Of a stretch of DNA of 46,683 nucleotides, positions 1 through 46,683 are shown piece by piece (the stretch's first letter is position 1; each line of letters starts with the position of its first letter). The stretch is taken from the NCBI GenBank assembly GCA_018649625.1, contig JABIHN010000081.1:1-46683 (forward strand), written 5' to 3'. Under the pieces are notes generated by a model. That model ran no database searches and was not told the DNA's origin. It was given only the letters and a program-made list of their open reading frames with translations. Position numbers and translations under genes: made by a program. This stretch comes from Fidelibacterota bacterium. Lineage in GTDB: Bacteria > Fidelibacterota > Marinisomatia > Marinisomatales > UBA1611.

Positions 1-351
1 GGTGTGACTTTAAACCATATTACTGCAATTTTATCATCCATTATTATTGGAGTTGGGGTGGATTTTGCAATCCATTACATTTCTCAATTCAGAAGATTAT
101 CTCGCACAATTAACAATGATTCTTTAAGTCGCGAAGTGATCGATGATGTTGGTTATCCAATTATTTTAGATGCTGCATCCAATATGGGATTTGGCGCATT
201 AATTTTTTCAGCGTTTGTTCCGATTCAGTATATTGGAGGACTTATGGTTTTTGCGATGGTTTCTACATCACTGGGAACATTAACTGTTTTATCTGCAATG
301 GCAGAGTTATTAAAAGATAAATTGATTGAAGAAAATAATAATTCATTATGA
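1..351 (+). CDS. RND/MMPL-family exporter, C-terminal end (partial)
   Basis: The gene enters from the left edge, so only about the last 116 residues are visible. They begin with a transmembrane segment carrying GVGVDFAIHYISQF, the conserved hydrophobic stretch with an Asp that RND/MMPL permeases use in proton coupling. A cytoplasmic loop follows, then two more membrane helices (FGALIFSAFVPIQYIGG and GLMVFAMVSTSLGTLTVL), and a short charged tail ends the protein. These proteins are inner-membrane exporters of lipids and other hydrophobic compounds. FabH starts 20 bp downstream and a LolA-like periplasmic protein follows, which fits lipid or hydrophobic-compound export. The substrate cannot be read from this fragment. 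The family call is firm; orientation and frame are unambiguous. Confidence 0.8.
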   Translation, partial: GVTLNHITAILSSIIIGVGVDFAIHYISQFRRLSRTINNDSLSREVIDDVGYPIILDAASNMGFGALIFSAFVPIQYIGGLMVFAMVSTSLGTLTVLSAMAELLKDKLIEENNNSL

Positions 352-370
352 ATCAAAAGGAAAAATAATT

Positions 371-1366
371 ATGAACAAAAGTGCAATTATAGGGGTTGGG
401 TTTCACGTGCCTGAAAATGTGGTCACAAACCAAGACTTAACGACCATGATGGATACTTCACCTGATTGGATTAAAACCCGATCTGGAATTGAAGAAAGAC
501 GTTGGGTACAAGGAGATGAAGCCGCATCTGATTTAGCAATTCCTGCTGCCCGAAAAGCAATTGAAATGGCAGGAGTTTCACCCGAAGAAATTGACATTGT
601 TATTGTTGCAACACTTTCAGCTGATTATTTTTTCCCGGGAATCAGTTCTCAACTTCAAGATCAACTCGGATTAAGAAATGTCCCTGCTTTTGATATAAGA
701 GCTGCTTGTTCTGCTTTTGTATATGCAATATCAATTGCCGATCAATTTATTAAAACGGGAATGTATAAAACGGCATTGGTTGTTGGTGCAGAAGCCCAAT
801 CAAAGTTTGTGAATAAAACGACAGAAGGTCGTGATATAGCTGTCTTATTTGGAGATGGCGCAGGCGCAGCTATTTTACAAGCAAGTGAAAGTGAGAATGG
901 AATTTTATCAACACATTTACATTGCCAAGGTAAAGATTTAAAAAACCTTTGGATGGAGGGCCCCGGTTCATCTGGGGACAATCAAATTAATAAATTGACA
1001 ATTGAACAAGGGAAAATATTTGAACCTTATATGAATGGTCGTGAAGTTTTTAAAAATGCAGTAGTTCGATTTCCAGAAGTCATTCAAGAAGCGCTTGATG
1101 AAAATAATCTAACCCTTGATGATGTATCCTTAATTATTCCACATCAGGCTAATTTGCGAATTATTCAATCTGTGGCAAAGCGAATGGGGGTAGAGCAGGA
1201 TAAGTTTTATGCCAACATTCAACGGTATGGAAATACAACGGCAGCCTCAATTCCCATTGCACTTTGTGAAGCTGTTGAAGAAGGAAAAGTGAAAAAAGGT
1301 GACACTATTATTTTAGCTGCCTTTGGAGCCGGATATACTTGGGCTTCAGCTGCAATACGATGGTAG
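371..1366 (+). CDS. fabH: 3-oxoacyl-ACP synthase III (FabH-type, thiolase fold)
   Basis: The 332-residue protein has the usual length of FabH, which condenses acyl-CoA with malonyl-ACP to start fatty-acid chains. The Cys-His-Asn triad is readable: Cys113 in DIRAACSAF, His258 in IPHQANLRI and Asn288 in YGNTTAAS. The N-terminus (IGVGFHVPENVVTN) and PDWIKTRSGIEERR are typical. I chose the ATG at 371 because AAGGAAAAA lies just upstream; an in-frame TTG at 326 would overlap the exporter and add a non-homologous tail. It sits between an exporter and a LolA-like protein rather than with fab genes, so it may prime a special lipid. A related thiolase-fold condensing enzyme (OleA or quinolone type) is possible, but the triad and length favour FabH. 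Confidence 0.88.
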   Translation: MNKSAIIGVGFHVPENVVTNQDLTTMMDTSPDWIKTRSGIEERRWVQGDEAASDLAIPAARKAIEMAGVSPEEIDIVIVATLSADYFFPGISSQLQDQLGLRNVPAFDIRAACSAFVYAISIADQFIKTGMYKTALVVGAEAQSKFVNKTTEGRDIAVLFGDGAGAAILQASESENGILSTHLHCQGKDLKNLWMEGPGSSGDNQINKLTIEQGKIFEPYMNGREVFKNAVVRFPEVIQEALDENNLTLDDVSLIIPHQANLRIIQSVAKRMGVEQDKFYANIQRYGNTTAASIPIALCEAVEEGKVKKGDTIILAAFGAGYTWASAAIRW

Positions 1367-1419
1367 TCGTTCATTTGTTAGAACTCTTTAAGATTTAATT
1401 TTAATATCAAAGGAAAAAA

Positions 1420-2169
1420 ATGAAAAAAATAATTTACTCAACCCTACTTTTTACATTTCTATTTGGGCAAACGGGGTTAGAAATTGCAAAAATGATTGAT
1501 GAAAAGAAATCACCGGTGGATATGTTCAATAAAACAGAAATGATCCTGAAAAATAAAAAAGGAAAAACCCGGACAAATGCGATGATATCAAAATCCATTG
1601 ATGGGAATAAAAAACAACTTATCTGGTTTTTGGAACCTAAGGATGATAAAGGTGTAGCTTTTTTAAAAATTGAACATGATACAAAAGACGATGAAATGCG
1701 CATGTGGCTCCCAGCATTTAAAAAAGTGAGACGAATTTCTTCAAAGAAAAAAGGTGATTCGTTCATGGGGTCAGATTTGAGTTACGAAGATTTATCCAGC
1801 CGAAATTTAGATGAGAACGAATACCTTCGTTTAGCAGATAAAACAATAGATGGAAAGGAATGTTTTGTGATTCAGATTACTCCGAATAAATCCCTTAAAT
1901 CATCCTATTCCAAGCATATGTCTTGGATTGAGAAATCAACACTTAATGCAGTAAAAGAAGAATCATTTGATAAACGGGGTAAACTAAAAAAGAAAAAAGA
2001 ATTCTCATTCATGCAAATGAAGGAATATTATGTAATGAAGCGGATTTTTGTTGAAGATGTTCAAAAACAACACTCGACTGAAGTAATATTCTCGGAAATC
2101 AAAGTGGATTCAGGAATTAATAATAAAATATTTCAAGAGAAAAATTTGAAACGGCTTCCTAGAGATTAA
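1420..2169 (+). CDS. LolA-like outer-membrane lipoprotein-sorting family protein (periplasmic)
   Basis: This is a 249-residue secreted protein. It has a signal peptide of about 17 residues (MKKIIYSTLLFTFLFGQ), then a basic beta-rich body. Patterns such as KQLIWFLEPKDDKGVAFL, MRMWLPAFKKVRRISSKKK and MGSDLSYEDLSSR match, from memory, the COG2834/TP0789 type of LolA-like half-barrel that binds hydrophobic ligands in the periplasm. In many bacteria such proteins are encoded beside MMPL/RND exporters, as here with one gene (fabH) between. The start has a clear AAAGGAAAA ribosome site. The likely role is carrying a lipid or hydrophobic product from the exporter to the outer membrane; ligand and specificity are inference. 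It probably belongs to one transcription unit with the flanking genes. Confidence 0.72.
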   Translation: MKKIIYSTLLFTFLFGQTGLEIAKMIDEKKSPVDMFNKTEMILKNKKGKTRTNAMISKSIDGNKKQLIWFLEPKDDKGVAFLKIEHDTKDDEMRMWLPAFKKVRRISSKKKGDSFMGSDLSYEDLSSRNLDENEYLRLADKTIDGKECFVIQITPNKSLKSSYSKHMSWIEKSTLNAVKEESFDKRGKLKKKKEFSFMQMKEYYVMKRIFVEDVQKQHSTEVIFSEIKVDSGINNKIFQEKNLKRLPRD

Positions 2170-2192
2170 AAGTATTTAGTTTAAGAATAAAA

Positions 2193-4550
2193 ATGAATTA
2201 TAAATTTTCATTAAAACTGTTATTCATTTTAGGGGTTTCTGTATTAATGGCCCGAGATGAAGTAAGTCGAATTAGCGGATTTCTTACTGATTTTGATACG
2301 GGTGAACCAATCATGTATGCAAATATCGTATTGATTGATACTCAAATCGGAACAGCTTCGGATAACGCCGGATATTATGTTTTGACAAATATTCAACCCA
2401 ATTCATACACATTAAAAGTCATGATGATGGGATATGAATCTATCGAAAAAAAAGTCATTTTGAATCCGAATGATGATATTCGATTCGATTTTGAGTTAAA
2501 TACAACTGTCATTCAAAGTGATGAAATAACAGTGTCAGCAGAAAGGCAACGGTTTCAAAATAAGGTAGAAGTAAGTCGCATTAATTTATCTATTAGAGAC
2601 ATTAAATCCGCACCAGCTTTTGCTGAAACAGATTTGTTCAGAACACTTCAACTTTTACCAGGCGTGAGCTCTTCAAGTGATTTTTCTTCTTCATTGGTTG
2701 TTAGAGGTGGGAGTCCAGACGAAAACCTAATTTATTTAGATGGAATAGAAGTATATAACCCCTACCATTTAGGTGGCGTTTTTTCAACCTTTAATGCAGA
2801 AGCAATTTCTGATGCAGAATTCCTTATAGGTGGATTTCCTGCACAATATGGAAATCGGATTTCATCAGTTTTAAATATAACAACAAAAGAAGGCAACTCT
2901 AAAAAAGGACTCCTATTTAAAAAACAGGGATTTGGTAAATATTGGGATGTGAGTAATGTGCAAGGAGATGTGAGTATTTTGAGTTCAAAAATTCTTGCTG
3001 AAGGTCCAATCAAAAATGGGTCATGGATGTGGTCAATTAGACGCACTTATTTAGATCAGGTGGCTAAAATGTATTACTGGGCTAAAGATGAGCCTATGAA
3101 TTGGAAATATTATTTTTGGGATTCTCAAGGAAAACTAACTTATGATATTTCTCCTAAAAGTCGTTTAACATTTTCATCTTTTTATGGAAGAGATGCGATT
3201 GGTTTTAAAATTGGTGAATCAACTGAAGTTGATTTTAATTGGGATTGGGGAAATATCACCAACAGTTTACAATGGCGATACGTTCCTAATTCTAAGTTTT
3301 TATCTACTTTATCCATTTCAAATACGAATTATGAATTTGATTTAAATGTTATGGCTACTGTTCAGGATTCAGTCGATGAATCTTTTCAAGTAAATAATGT
3401 TATTTTTAACGAAATTAATGATTGGACACTGAAAGAAAAGTTAGATTGGTTTATTTCTTCAAAACATACTGTTACAGCAGGGTTTGAATTAAAAAAACTT
3501 CAGATGGACTTTAAACAGAATATCAATGATTTAGTTCTGTTTAATCAATCCCAATCTCCAGATATATTTAGTGCGTTTATTCAAGATAAATGGCATCCAA
3601 CATCTCGCCTAATGATTCAACCTGGTATTCGAATTTCTAAGTACTCACTCCATGAGGATTTGTATTATGAACCGAGAATTGGATTTAAGTATTTAATCAA
3701 TGAAGATTTAGCATTAAAAGGAGCATATGGTTCCTATAAACAATTTTTATTTACTGTTAATGATGAAGATGAAATTCTAAATATTGTTGACTTTTGGCAA
3801 CCCATTCTTGAGAATAATTCTGCAAAATCTCTTCAACAATTTATATTAGGGTTTGAGCAATGGGTGGGGAAAAACTGGTATATGAGTTTAGAAGGATTTT
3901 ATAAACCTTATGATAATACGCTTACTTTGAATCCCAATAATAATCCATCTTTGGATAATGATGATTATATAGAAGGGGAAGGCACTGCATATGGTTTTGA
4001 AATATTATTAAAGAAAAATAGTGGACCTTTAACTGGGTGGATTGGCTATTCTTATCTGAATACAGAACAAAGATACGATTTTAATAGTGATGGTAAAATA
4101 AAAGAAGAGAGTGGGGAAATTTATTCTCCAAAATATGATCAACCCAATGGCGTAAATGTTGTGTTTAATTATAAGTACAATGATAAAAATTCATTTGGAT
4201 TTACATTAAGTAACAGTAGTGGTAAACCCTATACTCCGACTGTAGGATATACTTATACTGAAAATTCACCGGGGAGTTTTATTGTCTCAACTGATAATCC
4301 CTATTCGAATTTAGTGGAAATAAAAGGGCCTAGGAATTCAGCTCGATATCCTAACTACTTTCGGATAGATTTAAGTTGGAAGCGGAATATCAAGCCATTT
4401 GGAATAGATGGGAAATTCAAATTCCAGGTGATCAATATCACAAACAATTTTAATACATTTCTTTATAGCTGGGATCTAGAAAATGACAAAGTAACTGCAG
4501 TTGGAATGTTCCCAATTTTGCCAACATTTGGCGTTGAATTTGACCTTTAA
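2193..4550 (+). CDS. TonB-dependent receptor with carboxypeptidase-like N-terminal domain
   Basis: The 785-residue outer-membrane receptor starts with a signal peptide ending near LMARDE. A CarboxypepD_reg-like beta-sandwich follows (about residues 27-105: GFLTDFDTGEPIMYANIVL, GYYVLTNIQPNSYTL). A plug domain spans about 130-235 (LFRTLQLLPGVSSSSDFSS, LVVRGGSPDENLIYLDGIEV), and a beta-barrel runs to the end. Such receptors import siderophores, vitamins or organic ligands using TonB energy. A DUF4249-like lipoprotein starts 10 bp downstream, a pairing common in Bacteroidota in which the lipoprotein is presumed to be the receptor's surface partner. The barrel ends in FDL rather than the usual terminal aromatic residue. 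No ribosome-binding site is evident before the ATG. The substrate is unknown. Confidence 0.87.
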   Translation: MNYKFSLKLLFILGVSVLMARDEVSRISGFLTDFDTGEPIMYANIVLIDTQIGTASDNAGYYVLTNIQPNSYTLKVMMMGYESIEKKVILNPNDDIRFDFELNTTVIQSDEITVSAERQRFQNKVEVSRINLSIRDIKSAPAFAETDLFRTLQLLPGVSSSSDFSSSLVVRGGSPDENLIYLDGIEVYNPYHLGGVFSTFNAEAISDAEFLIGGFPAQYGNRISSVLNITTKEGNSKKGLLFKKQGFGKYWDVSNVQGDVSILSSKILAEGPIKNGSWMWSIRRTYLDQVAKMYYWAKDEPMNWKYYFWDSQGKLTYDISPKSRLTFSSFYGRDAIGFKIGESTEVDFNWDWGNITNSLQWRYVPNSKFLSTLSISNTNYEFDLNVMATVQDSVDESFQVNNVIFNEINDWTLKEKLDWFISSKHTVTAGFELKKLQMDFKQNINDLVLFNQSQSPDIFSAFIQDKWHPTSRLMIQPGIRISKYSLHEDLYYEPRIGFKYLINEDLALKGAYGSYKQFLFTVNDEDEILNIVDFWQPILENNSAKSLQQFILGFEQWVGKNWYMSLEGFYKPYDNTLTLNPNNNPSLDNDDYIEGEGTAYGFEILLKKNSGPLTGWIGYSYLNTEQRYDFNSDGKIKEESGEIYSPKYDQPNGVNVVFNYKYNDKNSFGFTLSNSSGKPYTPTVGYTYTENSPGSFIVSTDNPYSNLVEIKGPRNSARYPNYFRIDLSWKRNIKPFGIDGKFKFQVINITNNFNTFLYSWDLENDKVTAVGMFPILPTFGVEFDL

Positions 4551-4560
4551 AGAGAAATAT

Positions 4561-5652
4561 ATGATAAAATTAATATTACCAATTAGTATTTTAATATTTT
4601 CAAGTTGTACAAAAGAATTAAGTATTGCTGATTTTGCATCGGATTTTGAAAATTATAAATCAGAGTTAAGAGTTGAGGCTATTCTCAATTCCAATAATTT
4701 TTCAGAGTCCATTATTCGTGTAGATCGTACCATACTTGTTACTGATACATCATTGTTTAATGGACGAGACGATAATGGCGATTGGGAATCTTACACCGAT
4801 GTAAATGGAAATGGATTATGGGATGAAGATGAACCTCTAAATGATGATATTGGTATTGCTATTCGGGGACCTTTAGGCTTATTTGAAGGAAGGGGCAATG
4901 GAATCCCTGATGCTGGAGAGCCCCGTGTTGATGATTATAATGAAATATTACCCCAAATTCATGATTCAACCCTTTCAATCATTCTACTCGATGCTGAAAC
5001 TAACATAATTGCAGAATTTGAATGGGTAACTATTGCTGGAGAATTTGAAGAAAGTTTTGGTGGCGGGCATGGCCCAATGGACGATAATTCTTTTCTATAT
5101 ACTTATTCGTTTGGCGGGTACAAACCGAAGTCTGAATATAGCGAGTTGCAGATTTCACCGGGCAATGAAGTTCAATTCAAACTTGAAACTTTGGGCGGGA
5201 ATACAATTCAAGGATCAACTACACCCGTAAGAGAAGCCAATCAATTTGATGCGCTATTTTCTCATTGGTCGAATGATACTTTAATCATAAATCAATATTC
5301 TTTGGAAGGAATTTCATGGATAACATCCCTTCAGAGTTATATATCTTCGGCTAAAGTAGAAAAGGTTATTTCACCCGATTCACTAGTTAAAGAATTTAGC
5401 GGGATACTTTCTTCGGAAGAAATGAATGAAATTGGTGAATCAATTTATAATATGAGTATATTTTTTTTATCACAGGGATTATACCAATTAACGGTTAATG
5501 TGTTTGATGAAAATTATGGAAATTATCTCATTTCTGAGTTGCCGTTGAGAGATGAATCTCTATCAAATCTTCGAGATCAAAATGATACTGTGGTTCTTGG
5601 CATTGCTGGGAGTATTACTGACAGTAAACTTTATTTTCGGATAAATTATTAG
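4561..5652 (+). CDS. DUF4249-like lipoprotein with calcium-loop-like motifs
   Basis: The 363-residue lipoprotein begins at the ATG at 4561, giving a signal peptide with lipobox (ILIFSSCTKE, lipidated Cys16). An upstream in-frame start would lie inside the receptor gene and hide the signal. The order of beta-rich segments (RVEAILN, EVQFKLETLGG, TPVREANQFDAL) resembles DUF4249 proteins, which accompany TonB receptors in Bacteroidota. Between about residues 64 and 90 there are Asp/Asn-rich loops (DDNGDWES, DVNGNGLWDEDE) resembling dockerin or thrombospondin-3 calcium sites. A second loop, GRGNGIPDAGEPRVDD, follows at about residue 110. It is probably anchored in the outer membrane and works with the receptor upstream. 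DUF membership is from memory; the lipoprotein call is firm. Confidence 0.7.
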   Translation: MIKLILPISILIFSSCTKELSIADFASDFENYKSELRVEAILNSNNFSESIIRVDRTILVTDTSLFNGRDDNGDWESYTDVNGNGLWDEDEPLNDDIGIAIRGPLGLFEGRGNGIPDAGEPRVDDYNEILPQIHDSTLSIILLDAETNIIAEFEWVTIAGEFEESFGGGHGPMDDNSFLYTYSFGGYKPKSEYSELQISPGNEVQFKLETLGGNTIQGSTTPVREANQFDALFSHWSNDTLIINQYSLEGISWITSLQSYISSAKVEKVISPDSLVKEFSGILSSEEMNEIGESIYNMSIFFLSQGLYQLTVNVFDENYGNYLISELPLRDESLSNLRDQNDTVVLGIAGSITDSKLYFRINY

Positions 5653-5674
5653 TTTAAAGGAAAAAGTAAATTCA

Positions 5675-6979
5675 GTGTTTGATATTTTAAAATTTAAAAA
5701 AGATTTATTCTATTTTTTCGTTTTCTTTCAAGTGAGTTCACACTTATTTGCACAAGTAACAGTTTCGGGAAGCTTTCAACCTAGTAAAATGTTTCGTCTA
5801 ACTAATCAATCGGAGATTTCATTACCCTTCCGAATAGCAGAAGCGGAAGTAGGATATTCTCTGGGTGATTTTGAATTGAAATCGAATACCGCAATGGAGT
5901 ATCGATGGGAAAATAATGAAAATGAACTCCAATTTAGGGAAGCTTATTTAATGTGGTACCCAAGCTGGGGAGAAGTGAAAGTAGGAAAACAAATTCATGC
6001 TTGGGGTGCAGTGGACGGAAACAATCCCACCGATAATTTGAATCCCTACGATTACTATTATATGTTCCTTCCTGGAGCAGACCGAAAGATTGGGACAGTT
6101 TCCGGTTCAGTGAAATATTATTGGAATGACTGGCAATTTGAAGGTGTATACATTCCGGACCATGTTGGAAACAGAGTCCCTTTTGGTGAAAAAGATTTTC
6201 CATTTGGACCACCAATTGATATCACAGAATTTATATATAATGAAAAATCTCCGGAATTTGGTATCCATGTTCAAACAAACATCTTTGGTAGTGATATAGG
6301 ATTTTCTTATTTTAATGGATTTGATAGAATGTTTTCTGAATTTGGAATAATTAATCCACCCACCCCAGGTAATATTTTACCTGTATTTGCATTTAGAAAA
6401 ACAAAAGCATTTGGAGTTAATCTCGTTTCATTTATTCAAGATTTTACTTTAAGAAGTGAAGCGTCATATTTCCATTCAAAAAAATATGATTTGGAAAATC
6501 TGAATGAATCCGGTATTTGGGAGGAAGGGGAATACATTCAATTCGCATTTCAACTGGAATATATAACAGAAAATAATCTAATGATCAGTAGTCAGCTAAT
6601 CGGACAGGAGATTATTTATGATTCGTGGGATGATTATTATGAGAACAAATCCTCATCCATTGATAGTGTTTCCATCGATCATATTTACATTCGATCATTC
6701 CAACCTGGCTTGGGCACACCTTTCGCGTCTTTTACAGATTTGGGATTGTTGTTGTCTGTGTCTGCCAATTATTTTGATGATGCCTTAGAACTCATGGGAA
6801 ATACATTTATAGATTTAAAGGATTCACAATCCATGTTAGGTATGTCCGCAAACTATACGCCCATAAATAATTGGAAAATCAACGCATCAATTTCAAAATT
6901 CATGGGAGAAGAAGGGACCCAATTTAATAATATGGAAGATTTTTCTCATTTTCAGATTGGACTGGCGTACCACTTTTAG
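5675..6979 (+). CDS. Porin-like outer-membrane beta-barrel protein (DUF1302-like)
   Basis: The 434-residue protein starts at a GTG about 14 bp after AAAGGA and has a signal peptide ending at LFAQVTVSGS. The rest alternates hydrophobic and polar residues as in a beta-barrel, and the C-terminus ends in an aromatic residue (QIGLAYHF), as outer-membrane proteins need for BAM insertion. The stretch around residues 85-125 (VKVGKQIHAWGAVDG, NPTDNLNPYDYYY) recalls DUF1302-type porins, in which a GKQ...WG...NP motif occurs. In other bacteria DUF1302 porins accompany RND/MMPL exporters and periplasmic LolA-like proteins, and both are encoded upstream here. This is the last gene of the block; a promoter for the next gene follows. 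The exact family is uncertain. Confidence 0.62.
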   Translation: MFDILKFKKDLFYFFVFFQVSSHLFAQVTVSGSFQPSKMFRLTNQSEISLPFRIAEAEVGYSLGDFELKSNTAMEYRWENNENELQFREAYLMWYPSWGEVKVGKQIHAWGAVDGNNPTDNLNPYDYYYMFLPGADRKIGTVSGSVKYYWNDWQFEGVYIPDHVGNRVPFGEKDFPFGPPIDITEFIYNEKSPEFGIHVQTNIFGSDIGFSYFNGFDRMFSEFGIINPPTPGNILPVFAFRKTKAFGVNLVSFIQDFTLRSEASYFHSKKYDLENLNESGIWEEGEYIQFAFQLEYITENNLMISSQLIGQEIIYDSWDDYYENKSSSIDSVSIDHIYIRSFQPGLGTPFASFTDLGLLLSVSANYFDDALELMGNTFIDLKDSQSMLGMSANYTPINNWKINASISKFMGEEGTQFNNMEDFSHFQIGLAYHF

Positions 6980-7008
6980 ATTAAAATAAGTACTATTGCT
7001 ATTTTAAT

Positions 7009-7036
7009 TTGTTTTAATTATTTTAATTATTACAAT
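7009..7036 (+). promoter_or_regulatory. Predicted sigma-70-like promoter of the Oar-like receptor gene
   Basis: TTGTTT (7009-7014) and TACAAT (7031-7036) are separated by 16 bp in an AT-rich gap whose repeated TTTTAATTAT units may raise promoter strength. It lies about 65 bp before the ATG at 7102. The match is by eye and the organism's sigma-factor preference is unknown. Confidence 0.4.
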
Positions 7037-7101
7037 CTGAGTCTCAATTATGAGGATATTTCCTGAATTTGTTTTAATAATCAATAAAAATGGAGTGTAA
7101 A

Positions 7102-10100
7102 ATGAATAAATTAGTAAAAACCACATTACTAACTTTTTTAGTTTCCGGACTAATTGGTCAAGGTGTTACAACCGCTGGATTAGGTGGTTCTGTAACAGAT
7201 CAAGATGGAAAACTATTAGTTGGTGCAGATATTGTTGCTGTTTATACACCCACGGGTGCACAATACGGTGCAGCCACTCGATCAAGTGGTGCATATACTA
7301 TTTTAAACATGAAAGTGGGTGGCCCTTATAAAGTAACAATATCCTATATAGGGTATAAGAGCCAAACTTTAGATAATATTTCACTTTCTTTAGGTGCTAC
7401 TGAAAGAATGAATTTTCAATTATCCCAAGAAGCTATTTCATTAGGCGGTATTGAAGTAACGGCCGAAATGGATGATGTAATGAATGGTGATCGTACGGGT
7501 GCAGCAACCTTTATTGGTGCTGAACAAGTTATTCAAATGCCATCTATCAAACGAAGTGCGAGAGATTTAACTCGTATGGATCCTAGAAGTGATGGAAATT
7601 TCAGTTTTGGTGGTCGTAATTGGTTATATAATAATATCTCGCTGGATGGATCTTATTTTAATAATCCATTTGGATTAGATGATCCAGCACCAGGTGGACA
7701 AACTAATGCAGAGCCAGTCTCCTTTGATGCCATTGAACAAGTTCAAGTATCAATAGCGCCATTTGATGTTCGTGAAGGTGGCTTTACAGGTGCAGGAATA
7801 AATACTGTTACAAAAAGTGGAACCAATACACTGACAGCATCAGCCTATTCTTATACAAGAAACGAATCGTTTGTTGGTAATTCTGTTTCTGGAAATGATG
7901 TAGTGGCGAATCCTGATTTAACATTTAATCAAACAGGTGTTTCAGTTGGTGGACCGATTATTAAAGATAAAGTATTTTTCTTTGCAAATTATGAAATGGA
8001 ACGTCGTTCAGATCCAGCTTCAAATTTTGTTGCTGATAGAGATGGCGACGTAACTTTTGGTGAATCACGCGTTACTGCTGCCGATATGGATGCTATTTCA
8101 GCTCGTATGAAAGATGTTTATGATTATGATACAGGTGCATACGAAGGATATAATCACGAAACTAATAATGATAAAATGTTATTGAAATTGGATGTAAACA
8201 TTAATGCAAATCATAATGCCAGTTTTCGATATAGCCGTTTAGATGCTAATCGTGATTTGCCTCCCCATTTTGTAGCATTAAGCTATAATAATACTGGTCG
8301 CGGTCCCAATAGCACCAGCTTACCTTTTGAAAATAGTGGATATAAAATTAATAATATTCTTGATTCTTATGCAGGTGAATTAAATAGCACATTTGGTGGA
8401 AACATCGCAAATAGGTTCTTTGTAAGTAAGAATAAATTTCGTGATTGGAGAACGCCAAAAAGTGAAAATTTTCCAACGATTCAAATTGGAGAAGAAGGTA
8501 CAGCTTATGCGACATTAGGTCATGAACCTTTTTCAATTCATAATATATTAGACCAAGATGTTTTGCAGATAACCAACAATCTCTCTTTCTTTAGTGGGAA
8601 TCATGTTTTTACTGCAGGTGTGAATTATGAAAATTTTAAATTTTTCAATTCGTTTAACATTTTCAGAAATTTCTTCTTTGGATTAGGCTTTACCACAGGA
8701 TTGACAACATTTGATTCTGTTGATGATTTTATGGCTGCCACAGACCCATCAGTTTTAGATTCTTTGGGTAACCCTACCAATGTGGATTTCCGTGGTTTTA
8801 ATGGATCAGGTGATTTCAAAGGTGAAATAATTGATGTATCTCAAATGGCTTTTTATGGTCAGGATGAGTGGGCAGTGAATCAAAATTTTAATCTTATTTA
8901 TGGATTAAGAGTTGATATTCCTATCTACAATACTGAACCGATAGAGAACCCATATTCAACAGGATTATCTTTATTGGATGAAAATGGTGAAGCTGAAGTG
9001 GTTGATCAGGCAAAATTACCTGAATCTAAACCTCTTTATTCGCCTCGTGTTGGGTTTAACTGGGATGTGAAAGGTGATCGTTCTATGCAAATACGTGGTG
9101 GTACCGGGATCTTTACAGGTCGTTTACCATTCGTATGGATTGGAAACGTAATCTCAAATCCTGGGGCAAATCCAAATCTTCCAGGTGATGACCCAACGGT
9201 TACAGATGATGGTGTTGATCGCCCAGAAGGTGAAGGAATTCAATCTACATTACAACAATCATTTGATTTAAATGCTATGGTTGATGATTTTGAATGGCCG
9301 CAAATTTGGACAACTAATTTTGCGATTGATATGAAATTGCCAAGTAATATGGTTGGTACATTTGAAATGGTATTTGGGAAAGATCTTAATGCGATTTATA
9401 TGCGAAATGCTGATTTAATTGCACCCATTAAAAATTTAAGTGACGGCCGTCCTTATTATGGTGGTTGGGGAAATAATGAATTAAATGCAATGTGGCCAGG
9501 CGAAGGTGCTGGAGCATATGTTATTGATAATACCGATGATCAAAATGGATATAATTTGACCTTAACCGCTCAACTTAAGAAAAGTTTTGGCAACGGATTT
9601 GATGTAAGTGGTGCTTACACATACCTAGATGCTCAAAACAATCTAAAATCCACAGAGATTGCATCATTGCTTTGGCAAGGTCAGCCAGTACAGGGTGATC
9701 CAAATAATCCAACATTGGCTCCATCTGAATTTGGTAATCGCCATCGTATAATTGCGACTGCAAATTATCGTATGAATTGGAGTGAGAAAATGTCAACTAA
9801 CTTTGGCCTATTCTTTGAAATGGCTGAAGGAAACAGATATACCTATTCTGGTGGAAATCGATATTCACATGTTTATTCAAATGACTTAAATGGTGATGGA
9901 TACTCAAATGATTTAATTTATATCCCAACTGATGAAAATGATATTGTTCTTACTGATCCAACAGAATGGGATGCATTGGATGCTTTTATTAGTCAGGATC
10001 CTTATTTAAGTGAAAATCGTGGAAATATTGCTGAACGAAATGGTTTAGTAAACCCATGGTTTAGTAATATTGATTTAAAAGTATTAAATGAATTCAATAC

Positions 10101-10338
10101 AAGTGCTGGGAAATTTCAGTTGAGTTTTGATATTCTAAATTTTGCAAATCTCATTAACGATGGCTGGGGTGTTAGAAAAGTTGCAGATCAATCTGCCCTA
10201 GCGCCACTTTCAGTAACTGAAATAAGCGAAGCTGGAGTGCCAACTTTTGATTTTAATGGTGCCGAATCAACTTTCATCGATGATGCAAGTATCTTTTCAC
10301 GATGGCAAATGCAGATTGGATTAAGATATATTTTCTAA
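7102..10338 (+). CDS. Oar-like TonB-dependent receptor with carboxypeptidase-like domain
   Basis: The 1078-residue outer-membrane protein has a signal peptide (KTTLLTFLVSGLIGQ). A carboxypeptidase-regulatory-like domain spans about residues 28-115 (GGSVTDQDGKLLVGADIV, YTILNMKVGGPYKVTISYIG). A plug covers about 120-245 (FGGRNWLYNNISLDGSYF, FDVREGGFTGAGINTVTKSG), and a long barrel ends in GLRYIF with a terminal Phe. This matches the Oar/OmpA-related receptor group of myxobacteria and Bacteroidota. DLNGDGYSNDLIYIP near residue 930 is a typical Oar loop with Asp/Asn ligands. I chose the ATG at 7102 because GGAG sits 6 bp before it; the ATG at 7090 would place that site inside the gene. A strong terminator follows, so it appears to be a single-gene unit. 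The ligand is unknown. Confidence 0.86.
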   Translation: MNKLVKTTLLTFLVSGLIGQGVTTAGLGGSVTDQDGKLLVGADIVAVYTPTGAQYGAATRSSGAYTILNMKVGGPYKVTISYIGYKSQTLDNISLSLGATERMNFQLSQEAISLGGIEVTAEMDDVMNGDRTGAATFIGAEQVIQMPSIKRSARDLTRMDPRSDGNFSFGGRNWLYNNISLDGSYFNNPFGLDDPAPGGQTNAEPVSFDAIEQVQVSIAPFDVREGGFTGAGINTVTKSGTNTLTASAYSYTRNESFVGNSVSGNDVVANPDLTFNQTGVSVGGPIIKDKVFFFANYEMERRSDPASNFVADRDGDVTFGESRVTAADMDAISARMKDVYDYDTGAYEGYNHETNNDKMLLKLDVNINANHNASFRYSRLDANRDLPPHFVALSYNNTGRGPNSTSLPFENSGYKINNILDSYAGELNSTFGGNIANRFFVSKNKFRDWRTPKSENFPTIQIGEEGTAYATLGHEPFSIHNILDQDVLQITNNLSFFSGNHVFTAGVNYENFKFFNSFNIFRNFFFGLGFTTGLTTFDSVDDFMAATDPSVLDSLGNPTNVDFRGFNGSGDFKGEIIDVSQMAFYGQDEWAVNQNFNLIYGLRVDIPIYNTEPIENPYSTGLSLLDENGEAEVVDQAKLPESKPLYSPRVGFNWDVKGDRSMQIRGGTGIFTGRLPFVWIGNVISNPGANPNLPGDDPTVTDDGVDRPEGEGIQSTLQQSFDLNAMVDDFEWPQIWTTNFAIDMKLPSNMVGTFEMVFGKDLNAIYMRNADLIAPIKNLSDGRPYYGGWGNNELNAMWPGEGAGAYVIDNTDDQNGYNLTLTAQLKKSFGNGFDVSGAYTYLDAQNNLKSTEIASLLWQGQPVQGDPNNPTLAPSEFGNRHRIIATANYRMNWSEKMSTNFGLFFEMAEGNRYTYSGGNRYSHVYSNDLNGDGYSNDLIYIPTDENDIVLTDPTEWDALDAFISQDPYLSENRGNIAERNGLVNPWFSNIDLKVLNEFNTSAGKFQLSFDILNFANLINDGWGVRKVADQSALAPLSVTEISEAGVPTFDFNGAESTFIDDASIFSRWQMQIGLRYIF

Positions 10339-10366
10339 TCTAAAGTCTAAATCTGATTAATCTAGA

Positions 10367-10409
10367 AAAAGGGAAGGTCGATGTTTCGATCTTCCCTTTT
10401 TTCTTTTAT
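10367..10409 (+). terminator. Rho-independent terminator after the Oar-like receptor
   Basis: AAAAGGGAAGGTCGA (10367-10381) pairs with TCGATCTTCCCTTTT (10386-10400) through 15 positions with one G-U wobble and a TGTT loop. A T-rich tail follows. The stem is nearly symmetric and A/T-flanked on both sides, so it could also stop transcription from the other strand. Confidence 0.85.
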
Positions 10410-10909
10410 TTAATTTAGCCTGGATTATTCGCCACAAAATGCCCCGCAAAAAACCCCGTAAAAAACACGGGATGCAAGCACACGGGCTTACAGTTCCGAC
10501 GAATGACGGAGATGCAAGCACACAAAAAACAAAAAAGGCTGATAACAAAGGAGATACAATGAATGATGTATCCATACTTTGTAATTTTATTTTTGTCAAC
10601 ATTTTATCTTTTTTCTTCTTGAAACTTGGCGACCTTCGTGGCTGATGAATTAATGAGGTTAGATATTTCAACAATATTCCAACTTTATAAAAGCCATAGA
10701 ACTTATGTAAAAGCTTATGATTTGTAATTACAGCGCTCAAACTGTTTATTCCTATTTGTTTGTCATAAAGCATTATTGGAATTAGATATGATTAAAAGAC
10801 ATTAAATTCAATGATGTAATAGCCAGAAAATTTATCTAGTTATTATCATTGTAAAAATTTTGTTATCAAAAAAATATTTATTCAATAAAATTTCAATAAG
10901 GAAAAACCT
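10410..10909. other. 500-bp gene-free stretch with a GC-richer patch and a 13-bp direct repeat
   Basis: No convincing gene lies here. From 10433 to 10550 the sequence is less AT-rich than its surroundings and carries GATGCAAGCACAC twice (10471-10483 and 10511-10523, 40 bp apart), plus CCCCG-AAAAAA alternations. At about 10615-10645 the phrase ACTTGGCGACCTTCGTGGC resembles a degenerate intergenic repeat of the CTTTGCG...CTTCGTGG kind seen in many environmental genomes (from memory). The last 250 bp before the ZIP gene are plain AT-rich sequence. Short open frames on both strands cross the terminator or have unnatural composition. Confidence 0.5.
10471..10523. repeat. 13-bp direct repeat pair, GATGCAAGCACAC
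   Basis: Two exact copies, at 10471-10483 and 10511-10523, lie inside the gene-free patch. The spacing of 40 bp (about four helical turns) would place them on the same DNA face, but no binding protein can be named. Confidence 0.6.
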
Positions 10910-11650
10910 GTGTTACTTGGTACAATAATATTTTTCAGTCTATTAGGTAGTCTCGGAGCTGTAGTGCTTTCGGGACTATTTTTACTATTCCCAAATAGAA
11001 TTCAGAATACGCTTATTCCGGGTTTAATTAGTTATGCTACTGGAACGTTATTGGGTACCGCTTTCTTAGGAATGATTCCTCATGCTTTGGAGCATTTACC
11101 TGTTCCAACATTGGCTTTAACTTTATTATTAGGGATTCTTTTATTTTTCATATTAGAAAAATTTGTTGTGTGGCGACATTGCCACAGTCATTCTTGTGAA
11201 GTTCATGAAGCATCAGGTCCATTAATTTTAATCGGAGATTCCTTCCACAGCTTTGTAGATGGGATTTTAATTGCAGGTGCATTTTTATCATCTTATCAAT
11301 TAGGGATTGTAACTGCTGTTTCGGTTATTTTTCATGAAGTTCCACAAGAAGTTGGTGATTTTGCTATTTTATTAAAAAATAAATATTCTAAAAAGAAAGC
11401 ATTTGGGTTAAATATTATTTCAGGGTTAAGCTCAGTAGCGGGTGCAGTTTTAGCTTATATATTGATGGATCAAATGCAGTTTTTAACACCTTATGTTATG
11501 GGAATTGCGGCATCTAGTTTTATTTATATTGCATTAGCAGATTTAATCCCTGATTTGCATAATCATGTTAAGTTTAAAGAAAGTTTAATTCAAGTTATTC
11601 TCTTATCTGCCGGAATATTTACAATATATTTAATGGCATCTTTTAATTAA
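10910..11650 (+). CDS. ZIP-family divalent metal transporter
   Basis: The 246-residue protein has about eight membrane helices. The two ZIP signature helices are clear: [13 protein letters not shown] (TM4; His and Asp ligands) and [14 protein letters not shown] (TM5; HExPQExGDFA). A His-rich loop between TM3 and TM4 ([13 protein letters not shown]) is the usual metal-sensing or delivery loop. It imports zinc or a similar metal into the cytoplasm. The start is a GTG after AATAAGGAAAAA; no ATG gives a full first helix. YidD starts 7 bp downstream and a nucleoside hydrolase overlaps that, so the three are probably co-transcribed, though the functional link is not obvious. The specific metal cannot be decided from sequence. 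Confidence 0.9.
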
Positions 11651-11657
11651 ATCACTT

Positions 11658-11891
11658 GTGAAAGTCTTTTCATTTTTACTAAAGATTCCAATTAAATTTT
11701 ACCAATGGTTTATATCGCCAGTCTTTCCAAATTCTTGTCGTTATACACCTACCTGTTCCCATTATGCCGTGAAATCATTAGATGAATGGGGGCCGATAAA
11801 AGGGCTGTGGTTAGCAATAAAAAGAATGAGTCGATGTCACCCTTGGGGTGATAGTGGATATGACCCTGTACCTAAAAAGAAAAATAAATGA
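11658..11891 (+). CDS. yidD: YidD membrane-protein insertion efficiency factor
   Basis: The 77-residue protein has the complete YidD pattern: an amphipathic N-terminus ([12 protein letters not shown]), then [17 protein letters not shown] with the conserved Cys pair, then [20 protein letters not shown] and GYDPVP. YidD helps YidC insert proteins at the inner membrane. It starts at a GTG 7 bp after the ZIP gene and its stop overlaps the next start (ATGA). It is not beside rnpA or yidC, where it usually lies, so it has been relocated in this lineage. Confidence 0.93.
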
Positions 11892-12823
11892 AAAAAATAA
11901 TTTTAGATTGTGATCCAGGTCAGGATGATGCGGTTGCATTAGCGTTAGCCATGGCAGCAAAAGATGAATTTAAATTGTTAGGCGTAACAACCGTTGCAGG
12001 AAATGTGCCCTTGAAATTGACACAAAGAAATGCTCGAATTATGTGCGAAATCTGCCACCGGCCTGATGTGAAAGTTTATGCTGGAGCGGATAAGCCGATA
12101 GTGCAAGAATTAGTCACGGCTGAACATGTGCATGGAAAAAGTGGATTAGATGGGATTGATATTTATGAACCAAATCATCCTTTAGAAGAAAAGCATGCGG
12201 TTGATTTTATAATTGAAGCATGTTTAACTGCGGATGATAATTCTATATTTCTTATTCCAACAGGACCATTAACAAATATTGGTTTAGCGATGAAGCGTGA
12301 GCCTGCAATTCTACCAAAAATCAAAGAAATAGTTTTAATGGGTGGTGCCTTAAAAGAAGCTGGGAATATTACACCATCTGCAGAATTTAATATTTATGTT
12401 GATCCAGAAGCTGCTCAGATTGTTCTCAAGTGTGGACGTCCTATTGTAATGATGAGTTTGGATGTAACTCATCAAGTATTAACTACCAAAAAAAGAGTGG
12501 ATGCAATACGAAATTTGGGTTCAATTGTTGGTCAACAAATTGCATCTTTGATTGAGTTTTTTGAACGATATGATGAAGAAAAGTATCATATTGACGGAGC
12601 CCCGCTTCATGATCCTTGTACAGTTGCATTTTTACTCAAACCTGATTTGTTTTCACTCAAAGAAGTGAATGTAGAAGTGGAAACAAGTGGCAAGTTTACT
12701 CGAGGAGCCACAGTGGTTGATTATTGGGGCGTAACTGATCGTGCCCCAAACGTGAAATGGGCATATGCTGTAAATGATGAAGGCTTTTTTAAATTATTAA
12801 ATGAATACCTTATAAAGTTATAA
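11888..12823 (+). CDS. Nucleoside hydrolase (inosine-uridine preferring family)
   Basis: The 311-residue protein is a typical nucleoside hydrolase, splitting ribonucleosides to base and ribose. The N-terminal calcium motif reads [16 protein letters not shown] (Asp7, Asp9, Asp13, Asp14). [11 protein letters not shown], the central [11 protein letters not shown] and [17 protein letters not shown] are family blocks. [15 protein letters not shown] carries the distal Asp/His pair. DCDPG is closer to RihA/RihB-type pyrimidine enzymes than to the DTDPG type, but substrate choice is not certain. The start overlaps yidD by 4 bp, which suggests translational coupling. The released ribose could feed the pentose-phosphate enzymes encoded near the right end, but that link is inference. 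Confidence 0.92.
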
Positions 12824-12827
12824 AAAA

Positions 12828-12860
12828 AGCCCTTTGTAATTTGACAAAGGGCTCTTTTCT
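12828..12860. terminator. Bidirectional terminator between nucleoside hydrolase and fad operon
   Basis: AGCCCTTTGT (12828-12837) and ACAAAGGGCT (12844-12853) form a perfect 10-bp stem with a 6-nt loop. A run of seven A lies on the left, which gives U7 for minus-strand transcripts, and CTCTTTTCT lies on the right. It sits between convergent genes and can serve both. Confidence 0.88.
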
Positions 12861-12883
12861 AACCAACCAAGAAAAGATAAAAA

Positions 12884-15229
12884 TCAGTTACGTAAAGGTT
12901 TCCCTTTTTTAAGCATAAAACTGATTCTATCTTGAGAAAGCTTTTCTCCTGCTAGAGATACAAATGCTTCTCGCTCAATATCTAGGATATATTGTTCGTC
13001 CACCGTTTTTGTGAGGCCTGCTTTGTCTCCACCGGTCAATACGAAAGCAAGCTTTTCACCAATCTTCAAATCATGCTCAGATATTTTCCCCTGCATTTTG
13101 AACCCTTTTAGAGCCATTGACAGTGCAGTGCGCCCACCGGAACCTGGGAGCTTTAAATCATCTCGATAAGTTGGTGGTTCATATCCATTGGCCATCTCGA
13201 CCGCTTTTTCTTTTGCCGTTTGGATTAAATAATCTTTATTTAGAACTATAGTATCGTCTTTTTTGAGATAGCCAAGATGCTTTGCTTCATCTGCGCTAGT
13301 TGCCACTTTTGCAAACCCAACGACTTCAAAAGCTTTTTGTATTTTTTGAAATGCACCCATACGTCCTGTTCCGCCATCCATAGCATTCAAGATCATTCGT
13401 AGATTTCCACCACCACCAGGAATGAGCCCAACGCCCACTTCCACTAGTCCCATGTATGTTTCTGCAGCGACTACACGATGAGCAGCCGGTTGAATAATTT
13501 CTACACCACCACCCAGTGCAAGCTGAAATGGTGCCGCTACAACAGGCCCTTTGGAGAATCGAATTCTCTGAGTCGTGTCCTGAAGAACTTTAATTGCCAT
13601 GATTAATTCATCCCACATTTGGTTTTTACATAAATCCAAAATGAGATTCAAATTTGCTCCGGCGCAGAAATTTGCACCTTGATGACCTAAAACCATTCCT
13701 TTATAATCGCCCTTTTCAATGAGGTCCAAAGCGGTATTTATCATTTCAATATATGAGCCATCGATTGGATTGAGCGTTGGCTGTAAAATAGAATGAAATT
13801 CAACATTTAAAATTCCATCTCCCAGATCATTAATACTGGCGCTCAAATCACGTTTAAGCGTTTTTACACCCGTTTTATGAATAGCAAGATTCAATATTTT
13901 TGGGTTTGATTTTATTACGACGGGCTGTTTCTGAATCGGGCACCAATAGTTTCTTTCACCTTTTTCAATGATATAAAATGATTCTCGACCAGATTCTAAC
14001 ATTTCCAAAATCCAAGATGGTACTTTTTTACCTTCAGATTTCATTCGGTTTACTGATTTTTGAACACCAATAGCATCCCAAGATTCAAATGGACCCATTT
14101 CCCAACCAAACCCCCATTTCATGCCATTATCAATATTAACAATATCGTCAGAAATTTCAGGAATTCGATTTGCGCTATAAATAAGAGTCCGAGCTGTGAT
14201 TTCCCAAAAATATTTACTTCCACGGTCATCCCCATAACAAAGTGCTTTAAGTTTATCAGGAAGTTTTTGATGACCTTTTGCGATTCGGAAGCAATCAAAT
14301 CTGACCTTTTCTTGAGGCGAATATTCACCCGTTTTTAAATCCAACGAAAAAATGGTTTTATCTTCATTTTTTTTATAAAAACCAGCTTTTGTTTTTTGTC
14401 CTAATCGCCCAGAATCAACGAGTTGATCTAAAATATCAGGAATTTTAAACATATCCCGCTCTTCGTCATTTAATACTTTTTCATAGGTTGTTTTTGACAC
14501 ATGTCTCATTGTGTCTAATCCAACAACGTCAGAAGTTCGAAAGGTAGCACTTTTGGGTCGACCAGAAATTGGACCCGTTAATTTATCAACTTCTTCAATT
14601 GTAAATCCTTGTTCAATTGCAAGATTCATGGTAACCATCATTCCAAATACCCCAATCCTGTTTCCAATAAAATTTGGTGTATCTTTTGCATGAACAATCC
14701 CTTTCCCCAGTACTGATTCACCAAATTCAACCATTGTATTATAGGTATCATCGGATGTCTGTTCTCCACGAACTAATTCCAACAGTTGCATATATCTTGG
14801 TGGGTTGAAGAAGTGAGTAATCATAAATCGTTGTTTCAAATCGTCAGGAAGAGTTGCAGTCAAATCAGCTAATGGAATTCCTGAAGTATTGGAGGTAAGA
14901 ATAGCAGTATTCTTTAAGTGGGGAAGAAGGTTATTATAAACTTGTTCTTTAATATCTAATCGTTCCACAACGGCTTCCAAAATCCAATCTACTTCAGTGA
15001 TTTTTTCAATATCATCATCATAGGTGCAAGGCGTGACTAATGCAGCATTTTTGGGTTTATAAAGTGGAGCGGGTTTTAAAGATGTAAGTGAGTCCACTCC
15101 TTTTTTTGCCAATTCATCATTAATATCAAATAGGTAGGATGGAATCCCTGCATTTGCAAGGTGACCTGCAATTTGTGCACCCATCACACCAGCGCCTAAG
15201 ACAGCAACTTTTTCAATTTTTGTAGACAT
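12884..15229 (-). CDS. fadN: 3-hydroxyacyl-CoA dehydrogenase/enoyl-CoA hydratase, FadN type
   Basis: The 781-residue bifunctional enzyme has the dehydrogenase first and the hydratase last, as in Bacillus FadN and opposite to E. coli FadB. The NAD fold begins AVLGAGVMGAQIAGHLANAGI. The dehydrogenase His is in MITHFFNPPRYMQLLE (about residue 138), and the helical half continues to about 400. The crotonase part near residues 490-640 has NFCAGANLNLI, ALGGGVEIIQPAAHRVVAAE and VEVGVGLIPGGGGNLR, including the two Glu residues. It performs the hydration and oxidation steps of beta-oxidation. The start is preceded by TAAGGAAAATC and follows the thiolase stop by 8 bp. It is the last gene of the operon and ends at a strong bidirectional terminator. 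Length and order match FadN closely. Confidence 0.93.
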   Translation of the reverse strand: MSTKIEKVAVLGAGVMGAQIAGHLANAGIPSYLFDINDELAKKGVDSLTSLKPAPLYKPKNAALVTPCTYDDDIEKITEVDWILEAVVERLDIKEQVYNNLLPHLKNTAILTSNTSGIPLADLTATLPDDLKQRFMITHFFNPPRYMQLLELVRGEQTSDDTYNTMVEFGESVLGKGIVHAKDTPNFIGNRIGVFGMMVTMNLAIEQGFTIEEVDKLTGPISGRPKSATFRTSDVVGLDTMRHVSKTTYEKVLNDEERDMFKIPDILDQLVDSGRLGQKTKAGFYKKNEDKTIFSLDLKTGEYSPQEKVRFDCFRIAKGHQKLPDKLKALCYGDDRGSKYFWEITARTLIYSANRIPEISDDIVNIDNGMKWGFGWEMGPFESWDAIGVQKSVNRMKSEGKKVPSWILEMLESGRESFYIIEKGERNYWCPIQKQPVVIKSNPKILNLAIHKTGVKTLKRDLSASINDLGDGILNVEFHSILQPTLNPIDGSYIEMINTALDLIEKGDYKGMVLGHQGANFCAGANLNLILDLCKNQMWDELIMAIKVLQDTTQRIRFSKGPVVAAPFQLALGGGVEIIQPAAHRVVAAETYMGLVEVGVGLIPGGGGNLRMILNAMDGGTGRMGAFQKIQKAFEVVGFAKVATSADEAKHLGYLKKDDTIVLNKDYLIQTAKEKAVEMANGYEPPTYRDDLKLPGSGGRTALSMALKGFKMQGKISEHDLKIGEKLAFVLTGGDKAGLTKTVDEQYILDIEREAFVSLAGEKLSQDRISFMLKKGKPLRN

Positions 15230-15237
15230 GATTTTCC

Positions 15238-16365
15238 TTATCGTTCAATTATGGTTGCGATACCTTGTCCGGATCCGATACACATTGTGGCGAGTCCGGT
15301 TTTGGCATCTTGTTGTTCCATCACATTTAACAAGGTTGTAATAATTCGTGCCCCAGAACAACCCAGTGGATGACCTAAAGCAATCGCACCGCCATTTAGA
15401 TTCACTTTTGATTTATCCCAACCGCCTTGTTCAATCACATAAAGAGATTGGGCAGAGAAAGCTTCATTGAGTTCAATCACATCAATATCATCCAGGGATA
15501 ATCCAGTTTTCTTTAATACTTTGTTTGTGGCTGGAATTGGACCCATGCCCATTCTTTTCCAGTCCACACCAGCAACAGATCTACCTTTTATTGTGGCACG
15601 GATCTTAAGTCCATTTGCCTCCGCAAATTCACGACTAGTAATCAATACAGCAGAAGCACCAATGGAAATTGGGCTTGATGTTGCGGGAGTTATAGTTCCA
15701 TTTTCAATAAAAGCAGGATTCAAACTTTGGATCTTTTCCAGATTTGGTTCTCTCGGACCTTCGTCTTTTTCTACCGTGACTTCACCATAAACATCGATGG
15801 GAATTATTTCATTATCAAAACGACCATTATTCCAGGCATCTAAGGCTTTATTGTGGGATTCCACTGCAAACATTTCTTGTGTATCTCTGGAAATATTTCC
15901 TTCTTCAGCCAAAGTTTCTGCTGTTTCTCCCATACCTATATAATATTCTTGCTCGGCCAATTCAGGGTGAAAATCAGGATTAAAACCGCCCATGGGGACA
16001 GAAAACATATCCTCTACTCCTGCAGCAATTCCGATTTCAATATCTCCCGATTCAATTTTTGTACTGATTTGATGAACCGCATCCATGGAAGAACCACAAA
16101 ATCGGTTTACCACTGATCCACCGGTTGTTTCTGGAATACCAGCGAGTATAGCCACACCTTTCGCCATGAGCATTCCTTGAGGCCCTTCGGGAAAGGCACA
16201 ACCCAAAACGAGATCTTCGATTTTGTCGGGTGAAATATTTTCGTTTCGTGCCAACAATCCTTTTACCACTTGGGCGGTGAGATCGTCTGCGCGGATTCCA
16301 ACAAGATTCCCATTTTTTACGCCGATGGGCGAACGAACGGCATCAATAATAACAGATTCAGACAT
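15238..16365 (-). CDS. fadA: Acetyl-CoA acyltransferase (3-ketoacyl-CoA thiolase)
   Basis: The 375-residue thiolase carries all three active-site blocks: nucleophile Cys90 in VNRFCGSSMDA, His332 in GHPLGCSG and the second Cys362 in MCIGSGQG. It cleaves 3-ketoacyl-CoA to acetyl-CoA and a shortened acyl-CoA, the last step of beta-oxidation, and should work with the FadN-type enzyme encoded 8 bp downstream. The ribosome site AAGGAG before the ATG overlaps the stop codon of the 44-residue gene upstream (TAAGGAG), so its translation is probably coupled to that gene. The FadA versus biosynthetic-thiolase decision rests on context (acyl-CoA dehydrogenase, FadN), which clearly favours degradation. 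Confidence 0.93.
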   Translation of the reverse strand: MSESVIIDAVRSPIGVKNGNLVGIRADDLTAQVVKGLLARNENISPDKIEDLVLGCAFPEGPQGMLMAKGVAILAGIPETTGGSVVNRFCGSSMDAVHQISTKIESGDIEIGIAAGVEDMFSVPMGGFNPDFHPELAEQEYYIGMGETAETLAEEGNISRDTQEMFAVESHNKALDAWNNGRFDNEIIPIDVYGEVTVEKDEGPREPNLEKIQSLNPAFIENGTITPATSSPISIGASAVLITSREFAEANGLKIRATIKGRSVAGVDWKRMGMGPIPATNKVLKKTGLSLDDIDVIELNEAFSAQSLYVIEQGGWDKSKVNLNGGAIALGHPLGCSGARIITTLLNVMEQQDAKTGLATMCIGSGQGIATIIER

Positions 16366-16374
16366 ATTTTCTCC

Positions 16375-16509
16375 TTATGAACGGTTTTCGCGGTGATATA
16401 AAAATTCATTCAAATCAAAATCGTTTAAATGAATAAATGACAATTTTCGTCCCTGTCTTTTTTGTTTGCTTAAATATGGTACGATTTTTTTCAGTGAGGC
16501 TTTTTTCAT
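16375..16509 (-). CDS. Small basic protein (44 aa) inside the beta-oxidation operon
   Basis: This short frame fills the gap between the acyl-CoA dehydrogenase and thiolase genes. It has an ATG at 16509 preceded by AAAAGGAAAATAATT, an excellent ribosome site, and its TAA stop forms part of the thiolase ribosome site (TAAGGAG). The N-terminal half is strongly basic (KKASLKKIV, SKQKRQGRK). The second half is acidic then mixed (IHLNDFDLNEFLYHRENRS). There is no signal peptide, membrane helix or Cys. I do not recognise a family. The fit of start, stop and spacing to both neighbours argues that it is translated. It could be a regulatory peptide, a small subunit that bridges the enzymes, or a lineage-specific protein of unknown role. 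Confidence 0.6.
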   Translation of the reverse strand: MKKASLKKIVPYLSKQKRQGRKLSFIHLNDFDLNEFLYHRENRS

Positions 16510-16522
16510 AATTATTTTCCTT

Positions 16523-18313
16523 TTAGAATGGGTAGTTATTTTTGGTGTACATAAAGTCAGCCAAAGATTGTTTAAGAGAAATTGTATCAGTGTTTAAAGT
16601 CATAATTGATTCCAATGATTGAACAAATTGTGCAGTTTCATTAGGGATATTTTCTTCAAATATTTTATTTAAACAGATATTGGATAAGGACTTGATTTTC
16701 AGAAGTGATTCAGCAGTGAAAATCCGAGTAATTACAGAGCTCATATCGGATATTTCATGATTTGATTGTGATTGTCTTGCTCGAGAGATGACAGAGCCAG
16801 CAGTGTAAATTAAAGTAAAAATATCTGCCAATGCTTCGCTCAGCTGTTGTTGATGTTTTAAATCCTGCCCATATTCACAAAGTGCTTCCTGGAATACAAG
16901 AGATGCAAGCAATTTTGCTGAATCTAACCCGTGAATTTCACGGCCATAGTTTTCTTTTGAAAGAGTTAATATATCTACAGATAAAAAATTGTCCATTTCT
17001 TTTAAAAAATCTCGAAGTGAAATTTCTTCCATCAGAACTTTTTTCATCATATATCCAGTAACAATAGCACGATTTATCTCATTCGTCCCTTCCCAAATTT
17101 GATTAATTCTATCATCACGATATGCCCGAGCCATAGGATATTCTTCAGTAAAACCATATCCACCATGAATTTGAAGAGCTTCATCTACAATAAGATCGGA
17201 TGTTTCACTCCCAAAAACTTTTGCCATAGAAGCTTCAACGGCAAATTTTTCATGTGCTTCACCCATTTTCATATAAAAAGCGGGATCAGATTTATCCAAT
17301 TCATTAATAGAATCCTGGATGAGTCCAACCGTTCTATACAGCATTGAATCTCCAGCATATACGCGAACAGTCATATCTGCAACTTTGCCTTTTATAGAAT
17401 CAAAATACGCGATGGGTTGTCCAAATTGTCGACGATTCAATGCATAATTAATGGCATGTTCAATTCCTAATTTCGATCCACCAATACAAGAAGCTGCTAA
17501 TTTATATCTTCCGATATTTAAAATATTAAAAGCAATGGTAGCACCTTTTCCTACTTTATAGAGTAGGTTTTCAACAGGTACTTTTGCATTGGTAAATTTC
17601 AAAGAAGTTGTGGAAGAACCTTTCATTCCCATCTTTTTTTCTTCAGCACCAACTTCAAATCCTTCTGTATCTCGCTCTACAATAAATCCTGAAAATTTAT
17701 TTCCATCGACTTGAGCCAGAACAGTAAATACACCTGCCCAACTTCCATTACTGATAAATTGTTTTTCTCCATTCATAATATAATGTTTACCATCATCTGA
17801 TAAAACTGCCGTGGTTTTACCTGATAAAGCATCTGAACCTGCAGAAGGTTCTGTTAATGCGTAAGCAGCAACAGTTTCTCCAGTCATAATTGTTGGTAAA
17901 TATTTTTGTTTTTGTTCGGGGGTACCAAAAAAAGTGATTCCCATACTTCCAATTCCAGCTTGAACTGAAAATGTGCATCCAAAAGAGGGTGATCCGCCAC
18001 GAGCCATGGATTCGGCCACGATACAAGATGTGATTTTATCTAAATCAGTTCCACCATATTCTTCGGGTGAATCGACGCCGATGAGTCCCAGTTCGCCCAT
18101 TTCTCTGAGAAGAGATAAACTTAATTTTTTATCAAGTTTATCTATTGCTTCAGCATTTGGTAGGATGCGATCTCGTGCAAATTCCTTAACCATTGTATCA
18201 ATATCTTGATGGTCTTCTGAAAAGGTTTCGCGGCAAAAAATGGTTGTATTTTCAACAGGTGAAACAAGCCATTGGCCACCTTGAAGTTGGGACGATTTGT
18301 TAGTTTCAGTCAT
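16523..18313 (-). CDS. fadE: Acyl-CoA dehydrogenase (FadE-like, extended C-terminus)
   Basis: The 596-residue flavoenzyme oxidises acyl-CoA to trans-2-enoyl-CoA. The ACAD core occupies about residues 25-430: LGLIGVDSPEEYGGTDLD, YALTEPSAGSD for FAD and substrate binding, RRQFGQPIAYFDSIKGKVADM, and QIHGGYGFTEEYPMARAYRD. The catalytic Glu is near residue 408 in QIWEGTNEINR. About 160 further residues form a helical extension, as in Bacillus FadE (594 residues) and the very-long-chain enzymes, so long-chain substrates are likely. It starts 8 bp after the TetR gene and precedes the 44-residue gene. Gene order FadE, FadA, FadN mirrors the parts of the Bacillus fadNAE operon, in reverse order. Confidence 0.93.
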   Translation of the reverse strand: MTETNKSSQLQGGQWLVSPVENTTIFCRETFSEDHQDIDTMVKEFARDRILPNAEAIDKLDKKLSLSLLREMGELGLIGVDSPEEYGGTDLDKITSCIVAESMARGGSPSFGCTFSVQAGIGSMGITFFGTPEQKQKYLPTIMTGETVAAYALTEPSAGSDALSGKTTAVLSDDGKHYIMNGEKQFISNGSWAGVFTVLAQVDGNKFSGFIVERDTEGFEVGAEEKKMGMKGSSTTSLKFTNAKVPVENLLYKVGKGATIAFNILNIGRYKLAASCIGGSKLGIEHAINYALNRRQFGQPIAYFDSIKGKVADMTVRVYAGDSMLYRTVGLIQDSINELDKSDPAFYMKMGEAHEKFAVEASMAKVFGSETSDLIVDEALQIHGGYGFTEEYPMARAYRDDRINQIWEGTNEINRAIVTGYMMKKVLMEEISLRDFLKEMDNFLSVDILTLSKENYGREIHGLDSAKLLASLVFQEALCEYGQDLKHQQQLSEALADIFTLIYTAGSVISRARQSQSNHEISDMSSVITRIFTAESLLKIKSLSNICLNKIFEENIPNETAQFVQSLESIMTLNTDTISLKQSLADFMYTKNNYPF

Positions 18314-18321
18314 AATGTATC

Positions 18322-18915
18322 TTAATCCTTTTTTACACCGGATAAAATAAATTCAGATATTGTTGAGATATATTCATGAGCTTCAACCCCTGATTTCTCA
18401 AATAGCGTGAACCAATTTATACCTTCAATGTTAATTAAAATTGAGAGAGCTGTGATTTGCGGATTTACATTTTTAAATTCGCCAGAATCAACTCCTTTTT
18501 GGATAATTCGAACTATGTATTCTAAAAATTCGGAATAGACATTTTGTAATTTTTTATTAAAGTCAGAATCACGACCGCTTAAAGACCAAAATTCGACTAG
18601 TATTTTAAAAGCATTAGGATCTTTTTCAAACTGATCCATAAAAAAATCAAACAGTCCTTTCAATTGTTCTGATGCAGTCGAATGTTGTTCAACATTGTCT
18701 ATAAATCCCGCATTGTAGTTTTTGACCCAATGATCAACTAATGACAAGTAAACTTCCTTTTTAGATTTATAATAATGATAAATCGCACCTTTAGAAAGTT
18801 GGGATGAAAGGACGATATCATCCATGCGACTTCTTTCATATCCATTTTTTACAATGACGGATAATGCCGCATCTAAAATCTGTTCTTTTCGTTTATCTTG
18901 TTTATTTTGGTTCAT
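18322..18915 (-). CDS. TetR/AcrR-family transcriptional regulator, first gene of the fad operon
   Basis: The 197-residue repressor-type protein has the TetR helix-turn-helix at about residues 8-55 (QILDAALSVIVKNGYERS, DDIVLSSQLSKGAIYHYYKSKKEVY). A helical ligand domain follows with no clear motif. By position it is the local fatty-acid regulator and functional counterpart of Bacillus FadR, which releases DNA on binding long-chain acyl-CoA; ligand identity is inference. A 16-bp palindrome lies 6 bp upstream of the start codon, immediately after a predicted -10 box, which is what autorepression would need. A single promoter there could drive the regulator and all four genes behind it. No strong ribosome site is visible before the ATG, because the palindrome occupies that space. 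Confidence 0.88.
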   Translation of the reverse strand: MNQNKQDKRKEQILDAALSVIVKNGYERSRMDDIVLSSQLSKGAIYHYYKSKKEVYLSLVDHWVKNYNAGFIDNVEQHSTASEQLKGLFDFFMDQFEKDPNAFKILVEFWSLSGRDSDFNKKLQNVYSEFLEYIVRIIQKGVDSGEFKNVNPQITALSILINIEGINWFTLFEKSGVEAHEYISTISEFILSGVKKD

Positions 18916-18920
18916 TTGTA

Positions 18921-18936
18921 AACCGACTGGTCGGTT
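18921..18936. promoter_or_regulatory. Palindromic operator candidate for the TetR regulator
   Basis: AACCGACTGGTCGGTT consists of two perfect 7-bp arms (AACCGAC/GTCGGTT) around a TG centre. It lies between the predicted -10 box and the start codon of the regulator. TetR proteins bind such short inverted repeats, so binding would block transcription initiation. I saw no second copy at other promoters in the window. Confidence 0.7.
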
Positions 18937-18937
18937 G

Positions 18938-18967
18938 ATATTACGAATTTCTTCAAATAGAATGCAA
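18938..18967 (-). promoter_or_regulatory. Predicted promoter of the tetR-fadE-fadA-fadN operon
   Basis: On the minus strand TTGCAT (18967-18962) and TAATAT (18943-18938) are 18 bp apart. The palindrome begins one base after the -10 box, so the transcription start would fall inside the operator. The cold-shock gene at the right end has a very similar promoter (TTGCAT, 18 bp, TTATAT), which supports the model. Confidence 0.5.
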
Positions 18968-19020
18968 ATTATATTTAAAAGGAAATGGGTTTAAAACTTT
19001 AAGAAATTTATTGATTAGAG

Positions 19021-19050
19021 TTGACATTTAATAAAATGGACTAGTAACTT
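19021..19050 (+). promoter_or_regulatory. Weak promoter candidate for the Rrf2/DUF438 gene cluster
   Basis: TTGACA at 19021-19026 is a consensus -35 box, and TAACTT follows after 18 bp as a poor -10 box. It lies about 60 bp before the first gene of the cluster. A small inverted repeat, ACAAT-AAA-ATTGT (19073-19085), follows and could be a regulator site. Both are by-eye calls. Confidence 0.3.
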
Positions 19051-19109
19051 CTAATGCGAATAGGTCTCAATAACAATAAAATTGTGATTTAATTAAAAGG
19101 CGAATTGAC

Positions 19110-19473
19110 ATGAAAAAGATAAATATAAAAAATGGACCTGTTAAAATTTTCCAGTGCTCAACGCGTCACCGGATACATTTTGAATACAAGTCAACATTTA
19201 TTGAGATGGAATATTATGATTTTTTGGAAATTCGCTAAATTGATTAATGGAAAAAATCATTTTTCTCAAAAGGGGAATATCACAATACCTTTAGTAAAAA
19301 ACCAAATTTATCTAAATATAGAAAATCAACATGTTCATCTATTGCAATCTGTTATATCGAAAGTAGTATTGTTACTTCAGGATGAATATTTAATGTTTCA
19401 AGGTCTTTTATCACTAGATCAATATTCTTCAGATGCGATAAAAATGATGAGTTACCCAAGAGAATTAAATTAA
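19110..19473 (+). CDS. Small conserved-type protein with an apparent frameshift
   Basis: A frame starts at ATG 19110 with AAAAGG nine bases upstream and reads KIFQCSTRHRIHFEYKS then EMEYYDFLEIR before a stop at 19236. The +1 frame then continues (KFAKLINGKNHFSQKGN, TIPLVKNQIYLNIENQ) to a stop at 19473, whose last base is the first base of the next gene's ATG. A run of six T at 19220-19225 lies where the frames must join. With five T the two parts give one 120-residue protein. The C-terminal half resembles, from memory, DUF6686-type small proteins of Bacteroidota. It may be a sequencing or assembly indel, a recent mutation or a slippery site. Translational coupling to the next gene supports the downstream frame. 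Confidence 0.5.
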
Positions 19474-20354
19474 TGAAAAAAACGCCATTTATAGGAATCT
19501 TAGCTTTTTTAGTTGTTTTATTTACAATGCCAATTGGCCATATGGTAATGATTCTCATAGAATCTATATTCGGACATCAATATCAATACCCTGCTGCGAC
19601 ATTTCTTGGCTTGATAGGGGCCATATTTCTCCTAATAGGTGCAAGAAACAATAACGAAACAACGGGAACTTGGCTGGGTTTTTTTGCGGGAATATTTATT
19701 TGGACAGGTTGGGTAGAATTTTCCTTCGTCTATTTTGCAAACCATTTAAGTATTCCACCTTTAATGGAAAATGGAGAAGTGGCAACAAAACCAGAATATC
19801 TCATGATGCCATCATCTATAGGAATATTTTTAGCTACAGTACTTTATTTTTTCTTCAATAAAGATACAAGGTGTCACTTTTTCAGATGGTTTCATCGTCA
19901 TTTGAAATTAAAAGTTGGAAAACCATCTTCAGTTAGAAATCGAACTATTTCTTCAATAACAGCTATGGAAACAATTTATATAACTTGGTTTTTTTATATT
20001 GTATTATTACTTGTATATGATGAAGCATTATTTGGGCAATATCCTCTAATAACATATGCTACCTTTTTTATTTCTTTAGCATGGTCATTATATTTATTCA
20101 TTCGGTTAATAAAATTTAAAAAAATGGCACCTGCCGTCAGATATGCAATTCCTACTGTCATCATATTTTGGAATGCAGTAGAAATTTTAGGTCGGTGGAA
20201 TTTCTTTAATGAAATATGGGTACAACCTCAGGACTTTGTAATTGAAATGATTCTAATTGTTTTAGCTTTTATGTTTGTAGGAGCATTGTCTTTTTTTATA
20301 CCTAAAAAGGTAGATGAAATAAATATTATTAAAAAAAGTGTAACAATTCCTTAA
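19473..20354 (+). CDS. Eight-helix membrane protein with internal duplication, unknown function
   Basis: The 293-residue protein has about eight predicted membrane helices (near residues 5-30, 41-56, 66-90, 113-128, 166-188, 193-212, 223-241 and 254-276). It has no signature I can name. The two halves look duplicated at an offset of 154-155 residues. E30-S-I-F-G matches E184-A-L-F-G, A42-T-F matches A196-T-F, and W77...V81-E82 matches W233...V236-E237. Paired intramembrane Glu and Trp residues and His23 could bind a cofactor or ion. It overlaps the preceding gene by one base and is followed by an Rrf2 regulator and a DUF438 protein, so a role in NO, oxygen or redox response is possible. It is not NnrS (too short) or a haem-copper oxidase (no His set). 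Confidence 0.65.
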   Translation: MKKTPFIGILAFLVVLFTMPIGHMVMILIESIFGHQYQYPAATFLGLIGAIFLLIGARNNNETTGTWLGFFAGIFIWTGWVEFSFVYFANHLSIPPLMENGEVATKPEYLMMPSSIGIFLATVLYFFFNKDTRCHFFRWFHRHLKLKVGKPSSVRNRTISSITAMETIYITWFFYIVLLLVYDEALFGQYPLITYATFFISLAWSLYLFIRLIKFKKMAPAVRYAIPTVIIFWNAVEILGRWNFFNEIWVQPQDFVIEMILIVLAFMFVGALSFFIPKKVDEINIIKKSVTIP

Positions 20355-20391
20355 AAATAGCATCTAAATATCTTAAATAAGGAAATTAAAA

Positions 20392-20793
20392 ATGAGTTTT
20401 ACTAAGCAAGTTCAATACGCAATACAGATGTTAATACACATTGAAAACTCAACAGGTCATTTATTAACTGTTAAAGAAATCGCTGATAAAAGAGATTTAC
20501 CTCATAACTTTTTACAAAAGATAGCTCAAAATTTAACAAGAAATAATATTATTGAATCAAAACGAGGGCGTAATGGTGGCGTTAAACTGAAAAAGCCAAG
20601 TGATGAAATAACTGTTAAAGAAATAATTAGAGTGGTTGATGGCCCATCTGGACATGATTGTATTATTGGTGAATATTCATGCACGCCAGAAAATTTATGT
20701 CATGTTTGCAGTCATTATAATTCGCATTTTGCAGAATTATATTTTAATACTACGCTAAAAAATTTGATGACTAAAGAACATTGTTGTAAATAA
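20392..20793 (+). CDS. Rrf2-family transcriptional regulator with Fe-S-type cysteines (NsrR-like)
   Basis: The 133-residue regulator has the Rrf2 winged helix (QVQYAIQMLIHIENS, LTVKEIADKRDLPHNFLQKI, SKRGRNGGVKLKKP). A cysteine cluster follows: Cys90, Cys97, Cys103 and Cys106 in DCIIGEYSCTPENLCHVC, and two further Cys at the C-terminus (EHCCK). NsrR, IscR and RirA use three Cys of similar spacing to bind a 2Fe-2S or 4Fe-4S cluster that senses NO or iron status. The neighbouring DUF438 and DUF1858/DUF2249 genes belong, in other bacteria, to NO and denitrification regulons. I therefore favour an NO or redox sensor. The start has AAGGAAATTAAAA upstream. Target promoters are not known; its own cluster is the obvious candidate. 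Confidence 0.85.
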   Translation: MSFTKQVQYAIQMLIHIENSTGHLLTVKEIADKRDLPHNFLQKIAQNLTRNNIIESKRGRNGGVKLKKPSDEITVKEIIRVVDGPSGHDCIIGEYSCTPENLCHVCSHYNSHFAELYFNTTLKNLMTKEHCCK

Positions 20794-20827
20794 ATATAAT
20801 TATTGGATTACGATAAAGGAATAAAAA

Positions 20828-22069
20828 ATGAGTGAACTTATAAACAATAGACAAAAACGTATCGAAATCATGAAAACTTTGGTTCGCCAATTGCATGATG
20901 GAAGTGCGCCAGAAAAAATTAAAAGCCAATTGGAAACCATGTTGGTTGAAGCAGATTATTCTGATGTATTTCGGATGGAAATTCAATTAATTGAAGAAGG
21001 GATTCCGCAAGAGAGTATTCAGGACCTTTGTGATACCCATACTCATGTTTTAAGGAAACAACTGGATTTACAAGAAACACCAGAAACAGTACCAGGACAT
21101 CCTGTTCATACTTTTATCCAGGAAAATGCTGCATTAACCGAAAGAACCGGTTTAGTGAAACTCCTTATGGCTGAGATTGATGCGATGGATGATAAGGAAG
21201 ATGCATTATCAAAAATGAGAAAAATTCAACTCAATCTTAATGAGCTTATGGATACTGATAAACATTATCGACGAAAAGAAAATCTTGTTTTCCCGTTCTT
21301 TGAAAAGAAGGATGTGCCAGGTGTTCCAGCTGTTATGTGGGGAAAGGATGATGAAGTTCGGAAATTATTGAAGGAAACAATCTCTGGTTTACAAGGGATT
21401 GATTCCATTAAAAGCGCAGAAGCAAAAGCATACAATCTATTTACAGTATTGCCAGCTGTAGAAGCCGTGGATGAAATGATTTATAAAGAAGAAAAAGTTT
21501 TCCTTCCCACAGCCTTAGACTTGTTGTCACAAGTAGAGTGGTATGAAATATATACTCAAACGGAAGAAATTGGATATTGTCTTTATGTCCCAGAATTTGA
21601 ATGGATGCCTGAAGGAATTGCAGTCGATGAATTGAAAGCACCTAAAGTAAATGGAAAAATTCAATTACCAACTGGATCCTTTAAACTCGAAGAAATGATT
21701 GCAATGTTCAAAATACTTCCCTTTGATATTACGTTTGTTGATAAAGATGATAATGTAAGATTTTTCAGTGATAGTCCAGATAGAATATTTGATCGAACGC
21801 GTGCTATTTTGGGACGAAAAGTTCAGTATTGTCATCCACCATCAAGCGTAAATATTGTGAACCAAATATTAGATGATTTTAAATCAGGAAAAGAAGATCA
21901 AGCACGATTCTGGATTAATATGGGGCCAAAACTTATTTATATTGTTTATTATGCGATGAGAGATGATTTGGATGAATATATGGGCACATTAGAAGTCACC
22001 GAAGATTTGACGGATAAAAAAAATATTGAAGGTGAAAGACGAATATTAACTTATGATCAAAAAGGTTAG
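20828..22069 (+). CDS. DUF438 protein with hemerythrin-like and PAS domains
   Basis: The 413-residue cytoplasmic protein has three parts. Residues about 1-80 are the DUF438 helical domain (KTLVRQLHDGSAPEKIKSQL ending DTHTHVLRKQL). Residues about 90-240 are hemerythrin-like, with His/Glu pairs GHPVHTFIQENAAL, HYRRKENLVFPFFEK and YKEEKVFLPTALDLL that can bind a di-iron centre. Residues about 290-405 form a PAS domain (LPFDITFVDKDDNVRFFSDS, RAILGRKVQYCHPPSSVN) that is C-terminal, with no kinase or cyclase output. Such proteins are linked to NO or oxygen sensing and repair in anaerobes. It follows the Rrf2 gene by 34 bp and precedes the DUF1858 gene by 8 bp. The domain reading is secure; the ligand is inference. 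Confidence 0.85.
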   Translation: MSELINNRQKRIEIMKTLVRQLHDGSAPEKIKSQLETMLVEADYSDVFRMEIQLIEEGIPQESIQDLCDTHTHVLRKQLDLQETPETVPGHPVHTFIQENAALTERTGLVKLLMAEIDAMDDKEDALSKMRKIQLNLNELMDTDKHYRRKENLVFPFFEKKDVPGVPAVMWGKDDEVRKLLKETISGLQGIDSIKSAEAKAYNLFTVLPAVEAVDEMIYKEEKVFLPTALDLLSQVEWYEIYTQTEEIGYCLYVPEFEWMPEGIAVDELKAPKVNGKIQLPTGSFKLEEMIAMFKILPFDITFVDKDDNVRFFSDSPDRIFDRTRAILGRKVQYCHPPSSVNIVNQILDDFKSGKEDQARFWINMGPKLIYIVYYAMRDDLDEYMGTLEVTEDLTDKKNIEGERRILTYDQKG

Positions 22070-22077
22070 GATAAAAA

Positions 22078-22587
22078 ATGGAAATTAAACCCAAAACAAA
22101 ATTATTAGATTTATTAAATCAATACCCAGAATTGGAACCCAAGGTAATTTCAATGGCTCCACCATTCAAGAATTTGAAAAACCCGGTTTTAAGAAAAACA
22201 GTTGGAAAATTAGCAACCTTAGATAAAGTCGCTAAAATTGGTGGGGTAGATCTTAATGTTTTTATAAATGAACTTCGCCTAGGAATTGGACTAGAAGTTA
22301 TTCAACATGTAATAGATGAAGTTTCGATTAGCTTGCCAGATGAAGCACCAATTTGGATTAAGGGGAAGCCGAAACAAATTATTGATGGGACTGCGATGTT
22401 GGAAGCTGGAGGTCATCCATTGAAATATATAAACAAGTTAATGAATGAAATTCAATCTGGGGAGTTTGTACTATTAAAGACTAATTTTCCACCCTTACCT
22501 ATGCACGATGCAATGAGTAAGCAAAATTATTTAGTGTATTATAATGTTGAAGGTGACCAGCATCAATCGTTCTTCGGAAAACAATAG
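22078..22587 (+). CDS. DUF1858/DUF2249 domain protein
   Basis: The 169-residue cytoplasmic protein starts with a DUF1858 module (KTKLLDLLNQYPELEPKVI, APPFKNLKNPVLRKTVGKLA, AKIGGVDLNVFINEL; about residues 1-65). A DUF2249-like module ends it (about 100-165: GGHPLKYINKLMNEIQSGEF, NFPPLPMHDAMSKQNY). DUF1858 proteins commonly accompany DUF438 hemerythrins, and DUF2249 proteins accompany denitrification genes, but neither has an established biochemical role. It lies 8 bp after the DUF438 gene, so both are surely made from one transcript and may form a complex. Confidence 0.8.
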   Translation: MEIKPKTKLLDLLNQYPELEPKVISMAPPFKNLKNPVLRKTVGKLATLDKVAKIGGVDLNVFINELRLGIGLEVIQHVIDEVSISLPDEAPIWIKGKPKQIIDGTAMLEAGGHPLKYINKLMNEIQSGEFVLLKTNFPPLPMHDAMSKQNYLVYYNVEGDQHQSFFGKQ

Positions 22588-22613
22588 TTTCTATTTGGAT
22601 AAAAAATTATTCT

Positions 22614-24182
22614 ATGTTTAAATCAATAAACAAGAGACATCATAAAAGCCGTCTTTTTCAAATATCTAAATGGATTCATAAATATATTGGATTGGCGCTT
22701 GTATTCTTCTTGATTTGGATGAGCATTTCGGGAATATTATTAAATCATCCTAAAGCCATTAGTTCATTTTCAGTTCCAACTTGGGCTGTTCCATCCCATT
22801 ATATACCAAAAAATTGGAATCGCAGTGCACTAACTCATGTTGTTTATTCTAAAGTTGACTCCAATCTTGTTTTTGCATCGGGTAAAACAGGTGTATGGAA
22901 GTCAGTAAATAAGGGATATTCCTTTGAACCGTTTATGGGTGGACAATATCCAAAATCTGAATTCTACCGAAAAACAAACCATCTCTATTTACAAGAAGAT
23001 GAAGGTGAATCATGGCTTTTTGCGGGGAATGATTATGGGTTGTTTAAAACCCATTTAGATAAATCAAATTGGAAAAATATCTCTTTAGAGTCGTCCCCGA
23101 CCAAAATTGTGAAATTCATTGAAAAAGGGAATACTTTATTAGTTCTGAGTGAAACAGATATATATTCCATTGATTTATCCAAAAATGACATTCACCTGAA
23201 GAAAATGAATATTCGCCAATCGGGTATTTCTGAAGAAATGCCTATGATTGATTTCTTTTTTGATCTTCATAGCGGGAAACTTTTTGGATTTGGTGGACAA
23301 CTTTTATTTGATTTAGCAGGGGTAGTCCTATTTTATTTAAGCTTTACAGCATTATATACTTGGCTGTACCCAAAAAAACGCCGTAAAGATAAGAAAATGG
23401 GTCGAGCTAAAGCGAATCCTATCGGTCGGCGAATATTCCAATTTCTCTTAAAATATCATTTATCACTTGGAATTTGGTTTGCATTATTTTTAATTATTTT
23501 TGGCGTAACGGGCTTTTTCATGCGTCCACCTTTTTTGGCAACCTTGGTAGATAAGGAAATTAATTTACCATCTGTTATCAATCATAGACTAGATGAATCC
23601 TGGACAGGTGATATACAAAATGGAATGTTTTTAGCGAAAACAGACACGCTTGTTCTATCCACATCAGAAGGATTATGGAAAGGGAAAATAGAAGCGAATG
23701 GACTCTTTTCTAAATTCAATAAAGATTGGCCAATTTTTGTTATGGGCGCAACCGTATTGGAGGTGATTGATTCTTCCAAAATATTGGTAGGGTCATTTTC
23801 GGGAATATTTAATATTTCAAATAATGTTATTGACCGAATGACTGGGGATACAGTCAATTCGTTTAATACCATCCGCCCAGGCGATTATATGGTTACAGGA
23901 TATGTGAAATCTCCTGAGAATGAATCATTTATATTTACGCATGAACAAGGTGTACTTCCATTACCAGGCGTTGAATTAAAAAATCGATTTCAGCAACCAC
24001 AATTTGTTGGAGATGAATATAGAATGCCACTATGGAATTATGTTTTTGAAATTCATAATGGTCGTTTTTTTAAAGGAATATTGGGTGAGTGGTATATTTT
24101 ATTACTTCCTTTGGGATCGTTATTATTAGTTTTTATAACAATGTCGGGTGTTATAGATTGGTTATATCACCGTAAAAAATAA
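22614..24182 (+). CDS. PepSY-TM-type membrane protein with propeller-like repeats
   Basis: The 522-residue protein has four membrane helices (about 22-43, 227-250, 283-302 and 494-515) and two large periplasmic loops. The helix bordering sequences resemble PepSY-associated TM proteins: WIHKYIGLALVFFLIWMSIS with ILLNHP, YHLSLGIWFALFLIIFG, and a basic KKRRKDKK loop. Instead of recognisable PepSY domains, the loops carry repeats of the form hydrophobic-x-G/S-x-G-[WF]-K: NLVFASGKTGVWKS (84-97), SWLFAGNDYGLFKT (133-146), TLVLSTSEGLWKG (about 345-357) and ILVGSFSGIF (390-399). His22, His45, His219 and His282 near membrane faces could bind haem or metal. It is the last gene of the + strand cluster. 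It may be a flavin or haem reductase-like partner; the function is not known. Confidence 0.68.
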   Translation: MFKSINKRHHKSRLFQISKWIHKYIGLALVFFLIWMSISGILLNHPKAISSFSVPTWAVPSHYIPKNWNRSALTHVVYSKVDSNLVFASGKTGVWKSVNKGYSFEPFMGGQYPKSEFYRKTNHLYLQEDEGESWLFAGNDYGLFKTHLDKSNWKNISLESSPTKIVKFIEKGNTLLVLSETDIYSIDLSKNDIHLKKMNIRQSGISEEMPMIDFFFDLHSGKLFGFGGQLLFDLAGVVLFYLSFTALYTWLYPKKRRKDKKMGRAKANPIGRRIFQFLLKYHLSLGIWFALFLIIFGVTGFFMRPPFLATLVDKEINLPSVINHRLDESWTGDIQNGMFLAKTDTLVLSTSEGLWKGKIEANGLFSKFNKDWPIFVMGATVLEVIDSSKILVGSFSGIFNISNNVIDRMTGDTVNSFNTIRPGDYMVTGYVKSPENESFIFTHEQGVLPLPGVELKNRFQQPQFVGDEYRMPLWNYVFEIHNGRFFKGILGEWYILLLPLGSLLLVFITMSGVIDWLYHRKK

Positions 24183-24194
24183 AGATTTTAATTC

Positions 24195-25514
24195 TTATTC
24201 ATTCAATCGACCGAGACGACGATATTTTTCTTTATACTTTTTCCAAAGATTCTTTTGTCTATCACTTAAATCAACTTCTCGACCTTGGATAAATGCTTTT
24301 ATTGGATTGGTTGTCAAAACAAATGGTTCAGTATCAGTAATGAAAAAAGTTGCATCCTTTCCAAGTTCTAATGAACCCACTCTTTCATCAATCCCTAGGA
24401 TTTCCGCAGCCGATAAAGTAATCGCTCGCATGGCTTCACTTTTTGGAAGTCCCCAAGCTGCTGCACGCATGGCTTCATTTGGAAGTGTTCTTACATGTCC
24501 ATCTAATGGATACCCTGGATTAGTTGAGATACAAAATTTTACACCGGCTTCATAAAGCATAGCTGGAACTCTATAAGGTGTATGTATTGGCTCAAATCTC
24601 CGTCTTGGTGTTGTCTGAATACTTAAAAGAATCAATGGGATATTATGTTTAACCAATAGCTCTGGATTTCGCCAAGCATCTTGTCCACCTACAATGACAA
24701 TATTTAAGTCATGTTTATTTGCCCATTTTACTGAAGCTTCAATTTGCCGTATATCGTTAGCATGAATATGAATTGGTTCTTTATGAATAATAAAAGGAAT
24801 CATAGACTCTAGTCGAAGATCTGATAATTGTTTTTGGGTTGCTTTTCGTTCTCTTACGGTTCTTCTTTGATGATATGCTTGAACATCACGAACCCAGTGG
24901 TCAAGCTCCCGAACGGTTTTTTGATAGTTGTCCCGTTGATCTTTTTCTTTCTTTTTTGCATCTTTTCGAAAATTAAACCGCATATTGGGCCAATTTAAAT
25001 TTAATGCAGTTGGATGTTTCAATGTGGCATCTTCCCAAGTCCAACCATCCAGCATCATAACAGATGACTGACCTGAAATTCGCCCGGATGATGGTGCAGA
25101 ATTAACGATGAGTACACCATTTGACCGAGAGACAGGGATTAAATCTGAATCAGGATTATAACTAACATTCGCACGAACATTAGGATTCATTTCACCAATT
25201 TCAGAATGGTCATTGGTTTGTTTGACTGCACTGATTTCGGTCAAGCCAATTCGTGTGTATCCGGCAATGTAACCTGGAACTACATGCTTGCCATAAATAT
25301 CATAAACATCTGTTTCAGGTGACGGCTGTATTTGTTCATCGATTGTTACAATTTTACCATTTGCAAATAGAAGGTCGTAACCTTCTAGAATATCACCGGA
25401 AATAGTGTGGAGTGTTCCACCTTTTAATAATATGGGTCGTTTTTGGTCAGTACCGGGTATTTGGTCATTAGCAAAGATAGAAGAGAGAAGGAGAATGGAT
25501 AGTATATATTTCAT
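24195..25514 (-). CDS. Secreted amidohydrolase-fold protein lacking metal ligands
   Basis: The 439-residue protein has a signal peptide (MKYILSILLLSSIFAND) if started at 25514, where the ATG overlaps the preceding stop (TAATG). A longer start at 25559 would bury the signal. The amidohydrolase fold is recognisable from the N-terminal beta-sandwich (LLKGGTLHTISGDILEGYDL), the conserved end block (NEAMRAAAWGLPKSEAMRAI, GIDERVGSLELGKDATFFI), and length. However, the HxH metal motif after the first strand is replaced (VVPGYIAGYTRIGL) and the late catalytic Asp is missing (CISTNPGYPLDG). It looks like a pseudoenzyme, perhaps a partner of the 1010-residue protein translated just before it. Substrate and role are unknown. 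Confidence 0.78.
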   Translation of the reverse strand: MKYILSILLLSSIFANDQIPGTDQKRPILLKGGTLHTISGDILEGYDLLFANGKIVTIDEQIQPSPETDVYDIYGKHVVPGYIAGYTRIGLTEISAVKQTNDHSEIGEMNPNVRANVSYNPDSDLIPVSRSNGVLIVNSAPSSGRISGQSSVMMLDGWTWEDATLKHPTALNLNWPNMRFNFRKDAKKKEKDQRDNYQKTVRELDHWVRDVQAYHQRRTVRERKATQKQLSDLRLESMIPFIIHKEPIHIHANDIRQIEASVKWANKHDLNIVIVGGQDAWRNPELLVKHNIPLILLSIQTTPRRRFEPIHTPYRVPAMLYEAGVKFCISTNPGYPLDGHVRTLPNEAMRAAAWGLPKSEAMRAITLSAAEILGIDERVGSLELGKDATFFITDTEPFVLTTNPIKAFIQGREVDLSDRQKNLWKKYKEKYRRLGRLNE

Positions 25515-28500
25515 TAATTCATCTCCCATCCAATTAAATCTTTGTCTTTGATTTCGCAATTATGTCCACGGTGGGGAGATGCACTATTTGGCTTCATCTC
25601 TATTCCAGCAGACTTTGATGTTGAAGATAAAATCTTTTGAATTAACTCTTGTCGGACTTTTGCATCTCGTTCTTCCAATTGCGCATTTTCATCTATTGAG
25701 AAATATCGAATCCCTTCAATCCAAGTTTCTTGAACTTGAGAATAAATATCCAGTGGCGGACCATTCCATATAACAAAATCGGCATCTTTACCTTCTTCTA
25801 ATGATCCTACCCATTTATCAATTTTCAATTGTTTTGCCGGATTTAGAGTAACAAATTTTAAAGCATCTTCTTCATCTAATCCACCGTATTTAATTGCCTT
25901 AGCTGCTTCGGTATTCATCCGACGAGCCAATTCATCATCATCAGAATTAAATGAAACTAGTACATCGTTTTTAGCCATCAGGGTTCCATTATATGGAATT
26001 GCATCAATCACTTCATACTTATATTGCCACCAATCAGAAAATGTGGATGCACCCGCTCCATGTTCAGCAATTCGATCTGCAACTTTATACCCTTCAAGCA
26101 CATGTTGGAAAGTGGCAATGGTAAATCCAAAATCTTCTGCAATTCTGGTTAGCATTAATATTTCATCCTGACGATAAGAGTGGCAATGAACAAGCCGAGT
26201 TCCTTCTAATATTTCTGCCAGAGCTTCTAATTCTAAATCTATTCTTGGCGGGACTTGCTTTCGTTGTGCTTTAGAGTTCCGATTATATGTTTTATGTTGA
26301 TGTCGATAATCCTGAGCCGCACGAAAAGCATCGCGAATAACTTGTTCTACACCCATTCGCGTTTGTGGGTACCGAGATCCAGGCCAATTGGCTTGTTTTA
26401 CATTCTCACCTAAAGCAAATTTGATTCCTTGGGGTGCTTTTTTAAATAATAATTCTTCCGGTCCAGCGCCCCAACGTAGTTTAATGACTGCGTTTTGACC
26501 TCCTATAGGATTGGCTGATCCGTGGAGAATATTTGCAGTGGTAAGTCCGCCGCCTAATTGTCTATACACATTTATATCATCTGCGAAAAGCACATCTTTA
26601 ATTCGAACTTCTGCTGTGACAGCTTGAGCCCCTTCATTTATGGATGAAGCGGCAGAGTGGCTATGACAATCTATAAGTCCAGGCGTTACATGTTTACCCG
26701 TGGCATCGATAATTAAAGCGCTCCCTTGGGTTACAGTAATATCAGGCGCAATTTCTTTTATTTTACCATCAACAAAAAGTATATCCCAATCTTCTAGAAT
26801 TCCTTTTGGACCGCAAGTCCAAATTGTGGCATCATTTACTAAAACGGCATTGGGTGAAATCATATCTCCAGTGGTGCCATAAGCTCCCTCAGGATAAAAA
26901 AGTTTTGCTTCACTTGCAATATCTTGAACTCTAGGTTTTGGCTCTTTTTTCCCTGTTCGTTTTGCAAGGAAAGGAATTTTTTGTCCAGATCCGTCATGGG
27001 CGAAACCTGATATATCATCTGGTGATAATTTACCATTAAATGCTAAAGCTCCATTGAATCCCAGAGATTTACCATCTAAAGTGAATGAAATATTGGATTC
27101 ATAAATATCTATATTTCGTAGTTTAACTGTCTTCTCATCTAAGGCAATTGTGCCTCCCAGTTTTCCACCGGAAGATGATTTGTTTTTTCCGCCACTCGTT
27201 CCTTTCTTTGCTTTAGGTATTGAAAATTCTAAAACATAATCTTTATTATGGATATTAAGTTTCCAAAATCCTTTTGCACTTAATTGAAACCTTGGTGCCA
27301 AATAATGTTCTTCACCAGACAGCCAAAGAGATATAATTCGTGATTTTGGATCAAAATAATCACCATCTATCACCACAAGATTGGCTATATATCCAGTTTG
27401 AATCCTACCTAAGGTTTTGCTAAGTCCCATAGCTTTAGCTGGAAAAGTTGTAAGAGCTGCTAAAGCAACATCTTGGGGAAGTCCACGGTCTATTATTTTT
27501 TGTAAATTATTTCGAAAATCAGTTTTCTTTTTTAGGGAACTGGAAGTAAGGCAAAATTCTAATCCTGCATCATAGAGTTTTTTGAAATTATCAGGTGCCA
27601 TATCCCAATGTTTCAACTGCTCTGTGGAATATTGGAGCGCAATGTATGGATCAGTCACTTTGGGCTTTGCAGGGAATTCCAAAGGTAAAATGAAGAATGG
27701 ATTCATTTCGCTTATTTTATCCAAGCGCCGATATTCAAAACCACTTCCATAAATCCAAGGATTCAAATTGAATTCACTCGAAATATTTAATGCACGTAAA
27801 ATACCATGTTCTTCACGAGTTTTAAAAAGCATAGGGTGACGATTCGCACGAAAATCTTCTAATGCTGCAAGGGATGGATTAAGCGGAATAGGCTCATTTT
27901 CTTCGGGATATTTTTCAATAATGGCGGTTGATCGACCGTACCATTCTGCATCGAGCAGTGATTGTCGCATAAAGGCAATCATCCCTAACAAGGAATGAGG
28001 GTAGGGTTCACCCCAACCTCCTGTTTTAAATGTCATAACCTGTGCTACATCTTTTGCAACAGAAATAAAATTATCATTAAGAATAACAAGATCAGATTTC
28101 CCTTTAAAAATTCCGTTTTCGGGAACAATATGTGCGGCTGTAAATCCGATGGAATAAAGAGCTTTTAAATCTTTTTCTTTAATATTTAAATCATCTTTTG
28201 CTCGGTATTCTGTCCGCATCCTTTTGTTCCAATGATCATCAGGACTATTAACCTTTTCATCTTGTTTGACTTCTAACCATCCATCGATGAAACCAGCATA
28301 AACATTGGCTCCTTCTAAATCAATCTCGAAAGCATCTCCGGGAATTTGAATATATCGTCCCACTTTTTCAATTTTTCCATTTCGAATAACAATGGTTCCA
28401 TCTTTGATGAAATCGCCTGGTTCAGTATGAATCATAGCATGGGTCAAAGCCCAAACGCGAGGTTTATTCGAATGAAGATCTTTTACAGGTTCTGTTTGAG

Positions 28501-28546
28501 AAAATGCAAAAGAGAATGCGATAAGAATGATTAGTAGTTTATTCAT
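25514..28546 (-). CDS. Secreted tandem amidohydrolase, N-terminal half inactive and C-terminal half active-type
   Basis: The 1010-residue protein has a signal peptide (LLIILIAFSFAFSQ) and two amidohydrolase units. In unit 1 (about 25-430) the metal motif is lost (YAGFIDGWLEVKQD), and the late Asp is replaced (CLTSSSLKKK). A Gly/Ser/Lys linker (KKGTSGGKNKSSSGGK, about 445-460) and a small beta domain follow. Unit 2 (about 560-1010) keeps the ligands: GLIDCHSHSA (about 627), LVHCHSYRQDE, FQHVLEGYK and VSFNSDDDELARR (about 868). It therefore probably hydrolyses a cyclic amide, peptide-like or imidazolonepropionate-like compound in the periplasm. It starts directly after the LOG stop (TAAATG) and overlaps the next gene by one base. 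The substrate is unknown. Confidence 0.82.
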   Translation of the reverse strand: MNKLLIILIAFSFAFSQTEPVKDLHSNKPRVWALTHAMIHTEPGDFIKDGTIVIRNGKIEKVGRYIQIPGDAFEIDLEGANVYAGFIDGWLEVKQDEKVNSPDDHWNKRMRTEYRAKDDLNIKEKDLKALYSIGFTAAHIVPENGIFKGKSDLVILNDNFISVAKDVAQVMTFKTGGWGEPYPHSLLGMIAFMRQSLLDAEWYGRSTAIIEKYPEENEPIPLNPSLAALEDFRANRHPMLFKTREEHGILRALNISSEFNLNPWIYGSGFEYRRLDKISEMNPFFILPLEFPAKPKVTDPYIALQYSTEQLKHWDMAPDNFKKLYDAGLEFCLTSSSLKKKTDFRNNLQKIIDRGLPQDVALAALTTFPAKAMGLSKTLGRIQTGYIANLVVIDGDYFDPKSRIISLWLSGEEHYLAPRFQLSAKGFWKLNIHNKDYVLEFSIPKAKKGTSGGKNKSSSGGKLGGTIALDEKTVKLRNIDIYESNISFTLDGKSLGFNGALAFNGKLSPDDISGFAHDGSGQKIPFLAKRTGKKEPKPRVQDIASEAKLFYPEGAYGTTGDMISPNAVLVNDATIWTCGPKGILEDWDILFVDGKIKEIAPDITVTQGSALIIDATGKHVTPGLIDCHSHSAASSINEGAQAVTAEVRIKDVLFADDINVYRQLGGGLTTANILHGSANPIGGQNAVIKLRWGAGPEELLFKKAPQGIKFALGENVKQANWPGSRYPQTRMGVEQVIRDAFRAAQDYRHQHKTYNRNSKAQRKQVPPRIDLELEALAEILEGTRLVHCHSYRQDEILMLTRIAEDFGFTIATFQHVLEGYKVADRIAEHGAGASTFSDWWQYKYEVIDAIPYNGTLMAKNDVLVSFNSDDDELARRMNTEAAKAIKYGGLDEEDALKFVTLNPAKQLKIDKWVGSLEEGKDADFVIWNGPPLDIYSQVQETWIEGIRYFSIDENAQLEERDAKVRQELIQKILSSTSKSAGIEMKPNSASPHRGHNCEIKDKDLIGWEMN

Positions 28547-29359
28547 TTAAAAATTGGGTCCTTCTAATTGATGCTTCTCAAGAAAATTTGTCACATACTT
28601 ATAGGCATCATCAATGGAATCTGAAAAATGTAGTAAATCTAAGTCATCCTGTGAAATGGTTCCGACTTTAACAAGATAATCCCAATTAATTACATTTTCC
28701 CAAAAATCTTTACCATACAAAACAATGGGTAATCGTTTTTTAATTTTTTGGGTCTGCATTAATGTTAAGCATTCCATAAGTTCATCTAAGGTTCCAAAAC
28801 CACCAGGCCAGACAACAAGAGCTTTAGCCAAATATAAGAACCAAAATTTACGCATAAAAAAGTAATGGAATTTCATGTCAAGCTCATCAGTAATCCATTC
28901 ATTACCGGATGATTCAAAAGGTAAGGTTATGGTAAGCCCAACATTGATACCACCAGCATCTGCAGCTCCTCGATTAGACGCTTCCATAATTCCAGGTCCA
29001 CCACCAGAACATATTATATATCGACGTTTTGTTCCTTTTAATCCTTTGCTCCATTTTGTGAATTTTCCGGCCAAAGTGCGCGCATCTTCATAATACCTAC
29101 TCATTTCTAGGTCAGTTTCTAGTCGCTTCATTTGCATATTGTCTGCAGTCGAAGATTCAGTTTCCATTGCTGCCCTTGCAGCTTCTTGTGACTTGAGCCT
29201 TGCTGAACCAAAAAATACAATGGTATCTGCAATATTATTTTTCTGTAAGCGTTGTAATGGTCCATAATATTCTGATAAAATTCTAAGAGATCGTGCTTGT
29301 GAGCTTTTTAAAAATTCAGAGCTATAAAAGAAGAGTTGCTCATCTACGTTGTTTGACAT
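28547..29359 (-). CDS. LOG-family (TIGR00730-type) nucleotide phosphoribohydrolase
   Basis: The 270-residue cytoplasmic Rossmann protein has the LOG motifs SGGGPGIMEASNRGAADAGG and PGGFGTLDELMECLTLMQTQK (PGGxGTxxE). LOG enzymes release the base from nucleoside 5'-monophosphates, including cytokinin precursors in plants. The approximately 70-residue N-terminal extension (SEFLKSSQARSLRILSEYYG) is usual for the larger bacterial subgroup. An FGSAR motif opens the fold. It is the first gene of the - strand operon, and the stop is directly followed by the start of the amidohydrolase gene (TAAATG). The link between a cytoplasmic nucleosidase and secreted amidohydrolases is not explained. A promoter should lie in 29360-29565. 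Confidence 0.88.
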   Translation of the reverse strand: MSNNVDEQLFFYSSEFLKSSQARSLRILSEYYGPLQRLQKNNIADTIVFFGSARLKSQEAARAAMETESSTADNMQMKRLETDLEMSRYYEDARTLAGKFTKWSKGLKGTKRRYIICSGGGPGIMEASNRGAADAGGINVGLTITLPFESSGNEWITDELDMKFHYFFMRKFWFLYLAKALVVWPGGFGTLDELMECLTLMQTQKIKKRLPIVLYGKDFWENVINWDYLVKVGTISQDDLDLLHFSDSIDDAYKYVTNFLEKHQLEGPNF

Positions 29360-29565
29360 TATTTTTTTCCTGTTAAAATGAACCTGAAAAGTAAACCTTT
29401 TTTGCGATGAAGAAAAGATGGGAATATAAATGAATGGTTAATGTTAATTCTTAGGCTTTTTCTTGTTTTTTTTCTTTTATACATCTACAATGACAATAAA
29501 CTACGAATAAAAGACTTATTAATTGTTTGTTGTTTGAGTGAATTTATTCTTACTATTTTCCACCA

Positions 29566-29910
29566 ATGCACAATCGTATATTTTTAATCAGTTTATTCCT
29601 TTGCTCCTGCGGATCTCCACCATCGCCTACACCCATTTCAATGCCGCCAACAAAAAAAACAAATCCTGAGTTAATACAAGAGACACTTTATACTATGGGG
29701 TATATGTCAGGATACGATATTTGGGAATTTTTACGAGATAAACCATCAGAGACTGAAGTTATTGACACATTTGGTCTCCCAGACTCAGTTTGGTTAAATG
29801 GAGGTGAATCAACGAAATTTCTTTATTATTTTATTTCAAAAATGCAAGATTATAATACGATTGAAATTAGCGCAAAGACGGATAGTGTATCCGGATTTGA
29901 ATGGGATTAA
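29566..29910 (+). CDS. Small lipoprotein, SmpA/OmlA-like
   Basis: The 114-residue protein begins with a short lipoprotein signal (MHNRIFLISLFLCSCGSPPS), lipidated at the second Cys of CSC. A Pro/Ser/Thr-rich spacer follows. The body has the pattern SETEVIDTFGLPDSVWLNGG then FLYYF, recalling SmpA/OmlA small lipoproteins, where a helix is followed by GxPd and a beta meander. It may be anchored in the outer membrane as a small assembly or stability factor. It lies 62 bp before the tryptophan dioxygenase gene and is divergent from the LOG gene. It could be the first gene of the kynurenine transcript or a separate gene. Confidence 0.65.
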   Translation: MHNRIFLISLFLCSCGSPPSPTPISMPPTKKTNPELIQETLYTMGYMSGYDIWEFLRDKPSETEVIDTFGLPDSVWLNGGESTKFLYYFISKMQDYNTIEISAKTDSVSGFEWD

Positions 29911-29972
29911 GGGCTTAAAATAAATTAATTCCACCAAAGTAGAATATTTAAAACAAAAAGAGTTCCAAAACT

Positions 29973-31061
29973 ATGTCAGATAAAAAATTACTAAACTATG
30001 CAGATTATTTAAATCTGGAAAACATTTTAAACAGTCAAAAATTAAAAAGTGCTGAGCAAGGAAAACCTGCTCATGAAGAAATGCTTTTTATTGTTATTCA
30101 CCAAGTCTATGAACTTTGGTTCAAACAAATTCTGCATGAATTGGATTCAATTCTAAATACATTTAATCAAAACTCTATTGAAGAGTCTGACGTAAGTCTT
30201 GCTGTTTTAAGATTAGATAGAATAATTGAAATTCAAAAAATTCTGATTGATCAAATTCGCGTGTTAGAAACTATGACTGCTATGGATTTTTTAGAATTTC
30301 GTGATTACTTATTTCCATCATCTGGATTTCAAAGCGCACAATTCAGGATTCTTGAAAATAAATTGGGTTTAACGCCAGATCATAGAATCAAATATGGAAA
30401 TCAGGATTATAAAAACCCATTATTGGAAGCGGGTAGGAAAGTTGTAAAAAAAGCAGAAGATGAAAAATCATTATTTGATTTATTAGAAACATGGTTAGAA
30501 CGAACACCATTTTTAAAATTTGAAGGATTTGATTTTTGGGATCAATACAGTTCATCAGTACGAGAAATGTTAGAAAAAGAAGTTGAAGCCATTCGTAATA
30601 ATCCAAATCATTCTACAGAACAAATCGCATATCATTTAAAAGAGCATGAAATGGCAACTGCATCTTTTGAAGCAATGATTGATGTTAATAAACATAATGA
30701 ATTAATTGAAAAAAATAAAAAAAGATTATCTCATAAGGCAACCCAAGCAGCATTATTGATTTTTCTTTATCGAGATGAACCTATTTTACATTCACCTTAT
30801 AACTTATTAACTCGACTTATGAATATGGATGAATTATTTACAACTTGGCGTCAACGACATGCTATTATGGTCAGAAGAATGATTGGTGCTAAAATTGGGA
30901 CTGGTGGTTCATCCGGACATGCATATTTACAAAAAACGGCTGACCGGCATAAAATATTTTCGGAATTAGCAGACCTTTCTACATTTTTCATTCCAAGATC
31001 TACTTTACCAAAATTACCCGGAAAAATTAAAAAAAATTTAGGATACCATTTTAAATCATGA
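29973..31061 (+). CDS. kynA: Tryptophan 2,3-dioxygenase
   Basis: The 362-residue haem enzyme opens the indole ring of L-tryptophan to give N-formylkynurenine, the first step of the pathway encoded here. HEEMLFIVIHQVYELWFKQ holds the substrate-side His and family signature. RHAIMVRRMIGAKIGTGGSS carries the proximal haem His and the substrate-binding GTGGSSG loop. It is longer than the ~280-residue proteobacterial forms and closer in length to animal and Bacteroidota versions. Its stop overlaps the SDR gene by 4 bp (ATGA). No strong ribosome site is visible before the ATG. No tryptophan-sensing site was recognised upstream. The identification is secure. Confidence 0.95.
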   Translation: MSDKKLLNYADYLNLENILNSQKLKSAEQGKPAHEEMLFIVIHQVYELWFKQILHELDSILNTFNQNSIEESDVSLAVLRLDRIIEIQKILIDQIRVLETMTAMDFLEFRDYLFPSSGFQSAQFRILENKLGLTPDHRIKYGNQDYKNPLLEAGRKVVKKAEDEKSLFDLLETWLERTPFLKFEGFDFWDQYSSSVREMLEKEVEAIRNNPNHSTEQIAYHLKEHEMATASFEAMIDVNKHNELIEKNKKRLSHKATQAALLIFLYRDEPILHSPYNLLTRLMNMDELFTTWRQRHAIMVRRMIGAKIGTGGSSGHAYLQKTADRHKIFSELADLSTFFIPRSTLPKLPGKIKKNLGYHFKS

Positions 31062-31846
31062 ATCTTTCTTTGCACAAAAAAAACGCTATCATTTGCGGTT
31101 CCACAGACGGAATTGGAAAAGAGACCGCTTTGCTTATGGCAAAACGGGGTGCGTCCATAACATTGATAGCACGAAATCAAAAAAAATTGGACCAAACATT
31201 ATCAGAACTTTCAACTGCAGATGGGCAAGAGCATTTTTCATTGTGTGCAGATTTTGATAATCCTGAAAAGTTAAAAGAAAAAATTACAGGGCATATGAAA
31301 CTGATTGTAGGTCAATCAGATATTTTGGTCAATAATTCAGGTGGACCGAAGGGCGGACCGCTTCTTGACGCAGAAGAAGAAGAATTTCGTGTTGCATTTG
31401 ATCGACTTGTTATTTGTAATCAAATTATGGTAAAAGCTGTTGTTCCGGGTATGAAAAAAATAGGTGAAGGGCGAATTATAAATATTATTTCAACATCGGT
31501 TCGACAAGTGATTCCTGGATTAGGCGTATCCAATACGATTCGCGGTGCAGTCGCGCAATGGGCAAAAACCCTAGCATTAGAATTAGGCCAATTTAATATT
31601 ACTGTCAATAATGTTCTTCCAGGATATACAAATACTGCAAGGCTCCAATTTCTTGCGGAATCTAAAGCGAAATTGATGGGAGTTACACCCGAAGTGATTA
31701 ATGAAGTTTGGAAAAACAATACATCTTTAAGACGACTTGGCGAACCGGAAGAAACCGCTTCTGCCGTTGCTTTTTTAGCTAGTGATGCAGCCAGCTATAT
31801 AAATGGTCACGATATCCCCGTAGATGGCGGACGATTTGGTGCTTGA
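31058..31846 (+). CDS. Atypical SDR-family oxidoreductase in the kynurenine operon
   Basis: The 262-residue Rossmann protein has the SDR cofactor loop in the form CGSTDGIGKETALLMAKRG, the NNSGG strand and the C-terminal NGHDIPVDGGRFG. The catalytic Tyr-x-x-x-Lys is absent: at that place it reads SNTIRGAVAQWAKTLALEL, so Asn and Arg replace Tyr and Lys, as in a known divergent SDR group with SNxxR. NAD(P)H binding is likely; the reaction is unclear. It is translationally coupled to the dioxygenase (4-bp overlap) and to nadC (1-bp overlap), so it should act on a kynurenine-pathway compound. A 2-aminomuconate or 2-oxo intermediate reductase is a guess. It does not resemble any formamidase. Confidence 0.83.
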   Translation: MNLSLHKKNAIICGSTDGIGKETALLMAKRGASITLIARNQKKLDQTLSELSTADGQEHFSLCADFDNPEKLKEKITGHMKLIVGQSDILVNNSGGPKGGPLLDAEEEEFRVAFDRLVICNQIMVKAVVPGMKKIGEGRIINIISTSVRQVIPGLGVSNTIRGAVAQWAKTLALELGQFNITVNNVLPGYTNTARLQFLAESKAKLMGVTPEVINEVWKNNTSLRRLGEPEETASAVAFLASDAASYINGHDIPVDGGRFGA

Positions 31847-32718
31847 TGCAAAAACGAATTGAATATGAGCAAGTAACATTTCTTGATCCTAATTGGATTC
31901 GTGAACAAATTTCTCATTTTATGGAAGAAGATGTTCCAGAAGGTGATATTACAACAAATGCAACTGTAACTGAAACTGTATCTGTAGTTGCCAAAATGGT
32001 TTCTGCAGATAGTTTTGTATTTTGTGGAGAATATATTATTCCATTATGTTTTCCAAATCCATGTCAAATTGATTTAAAAATTAAAGATGGCGATTGGGTT
32101 CAATCTGGAAAAACTATTGCAAATATTATGGGTCCAGCAGGGCTCATACTTACTTATGAGCGCATTGCATTGAATTTAATTCAAAGATTATGTGGTATAA
32201 GTACAGAGACTGAAAAATATTGCAATTTAGACTTGCCTGAAAATTTCAAAGTGATGGATACACGAAAAATGACACCAGGGCTCAGAAAATTTGAAAAATA
32301 TGCAGTGTCTATTGGTGGCGGTTGGAATCATCGACTGAATCTTTCATCTGGGATTTTAATTAAGGATAACCATCTTAAAGCGGCTGGAAGTATAAAAAAT
32401 GCTGTAAATAAATCCCGGCAGAAAAATAAAAACAATTTTCCCATCGAATTAGAAGTAGATACATTGGAACAACTTCAAGAAGGTTTAGCAATGGGTGTAG
32501 ATGGTTTTCTATTGGATAATATGAGCCCTGAAATGGTGAAAGAAGCTGTCGGAATTATCAGGAATGTGCCAGGTGGAGAGTCGATATTTGTTGAAGCCAG
32601 TGGGAATATTCATTATGATACATTGGAGTCTTATGCCTGGACGGGAATCGATGGCGTTTCTATGAGTGCGATTACGGCGCAAGCAAAAGTAGTTGACATT
32701 AAGTTGGAATTTGAATAA
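31846..32718 (+). CDS. nadC: Nicotinate-nucleotide pyrophosphorylase (quinolinate phosphoribosyltransferase)
   Basis: The 290-residue enzyme converts quinolinate and PRPP to nicotinate mononucleotide, the entry into NAD. The signature is present: DTRKMTPGLRKFEKYAV, IGGGWNHRLNLSSG, IKDNHLKAAG, ELEVDTLEQ and LLDNMSPE. I start it at ATG 31846, which overlaps the SDR stop as TGATG; a TTG at 31843 adds only one residue. Its presence beside 3-hydroxyanthranilate dioxygenase, whose product cyclises to quinolinate, implies NAD synthesis from tryptophan, as in eukaryotes and some bacteria. The usual aspartate-route partners (nadA, nadB) are not in this window. Its stop overlaps the aldehyde dehydrogenase start (TAATG). 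Confidence 0.93.
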   Translation: MQKRIEYEQVTFLDPNWIREQISHFMEEDVPEGDITTNATVTETVSVVAKMVSADSFVFCGEYIIPLCFPNPCQIDLKIKDGDWVQSGKTIANIMGPAGLILTYERIALNLIQRLCGISTETEKYCNLDLPENFKVMDTRKMTPGLRKFEKYAVSIGGGWNHRLNLSSGILIKDNHLKAAGSIKNAVNKSRQKNKNNFPIELEVDTLEQLQEGLAMGVDGFLLDNMSPEMVKEAVGIIRNVPGGESIFVEASGNIHYDTLESYAWTGIDGVSMSAITAQAKVVDIKLEFE

Positions 32719-34160
32719 TGGAAAAACTCACTAATTTTATAAATGGGAAATTTGTTTCACCAAGGTCTAATCAATATTTGGATGTTTACGAGCCGGCAAC
32801 AGGACAAGTTTATGCACAACTTGCTGATTCAAATTCTGACGATATAAATAATGCCGTTGAATCAGCTCAAAATGCTTTCGAGAATTGGTCCGGATTATCT
32901 GTTAAAGAAAGGGCAGTCTATTTAAATAAAATCTCAGATGGACTCAAAGCTCGATTGGATGAATTTTCTGAGTTTGAATCTAGAGATACTGGAAAACCAA
33001 TTTCCTTGGCAAAGTCCGTCGATATTCCACGAGCGATTTCAAATTTTCAATTTTTCGCAGATTATGGTAGCTCTTTTCAATTTGAATCCAATTTAAATAA
33101 CGAAACAGCCCAAAATAAAATTATTCGTTCACCCTTGGGAGTAGTTGGATGTATTTCTCCGTGGAATCTTCCATTATATTTATTTACATGGAAGATTGCT
33201 CCAGCATTAATTGCTGGGAATACGGTTGTTGCAAAACCATCAGAAATCACACCTTTGACAGCTTGTAGGTTGGGCGAAATTTGTCAAAATGTAGGATTAC
33301 CAAATGGCGTACTAAACATTGTTCATGGGCAAGGGAATATTTCCGGTGATGCTTTGGTAAGTCATGAAAAGATAAAAGCAATTTCATTTACCGGCGGAAC
33401 AACCACGGGGAAAGTGATTGCTGAAAAAACCGCATCATCTTTTAAAAAACTGTCTTTAGAAATGGGTGGGAAAAATCCTGCTATTATTTTTGCCGATTGC
33501 GATTATAAAAAAATGTTGAATACTTTGGTTAGATCTTCGTTTTCAAATCAAGGTCAAATTTGTTTGTGCAGCTCCAGAATATTAGTTGAAAAATCTATTT
33601 ATGATAAATTTAAAAGAGATTTTGTTCAACGCGTTTCAGAATTGAAAGTGGGCGATCCATTAAATGAAGGAACTCAATTCGGGGCGTTAACTTCTCAAGG
33701 TCATTTTGATAAAGTATTAGATTTTATTGAAATCGCAAAACAAGAAGGTGGAAATGTTCTGACTGGTGGTAATTCTAAAAAAAATAATGGAAGATGTGAA
33801 ACTGGATGGTTTGTTGAACCAACAATTATTGAAGGATTAAAAAACTCATGCAGAACGAATCAAGAAGAAATATTTGGCCCCGTCGTCACTCTGCAATATT
33901 TTGAATCTGAAAAAAAAGCAATCCAACTTGCGAATGAAACAGAATATGGTCTATCGGCCACCATTTGGACTGAAAATAAAGAAAAAGCAACGCGAGTTTC
34001 TTCTCAAGTTGATGTGGGTGTAATTTGGGTAAATTGCTGGCTCGTACGAGATTTGCGAACACCTTTTGGTGGGATGAAACAATCGGGTTTGGGTAGAGAA
34101 GGCGGAGAAGATGCACTACGATTTTTTACTGAACCAAAAAATATCTGTACAATAAGATGA
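32718..34160 (+). CDS. 2-aminomuconic 6-semialdehyde dehydrogenase
   Basis: The 480-residue ALDH-superfamily enzyme has NAD-binding FTGGTTTGKVIAEKT, catalytic Glu in LSLEMGGKNPAII and nucleophile Cys in NQGQICLCSSRI. PWNLPLYLFTWKIAPALIAGN matches aminomuconate-semialdehyde and hydroxymuconate-semialdehyde dehydrogenases, where the Asn helps stabilise the muconate. Placed next to the ACMS decarboxylase and deaminase, it should oxidise 2-aminomuconate semialdehyde to 2-aminomuconate (NbaE role, ALDH8A1 in animals). Its start overlaps nadC by one base and its stop overlaps the ferredoxin gene by 4 bp. A betaine-aldehyde-type substrate is possible on homology alone, but the context is strong. Confidence 0.9.
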   Translation: MEKLTNFINGKFVSPRSNQYLDVYEPATGQVYAQLADSNSDDINNAVESAQNAFENWSGLSVKERAVYLNKISDGLKARLDEFSEFESRDTGKPISLAKSVDIPRAISNFQFFADYGSSFQFESNLNNETAQNKIIRSPLGVVGCISPWNLPLYLFTWKIAPALIAGNTVVAKPSEITPLTACRLGEICQNVGLPNGVLNIVHGQGNISGDALVSHEKIKAISFTGGTTTGKVIAEKTASSFKKLSLEMGGKNPAIIFADCDYKKMLNTLVRSSFSNQGQICLCSSRILVEKSIYDKFKRDFVQRVSELKVGDPLNEGTQFGALTSQGHFDKVLDFIEIAKQEGGNVLTGGNSKKNNGRCETGWFVEPTIIEGLKNSCRTNQEEIFGPVVTLQYFESEKKAIQLANETEYGLSATIWTENKEKATRVSSQVDVGVIWVNCWLVRDLRTPFGGMKQSGLGREGGEDALRFFTEPKNICTIR

Positions 34161-34516
34161 CATCAAAATACAATAAACATATTTTCATTTGCGTGAATGA
34201 AAGAGATCAAAATAGTTCGAAAGATGATTGTGCTAGGTGTGGCGGAAAAGATGTTCGCTTAAAATTTGTTCAGCTCATTAATCAGAATGGGTTAAAAGGG
34301 AAAGTCCGCGCCAATAAAAGTGGATGTTTGGATGCCTGTGAGTTGGGCACAGCTGTGGTAATTTATCCTGATAATATATGGTACACGAGAGTGACTATAA
34401 ATGATGTGGATGAAATATTTGAAACATCTATTCTTAATGATAATGTGGTGGAAAGATTATCAGCGAATGAGCATACTTGGAAAGAAATGAAAGAGAATAG
34501 GAAAGCAAATAAATGA
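34157..34516 (+). CDS. Thioredoxin-like 2Fe-2S ferredoxin
   Basis: The 119-residue protein is a thioredoxin-fold ferredoxin of the Aquifex/Clostridium type. Its start KHIFICVNERDQN and NKSGCLDACELGTAVVIYPD are conserved blocks. Cys12, Cys25, Cys57 and Cys61 can bind a 2Fe-2S cluster; Cys28 is an extra Cys close to the second ligand. VTINDVDEIFE ends the fold and a charged tail follows. It overlaps the preceding and following genes by 4 bp each, so it is made with the kynurenine enzymes. No standard kynurenine step needs a ferredoxin; it might supply or repair iron in 3-hydroxyanthranilate dioxygenase or reduce a flavoenzyme. That role is inference. Confidence 0.85.
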   Translation: MTSKYNKHIFICVNERDQNSSKDDCARCGGKDVRLKFVQLINQNGLKGKVRANKSGCLDACELGTAVVIYPDNIWYTRVTINDVDEIFETSILNDNVVERLSANEHTWKEMKENRKANK

Positions 34517-34929
34517 GTGAAAAAATTCATACAAATAAAGCACCTGAACCTGTCGGAATGTATCCTCATGCAAGGCGAGTTGGGAATCTATTATTTTTAT
34601 CGGGCGTTGGTCCTAGGAAGCCTGGAACAAAAGTAATTCCTGGAGTCATGATGGATGGTCAGGGGAATGCTGTTGGCCATGATATTGAAACTCAATGTCA
34701 TTCTGTTTTTGAGAATGTCCGCATCATTTTGGAAGAATCCGGTAGTTGTTGGGATAATCTTGTAGATGTAACCGTTTTCCTCACGAACATGCAGCGGGAT
34801 TTTGATACTTATAATCGAATTTATGCGGATTATTTTAAGGATAATCAGCCCTGCCGAACAACGGTTGAAATCACATCTTTGCCAACGCCGATTGCTATTG
34901 AACTTAAATGTATCGCAACCATTGATTAG
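34513..34929 (+). CDS. 2-aminomuconate deaminase (RidA/YjgF family)
   Basis: The 138-residue protein belongs to the RidA family. VGMYPHARRVGNLLFLSGVG, DIETQCHSVFENVRIILEES and DVTVFLTNMQRDFDTYNRIY are close, from memory, to the aminomuconate deaminase subgroup (NbaF/AmnD). RTTVEITSLPTPIAIELKCI holds the family Arg and C-terminal Glu. It hydrolyses 2-aminomuconate to 4-oxalocrotonate and ammonia, following the aldehyde dehydrogenase encoded upstream. It starts within the ferredoxin stop (4-bp overlap) and is 9 bp before the dioxygenase. An ordinary enamine deaminase is the alternative; the operon makes the specific call likely. Confidence 0.88.
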   Translation: MSEKIHTNKAPEPVGMYPHARRVGNLLFLSGVGPRKPGTKVIPGVMMDGQGNAVGHDIETQCHSVFENVRIILEESGSCWDNLVDVTVFLTNMQRDFDTYNRIYADYFKDNQPCRTTVEITSLPTPIAIELKCIATID

Positions 34930-34938
34930 GAGAATAAT

Positions 34939-35454
34939 ATGCCAATTTTAGCCCCGATTAATTTTAAAAAATGGATAAATGATAACCGTCATCGACTAAA
35001 ACCTCCTGTTGGGAACCAAGTTGTTTATGATGAAGGCGATTTTATGATCATGGTGGTAGGCGGCCCGAATTCTAGGAAGGATTATCATGTAGATTCAGTG
35101 GAAGAATTTTTTTATCAATTGGAAGGTGATATGCTTCTAAAAATTATGGAAAATGGTAAGCGAGTTGACGTTCCAATCAAAGAAGGCGAAATCTTTTTAC
35201 TCCCGAAAAATGTTCCTCATTCCCCGCAGCGATTTAAAAATTCTGTTGGGCTCGTAGTAGAGTACAAACGGGAAAAAGGTGCTTTAGATGCATTTCAGTG
35301 GTATTGTGATTCATGTGACAAGCTAATCCATGAAGTTACTTTAGACCTTGAAAATATAGTTACACAACTTCCACCGTTATTTGAAGCTTACTGGAATAAT
35401 ATAGATGCAAGAACCTGTGAATCCTGCAATGCAATACAACAAAAACCAATATAA
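34939..35454 (+). CDS. 3-hydroxyanthranilate 3,4-dioxygenase
   Basis: The 171-residue cupin enzyme opens the ring of 3-hydroxyanthranilate to 2-amino-3-carboxymuconate semialdehyde. Iron ligands are visible: His and Glu in DYHVDSVEEFFYQLEGDM and His in PKNVPHSPQRF. The C-terminus has YCDSCDKLIHEV and TCESCNAIQ, the rubredoxin-like Cys4 iron site of bacterial and animal single-cupin enzymes. VGGPNSRKDYH and PIKEGEIFLLP are family blocks. AGGAG precedes the ATG. Its unstable product is the branch point: ACMS decarboxylase (encoded next) or non-enzymatic closure to quinolinate, used by NadC. Secure. Confidence 0.95.
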   Translation: MPILAPINFKKWINDNRHRLKPPVGNQVVYDEGDFMIMVVGGPNSRKDYHVDSVEEFFYQLEGDMLLKIMENGKRVDVPIKEGEIFLLPKNVPHSPQRFKNSVGLVVEYKREKGALDAFQWYCDSCDKLIHEVTLDLENIVTQLPPLFEAYWNNIDARTCESCNAIQQKPI

Positions 35455-35519
35455 ATGTATTTAAGTAGTCAAAGTGATTATGTCTAGAATACATTAACTG
35501 GTAAATATTAAAAAAATAA

Positions 35520-36527
35520 ATGAAAATAGATATTCATACTCATGTTCTGCCTGAAAATTGGCCAAATTTGAAAGAAAAATATGGTTACGGCGGATGGATA
35601 CAATTAGAACACCAAAAAACTGGGTGTGCTCACATGATAAAAGATGACAATTTTTTCCGTGAAATAAAATCCAATTGTTGGGATCCTGATAGTAGAATTT
35701 CAGAATGTAATCATTCTAATGTAGATGTACAGATTTTATCGACTGTTCCCATTATGTTTAGTTACTGGGCAAAAGCAAAGGATACACTAGACATTTCTAA
35801 ATTATTAAATGATCATCTAGGTGAAATAATTAGTGAGTATCCTAAACGATTTGGTGGATTAGGAACGCTTCCACTTCAAGATACAGATTTAGCCATTGGT
35901 GAATTAGAAAGATGTATCAATGATATTGGATTATCTGGAATTCAAATTGGTTCTAATGTAAATGGAAAAAATTTAAATGATGAATCACTTTTCCCTGTAT
36001 TTGAAGCCGCTGCAGATTTAGGTGCAGCAGTTTTTATCCATCCATGGGATATCATGGGAAAAAGCGAGATGGAACTCTATTGGCTTCCTTGGCTTGTGGG
36101 CATGCCAGCAGAAACGAGTCGTGCAATTTGTTCAATGATTTTTGGTGGTATATTTGAAAGACTCCCAAACCTTCGCGTTGCATTTGCACATGGTGGTGGG
36201 AGTTTCCCTGCTACAGCAGGGAGAATACAACATGGTTATGATGTTCGCCCTGATCTTTGTGCTGTGGATAATAATGTCGATCCACTGGATTATCTTGGCA
36301 AATTCTGGGTTGATTCGTTAGTCCATGATGCTGATGCATTGGATTTTTTATTAAAGAAAGTGGGCGAAGATAAGATTGCTTTAGGTACTGATTATCCCTT
36401 CCCCTTGGGAGAGTTGAATCCTGGAAAACTAATAGAATCATCCAAATATTCTAAAGAAATAAAAGAAAAACTCCTTTTCCAAAATGCATTGAATTGGTTA
36501 GGACTTCCCAACGATTATTTTAAATGA
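35520..36527 (+). CDS. 2-amino-3-carboxymuconate-6-semialdehyde decarboxylase (ACMSD)
   Basis: The 335-residue amidohydrolase-superfamily decarboxylase has the zinc ligands of ACMSD: DIHTHVLPENWPN (His5/His7 region), FIHPWDIMG, AFAHGGGSFPATAGRIQHGY and LGTDYPFPLGEL. GGWIQLEHQ, NVDVQILSTVPIMFSYWA, GLGTLPLQD and LPNLRVAFAHGGG are family blocks. It removes CO2 from the 3-hydroxyanthranilate dioxygenase product, diverting carbon from quinolinate to catabolism. A 65-bp AT-rich gap precedes it and no ribosome site is visible, so an internal promoter is possible. It overlaps kynureninase by 4 bp. Secure. Confidence 0.95.
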   Translation: MKIDIHTHVLPENWPNLKEKYGYGGWIQLEHQKTGCAHMIKDDNFFREIKSNCWDPDSRISECNHSNVDVQILSTVPIMFSYWAKAKDTLDISKLLNDHLGEIISEYPKRFGGLGTLPLQDTDLAIGELERCINDIGLSGIQIGSNVNGKNLNDESLFPVFEAAADLGAAVFIHPWDIMGKSEMELYWLPWLVGMPAETSRAICSMIFGGIFERLPNLRVAFAHGGGSFPATAGRIQHGYDVRPDLCAVDNNVDPLDYLGKFWVDSLVHDADALDFLLKKVGEDKIALGTDYPFPLGELNPGKLIESSKYSKEIKEKLLFQNALNWLGLPNDYFK

Positions 36528-37774
36528 TTTACCAAAATTCACATTCTTTTGCAAAACAATTGGATCAAAATGATCCTTTAAAATCTTATCGTGATAAATT
36601 TTATTACCCTAAAAAAGATAATGGAAATGATACAATTTATCTTTGTGGAAATTCTTTGGGGCTTCAACCAAAATCAGTGAGATTTTTTGTAGATAAAGAA
36701 TTAAGTATCTGGGAAAAAGAAGGCGTTTTAGGCCAACATGGTCGGTGGGAACAATTTCATGAGCGATTAACAGAAACATCGGCAAGACTTGTAGGAGCAA
36801 AACCATCAGAAGTGGTTACGATGAATGCTCTCACAGTAAATATCCATTTATTACTGATATCTTTTTATCGCCCTTCTGGTATACGGAAAAAAATTATAAT
36901 TGAAAAAGGAGCCTTCCCTTCAGATCAATATGCAGTAGAGTCACAAATTAAGCTACATGGTTTAAATATTAATGAATGTCTAATTGAGCTTGCACCTAGA
37001 GAAGGGGAAAAGACGCTTTGTACGGCTGATGTATTACAAACAATTGAAGATACAGGTGATGAGTTAGCAACTATAATTCTTGGCGGAGTAAATTACTATA
37101 CTGGTCAAGCATTTGATATGAAAGCTATCACCAAAGCAGGTCAATCTGTAGGTGCATTTGTTGGATTTGATCTTGCTCATGCAGCTGGAAATTTGCTTTT
37201 AGATTTGCACGATTGGAATGTGGATTTTGCAGCGTGGTGCACTTATAAATATTTATGTGCAGGTCCAGGTGCTCCTTCAGGAATATTTATTCATGAGCGT
37301 CATCACGATTGGCAAGATACAAGACTTACCGGGTGGTGGGGGCAAAATAAGGAAACTCGCTTTGATATGGGGTCAAAATTTGATCCGATTCAAACTGCGG
37401 AAGGTTGGCAAATTAGTAATGCACCAGTCATGGGGATAGCACCACTTTTGGCATCCATGGAAATATTTAATACTGTTGGAATGAAAGCCATTAGAGAAAA
37501 AAGTAATCATCTTACGGGATTTATGGAATATTTAATTTCTGAGAATTTGCCTTCCGTATCTATAATTACACCTAAAGATCGAGGGTGCCAATTATCTTTA
37601 ACTATCCAATCGGGACGATCAATTTTTGAAAATATTTCTGAAGAAGGTGTCATTTGCGATTGGAGAGAGCCGGACGTAATTCGAGTAGCTCCCCATCCAT
37701 TATTTAATACATTTTCTGATGTGTATGAATTTGTTAAAATATTAAAAAAGCACAGTAAAACAATATCCAAATGA
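36524..37774 (+). CDS. kynU: Kynureninase
   Basis: The 416-residue fold-type I PLP enzyme cleaves (3-hydroxy)kynurenine to (3-hydroxy)anthranilate and alanine. IYLCGNSLGLQPKSV, LTVNIHLLLISFYRP, GFDLAHAAGNLLLDLHDW and AAWCTYKYLCAGPGAPSGIF (the Schiff-base Lys is in TYKYL) are the KynU blocks. DTRLTGWWGQ and QISNAPVMGIAPLLASMEIF follow in order. Because the operon encodes the 3-monooxygenase next, hydroxykynurenine is the expected substrate. It starts within the ACMSD stop (4-bp overlap). A 59-bp gap follows before kmo. Secure. Confidence 0.96.
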   Translation: MIYQNSHSFAKQLDQNDPLKSYRDKFYYPKKDNGNDTIYLCGNSLGLQPKSVRFFVDKELSIWEKEGVLGQHGRWEQFHERLTETSARLVGAKPSEVVTMNALTVNIHLLLISFYRPSGIRKKIIIEKGAFPSDQYAVESQIKLHGLNINECLIELAPREGEKTLCTADVLQTIEDTGDELATIILGGVNYYTGQAFDMKAITKAGQSVGAFVGFDLAHAAGNLLLDLHDWNVDFAAWCTYKYLCAGPGAPSGIFIHERHHDWQDTRLTGWWGQNKETRFDMGSKFDPIQTAEGWQISNAPVMGIAPLLASMEIFNTVGMKAIREKSNHLTGFMEYLISENLPSVSIITPKDRGCQLSLTIQSGRSIFENISEEGVICDWREPDVIRVAPHPLFNTFSDVYEFVKILKKHSKTISK

Positions 37775-37833
37775 TTCAGAATAAACTAATTTCTGTTTAT
37801 AATAATTTTTTGTATTTAAGCGATCTGAAATAA

Positions 37834-39156
37834 ATGAATAAAGAAAAAATTACATGTATCGGTGCCGGTCTTGCAGGCCCACTAATGGCTAGCTATTTAG
37901 CACAACAGGGCTATACTGTTGATATTTATGAGCAGCGGTCTGATTTGAGAAAAGTAACTCAATCAGCTGGGCGCTCTATTAATCTTGCTCTTTCTGCTCG
38001 TGGAATTCATGCATTAAAAGAAGTGGGCATTTATGACCAAATCAAGCCGTTTACCATTCCAATGAAAGGACGGATGATTCATGATAAAAACGGTGAAACT
38101 CATCTTCAAGCTTATGGCCAAAATAAAAATGAAATGATTTATTCTGTTTCTCGTGCTCAGTTAAATATGGATTTAATGACCTTAGCTGAAGAAACAGGAA
38201 AAGTTGAAATTCATTTCAATCAACAATTAGAAAAAGCTGACTTAATAAATAATAAATTGAATTTTGGGAAGAATCAAGTTTCATTTGAAAAAATCATAGG
38301 GTGTGATGGTTCAGCATCTCCTTTACGTAAAGCAATTATAGAAAATTCAAAAGCTGATTATTTAAAGAAACCATTGGGGCATGGCTATAAAGAGTTGGTT
38401 ATTCCGCCATCAGAATCAGGAGACTATTTATTAGAGCCCAATGTGCTTCATATTTGGCCACGTGGAAAGTTTATGCTGATTGCGCTTCCAAATTTAGATC
38501 GAACATTTACGTGTACTTTGTTTCTACCAGTTACGGGGACCACCAGTTTTGAATCCATTAAAAATGAAATTGAAATTATCGAGTTATTTCATAACTATTT
38601 TCCAGATGCTTTAGAAATAATGCCAACTTTATGTAATGATTTTCAAAATAATCCTATTGGAATTTTAGCGAGTGTTTATTGCGACCCTTGGCATGTGGAA
38701 GATAAAGCGGTCTTAATTGGTGATGCCGCCCATGCAGTTGTTCCATTTTTTGGGCAAGGTATGAATGCGTCCTTTCAAGATTGTTCAGTTTTGAATAGTT
38801 TAATTATGAAATATGACGGCGATTGGACTCAAATCTTAAATGAGTATTCTTCAAAACAAATTGAAAATGGGTATGCAATTGCTGATATGGCGATTGAAAA
38901 TTATTTAGAAATGAGAGATGCAGTTAATGATCCCGTTTATCAAAAAAGAAGAAATCTTGAATTAGAATTAGAACGGAAATTTCCGGACCGATTTATCCCT
39001 AGATATTCTATGGTTTCTTTTCATCAAATTCCTTATGCTGAAGTATATAGGCGTGGTGAAATTCAATTAAAGTTAATGAACCAATTTCTTTCAAATGAAA
39101 TTATTGAACCTGAATTATACCAATTAATTAATTCTCAACTCAACTCAATATTATGA
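37834..39156 (+). CDS. kmo: Kynurenine 3-monooxygenase
   Basis: The 440-residue FAD monooxygenase hydroxylates L-kynurenine with NADPH and O2. The N-terminal FAD loop reads CIGAGLAGPLMASYLAQQGY. SAGRSINLALSARGIHALKE, IYSVSRAQLNMDLM and the GD motif LIGDAAHAVVPFFGQGMN are KMO blocks. NASFQDCSVLNSL and the C-terminal helices (RRNLELELERKFPDRFIPRY) follow. Animal KMO has a hydrophobic C-terminal anchor; here the end is polar, so it should be soluble. No ribosome site is visible before the ATG. The dipeptidase gene starts inside its stop codon (4-bp overlap). Secure. Confidence 0.95.
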   Translation: MNKEKITCIGAGLAGPLMASYLAQQGYTVDIYEQRSDLRKVTQSAGRSINLALSARGIHALKEVGIYDQIKPFTIPMKGRMIHDKNGETHLQAYGQNKNEMIYSVSRAQLNMDLMTLAEETGKVEIHFNQQLEKADLINNKLNFGKNQVSFEKIIGCDGSASPLRKAIIENSKADYLKKPLGHGYKELVIPPSESGDYLLEPNVLHIWPRGKFMLIALPNLDRTFTCTLFLPVTGTTSFESIKNEIEIIELFHNYFPDALEIMPTLCNDFQNNPIGILASVYCDPWHVEDKAVLIGDAAHAVVPFFGQGMNASFQDCSVLNSLIMKYDGDWTQILNEYSSKQIENGYAIADMAIENYLEMRDAVNDPVYQKRRNLELELERKFPDRFIPRYSMVSFHQIPYAEVYRRGEIQLKLMNQFLSNEIIEPELYQLINSQLNSIL

Positions 39157-40334
39157 AAAAAAACCGAACTATTTCTTTACTCGTAATTTTAATTCTGTTT
39201 TCATCGTGTAAAAAAAACGCATCACAGGTTCATTCAGATGCTTTTGTCGTTGATACACATAACGATGTTTTACTCAGGTCTTTAATAGGCCGTGATATTT
39301 TAACAGACCTTCCAGAAAGCCATTCTGATTTGCCAAAATTCAAAGAAGGCGGGGTAGATTGCCAGGTGTTTTCAATTTGGGTTTCACCCTATGAATATGG
39401 AGAAGGAGAATACTTCAAGCGTGCTAATGAAATGATAACTCGATTGGAAAATCTTTGTTCAATCGTTCCGGAAGAGTGGGCGATCCCTTTTAATTATCAA
39501 GATTTAATTTATAATGATCAAAGAGGAATTCTATCTTGTATGATTGGGGTTGAAGGTGGACATGCGATTGAAAATGACTTGAAAAAGTTAGATGCTTTAT
39601 ACAATCGAGGAATGCGATATTTAGGTATTACTTGGAATAATTCAACTGATTGGGCAACATCAGCAAAAGATGAGACACAAAAAGGAGATTCATTAGCCTT
39701 TATCGGATTAACAGACTTTGGCCGAAAAGTTGTAAATAGATGCAATAAATTGGGAATAATGATAGATGTTTCTCATTCAGGTGAACAAACATTTTATGAT
39801 ATTATAGAAACGACATCAAAACCTATTATAGCTTCTCATTCTTCAGTTTATTCTATTTGTCCACATTTTCGAAATTTAAAAGATAATCAACTGTTTGCAT
39901 TAAAAAAGAATGGTGGAGTTGCTTTTGTAAACTTTTACCCAGGATACATTGACTCAACATATTCAGGCAAAGCTGAAAGTGAAAAAGTTCCTTTTAAATC
40001 TCAATTGGATTCATTGGCAAAACTATATGATACGGATGGTGACATGTATTGGTATAAAGAAAATGAAATACTTAATTCTGCTTTATCTAAAATAGTTCCA
40101 GATGTGGACCAAGTTATTGATCATATCGATTATATTGCTAAATTGATTGGAGTAGATCACGTGGGAATTGGTGCAGATTGGGATGGTGTGGAAATTTTGC
40201 CAAGTGGAATTGAAACTATTACAAAAATGCCAATTATAACAGAAAAGTTATTAGACCGGGGTTATTCAGAACGTGATGTGAAAAAGATATTGGGTGGAAA
40301 CTTTAAACGCGTATATCGAGAAGTAACAGGGTAA
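39153..40334 (+). CDS. Membrane dipeptidase (peptidase M19), lipoprotein
   Basis: The 393-residue zinc enzyme has a lipoprotein signal (LLVILILFSSCKKN, lipidated Cys20). Zinc ligands of renal-dipeptidase type are all present: VDTHNDVLLR, GVEGGHAIE, IDVSHSGEQTF, IIASHSSVYS and GIGADWDGV. It hydrolyses dipeptides, probably in the periplasm. The start overlaps the kmo stop by 4 bp, so it is coupled to the kynurenine operon. It may free tryptophan from peptides, or an unusual amide could be its substrate. A role as the missing formamidase is conceivable since M19 enzymes cleave varied amides, but its location outside the cytoplasm argues against that. Confidence 0.9.
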   Translation: MKKNRTISLLVILILFSSCKKNASQVHSDAFVVDTHNDVLLRSLIGRDILTDLPESHSDLPKFKEGGVDCQVFSIWVSPYEYGEGEYFKRANEMITRLENLCSIVPEEWAIPFNYQDLIYNDQRGILSCMIGVEGGHAIENDLKKLDALYNRGMRYLGITWNNSTDWATSAKDETQKGDSLAFIGLTDFGRKVVNRCNKLGIMIDVSHSGEQTFYDIIETTSKPIIASHSSVYSICPHFRNLKDNQLFALKKNGGVAFVNFYPGYIDSTYSGKAESEKVPFKSQLDSLAKLYDTDGDMYWYKENEILNSALSKIVPDVDQVIDHIDYIAKLIGVDHVGIGADWDGVEILPSGIETITKMPIITEKLLDRGYSERDVKKILGGNFKRVYREVTG

Positions 40335-40357
40335 AATAGCGATTTTACACATATCTA

Positions 40358-41002
40358 ATGTATAAAAAAAAAGTCAGAATAGATACAGTTCCAATTTGGC
40401 TAAAGACCTTTTACTATCCTATTTCATTCTTAATTGCGGGTGCTTTTTATCTATTTTGGAAACTTATCATTAAATCCTGTAAAATTGAAATCAAGGGTGC
40501 AAATATATTGAAAAAATACCCAAGCCATATTATTGCAGTTTGGCATAGAATGGGTACATATTATTGGATGACACGATTGAATGGAAAAGGGTATATAGAA
40601 TTAGCACACCCTATTTGGTATATGATATTTCCAGTTTTGGTCATGAGATGGTCAGGAGCAAAAGTTATTTTAGGGTCAACAGGACATAATGGTAGAGTTG
40701 GAGCAAATAAAATTGTTCAGAAATTAAATAAAGGATTTTCAACAGTAATCACTGTAGATGGACCGCGAGGCCCTATTTTTGAAGTAAAAAAGGGAGCGCT
40801 TCACATGAGTCTTCAATCTCAAAAACCAATTATTCCTTTGGTAATAACGGGGAGTAACTCTTATATCTTTTCTAGTAGTTGGGATAAAAAAAGAATTCCA
40901 ATGCCTTTCTCTACAATTACATTGAATTATAAAAAACCAATTTATGTTACAGATGATAATTTTTCAGAATCTATCATAACATTAAAAAAGGAACTTGGGT
41001 AA
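40358..41002 (+). CDS. DUF374 family lysophospholipid acyltransferase-like protein
   Basis: The 214-residue protein begins with a membrane segment (PISFLIAGAFYLFWKLII) and has the acyltransferase-like blocks IIAVWHRMGTYYWMTR, VILGSTGHNGRVGANKI, ITVDGPRGPIFEVKKGAL and IIPLVITGS. In ordinary LPLATs HxxxxD is catalytic; here HRMGTYYW lacks the Asp, as is usual for DUF374. VDGPRGP is the DUF374 signature. The likely role is acyl transfer to lipid A or a related lipid in the envelope, but it is unproven for this family. It lies 23 bp after the dipeptidase gene, so it may ride on the same transcript without being part of the pathway. Confidence 0.83.
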   Translation: MYKKKVRIDTVPIWLKTFYYPISFLIAGAFYLFWKLIIKSCKIEIKGANILKKYPSHIIAVWHRMGTYYWMTRLNGKGYIELAHPIWYMIFPVLVMRWSGAKVILGSTGHNGRVGANKIVQKLNKGFSTVITVDGPRGPIFEVKKGALHMSLQSQKPIIPLVITGSNSYIFSSSWDKKRIPMPFSTITLNYKKPIYVTDDNFSESIITLKKELG

Positions 41003-41106
41003 TAAAACAATCAATACCCCCGATCTTAGGCTCAAAGAAATAACTGTAAATTTTTCTATCTCACACTTTTTTAATTCTTTCTTTTTTATAAATTCTCTGC
41101 GTTAAA

Positions 41107-41775
41107 ATGCCCAATAATTTTAAATTAGCACCTTCTATTCTATCTGCAGATTTTTCAAATTTGCAATCTGCACTAACTATTTGTGAAAAAGGTGGTGCAG
41201 ATTGGATTCATGTGGATGTGATGGATAACCAATTTGTTCCTAATTTGACAATCGGCCCGCCGGTAATCAAATCTCTTCGACCTAAAACAAATAAATTCAT
41301 TGATGTTCATATGATGGTCATAGAACCAGAAAAATTAGTTGAGCCATTTGCGAGAGCTGGTGCTGATTTAATTACGTTCCATATTGAAGCAACAAACAAA
41401 CCAAAAGAAATAATAGATTTGATAAAATCAACTGGAAAACAAGTAGGAATATCAATCAAACCTTCAACACCATTGTCTGAGTTAGAATTATTTTATGATC
41501 AGATTGATTTAGTATTAGTTATGAGTGTAGAACCAGGATTTGGCGGACAGGGATATATCCCCGAAACCACGGAACGAATCCGTAGCATTAAACAAAGATT
41601 AACTGAAGAGTGTTTACAAGATCAAGTTCTCATAGAAGTGGATGGAGGAATTAAATTACATAATGCAAAAATAGTTTTAGATGCAGGCGCAGATATTTTA
41701 GTAGCAGGATCAGAAGTCTTTAATGCGAAAGACCCAATTCAAATAATTAAGAAATTTTACAAACTGGCAGAATAA
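41107..41775 (+). CDS. rpe: Ribulose-phosphate 3-epimerase
   Basis: The 222-residue TIM-barrel enzyme interconverts ribulose 5-phosphate and xylulose 5-phosphate. LAPSILSADFSNLQSAL, WIHVDVMDNQFVPNLTIGPP, DVHMMVIEPEK, DLVLVMSVEPGFGGQGYIP and VDGGIKLHNA carry all the metal and phosphate residues (His, Asp, His, Asp). It opens a pentose-phosphate set with transketolase 3 bp downstream and rpiB after that. The 104-bp gap upstream contains TCTCTGCGTTAAAATG, which might be a remnant of an intergenic repeat. Secure. Confidence 0.96.
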   Translation: MPNNFKLAPSILSADFSNLQSALTICEKGGADWIHVDVMDNQFVPNLTIGPPVIKSLRPKTNKFIDVHMMVIEPEKLVEPFARAGADLITFHIEATNKPKEIIDLIKSTGKQVGISIKPSTPLSELELFYDQIDLVLVMSVEPGFGGQGYIPETTERIRSIKQRLTEECLQDQVLIEVDGGIKLHNAKIVLDAGADILVAGSEVFNAKDPIQIIKKFYKLAE

Positions 41776-41778
41776 TAA

Positions 41779-43806
41779 ATGAGCAAATATAAAGATTTAG
41801 AGAATTTTTCAATATGGAGTTCTGAAGAAAAGGACCAATTTTCCGTATCAGTCATTAAGGGATTGATTATGGATACAGTCAGACATGCAAATTCAGGACA
41901 TACCGGTGGCTCAATGTCATCATCTGATTTTGTATATATCTTATATAAGGAATATCTTCAATTCGATCCAAAGGACCCGAGTTGGTTCAATCGAGATCGG
42001 TTCATTTTATCTGCCGGTCACGAATCAACTCTTCAATATGCAATTCTCCATTTAATTGGCTGGCTTAAATTAAATGATTTAAAGCAATTTCGTCAGCTCC
42101 ATAGTAAAACACCCGGTCACCCAGAAGTTGATATTCAAGGTGTAGAGTGTACAACTGGTCCTTTAGGTCAAGGATTCGGTATGAGTACCGGTATGGCATT
42201 CGCTGAAACATTTTTGCGACATGTTTTAAAAGAAAAATTAAATGAAGCAAAAGGATTGGTTGATCATTATACTTATGCTCTTGTGGGTGACGGCGATATG
42301 CAAGAGCCTATTACATTAGGTGCTGCATCTTTAGCTGGACATTTGGGTCTTTCTCATCTTATTGTTTATTACGATTCAAATGAAATACAAATTTCAGGAG
42401 GTGTTTCCCGTTCTGATTCAACTAATTATGCAACTGTATTTGAGGGGTTTGGATGGCATGTTCAAGAAATAGATGGACATAATCATGAAGCAATTCGGAC
42501 TGCTATTGAAAAAGCTCAGGTTATGGATAAACCCAGTATTATTATTGGAAAAACTATCATGGCTAGGGGAAGTGCGGGGATGGAAGGTGACCATAACACA
42601 CATGGGTCTCCATTGCCACAAGATGAAATTGATGCAACCAAAGATAAATTAGGATTAGCACCGATAGTATTTAATGTGCCAAATGAAGTGATAAATCATT
42701 TTCAATCTCGATTTGAATCCATGGAAACAGTAGTAGGAGATTGGAAAAAACAATTATCAGTTTGTAGAAAAAATCAAGATTTTGACGCTTTTTGGTCTTT
42801 GGCTGTAGAAGATAAACTTTCGGAAATTACCTATCCTAAGTTTGAAGAAGGCACATCTCTTGCAACAAGAAAAGCATTTGGTACAACTCTGGATCATTAT
42901 GCGGAATTATTACCAAATCTTGTTGGTGGCTCGGCAGATTTGGAGCCATCCAATTATACTGGGAATTTTGCGAAAAATTATTCAGATTTTCAAAAAGATA
43001 ATAAAACTGGACGGAATATCGCATTTGGTGTTCGAGAATTCCCAATGGCTGTTATGCTGAATGGTATATCATTACATGGCGGTATTATACCCTTTGGAGG
43101 CACTTTTCTAGTTTTTGCAGATTATGGACGACCGGCACTTCGACTTGCAGCTATTCAAAATATTAGAGTAATTCATGAATTCACGCATGATTCTTTTTGG
43201 GTGGGGGAAGATGGACCAACCCATCAACCTATTGAGCATGCTATGAGTTTACGTGCCATTCCTAATTTTAATGTGTTTCGTCCCGCAGATGCAAAAGAAA
43301 CGGCGATATGTTTTAAACTAGCAATAGAAAATCGAAATATACCATCTGCACTTTTATTAACTCGCCAAGGATTGCCAGTTTCAGAGATAGATTATCAAAT
43401 AATAGAAGCCGGGGTAAGAAATGGAGCTTACATTAGTCAGAATTGTGATGGTTTACCGGAAATTGTTTTTATTGCAACTGGATCTGAAGTTGCCTTAGCC
43501 ATGGACACTGCAAAAAGGATGGTTGATAAAAAATGTCGAATTATCAGTATGCCTTGTATGGAAATATTTGAGAGTCAAACAGATGAATATAAAAACGAAT
43601 TAATTCCCAATCGGGGTTGTTTAAAAGTAACGCTAGAAGCTGGCATTACTCAAGGGTGGGCAAAGTATGCTGGTCCGAGCGGACTCTCAATAGGTATTGA
43701 TCGTTTTGGTGCATCTGCACCAGGGAAAGAATTGGCACATGAATTTGGATTCACTGCCGATCAAGTTGAACATAAAATCCGAAAACATTTAGAAAGTCTT
43801 TTGTAG
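41779..43806 (+). CDS. tkt: Transketolase
   Basis: The 675-residue enzyme has the full transketolase layout: the ThDP site (AGHESTLQYAIL, GDGDMQEPITLGAASLAGHL, NTHGSPLP), the middle pyrimidine domain (FGVREFPMAVMLNGISLHGG, VGEDGPTHQPIEH) and a C-terminal domain. It transfers two-carbon units between ketoses and aldoses in the pentose-phosphate pathway. The thiamine-binding Glu (GVRE) and the catalytic His residues are visible. It lies 3 bp after rpe and 67 bp before rpiB, so rpe-tkt-rpiB probably form one unit. Confidence 0.96.
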   Translation: MSKYKDLENFSIWSSEEKDQFSVSVIKGLIMDTVRHANSGHTGGSMSSSDFVYILYKEYLQFDPKDPSWFNRDRFILSAGHESTLQYAILHLIGWLKLNDLKQFRQLHSKTPGHPEVDIQGVECTTGPLGQGFGMSTGMAFAETFLRHVLKEKLNEAKGLVDHYTYALVGDGDMQEPITLGAASLAGHLGLSHLIVYYDSNEIQISGGVSRSDSTNYATVFEGFGWHVQEIDGHNHEAIRTAIEKAQVMDKPSIIIGKTIMARGSAGMEGDHNTHGSPLPQDEIDATKDKLGLAPIVFNVPNEVINHFQSRFESMETVVGDWKKQLSVCRKNQDFDAFWSLAVEDKLSEITYPKFEEGTSLATRKAFGTTLDHYAELLPNLVGGSADLEPSNYTGNFAKNYSDFQKDNKTGRNIAFGVREFPMAVMLNGISLHGGIIPFGGTFLVFADYGRPALRLAAIQNIRVIHEFTHDSFWVGEDGPTHQPIEHAMSLRAIPNFNVFRPADAKETAICFKLAIENRNIPSALLLTRQGLPVSEIDYQIIEAGVRNGAYISQNCDGLPEIVFIATGSEVALAMDTAKRMVDKKCRIISMPCMEIFESQTDEYKNELIPNRGCLKVTLEAGITQGWAKYAGPSGLSIGIDRFGASAPGKELAHEFGFTADQVEHKIRKHLESLL

Positions 43807-43873
43807 CAACAATATTTATAAAAAGTCCAAAATAGTTTTGTGATTTTTTTTCGTTTTAAGGCATAAAAATAAT

Positions 43874-44314
43874 ATGAAAATACATATAGCTACAGACCAT
43901 GCTGGTCTAGAATTAAAAAATATAATTAGAGATTATTTAATCGATAAAGGGCATAATGTCACTGATCATGGTGCCTATGAACATGACGCATTAGATGATT
44001 ATCCCGATTTTATTTTTCCTTGTGCAAAAGCTGTGGCAGCTGATTCTGAAAGTTGGGGAATTATTTTAGGTGGTTCTGGACAAGGAGAGGCCATGGCAGC
44101 TAATCGAATCAAAGGTGTTCGTGCAGCTGTTTATTATAATGGCCCCGCAGAAATAGTGAAATTATCTAGAGAACATAATAATGCCAATATTCTGTCTTTG
44201 GGTGCGCGATTTATGACAGAGTCAGAAATTTATGAAGTAATTGAAATGTGGTTAGCTGAACCTTTTGCAGGTGGAAGACATCAACGGCGAATTGAAAAGT
44301 TAGATGATATATAA
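43874..44314 (+). CDS. rpiB: Ribose 5-phosphate isomerase B
   Basis: The 146-residue enzyme interconverts ribose and ribulose 5-phosphates. IHIATDHAGLELKNIIRDYL, GAYEHDALDDYPDF, ILGGSGQGEAMAANRIKGVRAA and SREHNNANILSLGARF are RpiB blocks. The loop reads GGSGQGE rather than CGTGIG, so the active Cys of the E. coli type is replaced and a Glu is expected to act, as in mycobacterial RpiB. It ends just before a bidirectional terminator. The related LacA/B isomerases are excluded by the loop and context. Confidence 0.94.
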   Translation: MKIHIATDHAGLELKNIIRDYLIDKGHNVTDHGAYEHDALDDYPDFIFPCAKAVAADSESWGIILGGSGQGEAMAANRIKGVRAAVYYNGPAEIVKLSREHNNANILSLGARFMTESEIYEVIEMWLAEPFAGGRHQRRIEKLDDI

Positions 44315-44339
44315 AATAATAAATAAAATGTAGTTAATA

Positions 44340-44374
44340 AAAAAGCCCACTGATTAATCAGCGGGCTTTTTAGA
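44340..44374. terminator. Bidirectional terminator between rpiB and the cold-shock gene
   Basis: AAAAAGCCC (44340-44348) pairs with GGGCTTTTT (44363-44371). An A/C mismatch follows, then an inner CTGA/TCAG stem with a TTAA loop. The flanking A and T runs let it act on both strands, as expected between convergent genes. Confidence 0.87.
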
Positions 44375-44426
44375 TATAATTAAATATCGGTGTGAGAGTA
44401 TTAATCTCTCACTTGAGTCAGAAAGA

Positions 44427-44639
44427 CTACTTTGGAGTTACGTTAAGGGCAATTGGGCCTTTTTCGCCAGTGCCATCTTCATATTCTACAGTTTGTCCGT
44501 CTTTCAAGGTTTTGAATCCTTCCATGATAATATTGCTCATGTGAACGAAAAGATCTTTTTCACCATCTTCTGGGGAAATAAATCCAAATCCTTTTGCATC
44601 GTTGAACCATTTAACGGTTCCTGTTTTTACTTCACTCAT
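44427..44639 (-). CDS. Cold-shock domain protein (CspA family)
   Basis: The 70-residue protein is a classic single cold-shock domain: [16 protein letters not shown] contains RNP1 (KGFGFI) and DLFVHMS is RNP2. The end [11 protein letters not shown] is typical. It binds single-stranded RNA and DNA and acts as an RNA chaperone. It has a predicted promoter about 150 bp upstream, so the mRNA has a long leader as in cold-induced csp genes. AAAGGTAAAATT precedes the ATG. Whether it is cold-induced or constitutive is not shown by sequence. Confidence 0.94.
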
Positions 44640-44686
44640 AATTTTACCTTTTGTTAATTGAGTTTTTATGTTTACTTAATCCCCTG

Positions 44687-44739
44687 ACCCTCTGTTGAAA
44701 AGACTACACCACGACAAAAAGAAGGGTGCTCAAGAGGGT
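44687..44739 (-). promoter_or_regulatory. Leader hairpin candidate in the cold-shock mRNA
   Basis: In the minus-strand leader ACCCTCT (44739-44733) can pair with AGAGGGT (44693-44687) across a 39-nt loop. The 3' arm is about 47 bases before the csp start. Cold-shock leaders often refold with temperature; a 7-bp closing stem alone is modest evidence. Confidence 0.3.
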
Positions 44740-44794
44740 ACTACAAAAATACTACACTCAATAAATCAAATTCCTTCAGAAAAAGGGGCATGAA

Positions 44795-44824
44795 ATATAA
44801 TCAAAAGAAAGTTTAATAATGCAA
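44795..44824 (-). promoter_or_regulatory. Predicted promoter of the cold-shock gene
   Basis: TTGCAT (44824-44819) and TTATAT (44800-44795) are 18 bp apart on the minus strand. The -35 box and spacing equal those proposed for the fad operon. The gap is AT-rich, so chance matches are likely and confidence is limited. Confidence 0.42.
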
Positions 44825-44868
44825 ATTATTTTTTAATAAATATTTTTATAAAAAACAGCTCAATTTAG

Positions 44869-46350
44869 TTAAATAATTAAGGTCTTATCTAAAATATCTG
44901 TGATAGAAAAACTGTTTTCATCTTCCATCTTAAATGTGTTATGAACATAATTGCCAGTTTTATCAACATGGTATTTATTCGAAAATTCTTTTTTTCTTTT
45001 GGAAATTTCATTTAGCGCATTGATTAATGATTCAACATTATTCATTTTATTATATAGACCAAAAGATGCACGAACCATCCCTGCCAATAATTTATAATTG
45101 GATTCAATCTCTTCATCCGTAAGATCAGAAACTGCTTCAAGCATATCATCTAGAATTAATTCTTTCACATAGGGATGGGCACAAAAGCATTCATTCCGAA
45201 CCGCAATATTAAAATAATCATTTAAAATTGCAGCAGTGAGTCCATGATGCATATCTTTTATATTAAAGGAAATTGATCCTGCTCGAGTACATTTACATAC
45301 ATCTGTTTCTCCGTAAATAATGACATCAGGGTTTTCTAACATTCGTAGCATTGCAGTATTGACTAATTCTTCTTCTTCTTTATAAATCACATCCATTCCA
45401 ATACGATCCATAATTTCAATGGCAGTGGCTAAAGCGATTGCACCTGGGATATTTGGCGTACCAGCTTCTTCTCGATCGGGGAAATAATTCTTTATTTCAT
45501 AATGGTCAATGAATACATTTTCAACCATTCCACCGCCCACTTCTTCTGGTTCAATGGCGAGTAATATATCTTTACGACAAACAACAACGCCTGGAGCTCC
45601 AGGCACATACGTTTTATGCCCAGAAAATACAAACGCATCAATATTTCGATCTGAATTACTATGTCCAGACATTTTTACTGGCATATGCGCAGCAGTTTGA
45701 GCGCCATCAATTAATATGTTTGTATCATATTTATGTGCTAATTCGGCAATGTCATGAATAGGGTTTATAATTCCAGTTACATTACTAATTCCAGTAATAG
45801 CAACATAGTTAACTCGTCCATGATATTTTTTTAAATTTAATTCTAAATCAGTTAAACTCAGACATCCCGGTTGACCAGATTCATGGTTGTCCAATTTAAC
45901 ATGAATGACTTTCCCCGAATGCTTTCTATGTGGGAGGTCGTTGGAATGGTGCTCCATAACTGATACAAGAACTACATCTTTATCTGGTTGGTAATCGCGA
46001 AAAACACGAGCAAGACGATTTATTCCTGCTGTTGTTCCACTCCCAGTAAAAAAACAGGTATAAATTTCGGGGTCGGCACCAAGAAAAGACAAAACTCTAT
46101 CATGTGCCCATTGATATTGTGTCGTTGATATTTTGGCTGAAAAATGTAGAAGGCTATGAGAATTAGCATAATGATCTAAGAACTTTTCGACTAAATCATA
46201 AGCTTTCCCCATCATGAGGGTTGAAGCTGTGGAATCTAAATAAACTCTAGGAGTTTTTGAACCGTCGGCTAATGTGTAAACAGTATCAAGTCCGATGAAA
46301 TCATTTTGAATTTTAGAGAGTAAAGATGGTTGTGTTTTTATTGTTTTCAT
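44869..46350 (-). CDS. Aminotransferase class V / cysteine-desulfurase-like PLP enzyme
   Basis: The 493-residue PLP enzyme has a SufS/CsdA-like core: PRVYLDSTASTLM, FTGSGTTAGINRLARVF, VMEHHSNDLPHRK, ILIDGAQTAAHMPV and the Lys site VFSGHKTYVPGAPGVVV. EEAGTPNIPGAIALATAIE and SFNIKDMHHGLTAAIL follow. RNECFCAHPYVKEL lies where desulfurases have their nucleophile Cys, with two Cys available. It is longer than SufS (~406), with an additional C-terminal segment after residue 430 (SKRKKEFSNKYHVDKTGN...). No suf or isc genes are nearby. It could be a desulfurase, a selenocysteine lyase or a related lyase; the family is firm, the reaction is not. Confidence 0.8.
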   Translation of the reverse strand: MKTIKTQPSLLSKIQNDFIGLDTVYTLADGSKTPRVYLDSTASTLMMGKAYDLVEKFLDHYANSHSLLHFSAKISTTQYQWAHDRVLSFLGADPEIYTCFFTGSGTTAGINRLARVFRDYQPDKDVVLVSVMEHHSNDLPHRKHSGKVIHVKLDNHESGQPGCLSLTDLELNLKKYHGRVNYVAITGISNVTGIINPIHDIAELAHKYDTNILIDGAQTAAHMPVKMSGHSNSDRNIDAFVFSGHKTYVPGAPGVVVCRKDILLAIEPEEVGGGMVENVFIDHYEIKNYFPDREEAGTPNIPGAIALATAIEIMDRIGMDVIYKEEEELVNTAMLRMLENPDVIIYGETDVCKCTRAGSISFNIKDMHHGLTAAILNDYFNIAVRNECFCAHPYVKELILDDMLEAVSDLTDEEIESNYKLLAGMVRASFGLYNKMNNVESLINALNEISKRKKEFSNKYHVDKTGNYVHNTFKMEDENSFSITDILDKTLII

Positions 46351-46387
46351 ATTTTTATAAAATTGTTACTAAAAAGTTGAATCGAAT

Positions 46388-46683
46388 TTAATATAATAAT
46401 GAGATAATTTTATTAAAGTCATTTTGGGTATTCATATTTAAAAAGCGTTGGTCATTGCCAAATGGTACATAAGAAGTATCTATTTTTTCAAGTAGCTTGA
46501 ATAGACTGTAATTTTCTTTTTGAATTTCAGATTCAAGGATTTGCAAAATTCGTTTATGATAAAAACCACACATTACTTGAACTTTTTCATTGGCAATTGG
46601 AACAATAACATCACATTTATTATTTTTAGAATCCCATAATTTTTGAATTACACCCGATTCAATTAAGGGTAAATCACAAGATA
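46388..46683 (-). CDS. mobA: Molybdenum cofactor guanylyltransferase, C-terminal part (partial)
   Basis: The gene runs off the right edge, leaving 97 codons and the stop. The visible part begins SCDLPLIESGVIQKLW, whose CDxP block holds the metal and GTP residues of MobA. VIVPIANEKVQVMCGFYHKR and the C-terminal FLNMNTQNDFNKI (the F-N-x-NTpxD ending) are typical of MobA. MobA attaches GMP to molybdopterin. It would imply a molybdoenzyme elsewhere in the genome. Upstream residues are not available, so the start is unknown. The stop lies 37 bp before the next minus-strand gene's start. Confidence 0.75.
   Translation of the reverse strand, partial: SCDLPLIESGVIQKLWDSKNNKCDVIVPIANEKVQVMCGFYHKRILQILESEIQKENYSLFKLLEKIDTSYVPFGNDQRFLNMNTQNDFNKIISLLY

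Follow-up and report, generated by a model that had tools for sequence, protein, structure and literature searches.

The question raised by this locus is which signal governs a compact block of six genes, and what the block does. It lies in a window of 46,683 nucleotides, the whole stretch of DNA that was analyzed, from a Neomarinimicrobiota draft genome (2.39 Mb, 93% complete); every genome with which it was compared is also a draft. The block extends from position 19110 to 24182 on the + strand, and its genes are consecutive, with gaps of 0, 37, 34, 8, and 26 nt, as the initial annotation had stated. The gene order is a broken DUF6686-like gene (ORF1), TM8, Rrf2, DUF438-hemerythrin-PAS, DUF1858, and PepSY_TM. 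That annotation interpreted the genes as a module for sensing NO or oxygen and for electron transfer. We consider, with a probability of roughly three in four, that they form a Fur-controlled operon for iron or haem acquisition, encoding a PepSY reductase, the undescribed inner-membrane protein TM8, and proteins that sense iron or redox status. The support is sequence-based and comes from gene order, Fur-box conservation, and the iron/haem neighborhoods of TM8 and the hemerythrin-PAS protein in relatives.

The first gene, ORF1 (19110 to 19472, + strand), encodes a small DUF6686-like protein and is not intact in the window. Its frame is broken between about 19210 and 19238: the first frame reaches a stop codon at 19236-19238, and the remainder carries on in a different frame. 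Model positions 1-58 are matched by the piece at 19110-19283, which contains stops, and positions 34-121 by the piece at 19210-19470. Four relatives have an intact DUF6686-like protein of 121-141 amino acids with a C-x2-C motif, the second Cys of which is missing from the window copy.

TM8 (19473 to 20354, + strand) is an inner-membrane protein of 293 amino acids with about eight transmembrane helices, as judged from an AF2 model and hydropathy. In the alignment, the invariant residues H23, E30, E82, E166, E237, R241, and E258 lie within or adjoin the predicted helices. There were no matches to TM8 in Pfam, NCBIfam, or the PDB sequences, and no search that was run revealed homology to Feo proteins. 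Foldseek comparison of the AF2 model (pLDDT 73) with the PDB gave a best E value of 0.74 and TM-scores of about 0.3 or less. In these sequence and fold searches, TM8 matched no known membrane transporter family. The last gene (22614 to 24182, + strand) encodes a PepSY_TM protein of the PiuB/FoxB-like type (81.9 bits; cut-off 28.8), with four predicted transmembrane helices and two beta-rich insertions. Its conserved histidines include H22, H45, H62, H219, and H282, and H22, H45, and H282 are near transmembrane helices. Its AF2 model is of low confidence (pLDDT 49.8), and phmmer related it to FoxB (7abw) only at an E value of 0.3. The two membrane proteins had been called unusual, and this description holds.

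Between these two genes are three that encode putative regulatory proteins. The Rrf2-family regulator (20392 to 20793, + strand; 89.5 bits, cut-off 30) is of the Fe-S or redox sensor type. The DUF438-hemerythrin-PAS_10 protein (20828 to 22069, + strand) has all of its domains over the cut-offs, the invariant residues H91, E99, H146, E151, and E221, and a C335-H336-P337 motif in the PAS domain; its PDB relatives are 3cax (PF0695) and, weakly, YtfE. The next protein (22078 to 22587, + strand) had been labeled DUF1858/DUF2249. The DUF1858 part of that label is supported by 50.5 bits (cut-off 32.2), but DUF2249 was not detected with Pfam at E<=1, and the C-terminal part merely resembles it.

The same six-gene order was found in two further genomes of one family, G015 (locus L010) and G024 (L012); because it recurs, the block is not a chance assembly. 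For genes 2 through 6, the proteins are 85, 75, 88, 69, and 71% identical to those of the window in G015 and 78, 53, 85, 65, and 68% identical in G024. Outside this three-genome group, parts of the operon occur in recombined arrangements, and the genus of the window includes four more genomes, none of which has TM8 or DUF438. The initial annotation had regarded failure of the genes to stay together in relatives as evidence against a module, and this applies by half, because no genome beyond these three, all of one family, keeps the full set. TM8 and DUF438 occur together in six genomes, which is above chance (hypergeometric P 0.0013; three of the six represent one inherited operon).

Comparison of upstream regions first identified a candidate control element, a Fur-box-like palindrome, AATGCGAATAGGTCTCAAT (core TGCGAAT-A-GGTCTCA; 19053 to 19071, + strand), 38 nt upstream of the operon's first start codon. 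A position weight matrix trained on other families only ranked this site highest in the 46.7 kb, with a score of 20.2 versus 15.3 for the next site and a maximum of 18.8 in 60 simulated windows. The 2.39-Mb genome contains two perfect matches to the pattern, of which this is one, and the element is found at equivalent places in relatives. Among the 17 genomes with TM8, a perfect element precedes the TM8 operon in 10 (families f1, f8, f13, and f16). Near-matches were found with one mismatch in G033 and G241 and with two in G044 and G240; G035 and G214 have no box, and one genome could not be scored. With the E. coli Fur consensus alone as detector, the window site was not significant; only the phylum-specific element stands out. 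A scan for sigma-70 promoters and terminators gave sites no commoner than in shuffled sequences.

We read the element as a Fur box because it also stands ahead of fur-feoAB, with or without TM8, and ahead of flavodoxin and HmuY/TonB genes. The same box begins the fur-feoA-feoB-TM8 operons (L090, L091); at L157 it precedes flavodoxin and TonB-HmuY, and at L156 it is followed by an HmuY-domain gene, a TonB receptor gene, and ABC transporter genes. The core TGAGACTCATTCTCA is located about 20 nt upstream of the window genome's own fur-feoAB, and this genome encodes Fur (C95:93322-93669) and a separate PerR-like protein. Two genomes, G127 and G182, have the box ahead of DUF438-DUF1858 operons without TM8, and the DUF438-DUF1858 pairs of families f12 and f23 have none. 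Thus the operon shares a box common to fur-feoAB, flavodoxin, and haem-uptake genes, as expected of a Fur regulon member, and is predicted to bind Fur. A literature search brought up no described iron regulon for Neomarinimicrobiota; this analysis provides this marine phylum with a Fur-box matrix.

The genes around TM8 in relatives are consistent with this assignment. In the fur-feoA-feoB operons of family f13, TM8 directly follows feoB, and at L091 and L092 the run is fur-feoA-feoB-TM8-His-rich-TonB receptor. At L048 (G033) the order is TM8-TetR-TonB receptor-HmuY-DUF438-DUF1858 (HmuY 32.1 bits, cut-off 27), and at L085 it is ORF1-Rrf2-TM8-TetR-TonB. A TonB receptor gene lies beside TM8 in five genomes (G033, G124, G151, G044, and G055). 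The operon copies of the window, G015, and G024 contain no TonB receptor gene, and that of the window contains no HmuY gene; TonB receptors are encoded elsewhere in the window genome, and HmuY had no match in it. HmuY and TM8 do not co-occur beyond chance across the phylum (P 0.30); their association is one of local gene order. In Bacteroidota, where the TM8 results are based on five contigs, most loci showed no iron genes near TM8. One Bacteroidota locus, L018, has TM8 convergent to an hmuS-type haem operon encoding a CobN/HmuS-like protein (998 bits), a DUF2249-hemerythrin-PAS-DUF1858 fusion, an ExbB-like protein, and DUF2149; in Prolixibacteraceae JC049, a hemerythrin-PAS-DUF1858 fusion is encoded beside a CobN/HmuS-like gene. 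The surroundings of TM8 and the control element point to iron and haem under Fur.

In such an operon, Fur would repress transcription when iron is plentiful, and iron shortage would release it from 19053-19071 and allow expression. TonB receptors would admit ferric complexes or haem to the periplasm, where the PepSY_TM protein, passing electrons across the inner membrane, would reduce the iron. At this step, TM8 may either let iron pass into the cytosol alongside FeoB or work as the partner of the reductase. The Rrf2 regulator, and the DUF438 hemerythrin-PAS and DUF1858 proteins as a pair, would adjust the response to the Fe, Fe-S, or O2 status that they sense in the cytosol. We infer Fur binding, the reductase reaction, the role of TM8, and the ligands of the two sensors. 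Two PepSY_TM proteins, HiuB (PMC13001220) and XusC (PMC13142918), belong to uptake systems that are Fur-regulated or induced by iron limitation, and both have been assigned as siderophore reductases.

The operon resembles HiuABC of Caulobacter, XusABC of Bacteroides, and FoxB of Pseudomonas in its Fur-type box and in a PepSY_TM protein with conserved histidines near the ends of transmembrane helices, and HiuABC also in having an additional membrane protein beside PepSY (HiuC there, TM8 here). It differs from them in lacking a TonB receptor gene, in including Rrf2 and hemerythrin-PAS proteins, and in TM8, which resembles no known family; its PepSY protein, with the beta-rich insertions, has only weak similarity to FoxB. 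The gene run of G033 unites TM8 and DUF438-DUF1858 with part of the Hmu set (HmuY-HmuR-HmuSTUV), whereas the window operon has neither HmuR nor HmuS. Likewise, the feoAB operons of family f13 share the box and have TM8 behind feoB, whereas TM8 of the window genome is not beside feoB.

For Bacteroidota, the protein that takes iron into the cytosol after the XusC reduction step has been called unknown (PMC13142918), and the role of HmuT has been described as unclear (PMC12583661). TM8, behind Fur boxes and located after feoB or before TonB/HmuY genes, is a concrete candidate for the iron-import step, as a possible permease or reductase partner. It is conceivable, though we hold it only tentatively, that TM8 founds an undescribed inner-membrane iron-transport family, or is an obligate partner of periplasmic iron reductases, in Neomarinimicrobiota and Bacteroidota. 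It would then be the "unknown inner membrane protein" that acts once PepSY has reduced the iron, and it would be paired with a new sensor of iron or haem, the hemerythrin-PAS/DUF1858 proteins. The open literature searched contains almost nothing on DUF438 hemerythrin-PAS proteins, which would now be tied to iron and haem control.

A different function would be defense against oxygen, with the DUF438 hemerythrin-PAS protein sensing O2, the operon protecting cells on exposure, and the Fur box reflecting iron-O2 coupling rather than uptake. We consider this unlikely. In deep-branching families, the neighbors of DUF438 are flavodiiron-protein-like and rubrerythrin-like genes and genes of the Fur family (L051-L054; named from sequence starts only), and one operon relative comes from a MAG whose name, BS150m, refers to a depth of 150 m in the Black Sea. 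However, those deep-branching DUF438 proteins are only about 35% identical and have no DUF1858 partner, and in relatives TM8 and PepSY accompany iron genes.

The NO reading, in which an NsrR-like Rrf2 senses NO and controls hemerythrin-PAS and membrane proteins that detoxify or sense it, is very improbable. As in the NsrR/YtfE response, the regulator bears cysteines (C90, C97, C103, and C106, in a C-x6-C-x5-C arrangement plus a fourth Cys) and a hemerythrin domain distantly related to YtfE is present; in addition, DrpB, a DUF1858-DUF2249 protein, acts in control of nitrate respiration in Thermus (PMC6282519). The cysteines claimed as NsrR-like are present, but the middle one is missing in one operon relative, and the regulator scored only 45.7 bits against the NsrR equivalog cut-off of 182; it was also under the IscR and RirA cut-offs. 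Query searches of the 93%-complete genome for NorB, NosZ, and Hcp found none of the three; its sole COX1 match (447 bits) is beside COX3-like genes. Across 245 genomes of the phylum, DUF438 and NosZ shared one genome versus 1.9 expected. The absence of these three from the searches, the lack of DUF438-NosZ tracking, and the failed NsrR cut-off leave NO unsupported as the signal, as do the Fur box and iron neighbors; a sensing and electron-transfer module remains plausible, given PepSY_TM, hemerythrin-PAS, and the Cys-bearing Rrf2. Equally improbable is a role in Fe-S homeostasis, with an IscR/RirA-like Rrf2 and an operon that, when iron is limiting, would help to assemble or repair Fe-S clusters instead of taking up iron: RirA gave the best equivalog score of the regulator (69.9 of 193 bits), and the hemerythrin domain is distantly YtfE-like, but no operon copy contains Fe-S assembly genes, and TM8 stands behind feoB and ahead of TonB receptors.

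Against the iron or haem reading stand the lack of TonB receptor and HmuY genes in the window operon, the G035 and G214 TM8 loci and the f12 and f23 DUF438-DUF1858 pairs without a box, the Bacteroidota loci with no iron genes near TM8, and the weak match of the window site to the E. coli consensus. In families f26/f29, moreover, DUF438 is accompanied by flavodiiron-protein-like and rubrerythrin-like genes, and the PepSY relatives that come closest outside the family, those of G230, are beside Crp and NrfD/rhodanese genes and have no Fur box. In favor of the reading, the same chromosomal slot in G135 contains a perfect Fur box followed by genes for a porin, FMN_bind, an ORF1-like protein, a CbiX chelatase, TetR, and a TonB receptor.

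The block of six plus-strand genes proposed in the initial annotation was borne out by the gene calls. They span 19110-24182, separated by 0, 37, 34, 8, and 26 nt, in the order ORF1 (DUF6686-like), TM8 (a membrane protein with about 8 predicted TM helices; 19473-20354), Rrf2, DUF438-hemerythrin-PAS, DUF1858, and PepSY_TM, and the same order was found in two relatives. The host is a Neomarinimicrobiota draft genome (2.39 Mb, 93% complete). Four of the genes had Pfam matches (Rrf2; DUF438 with hemerythrin and PAS_10; DUF1858; PepSY_TM), and the 293-aa TM8 had none in Pfam or NCBIfam. The best reading places the operon in the Fur regulon, as a module that acquires iron or haem and includes a periplasmic reduction step.

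The palindrome A(A/T)TG(A/C)GA-N5-T(A/C)TCA(A/T)T recurs upstream of the operon and of related operons; it has the geometry of a Fur box, and Fur would bind it. The pattern was defined mainly from regions of families f1 and f8, with two more sites known (L049 and L086), and these defining sites are not independent support. Using a matrix of 13 sites, all from families other than the window's own, 19053-19071 ranked first in the window (score 20.2; runner-up 15.3) and exceeded the maximum over 60 Markov-simulated windows (18.8); the E. coli Fur consensus by itself did not single it out. Its own genome had two perfect matches, this site and C38:5145-5163 (L151), the latter upstream of a gene truncated at a contig end; allowing one mismatch raised the count to 39, versus 15 with a reversed control pattern. 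The core TGAGACTCATTCTCA also lies about 20 nt upstream of fur in the genome's own fur-feoAB operon. In other genomes the element opens fur-feoA-feoB-TM8, or precedes flavodoxin, a TonB-HmuY pair, or an HmuY-domain gene that has TonB and ABC transporter genes after it. Near the operon start of the 17 genomes with TM8, the box was perfect in 10, had one mismatch in 2 and two in 2, and was absent from 2; in 1 the site was cut off by a contig end.

Conservation of the genes together held in part: all six occur in identical order in G015 (L010; MAG BS150m-G42) and G024 (L012; MAG SI039_bin89), of another genus in the same family, but the remaining four genomes in the window's genus had neither TM8 nor DUF438. 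In G005 (L011) just ORF1 and TM8 remain. Among 245 phylum genomes, TM8 was found in 17, DUF438 in 21, and both in 6 (hypergeometric P 0.0013, limited by three of the six carrying one common operon); close PepSY relatives were confined to four genomes. Given these counts, the full set is narrow and its parts recombine elsewhere: TM8-TetR-TonB receptor-HmuY-DUF438-DUF1858 (G033, L048), ORF1-Rrf2-TM8-TetR-TonB (G124, L085), Rrf2-TM8 (G147, L084), TM8-DUF438-DUF1858 (G035, L060), Rrf2-DUF438-DUF1858-cupin (L056, L058), and fur-feoA-feoB-TM8 (family f13, L089-L092). A second DUF438 subtype without DUF1858 occurs in deep-branching families (L051-L054), where its neighbours, judged solely by their sequence starts, are flavodiiron-protein-like, rubrerythrin-like, and Fur-family genes. 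Across the phylum, the only further close relatives of PepSY are two very similar copies in G230 (L182 4233-5831; L183 4235-5734), each on one of two equal-length contigs and probably strain variants binned together; their neighbours are a Crp-type regulator and 4Fe-4S/NrfD/rhodanese-like genes, so this PepSY type may here serve sulfur redox.

Parts of the operon lie in iron/haem gene order in several families. In f13, TM8 comes directly after feoB and the gene for a small, Cys-bearing protein; a His-rich protein and then a TonB receptor lie downstream. In G033, HmuY (32.1 bits, cut-off 27) is the lipoprotein encoded between the TonB receptor and DUF438. In Prolixibacteraceae JC049 (L018), a DUF2249-hemerythrin-PAS-DUF1858 fusion has a CobN/HmuS-like gene (998 bits) on one side and genes for ExbB-like and DUF2149 proteins on the other, and TM8 is convergent to this run; HmuS is a haem de-chelatase (PMC12583661). 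TetR/acyl-CoA-dehydrogenase/thiolase/3-HCDH genes are syntenic in f1, f2, and f8 (window 12884-18915; L084, L085, L059, L184, L185). Next to the TetR gene, f1 and f8 genomes have Fur-boxed operons that vary in content, such as porin-FMN_bind-164 aa-ORF1-like-CbiX chelatase-TetR-TonB receptor-lipoprotein (G135) and OMP-247 aa-169 aa-DUF438-DUF1858 (G127); this slot seems to be a hot spot for iron genes. Two CbiX-type chelatase-like proteins (L184 5215-5820; L092 1291-1887) begin like signal peptides and are encoded within or close to Fur-boxed iron operons; they are possible periplasmic haem de-chelatase analogues of HmuS. The Fur-regulated TonB receptor-PepSY reductase systems HiuABC of Caulobacter and XusABC of Bacteroides (PMC13001220, PMC13142918) are working analogues of the window operon, but it lacks the TonB receptor and therefore was not classed with them.

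The NO response initially proposed found little support: searches of the window genome gave no NosZ or Hcp match and a single COX1-family gene (447 bits) adjoining COX3-like genes, and DUF438 and NosZ were not associated across the phylum genomes. The cysteines of the supposedly NsrR-like regulator are present (C90-x6-C97-x5-C103 plus C106), but it fell below the NsrR, IscR, and RirA equivalog cut-offs, with RirA closest, and C97 is missing in L012. Pfam did not call the DUF2249 ascribed to the DUF1858 protein. The nearest experimental precedent for that protein is DrpB, a DUF1858-DUF2249 protein of Thermus; because DrpB acts in nitrate control (PMC6282519), the nitrogen-oxide idea was not dropped entirely.

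For the iron/haem reading, TM8 would be a permease or partner. Residues H23, E30, E82, E166, E237, R241, and E258 are conserved across twelve homologues from two phyla and sit within or next to predicted helices; the first helix is broken at M19-P20, and this break with the buried acids would suit a metal or proton path. Fold comparison of TM8 gave no match. PepSY, a putative reductase, has conserved His near its TM ends; its structure model was too poor for a fold search. The nearest solved structure to the DUF438 protein is 3cax (E 3e-96), and its link to YtfE is weak; H91, E99, H146, E151, and E221 are invariant, and the PAS domain has a Cys-His-Pro motif. Ligands of the Rrf2 and hemerythrin-PAS proteins are likewise putative.

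The ORF1 frame (19110-19472) shifts between about 19210 and 19238, with loss of the second conserved Cys; intact copies in relatives are DUF6686-like, with 121-141 aa and a C-x2-C motif. Because ORF1 read across the break has about 30% identity to the L010 copy, versus 69-88% for the other five genes, the break is probably gene decay, although it may instead be an assembly error. The five downstream genes are intact. Elsewhere in the window, 29973-39156 holds a near-complete tryptophan-kynurenine cluster, with genes for tryptophan dioxygenase, SDR, quinolinate phosphoribosyltransferase (nadC lies within the cluster), aldehyde dehydrogenase, 3-hydroxyanthranilate dioxygenase, an ACMSD-like amidohydrolase, kynureninase, and a kynurenine monooxygenase-like FAD protein.
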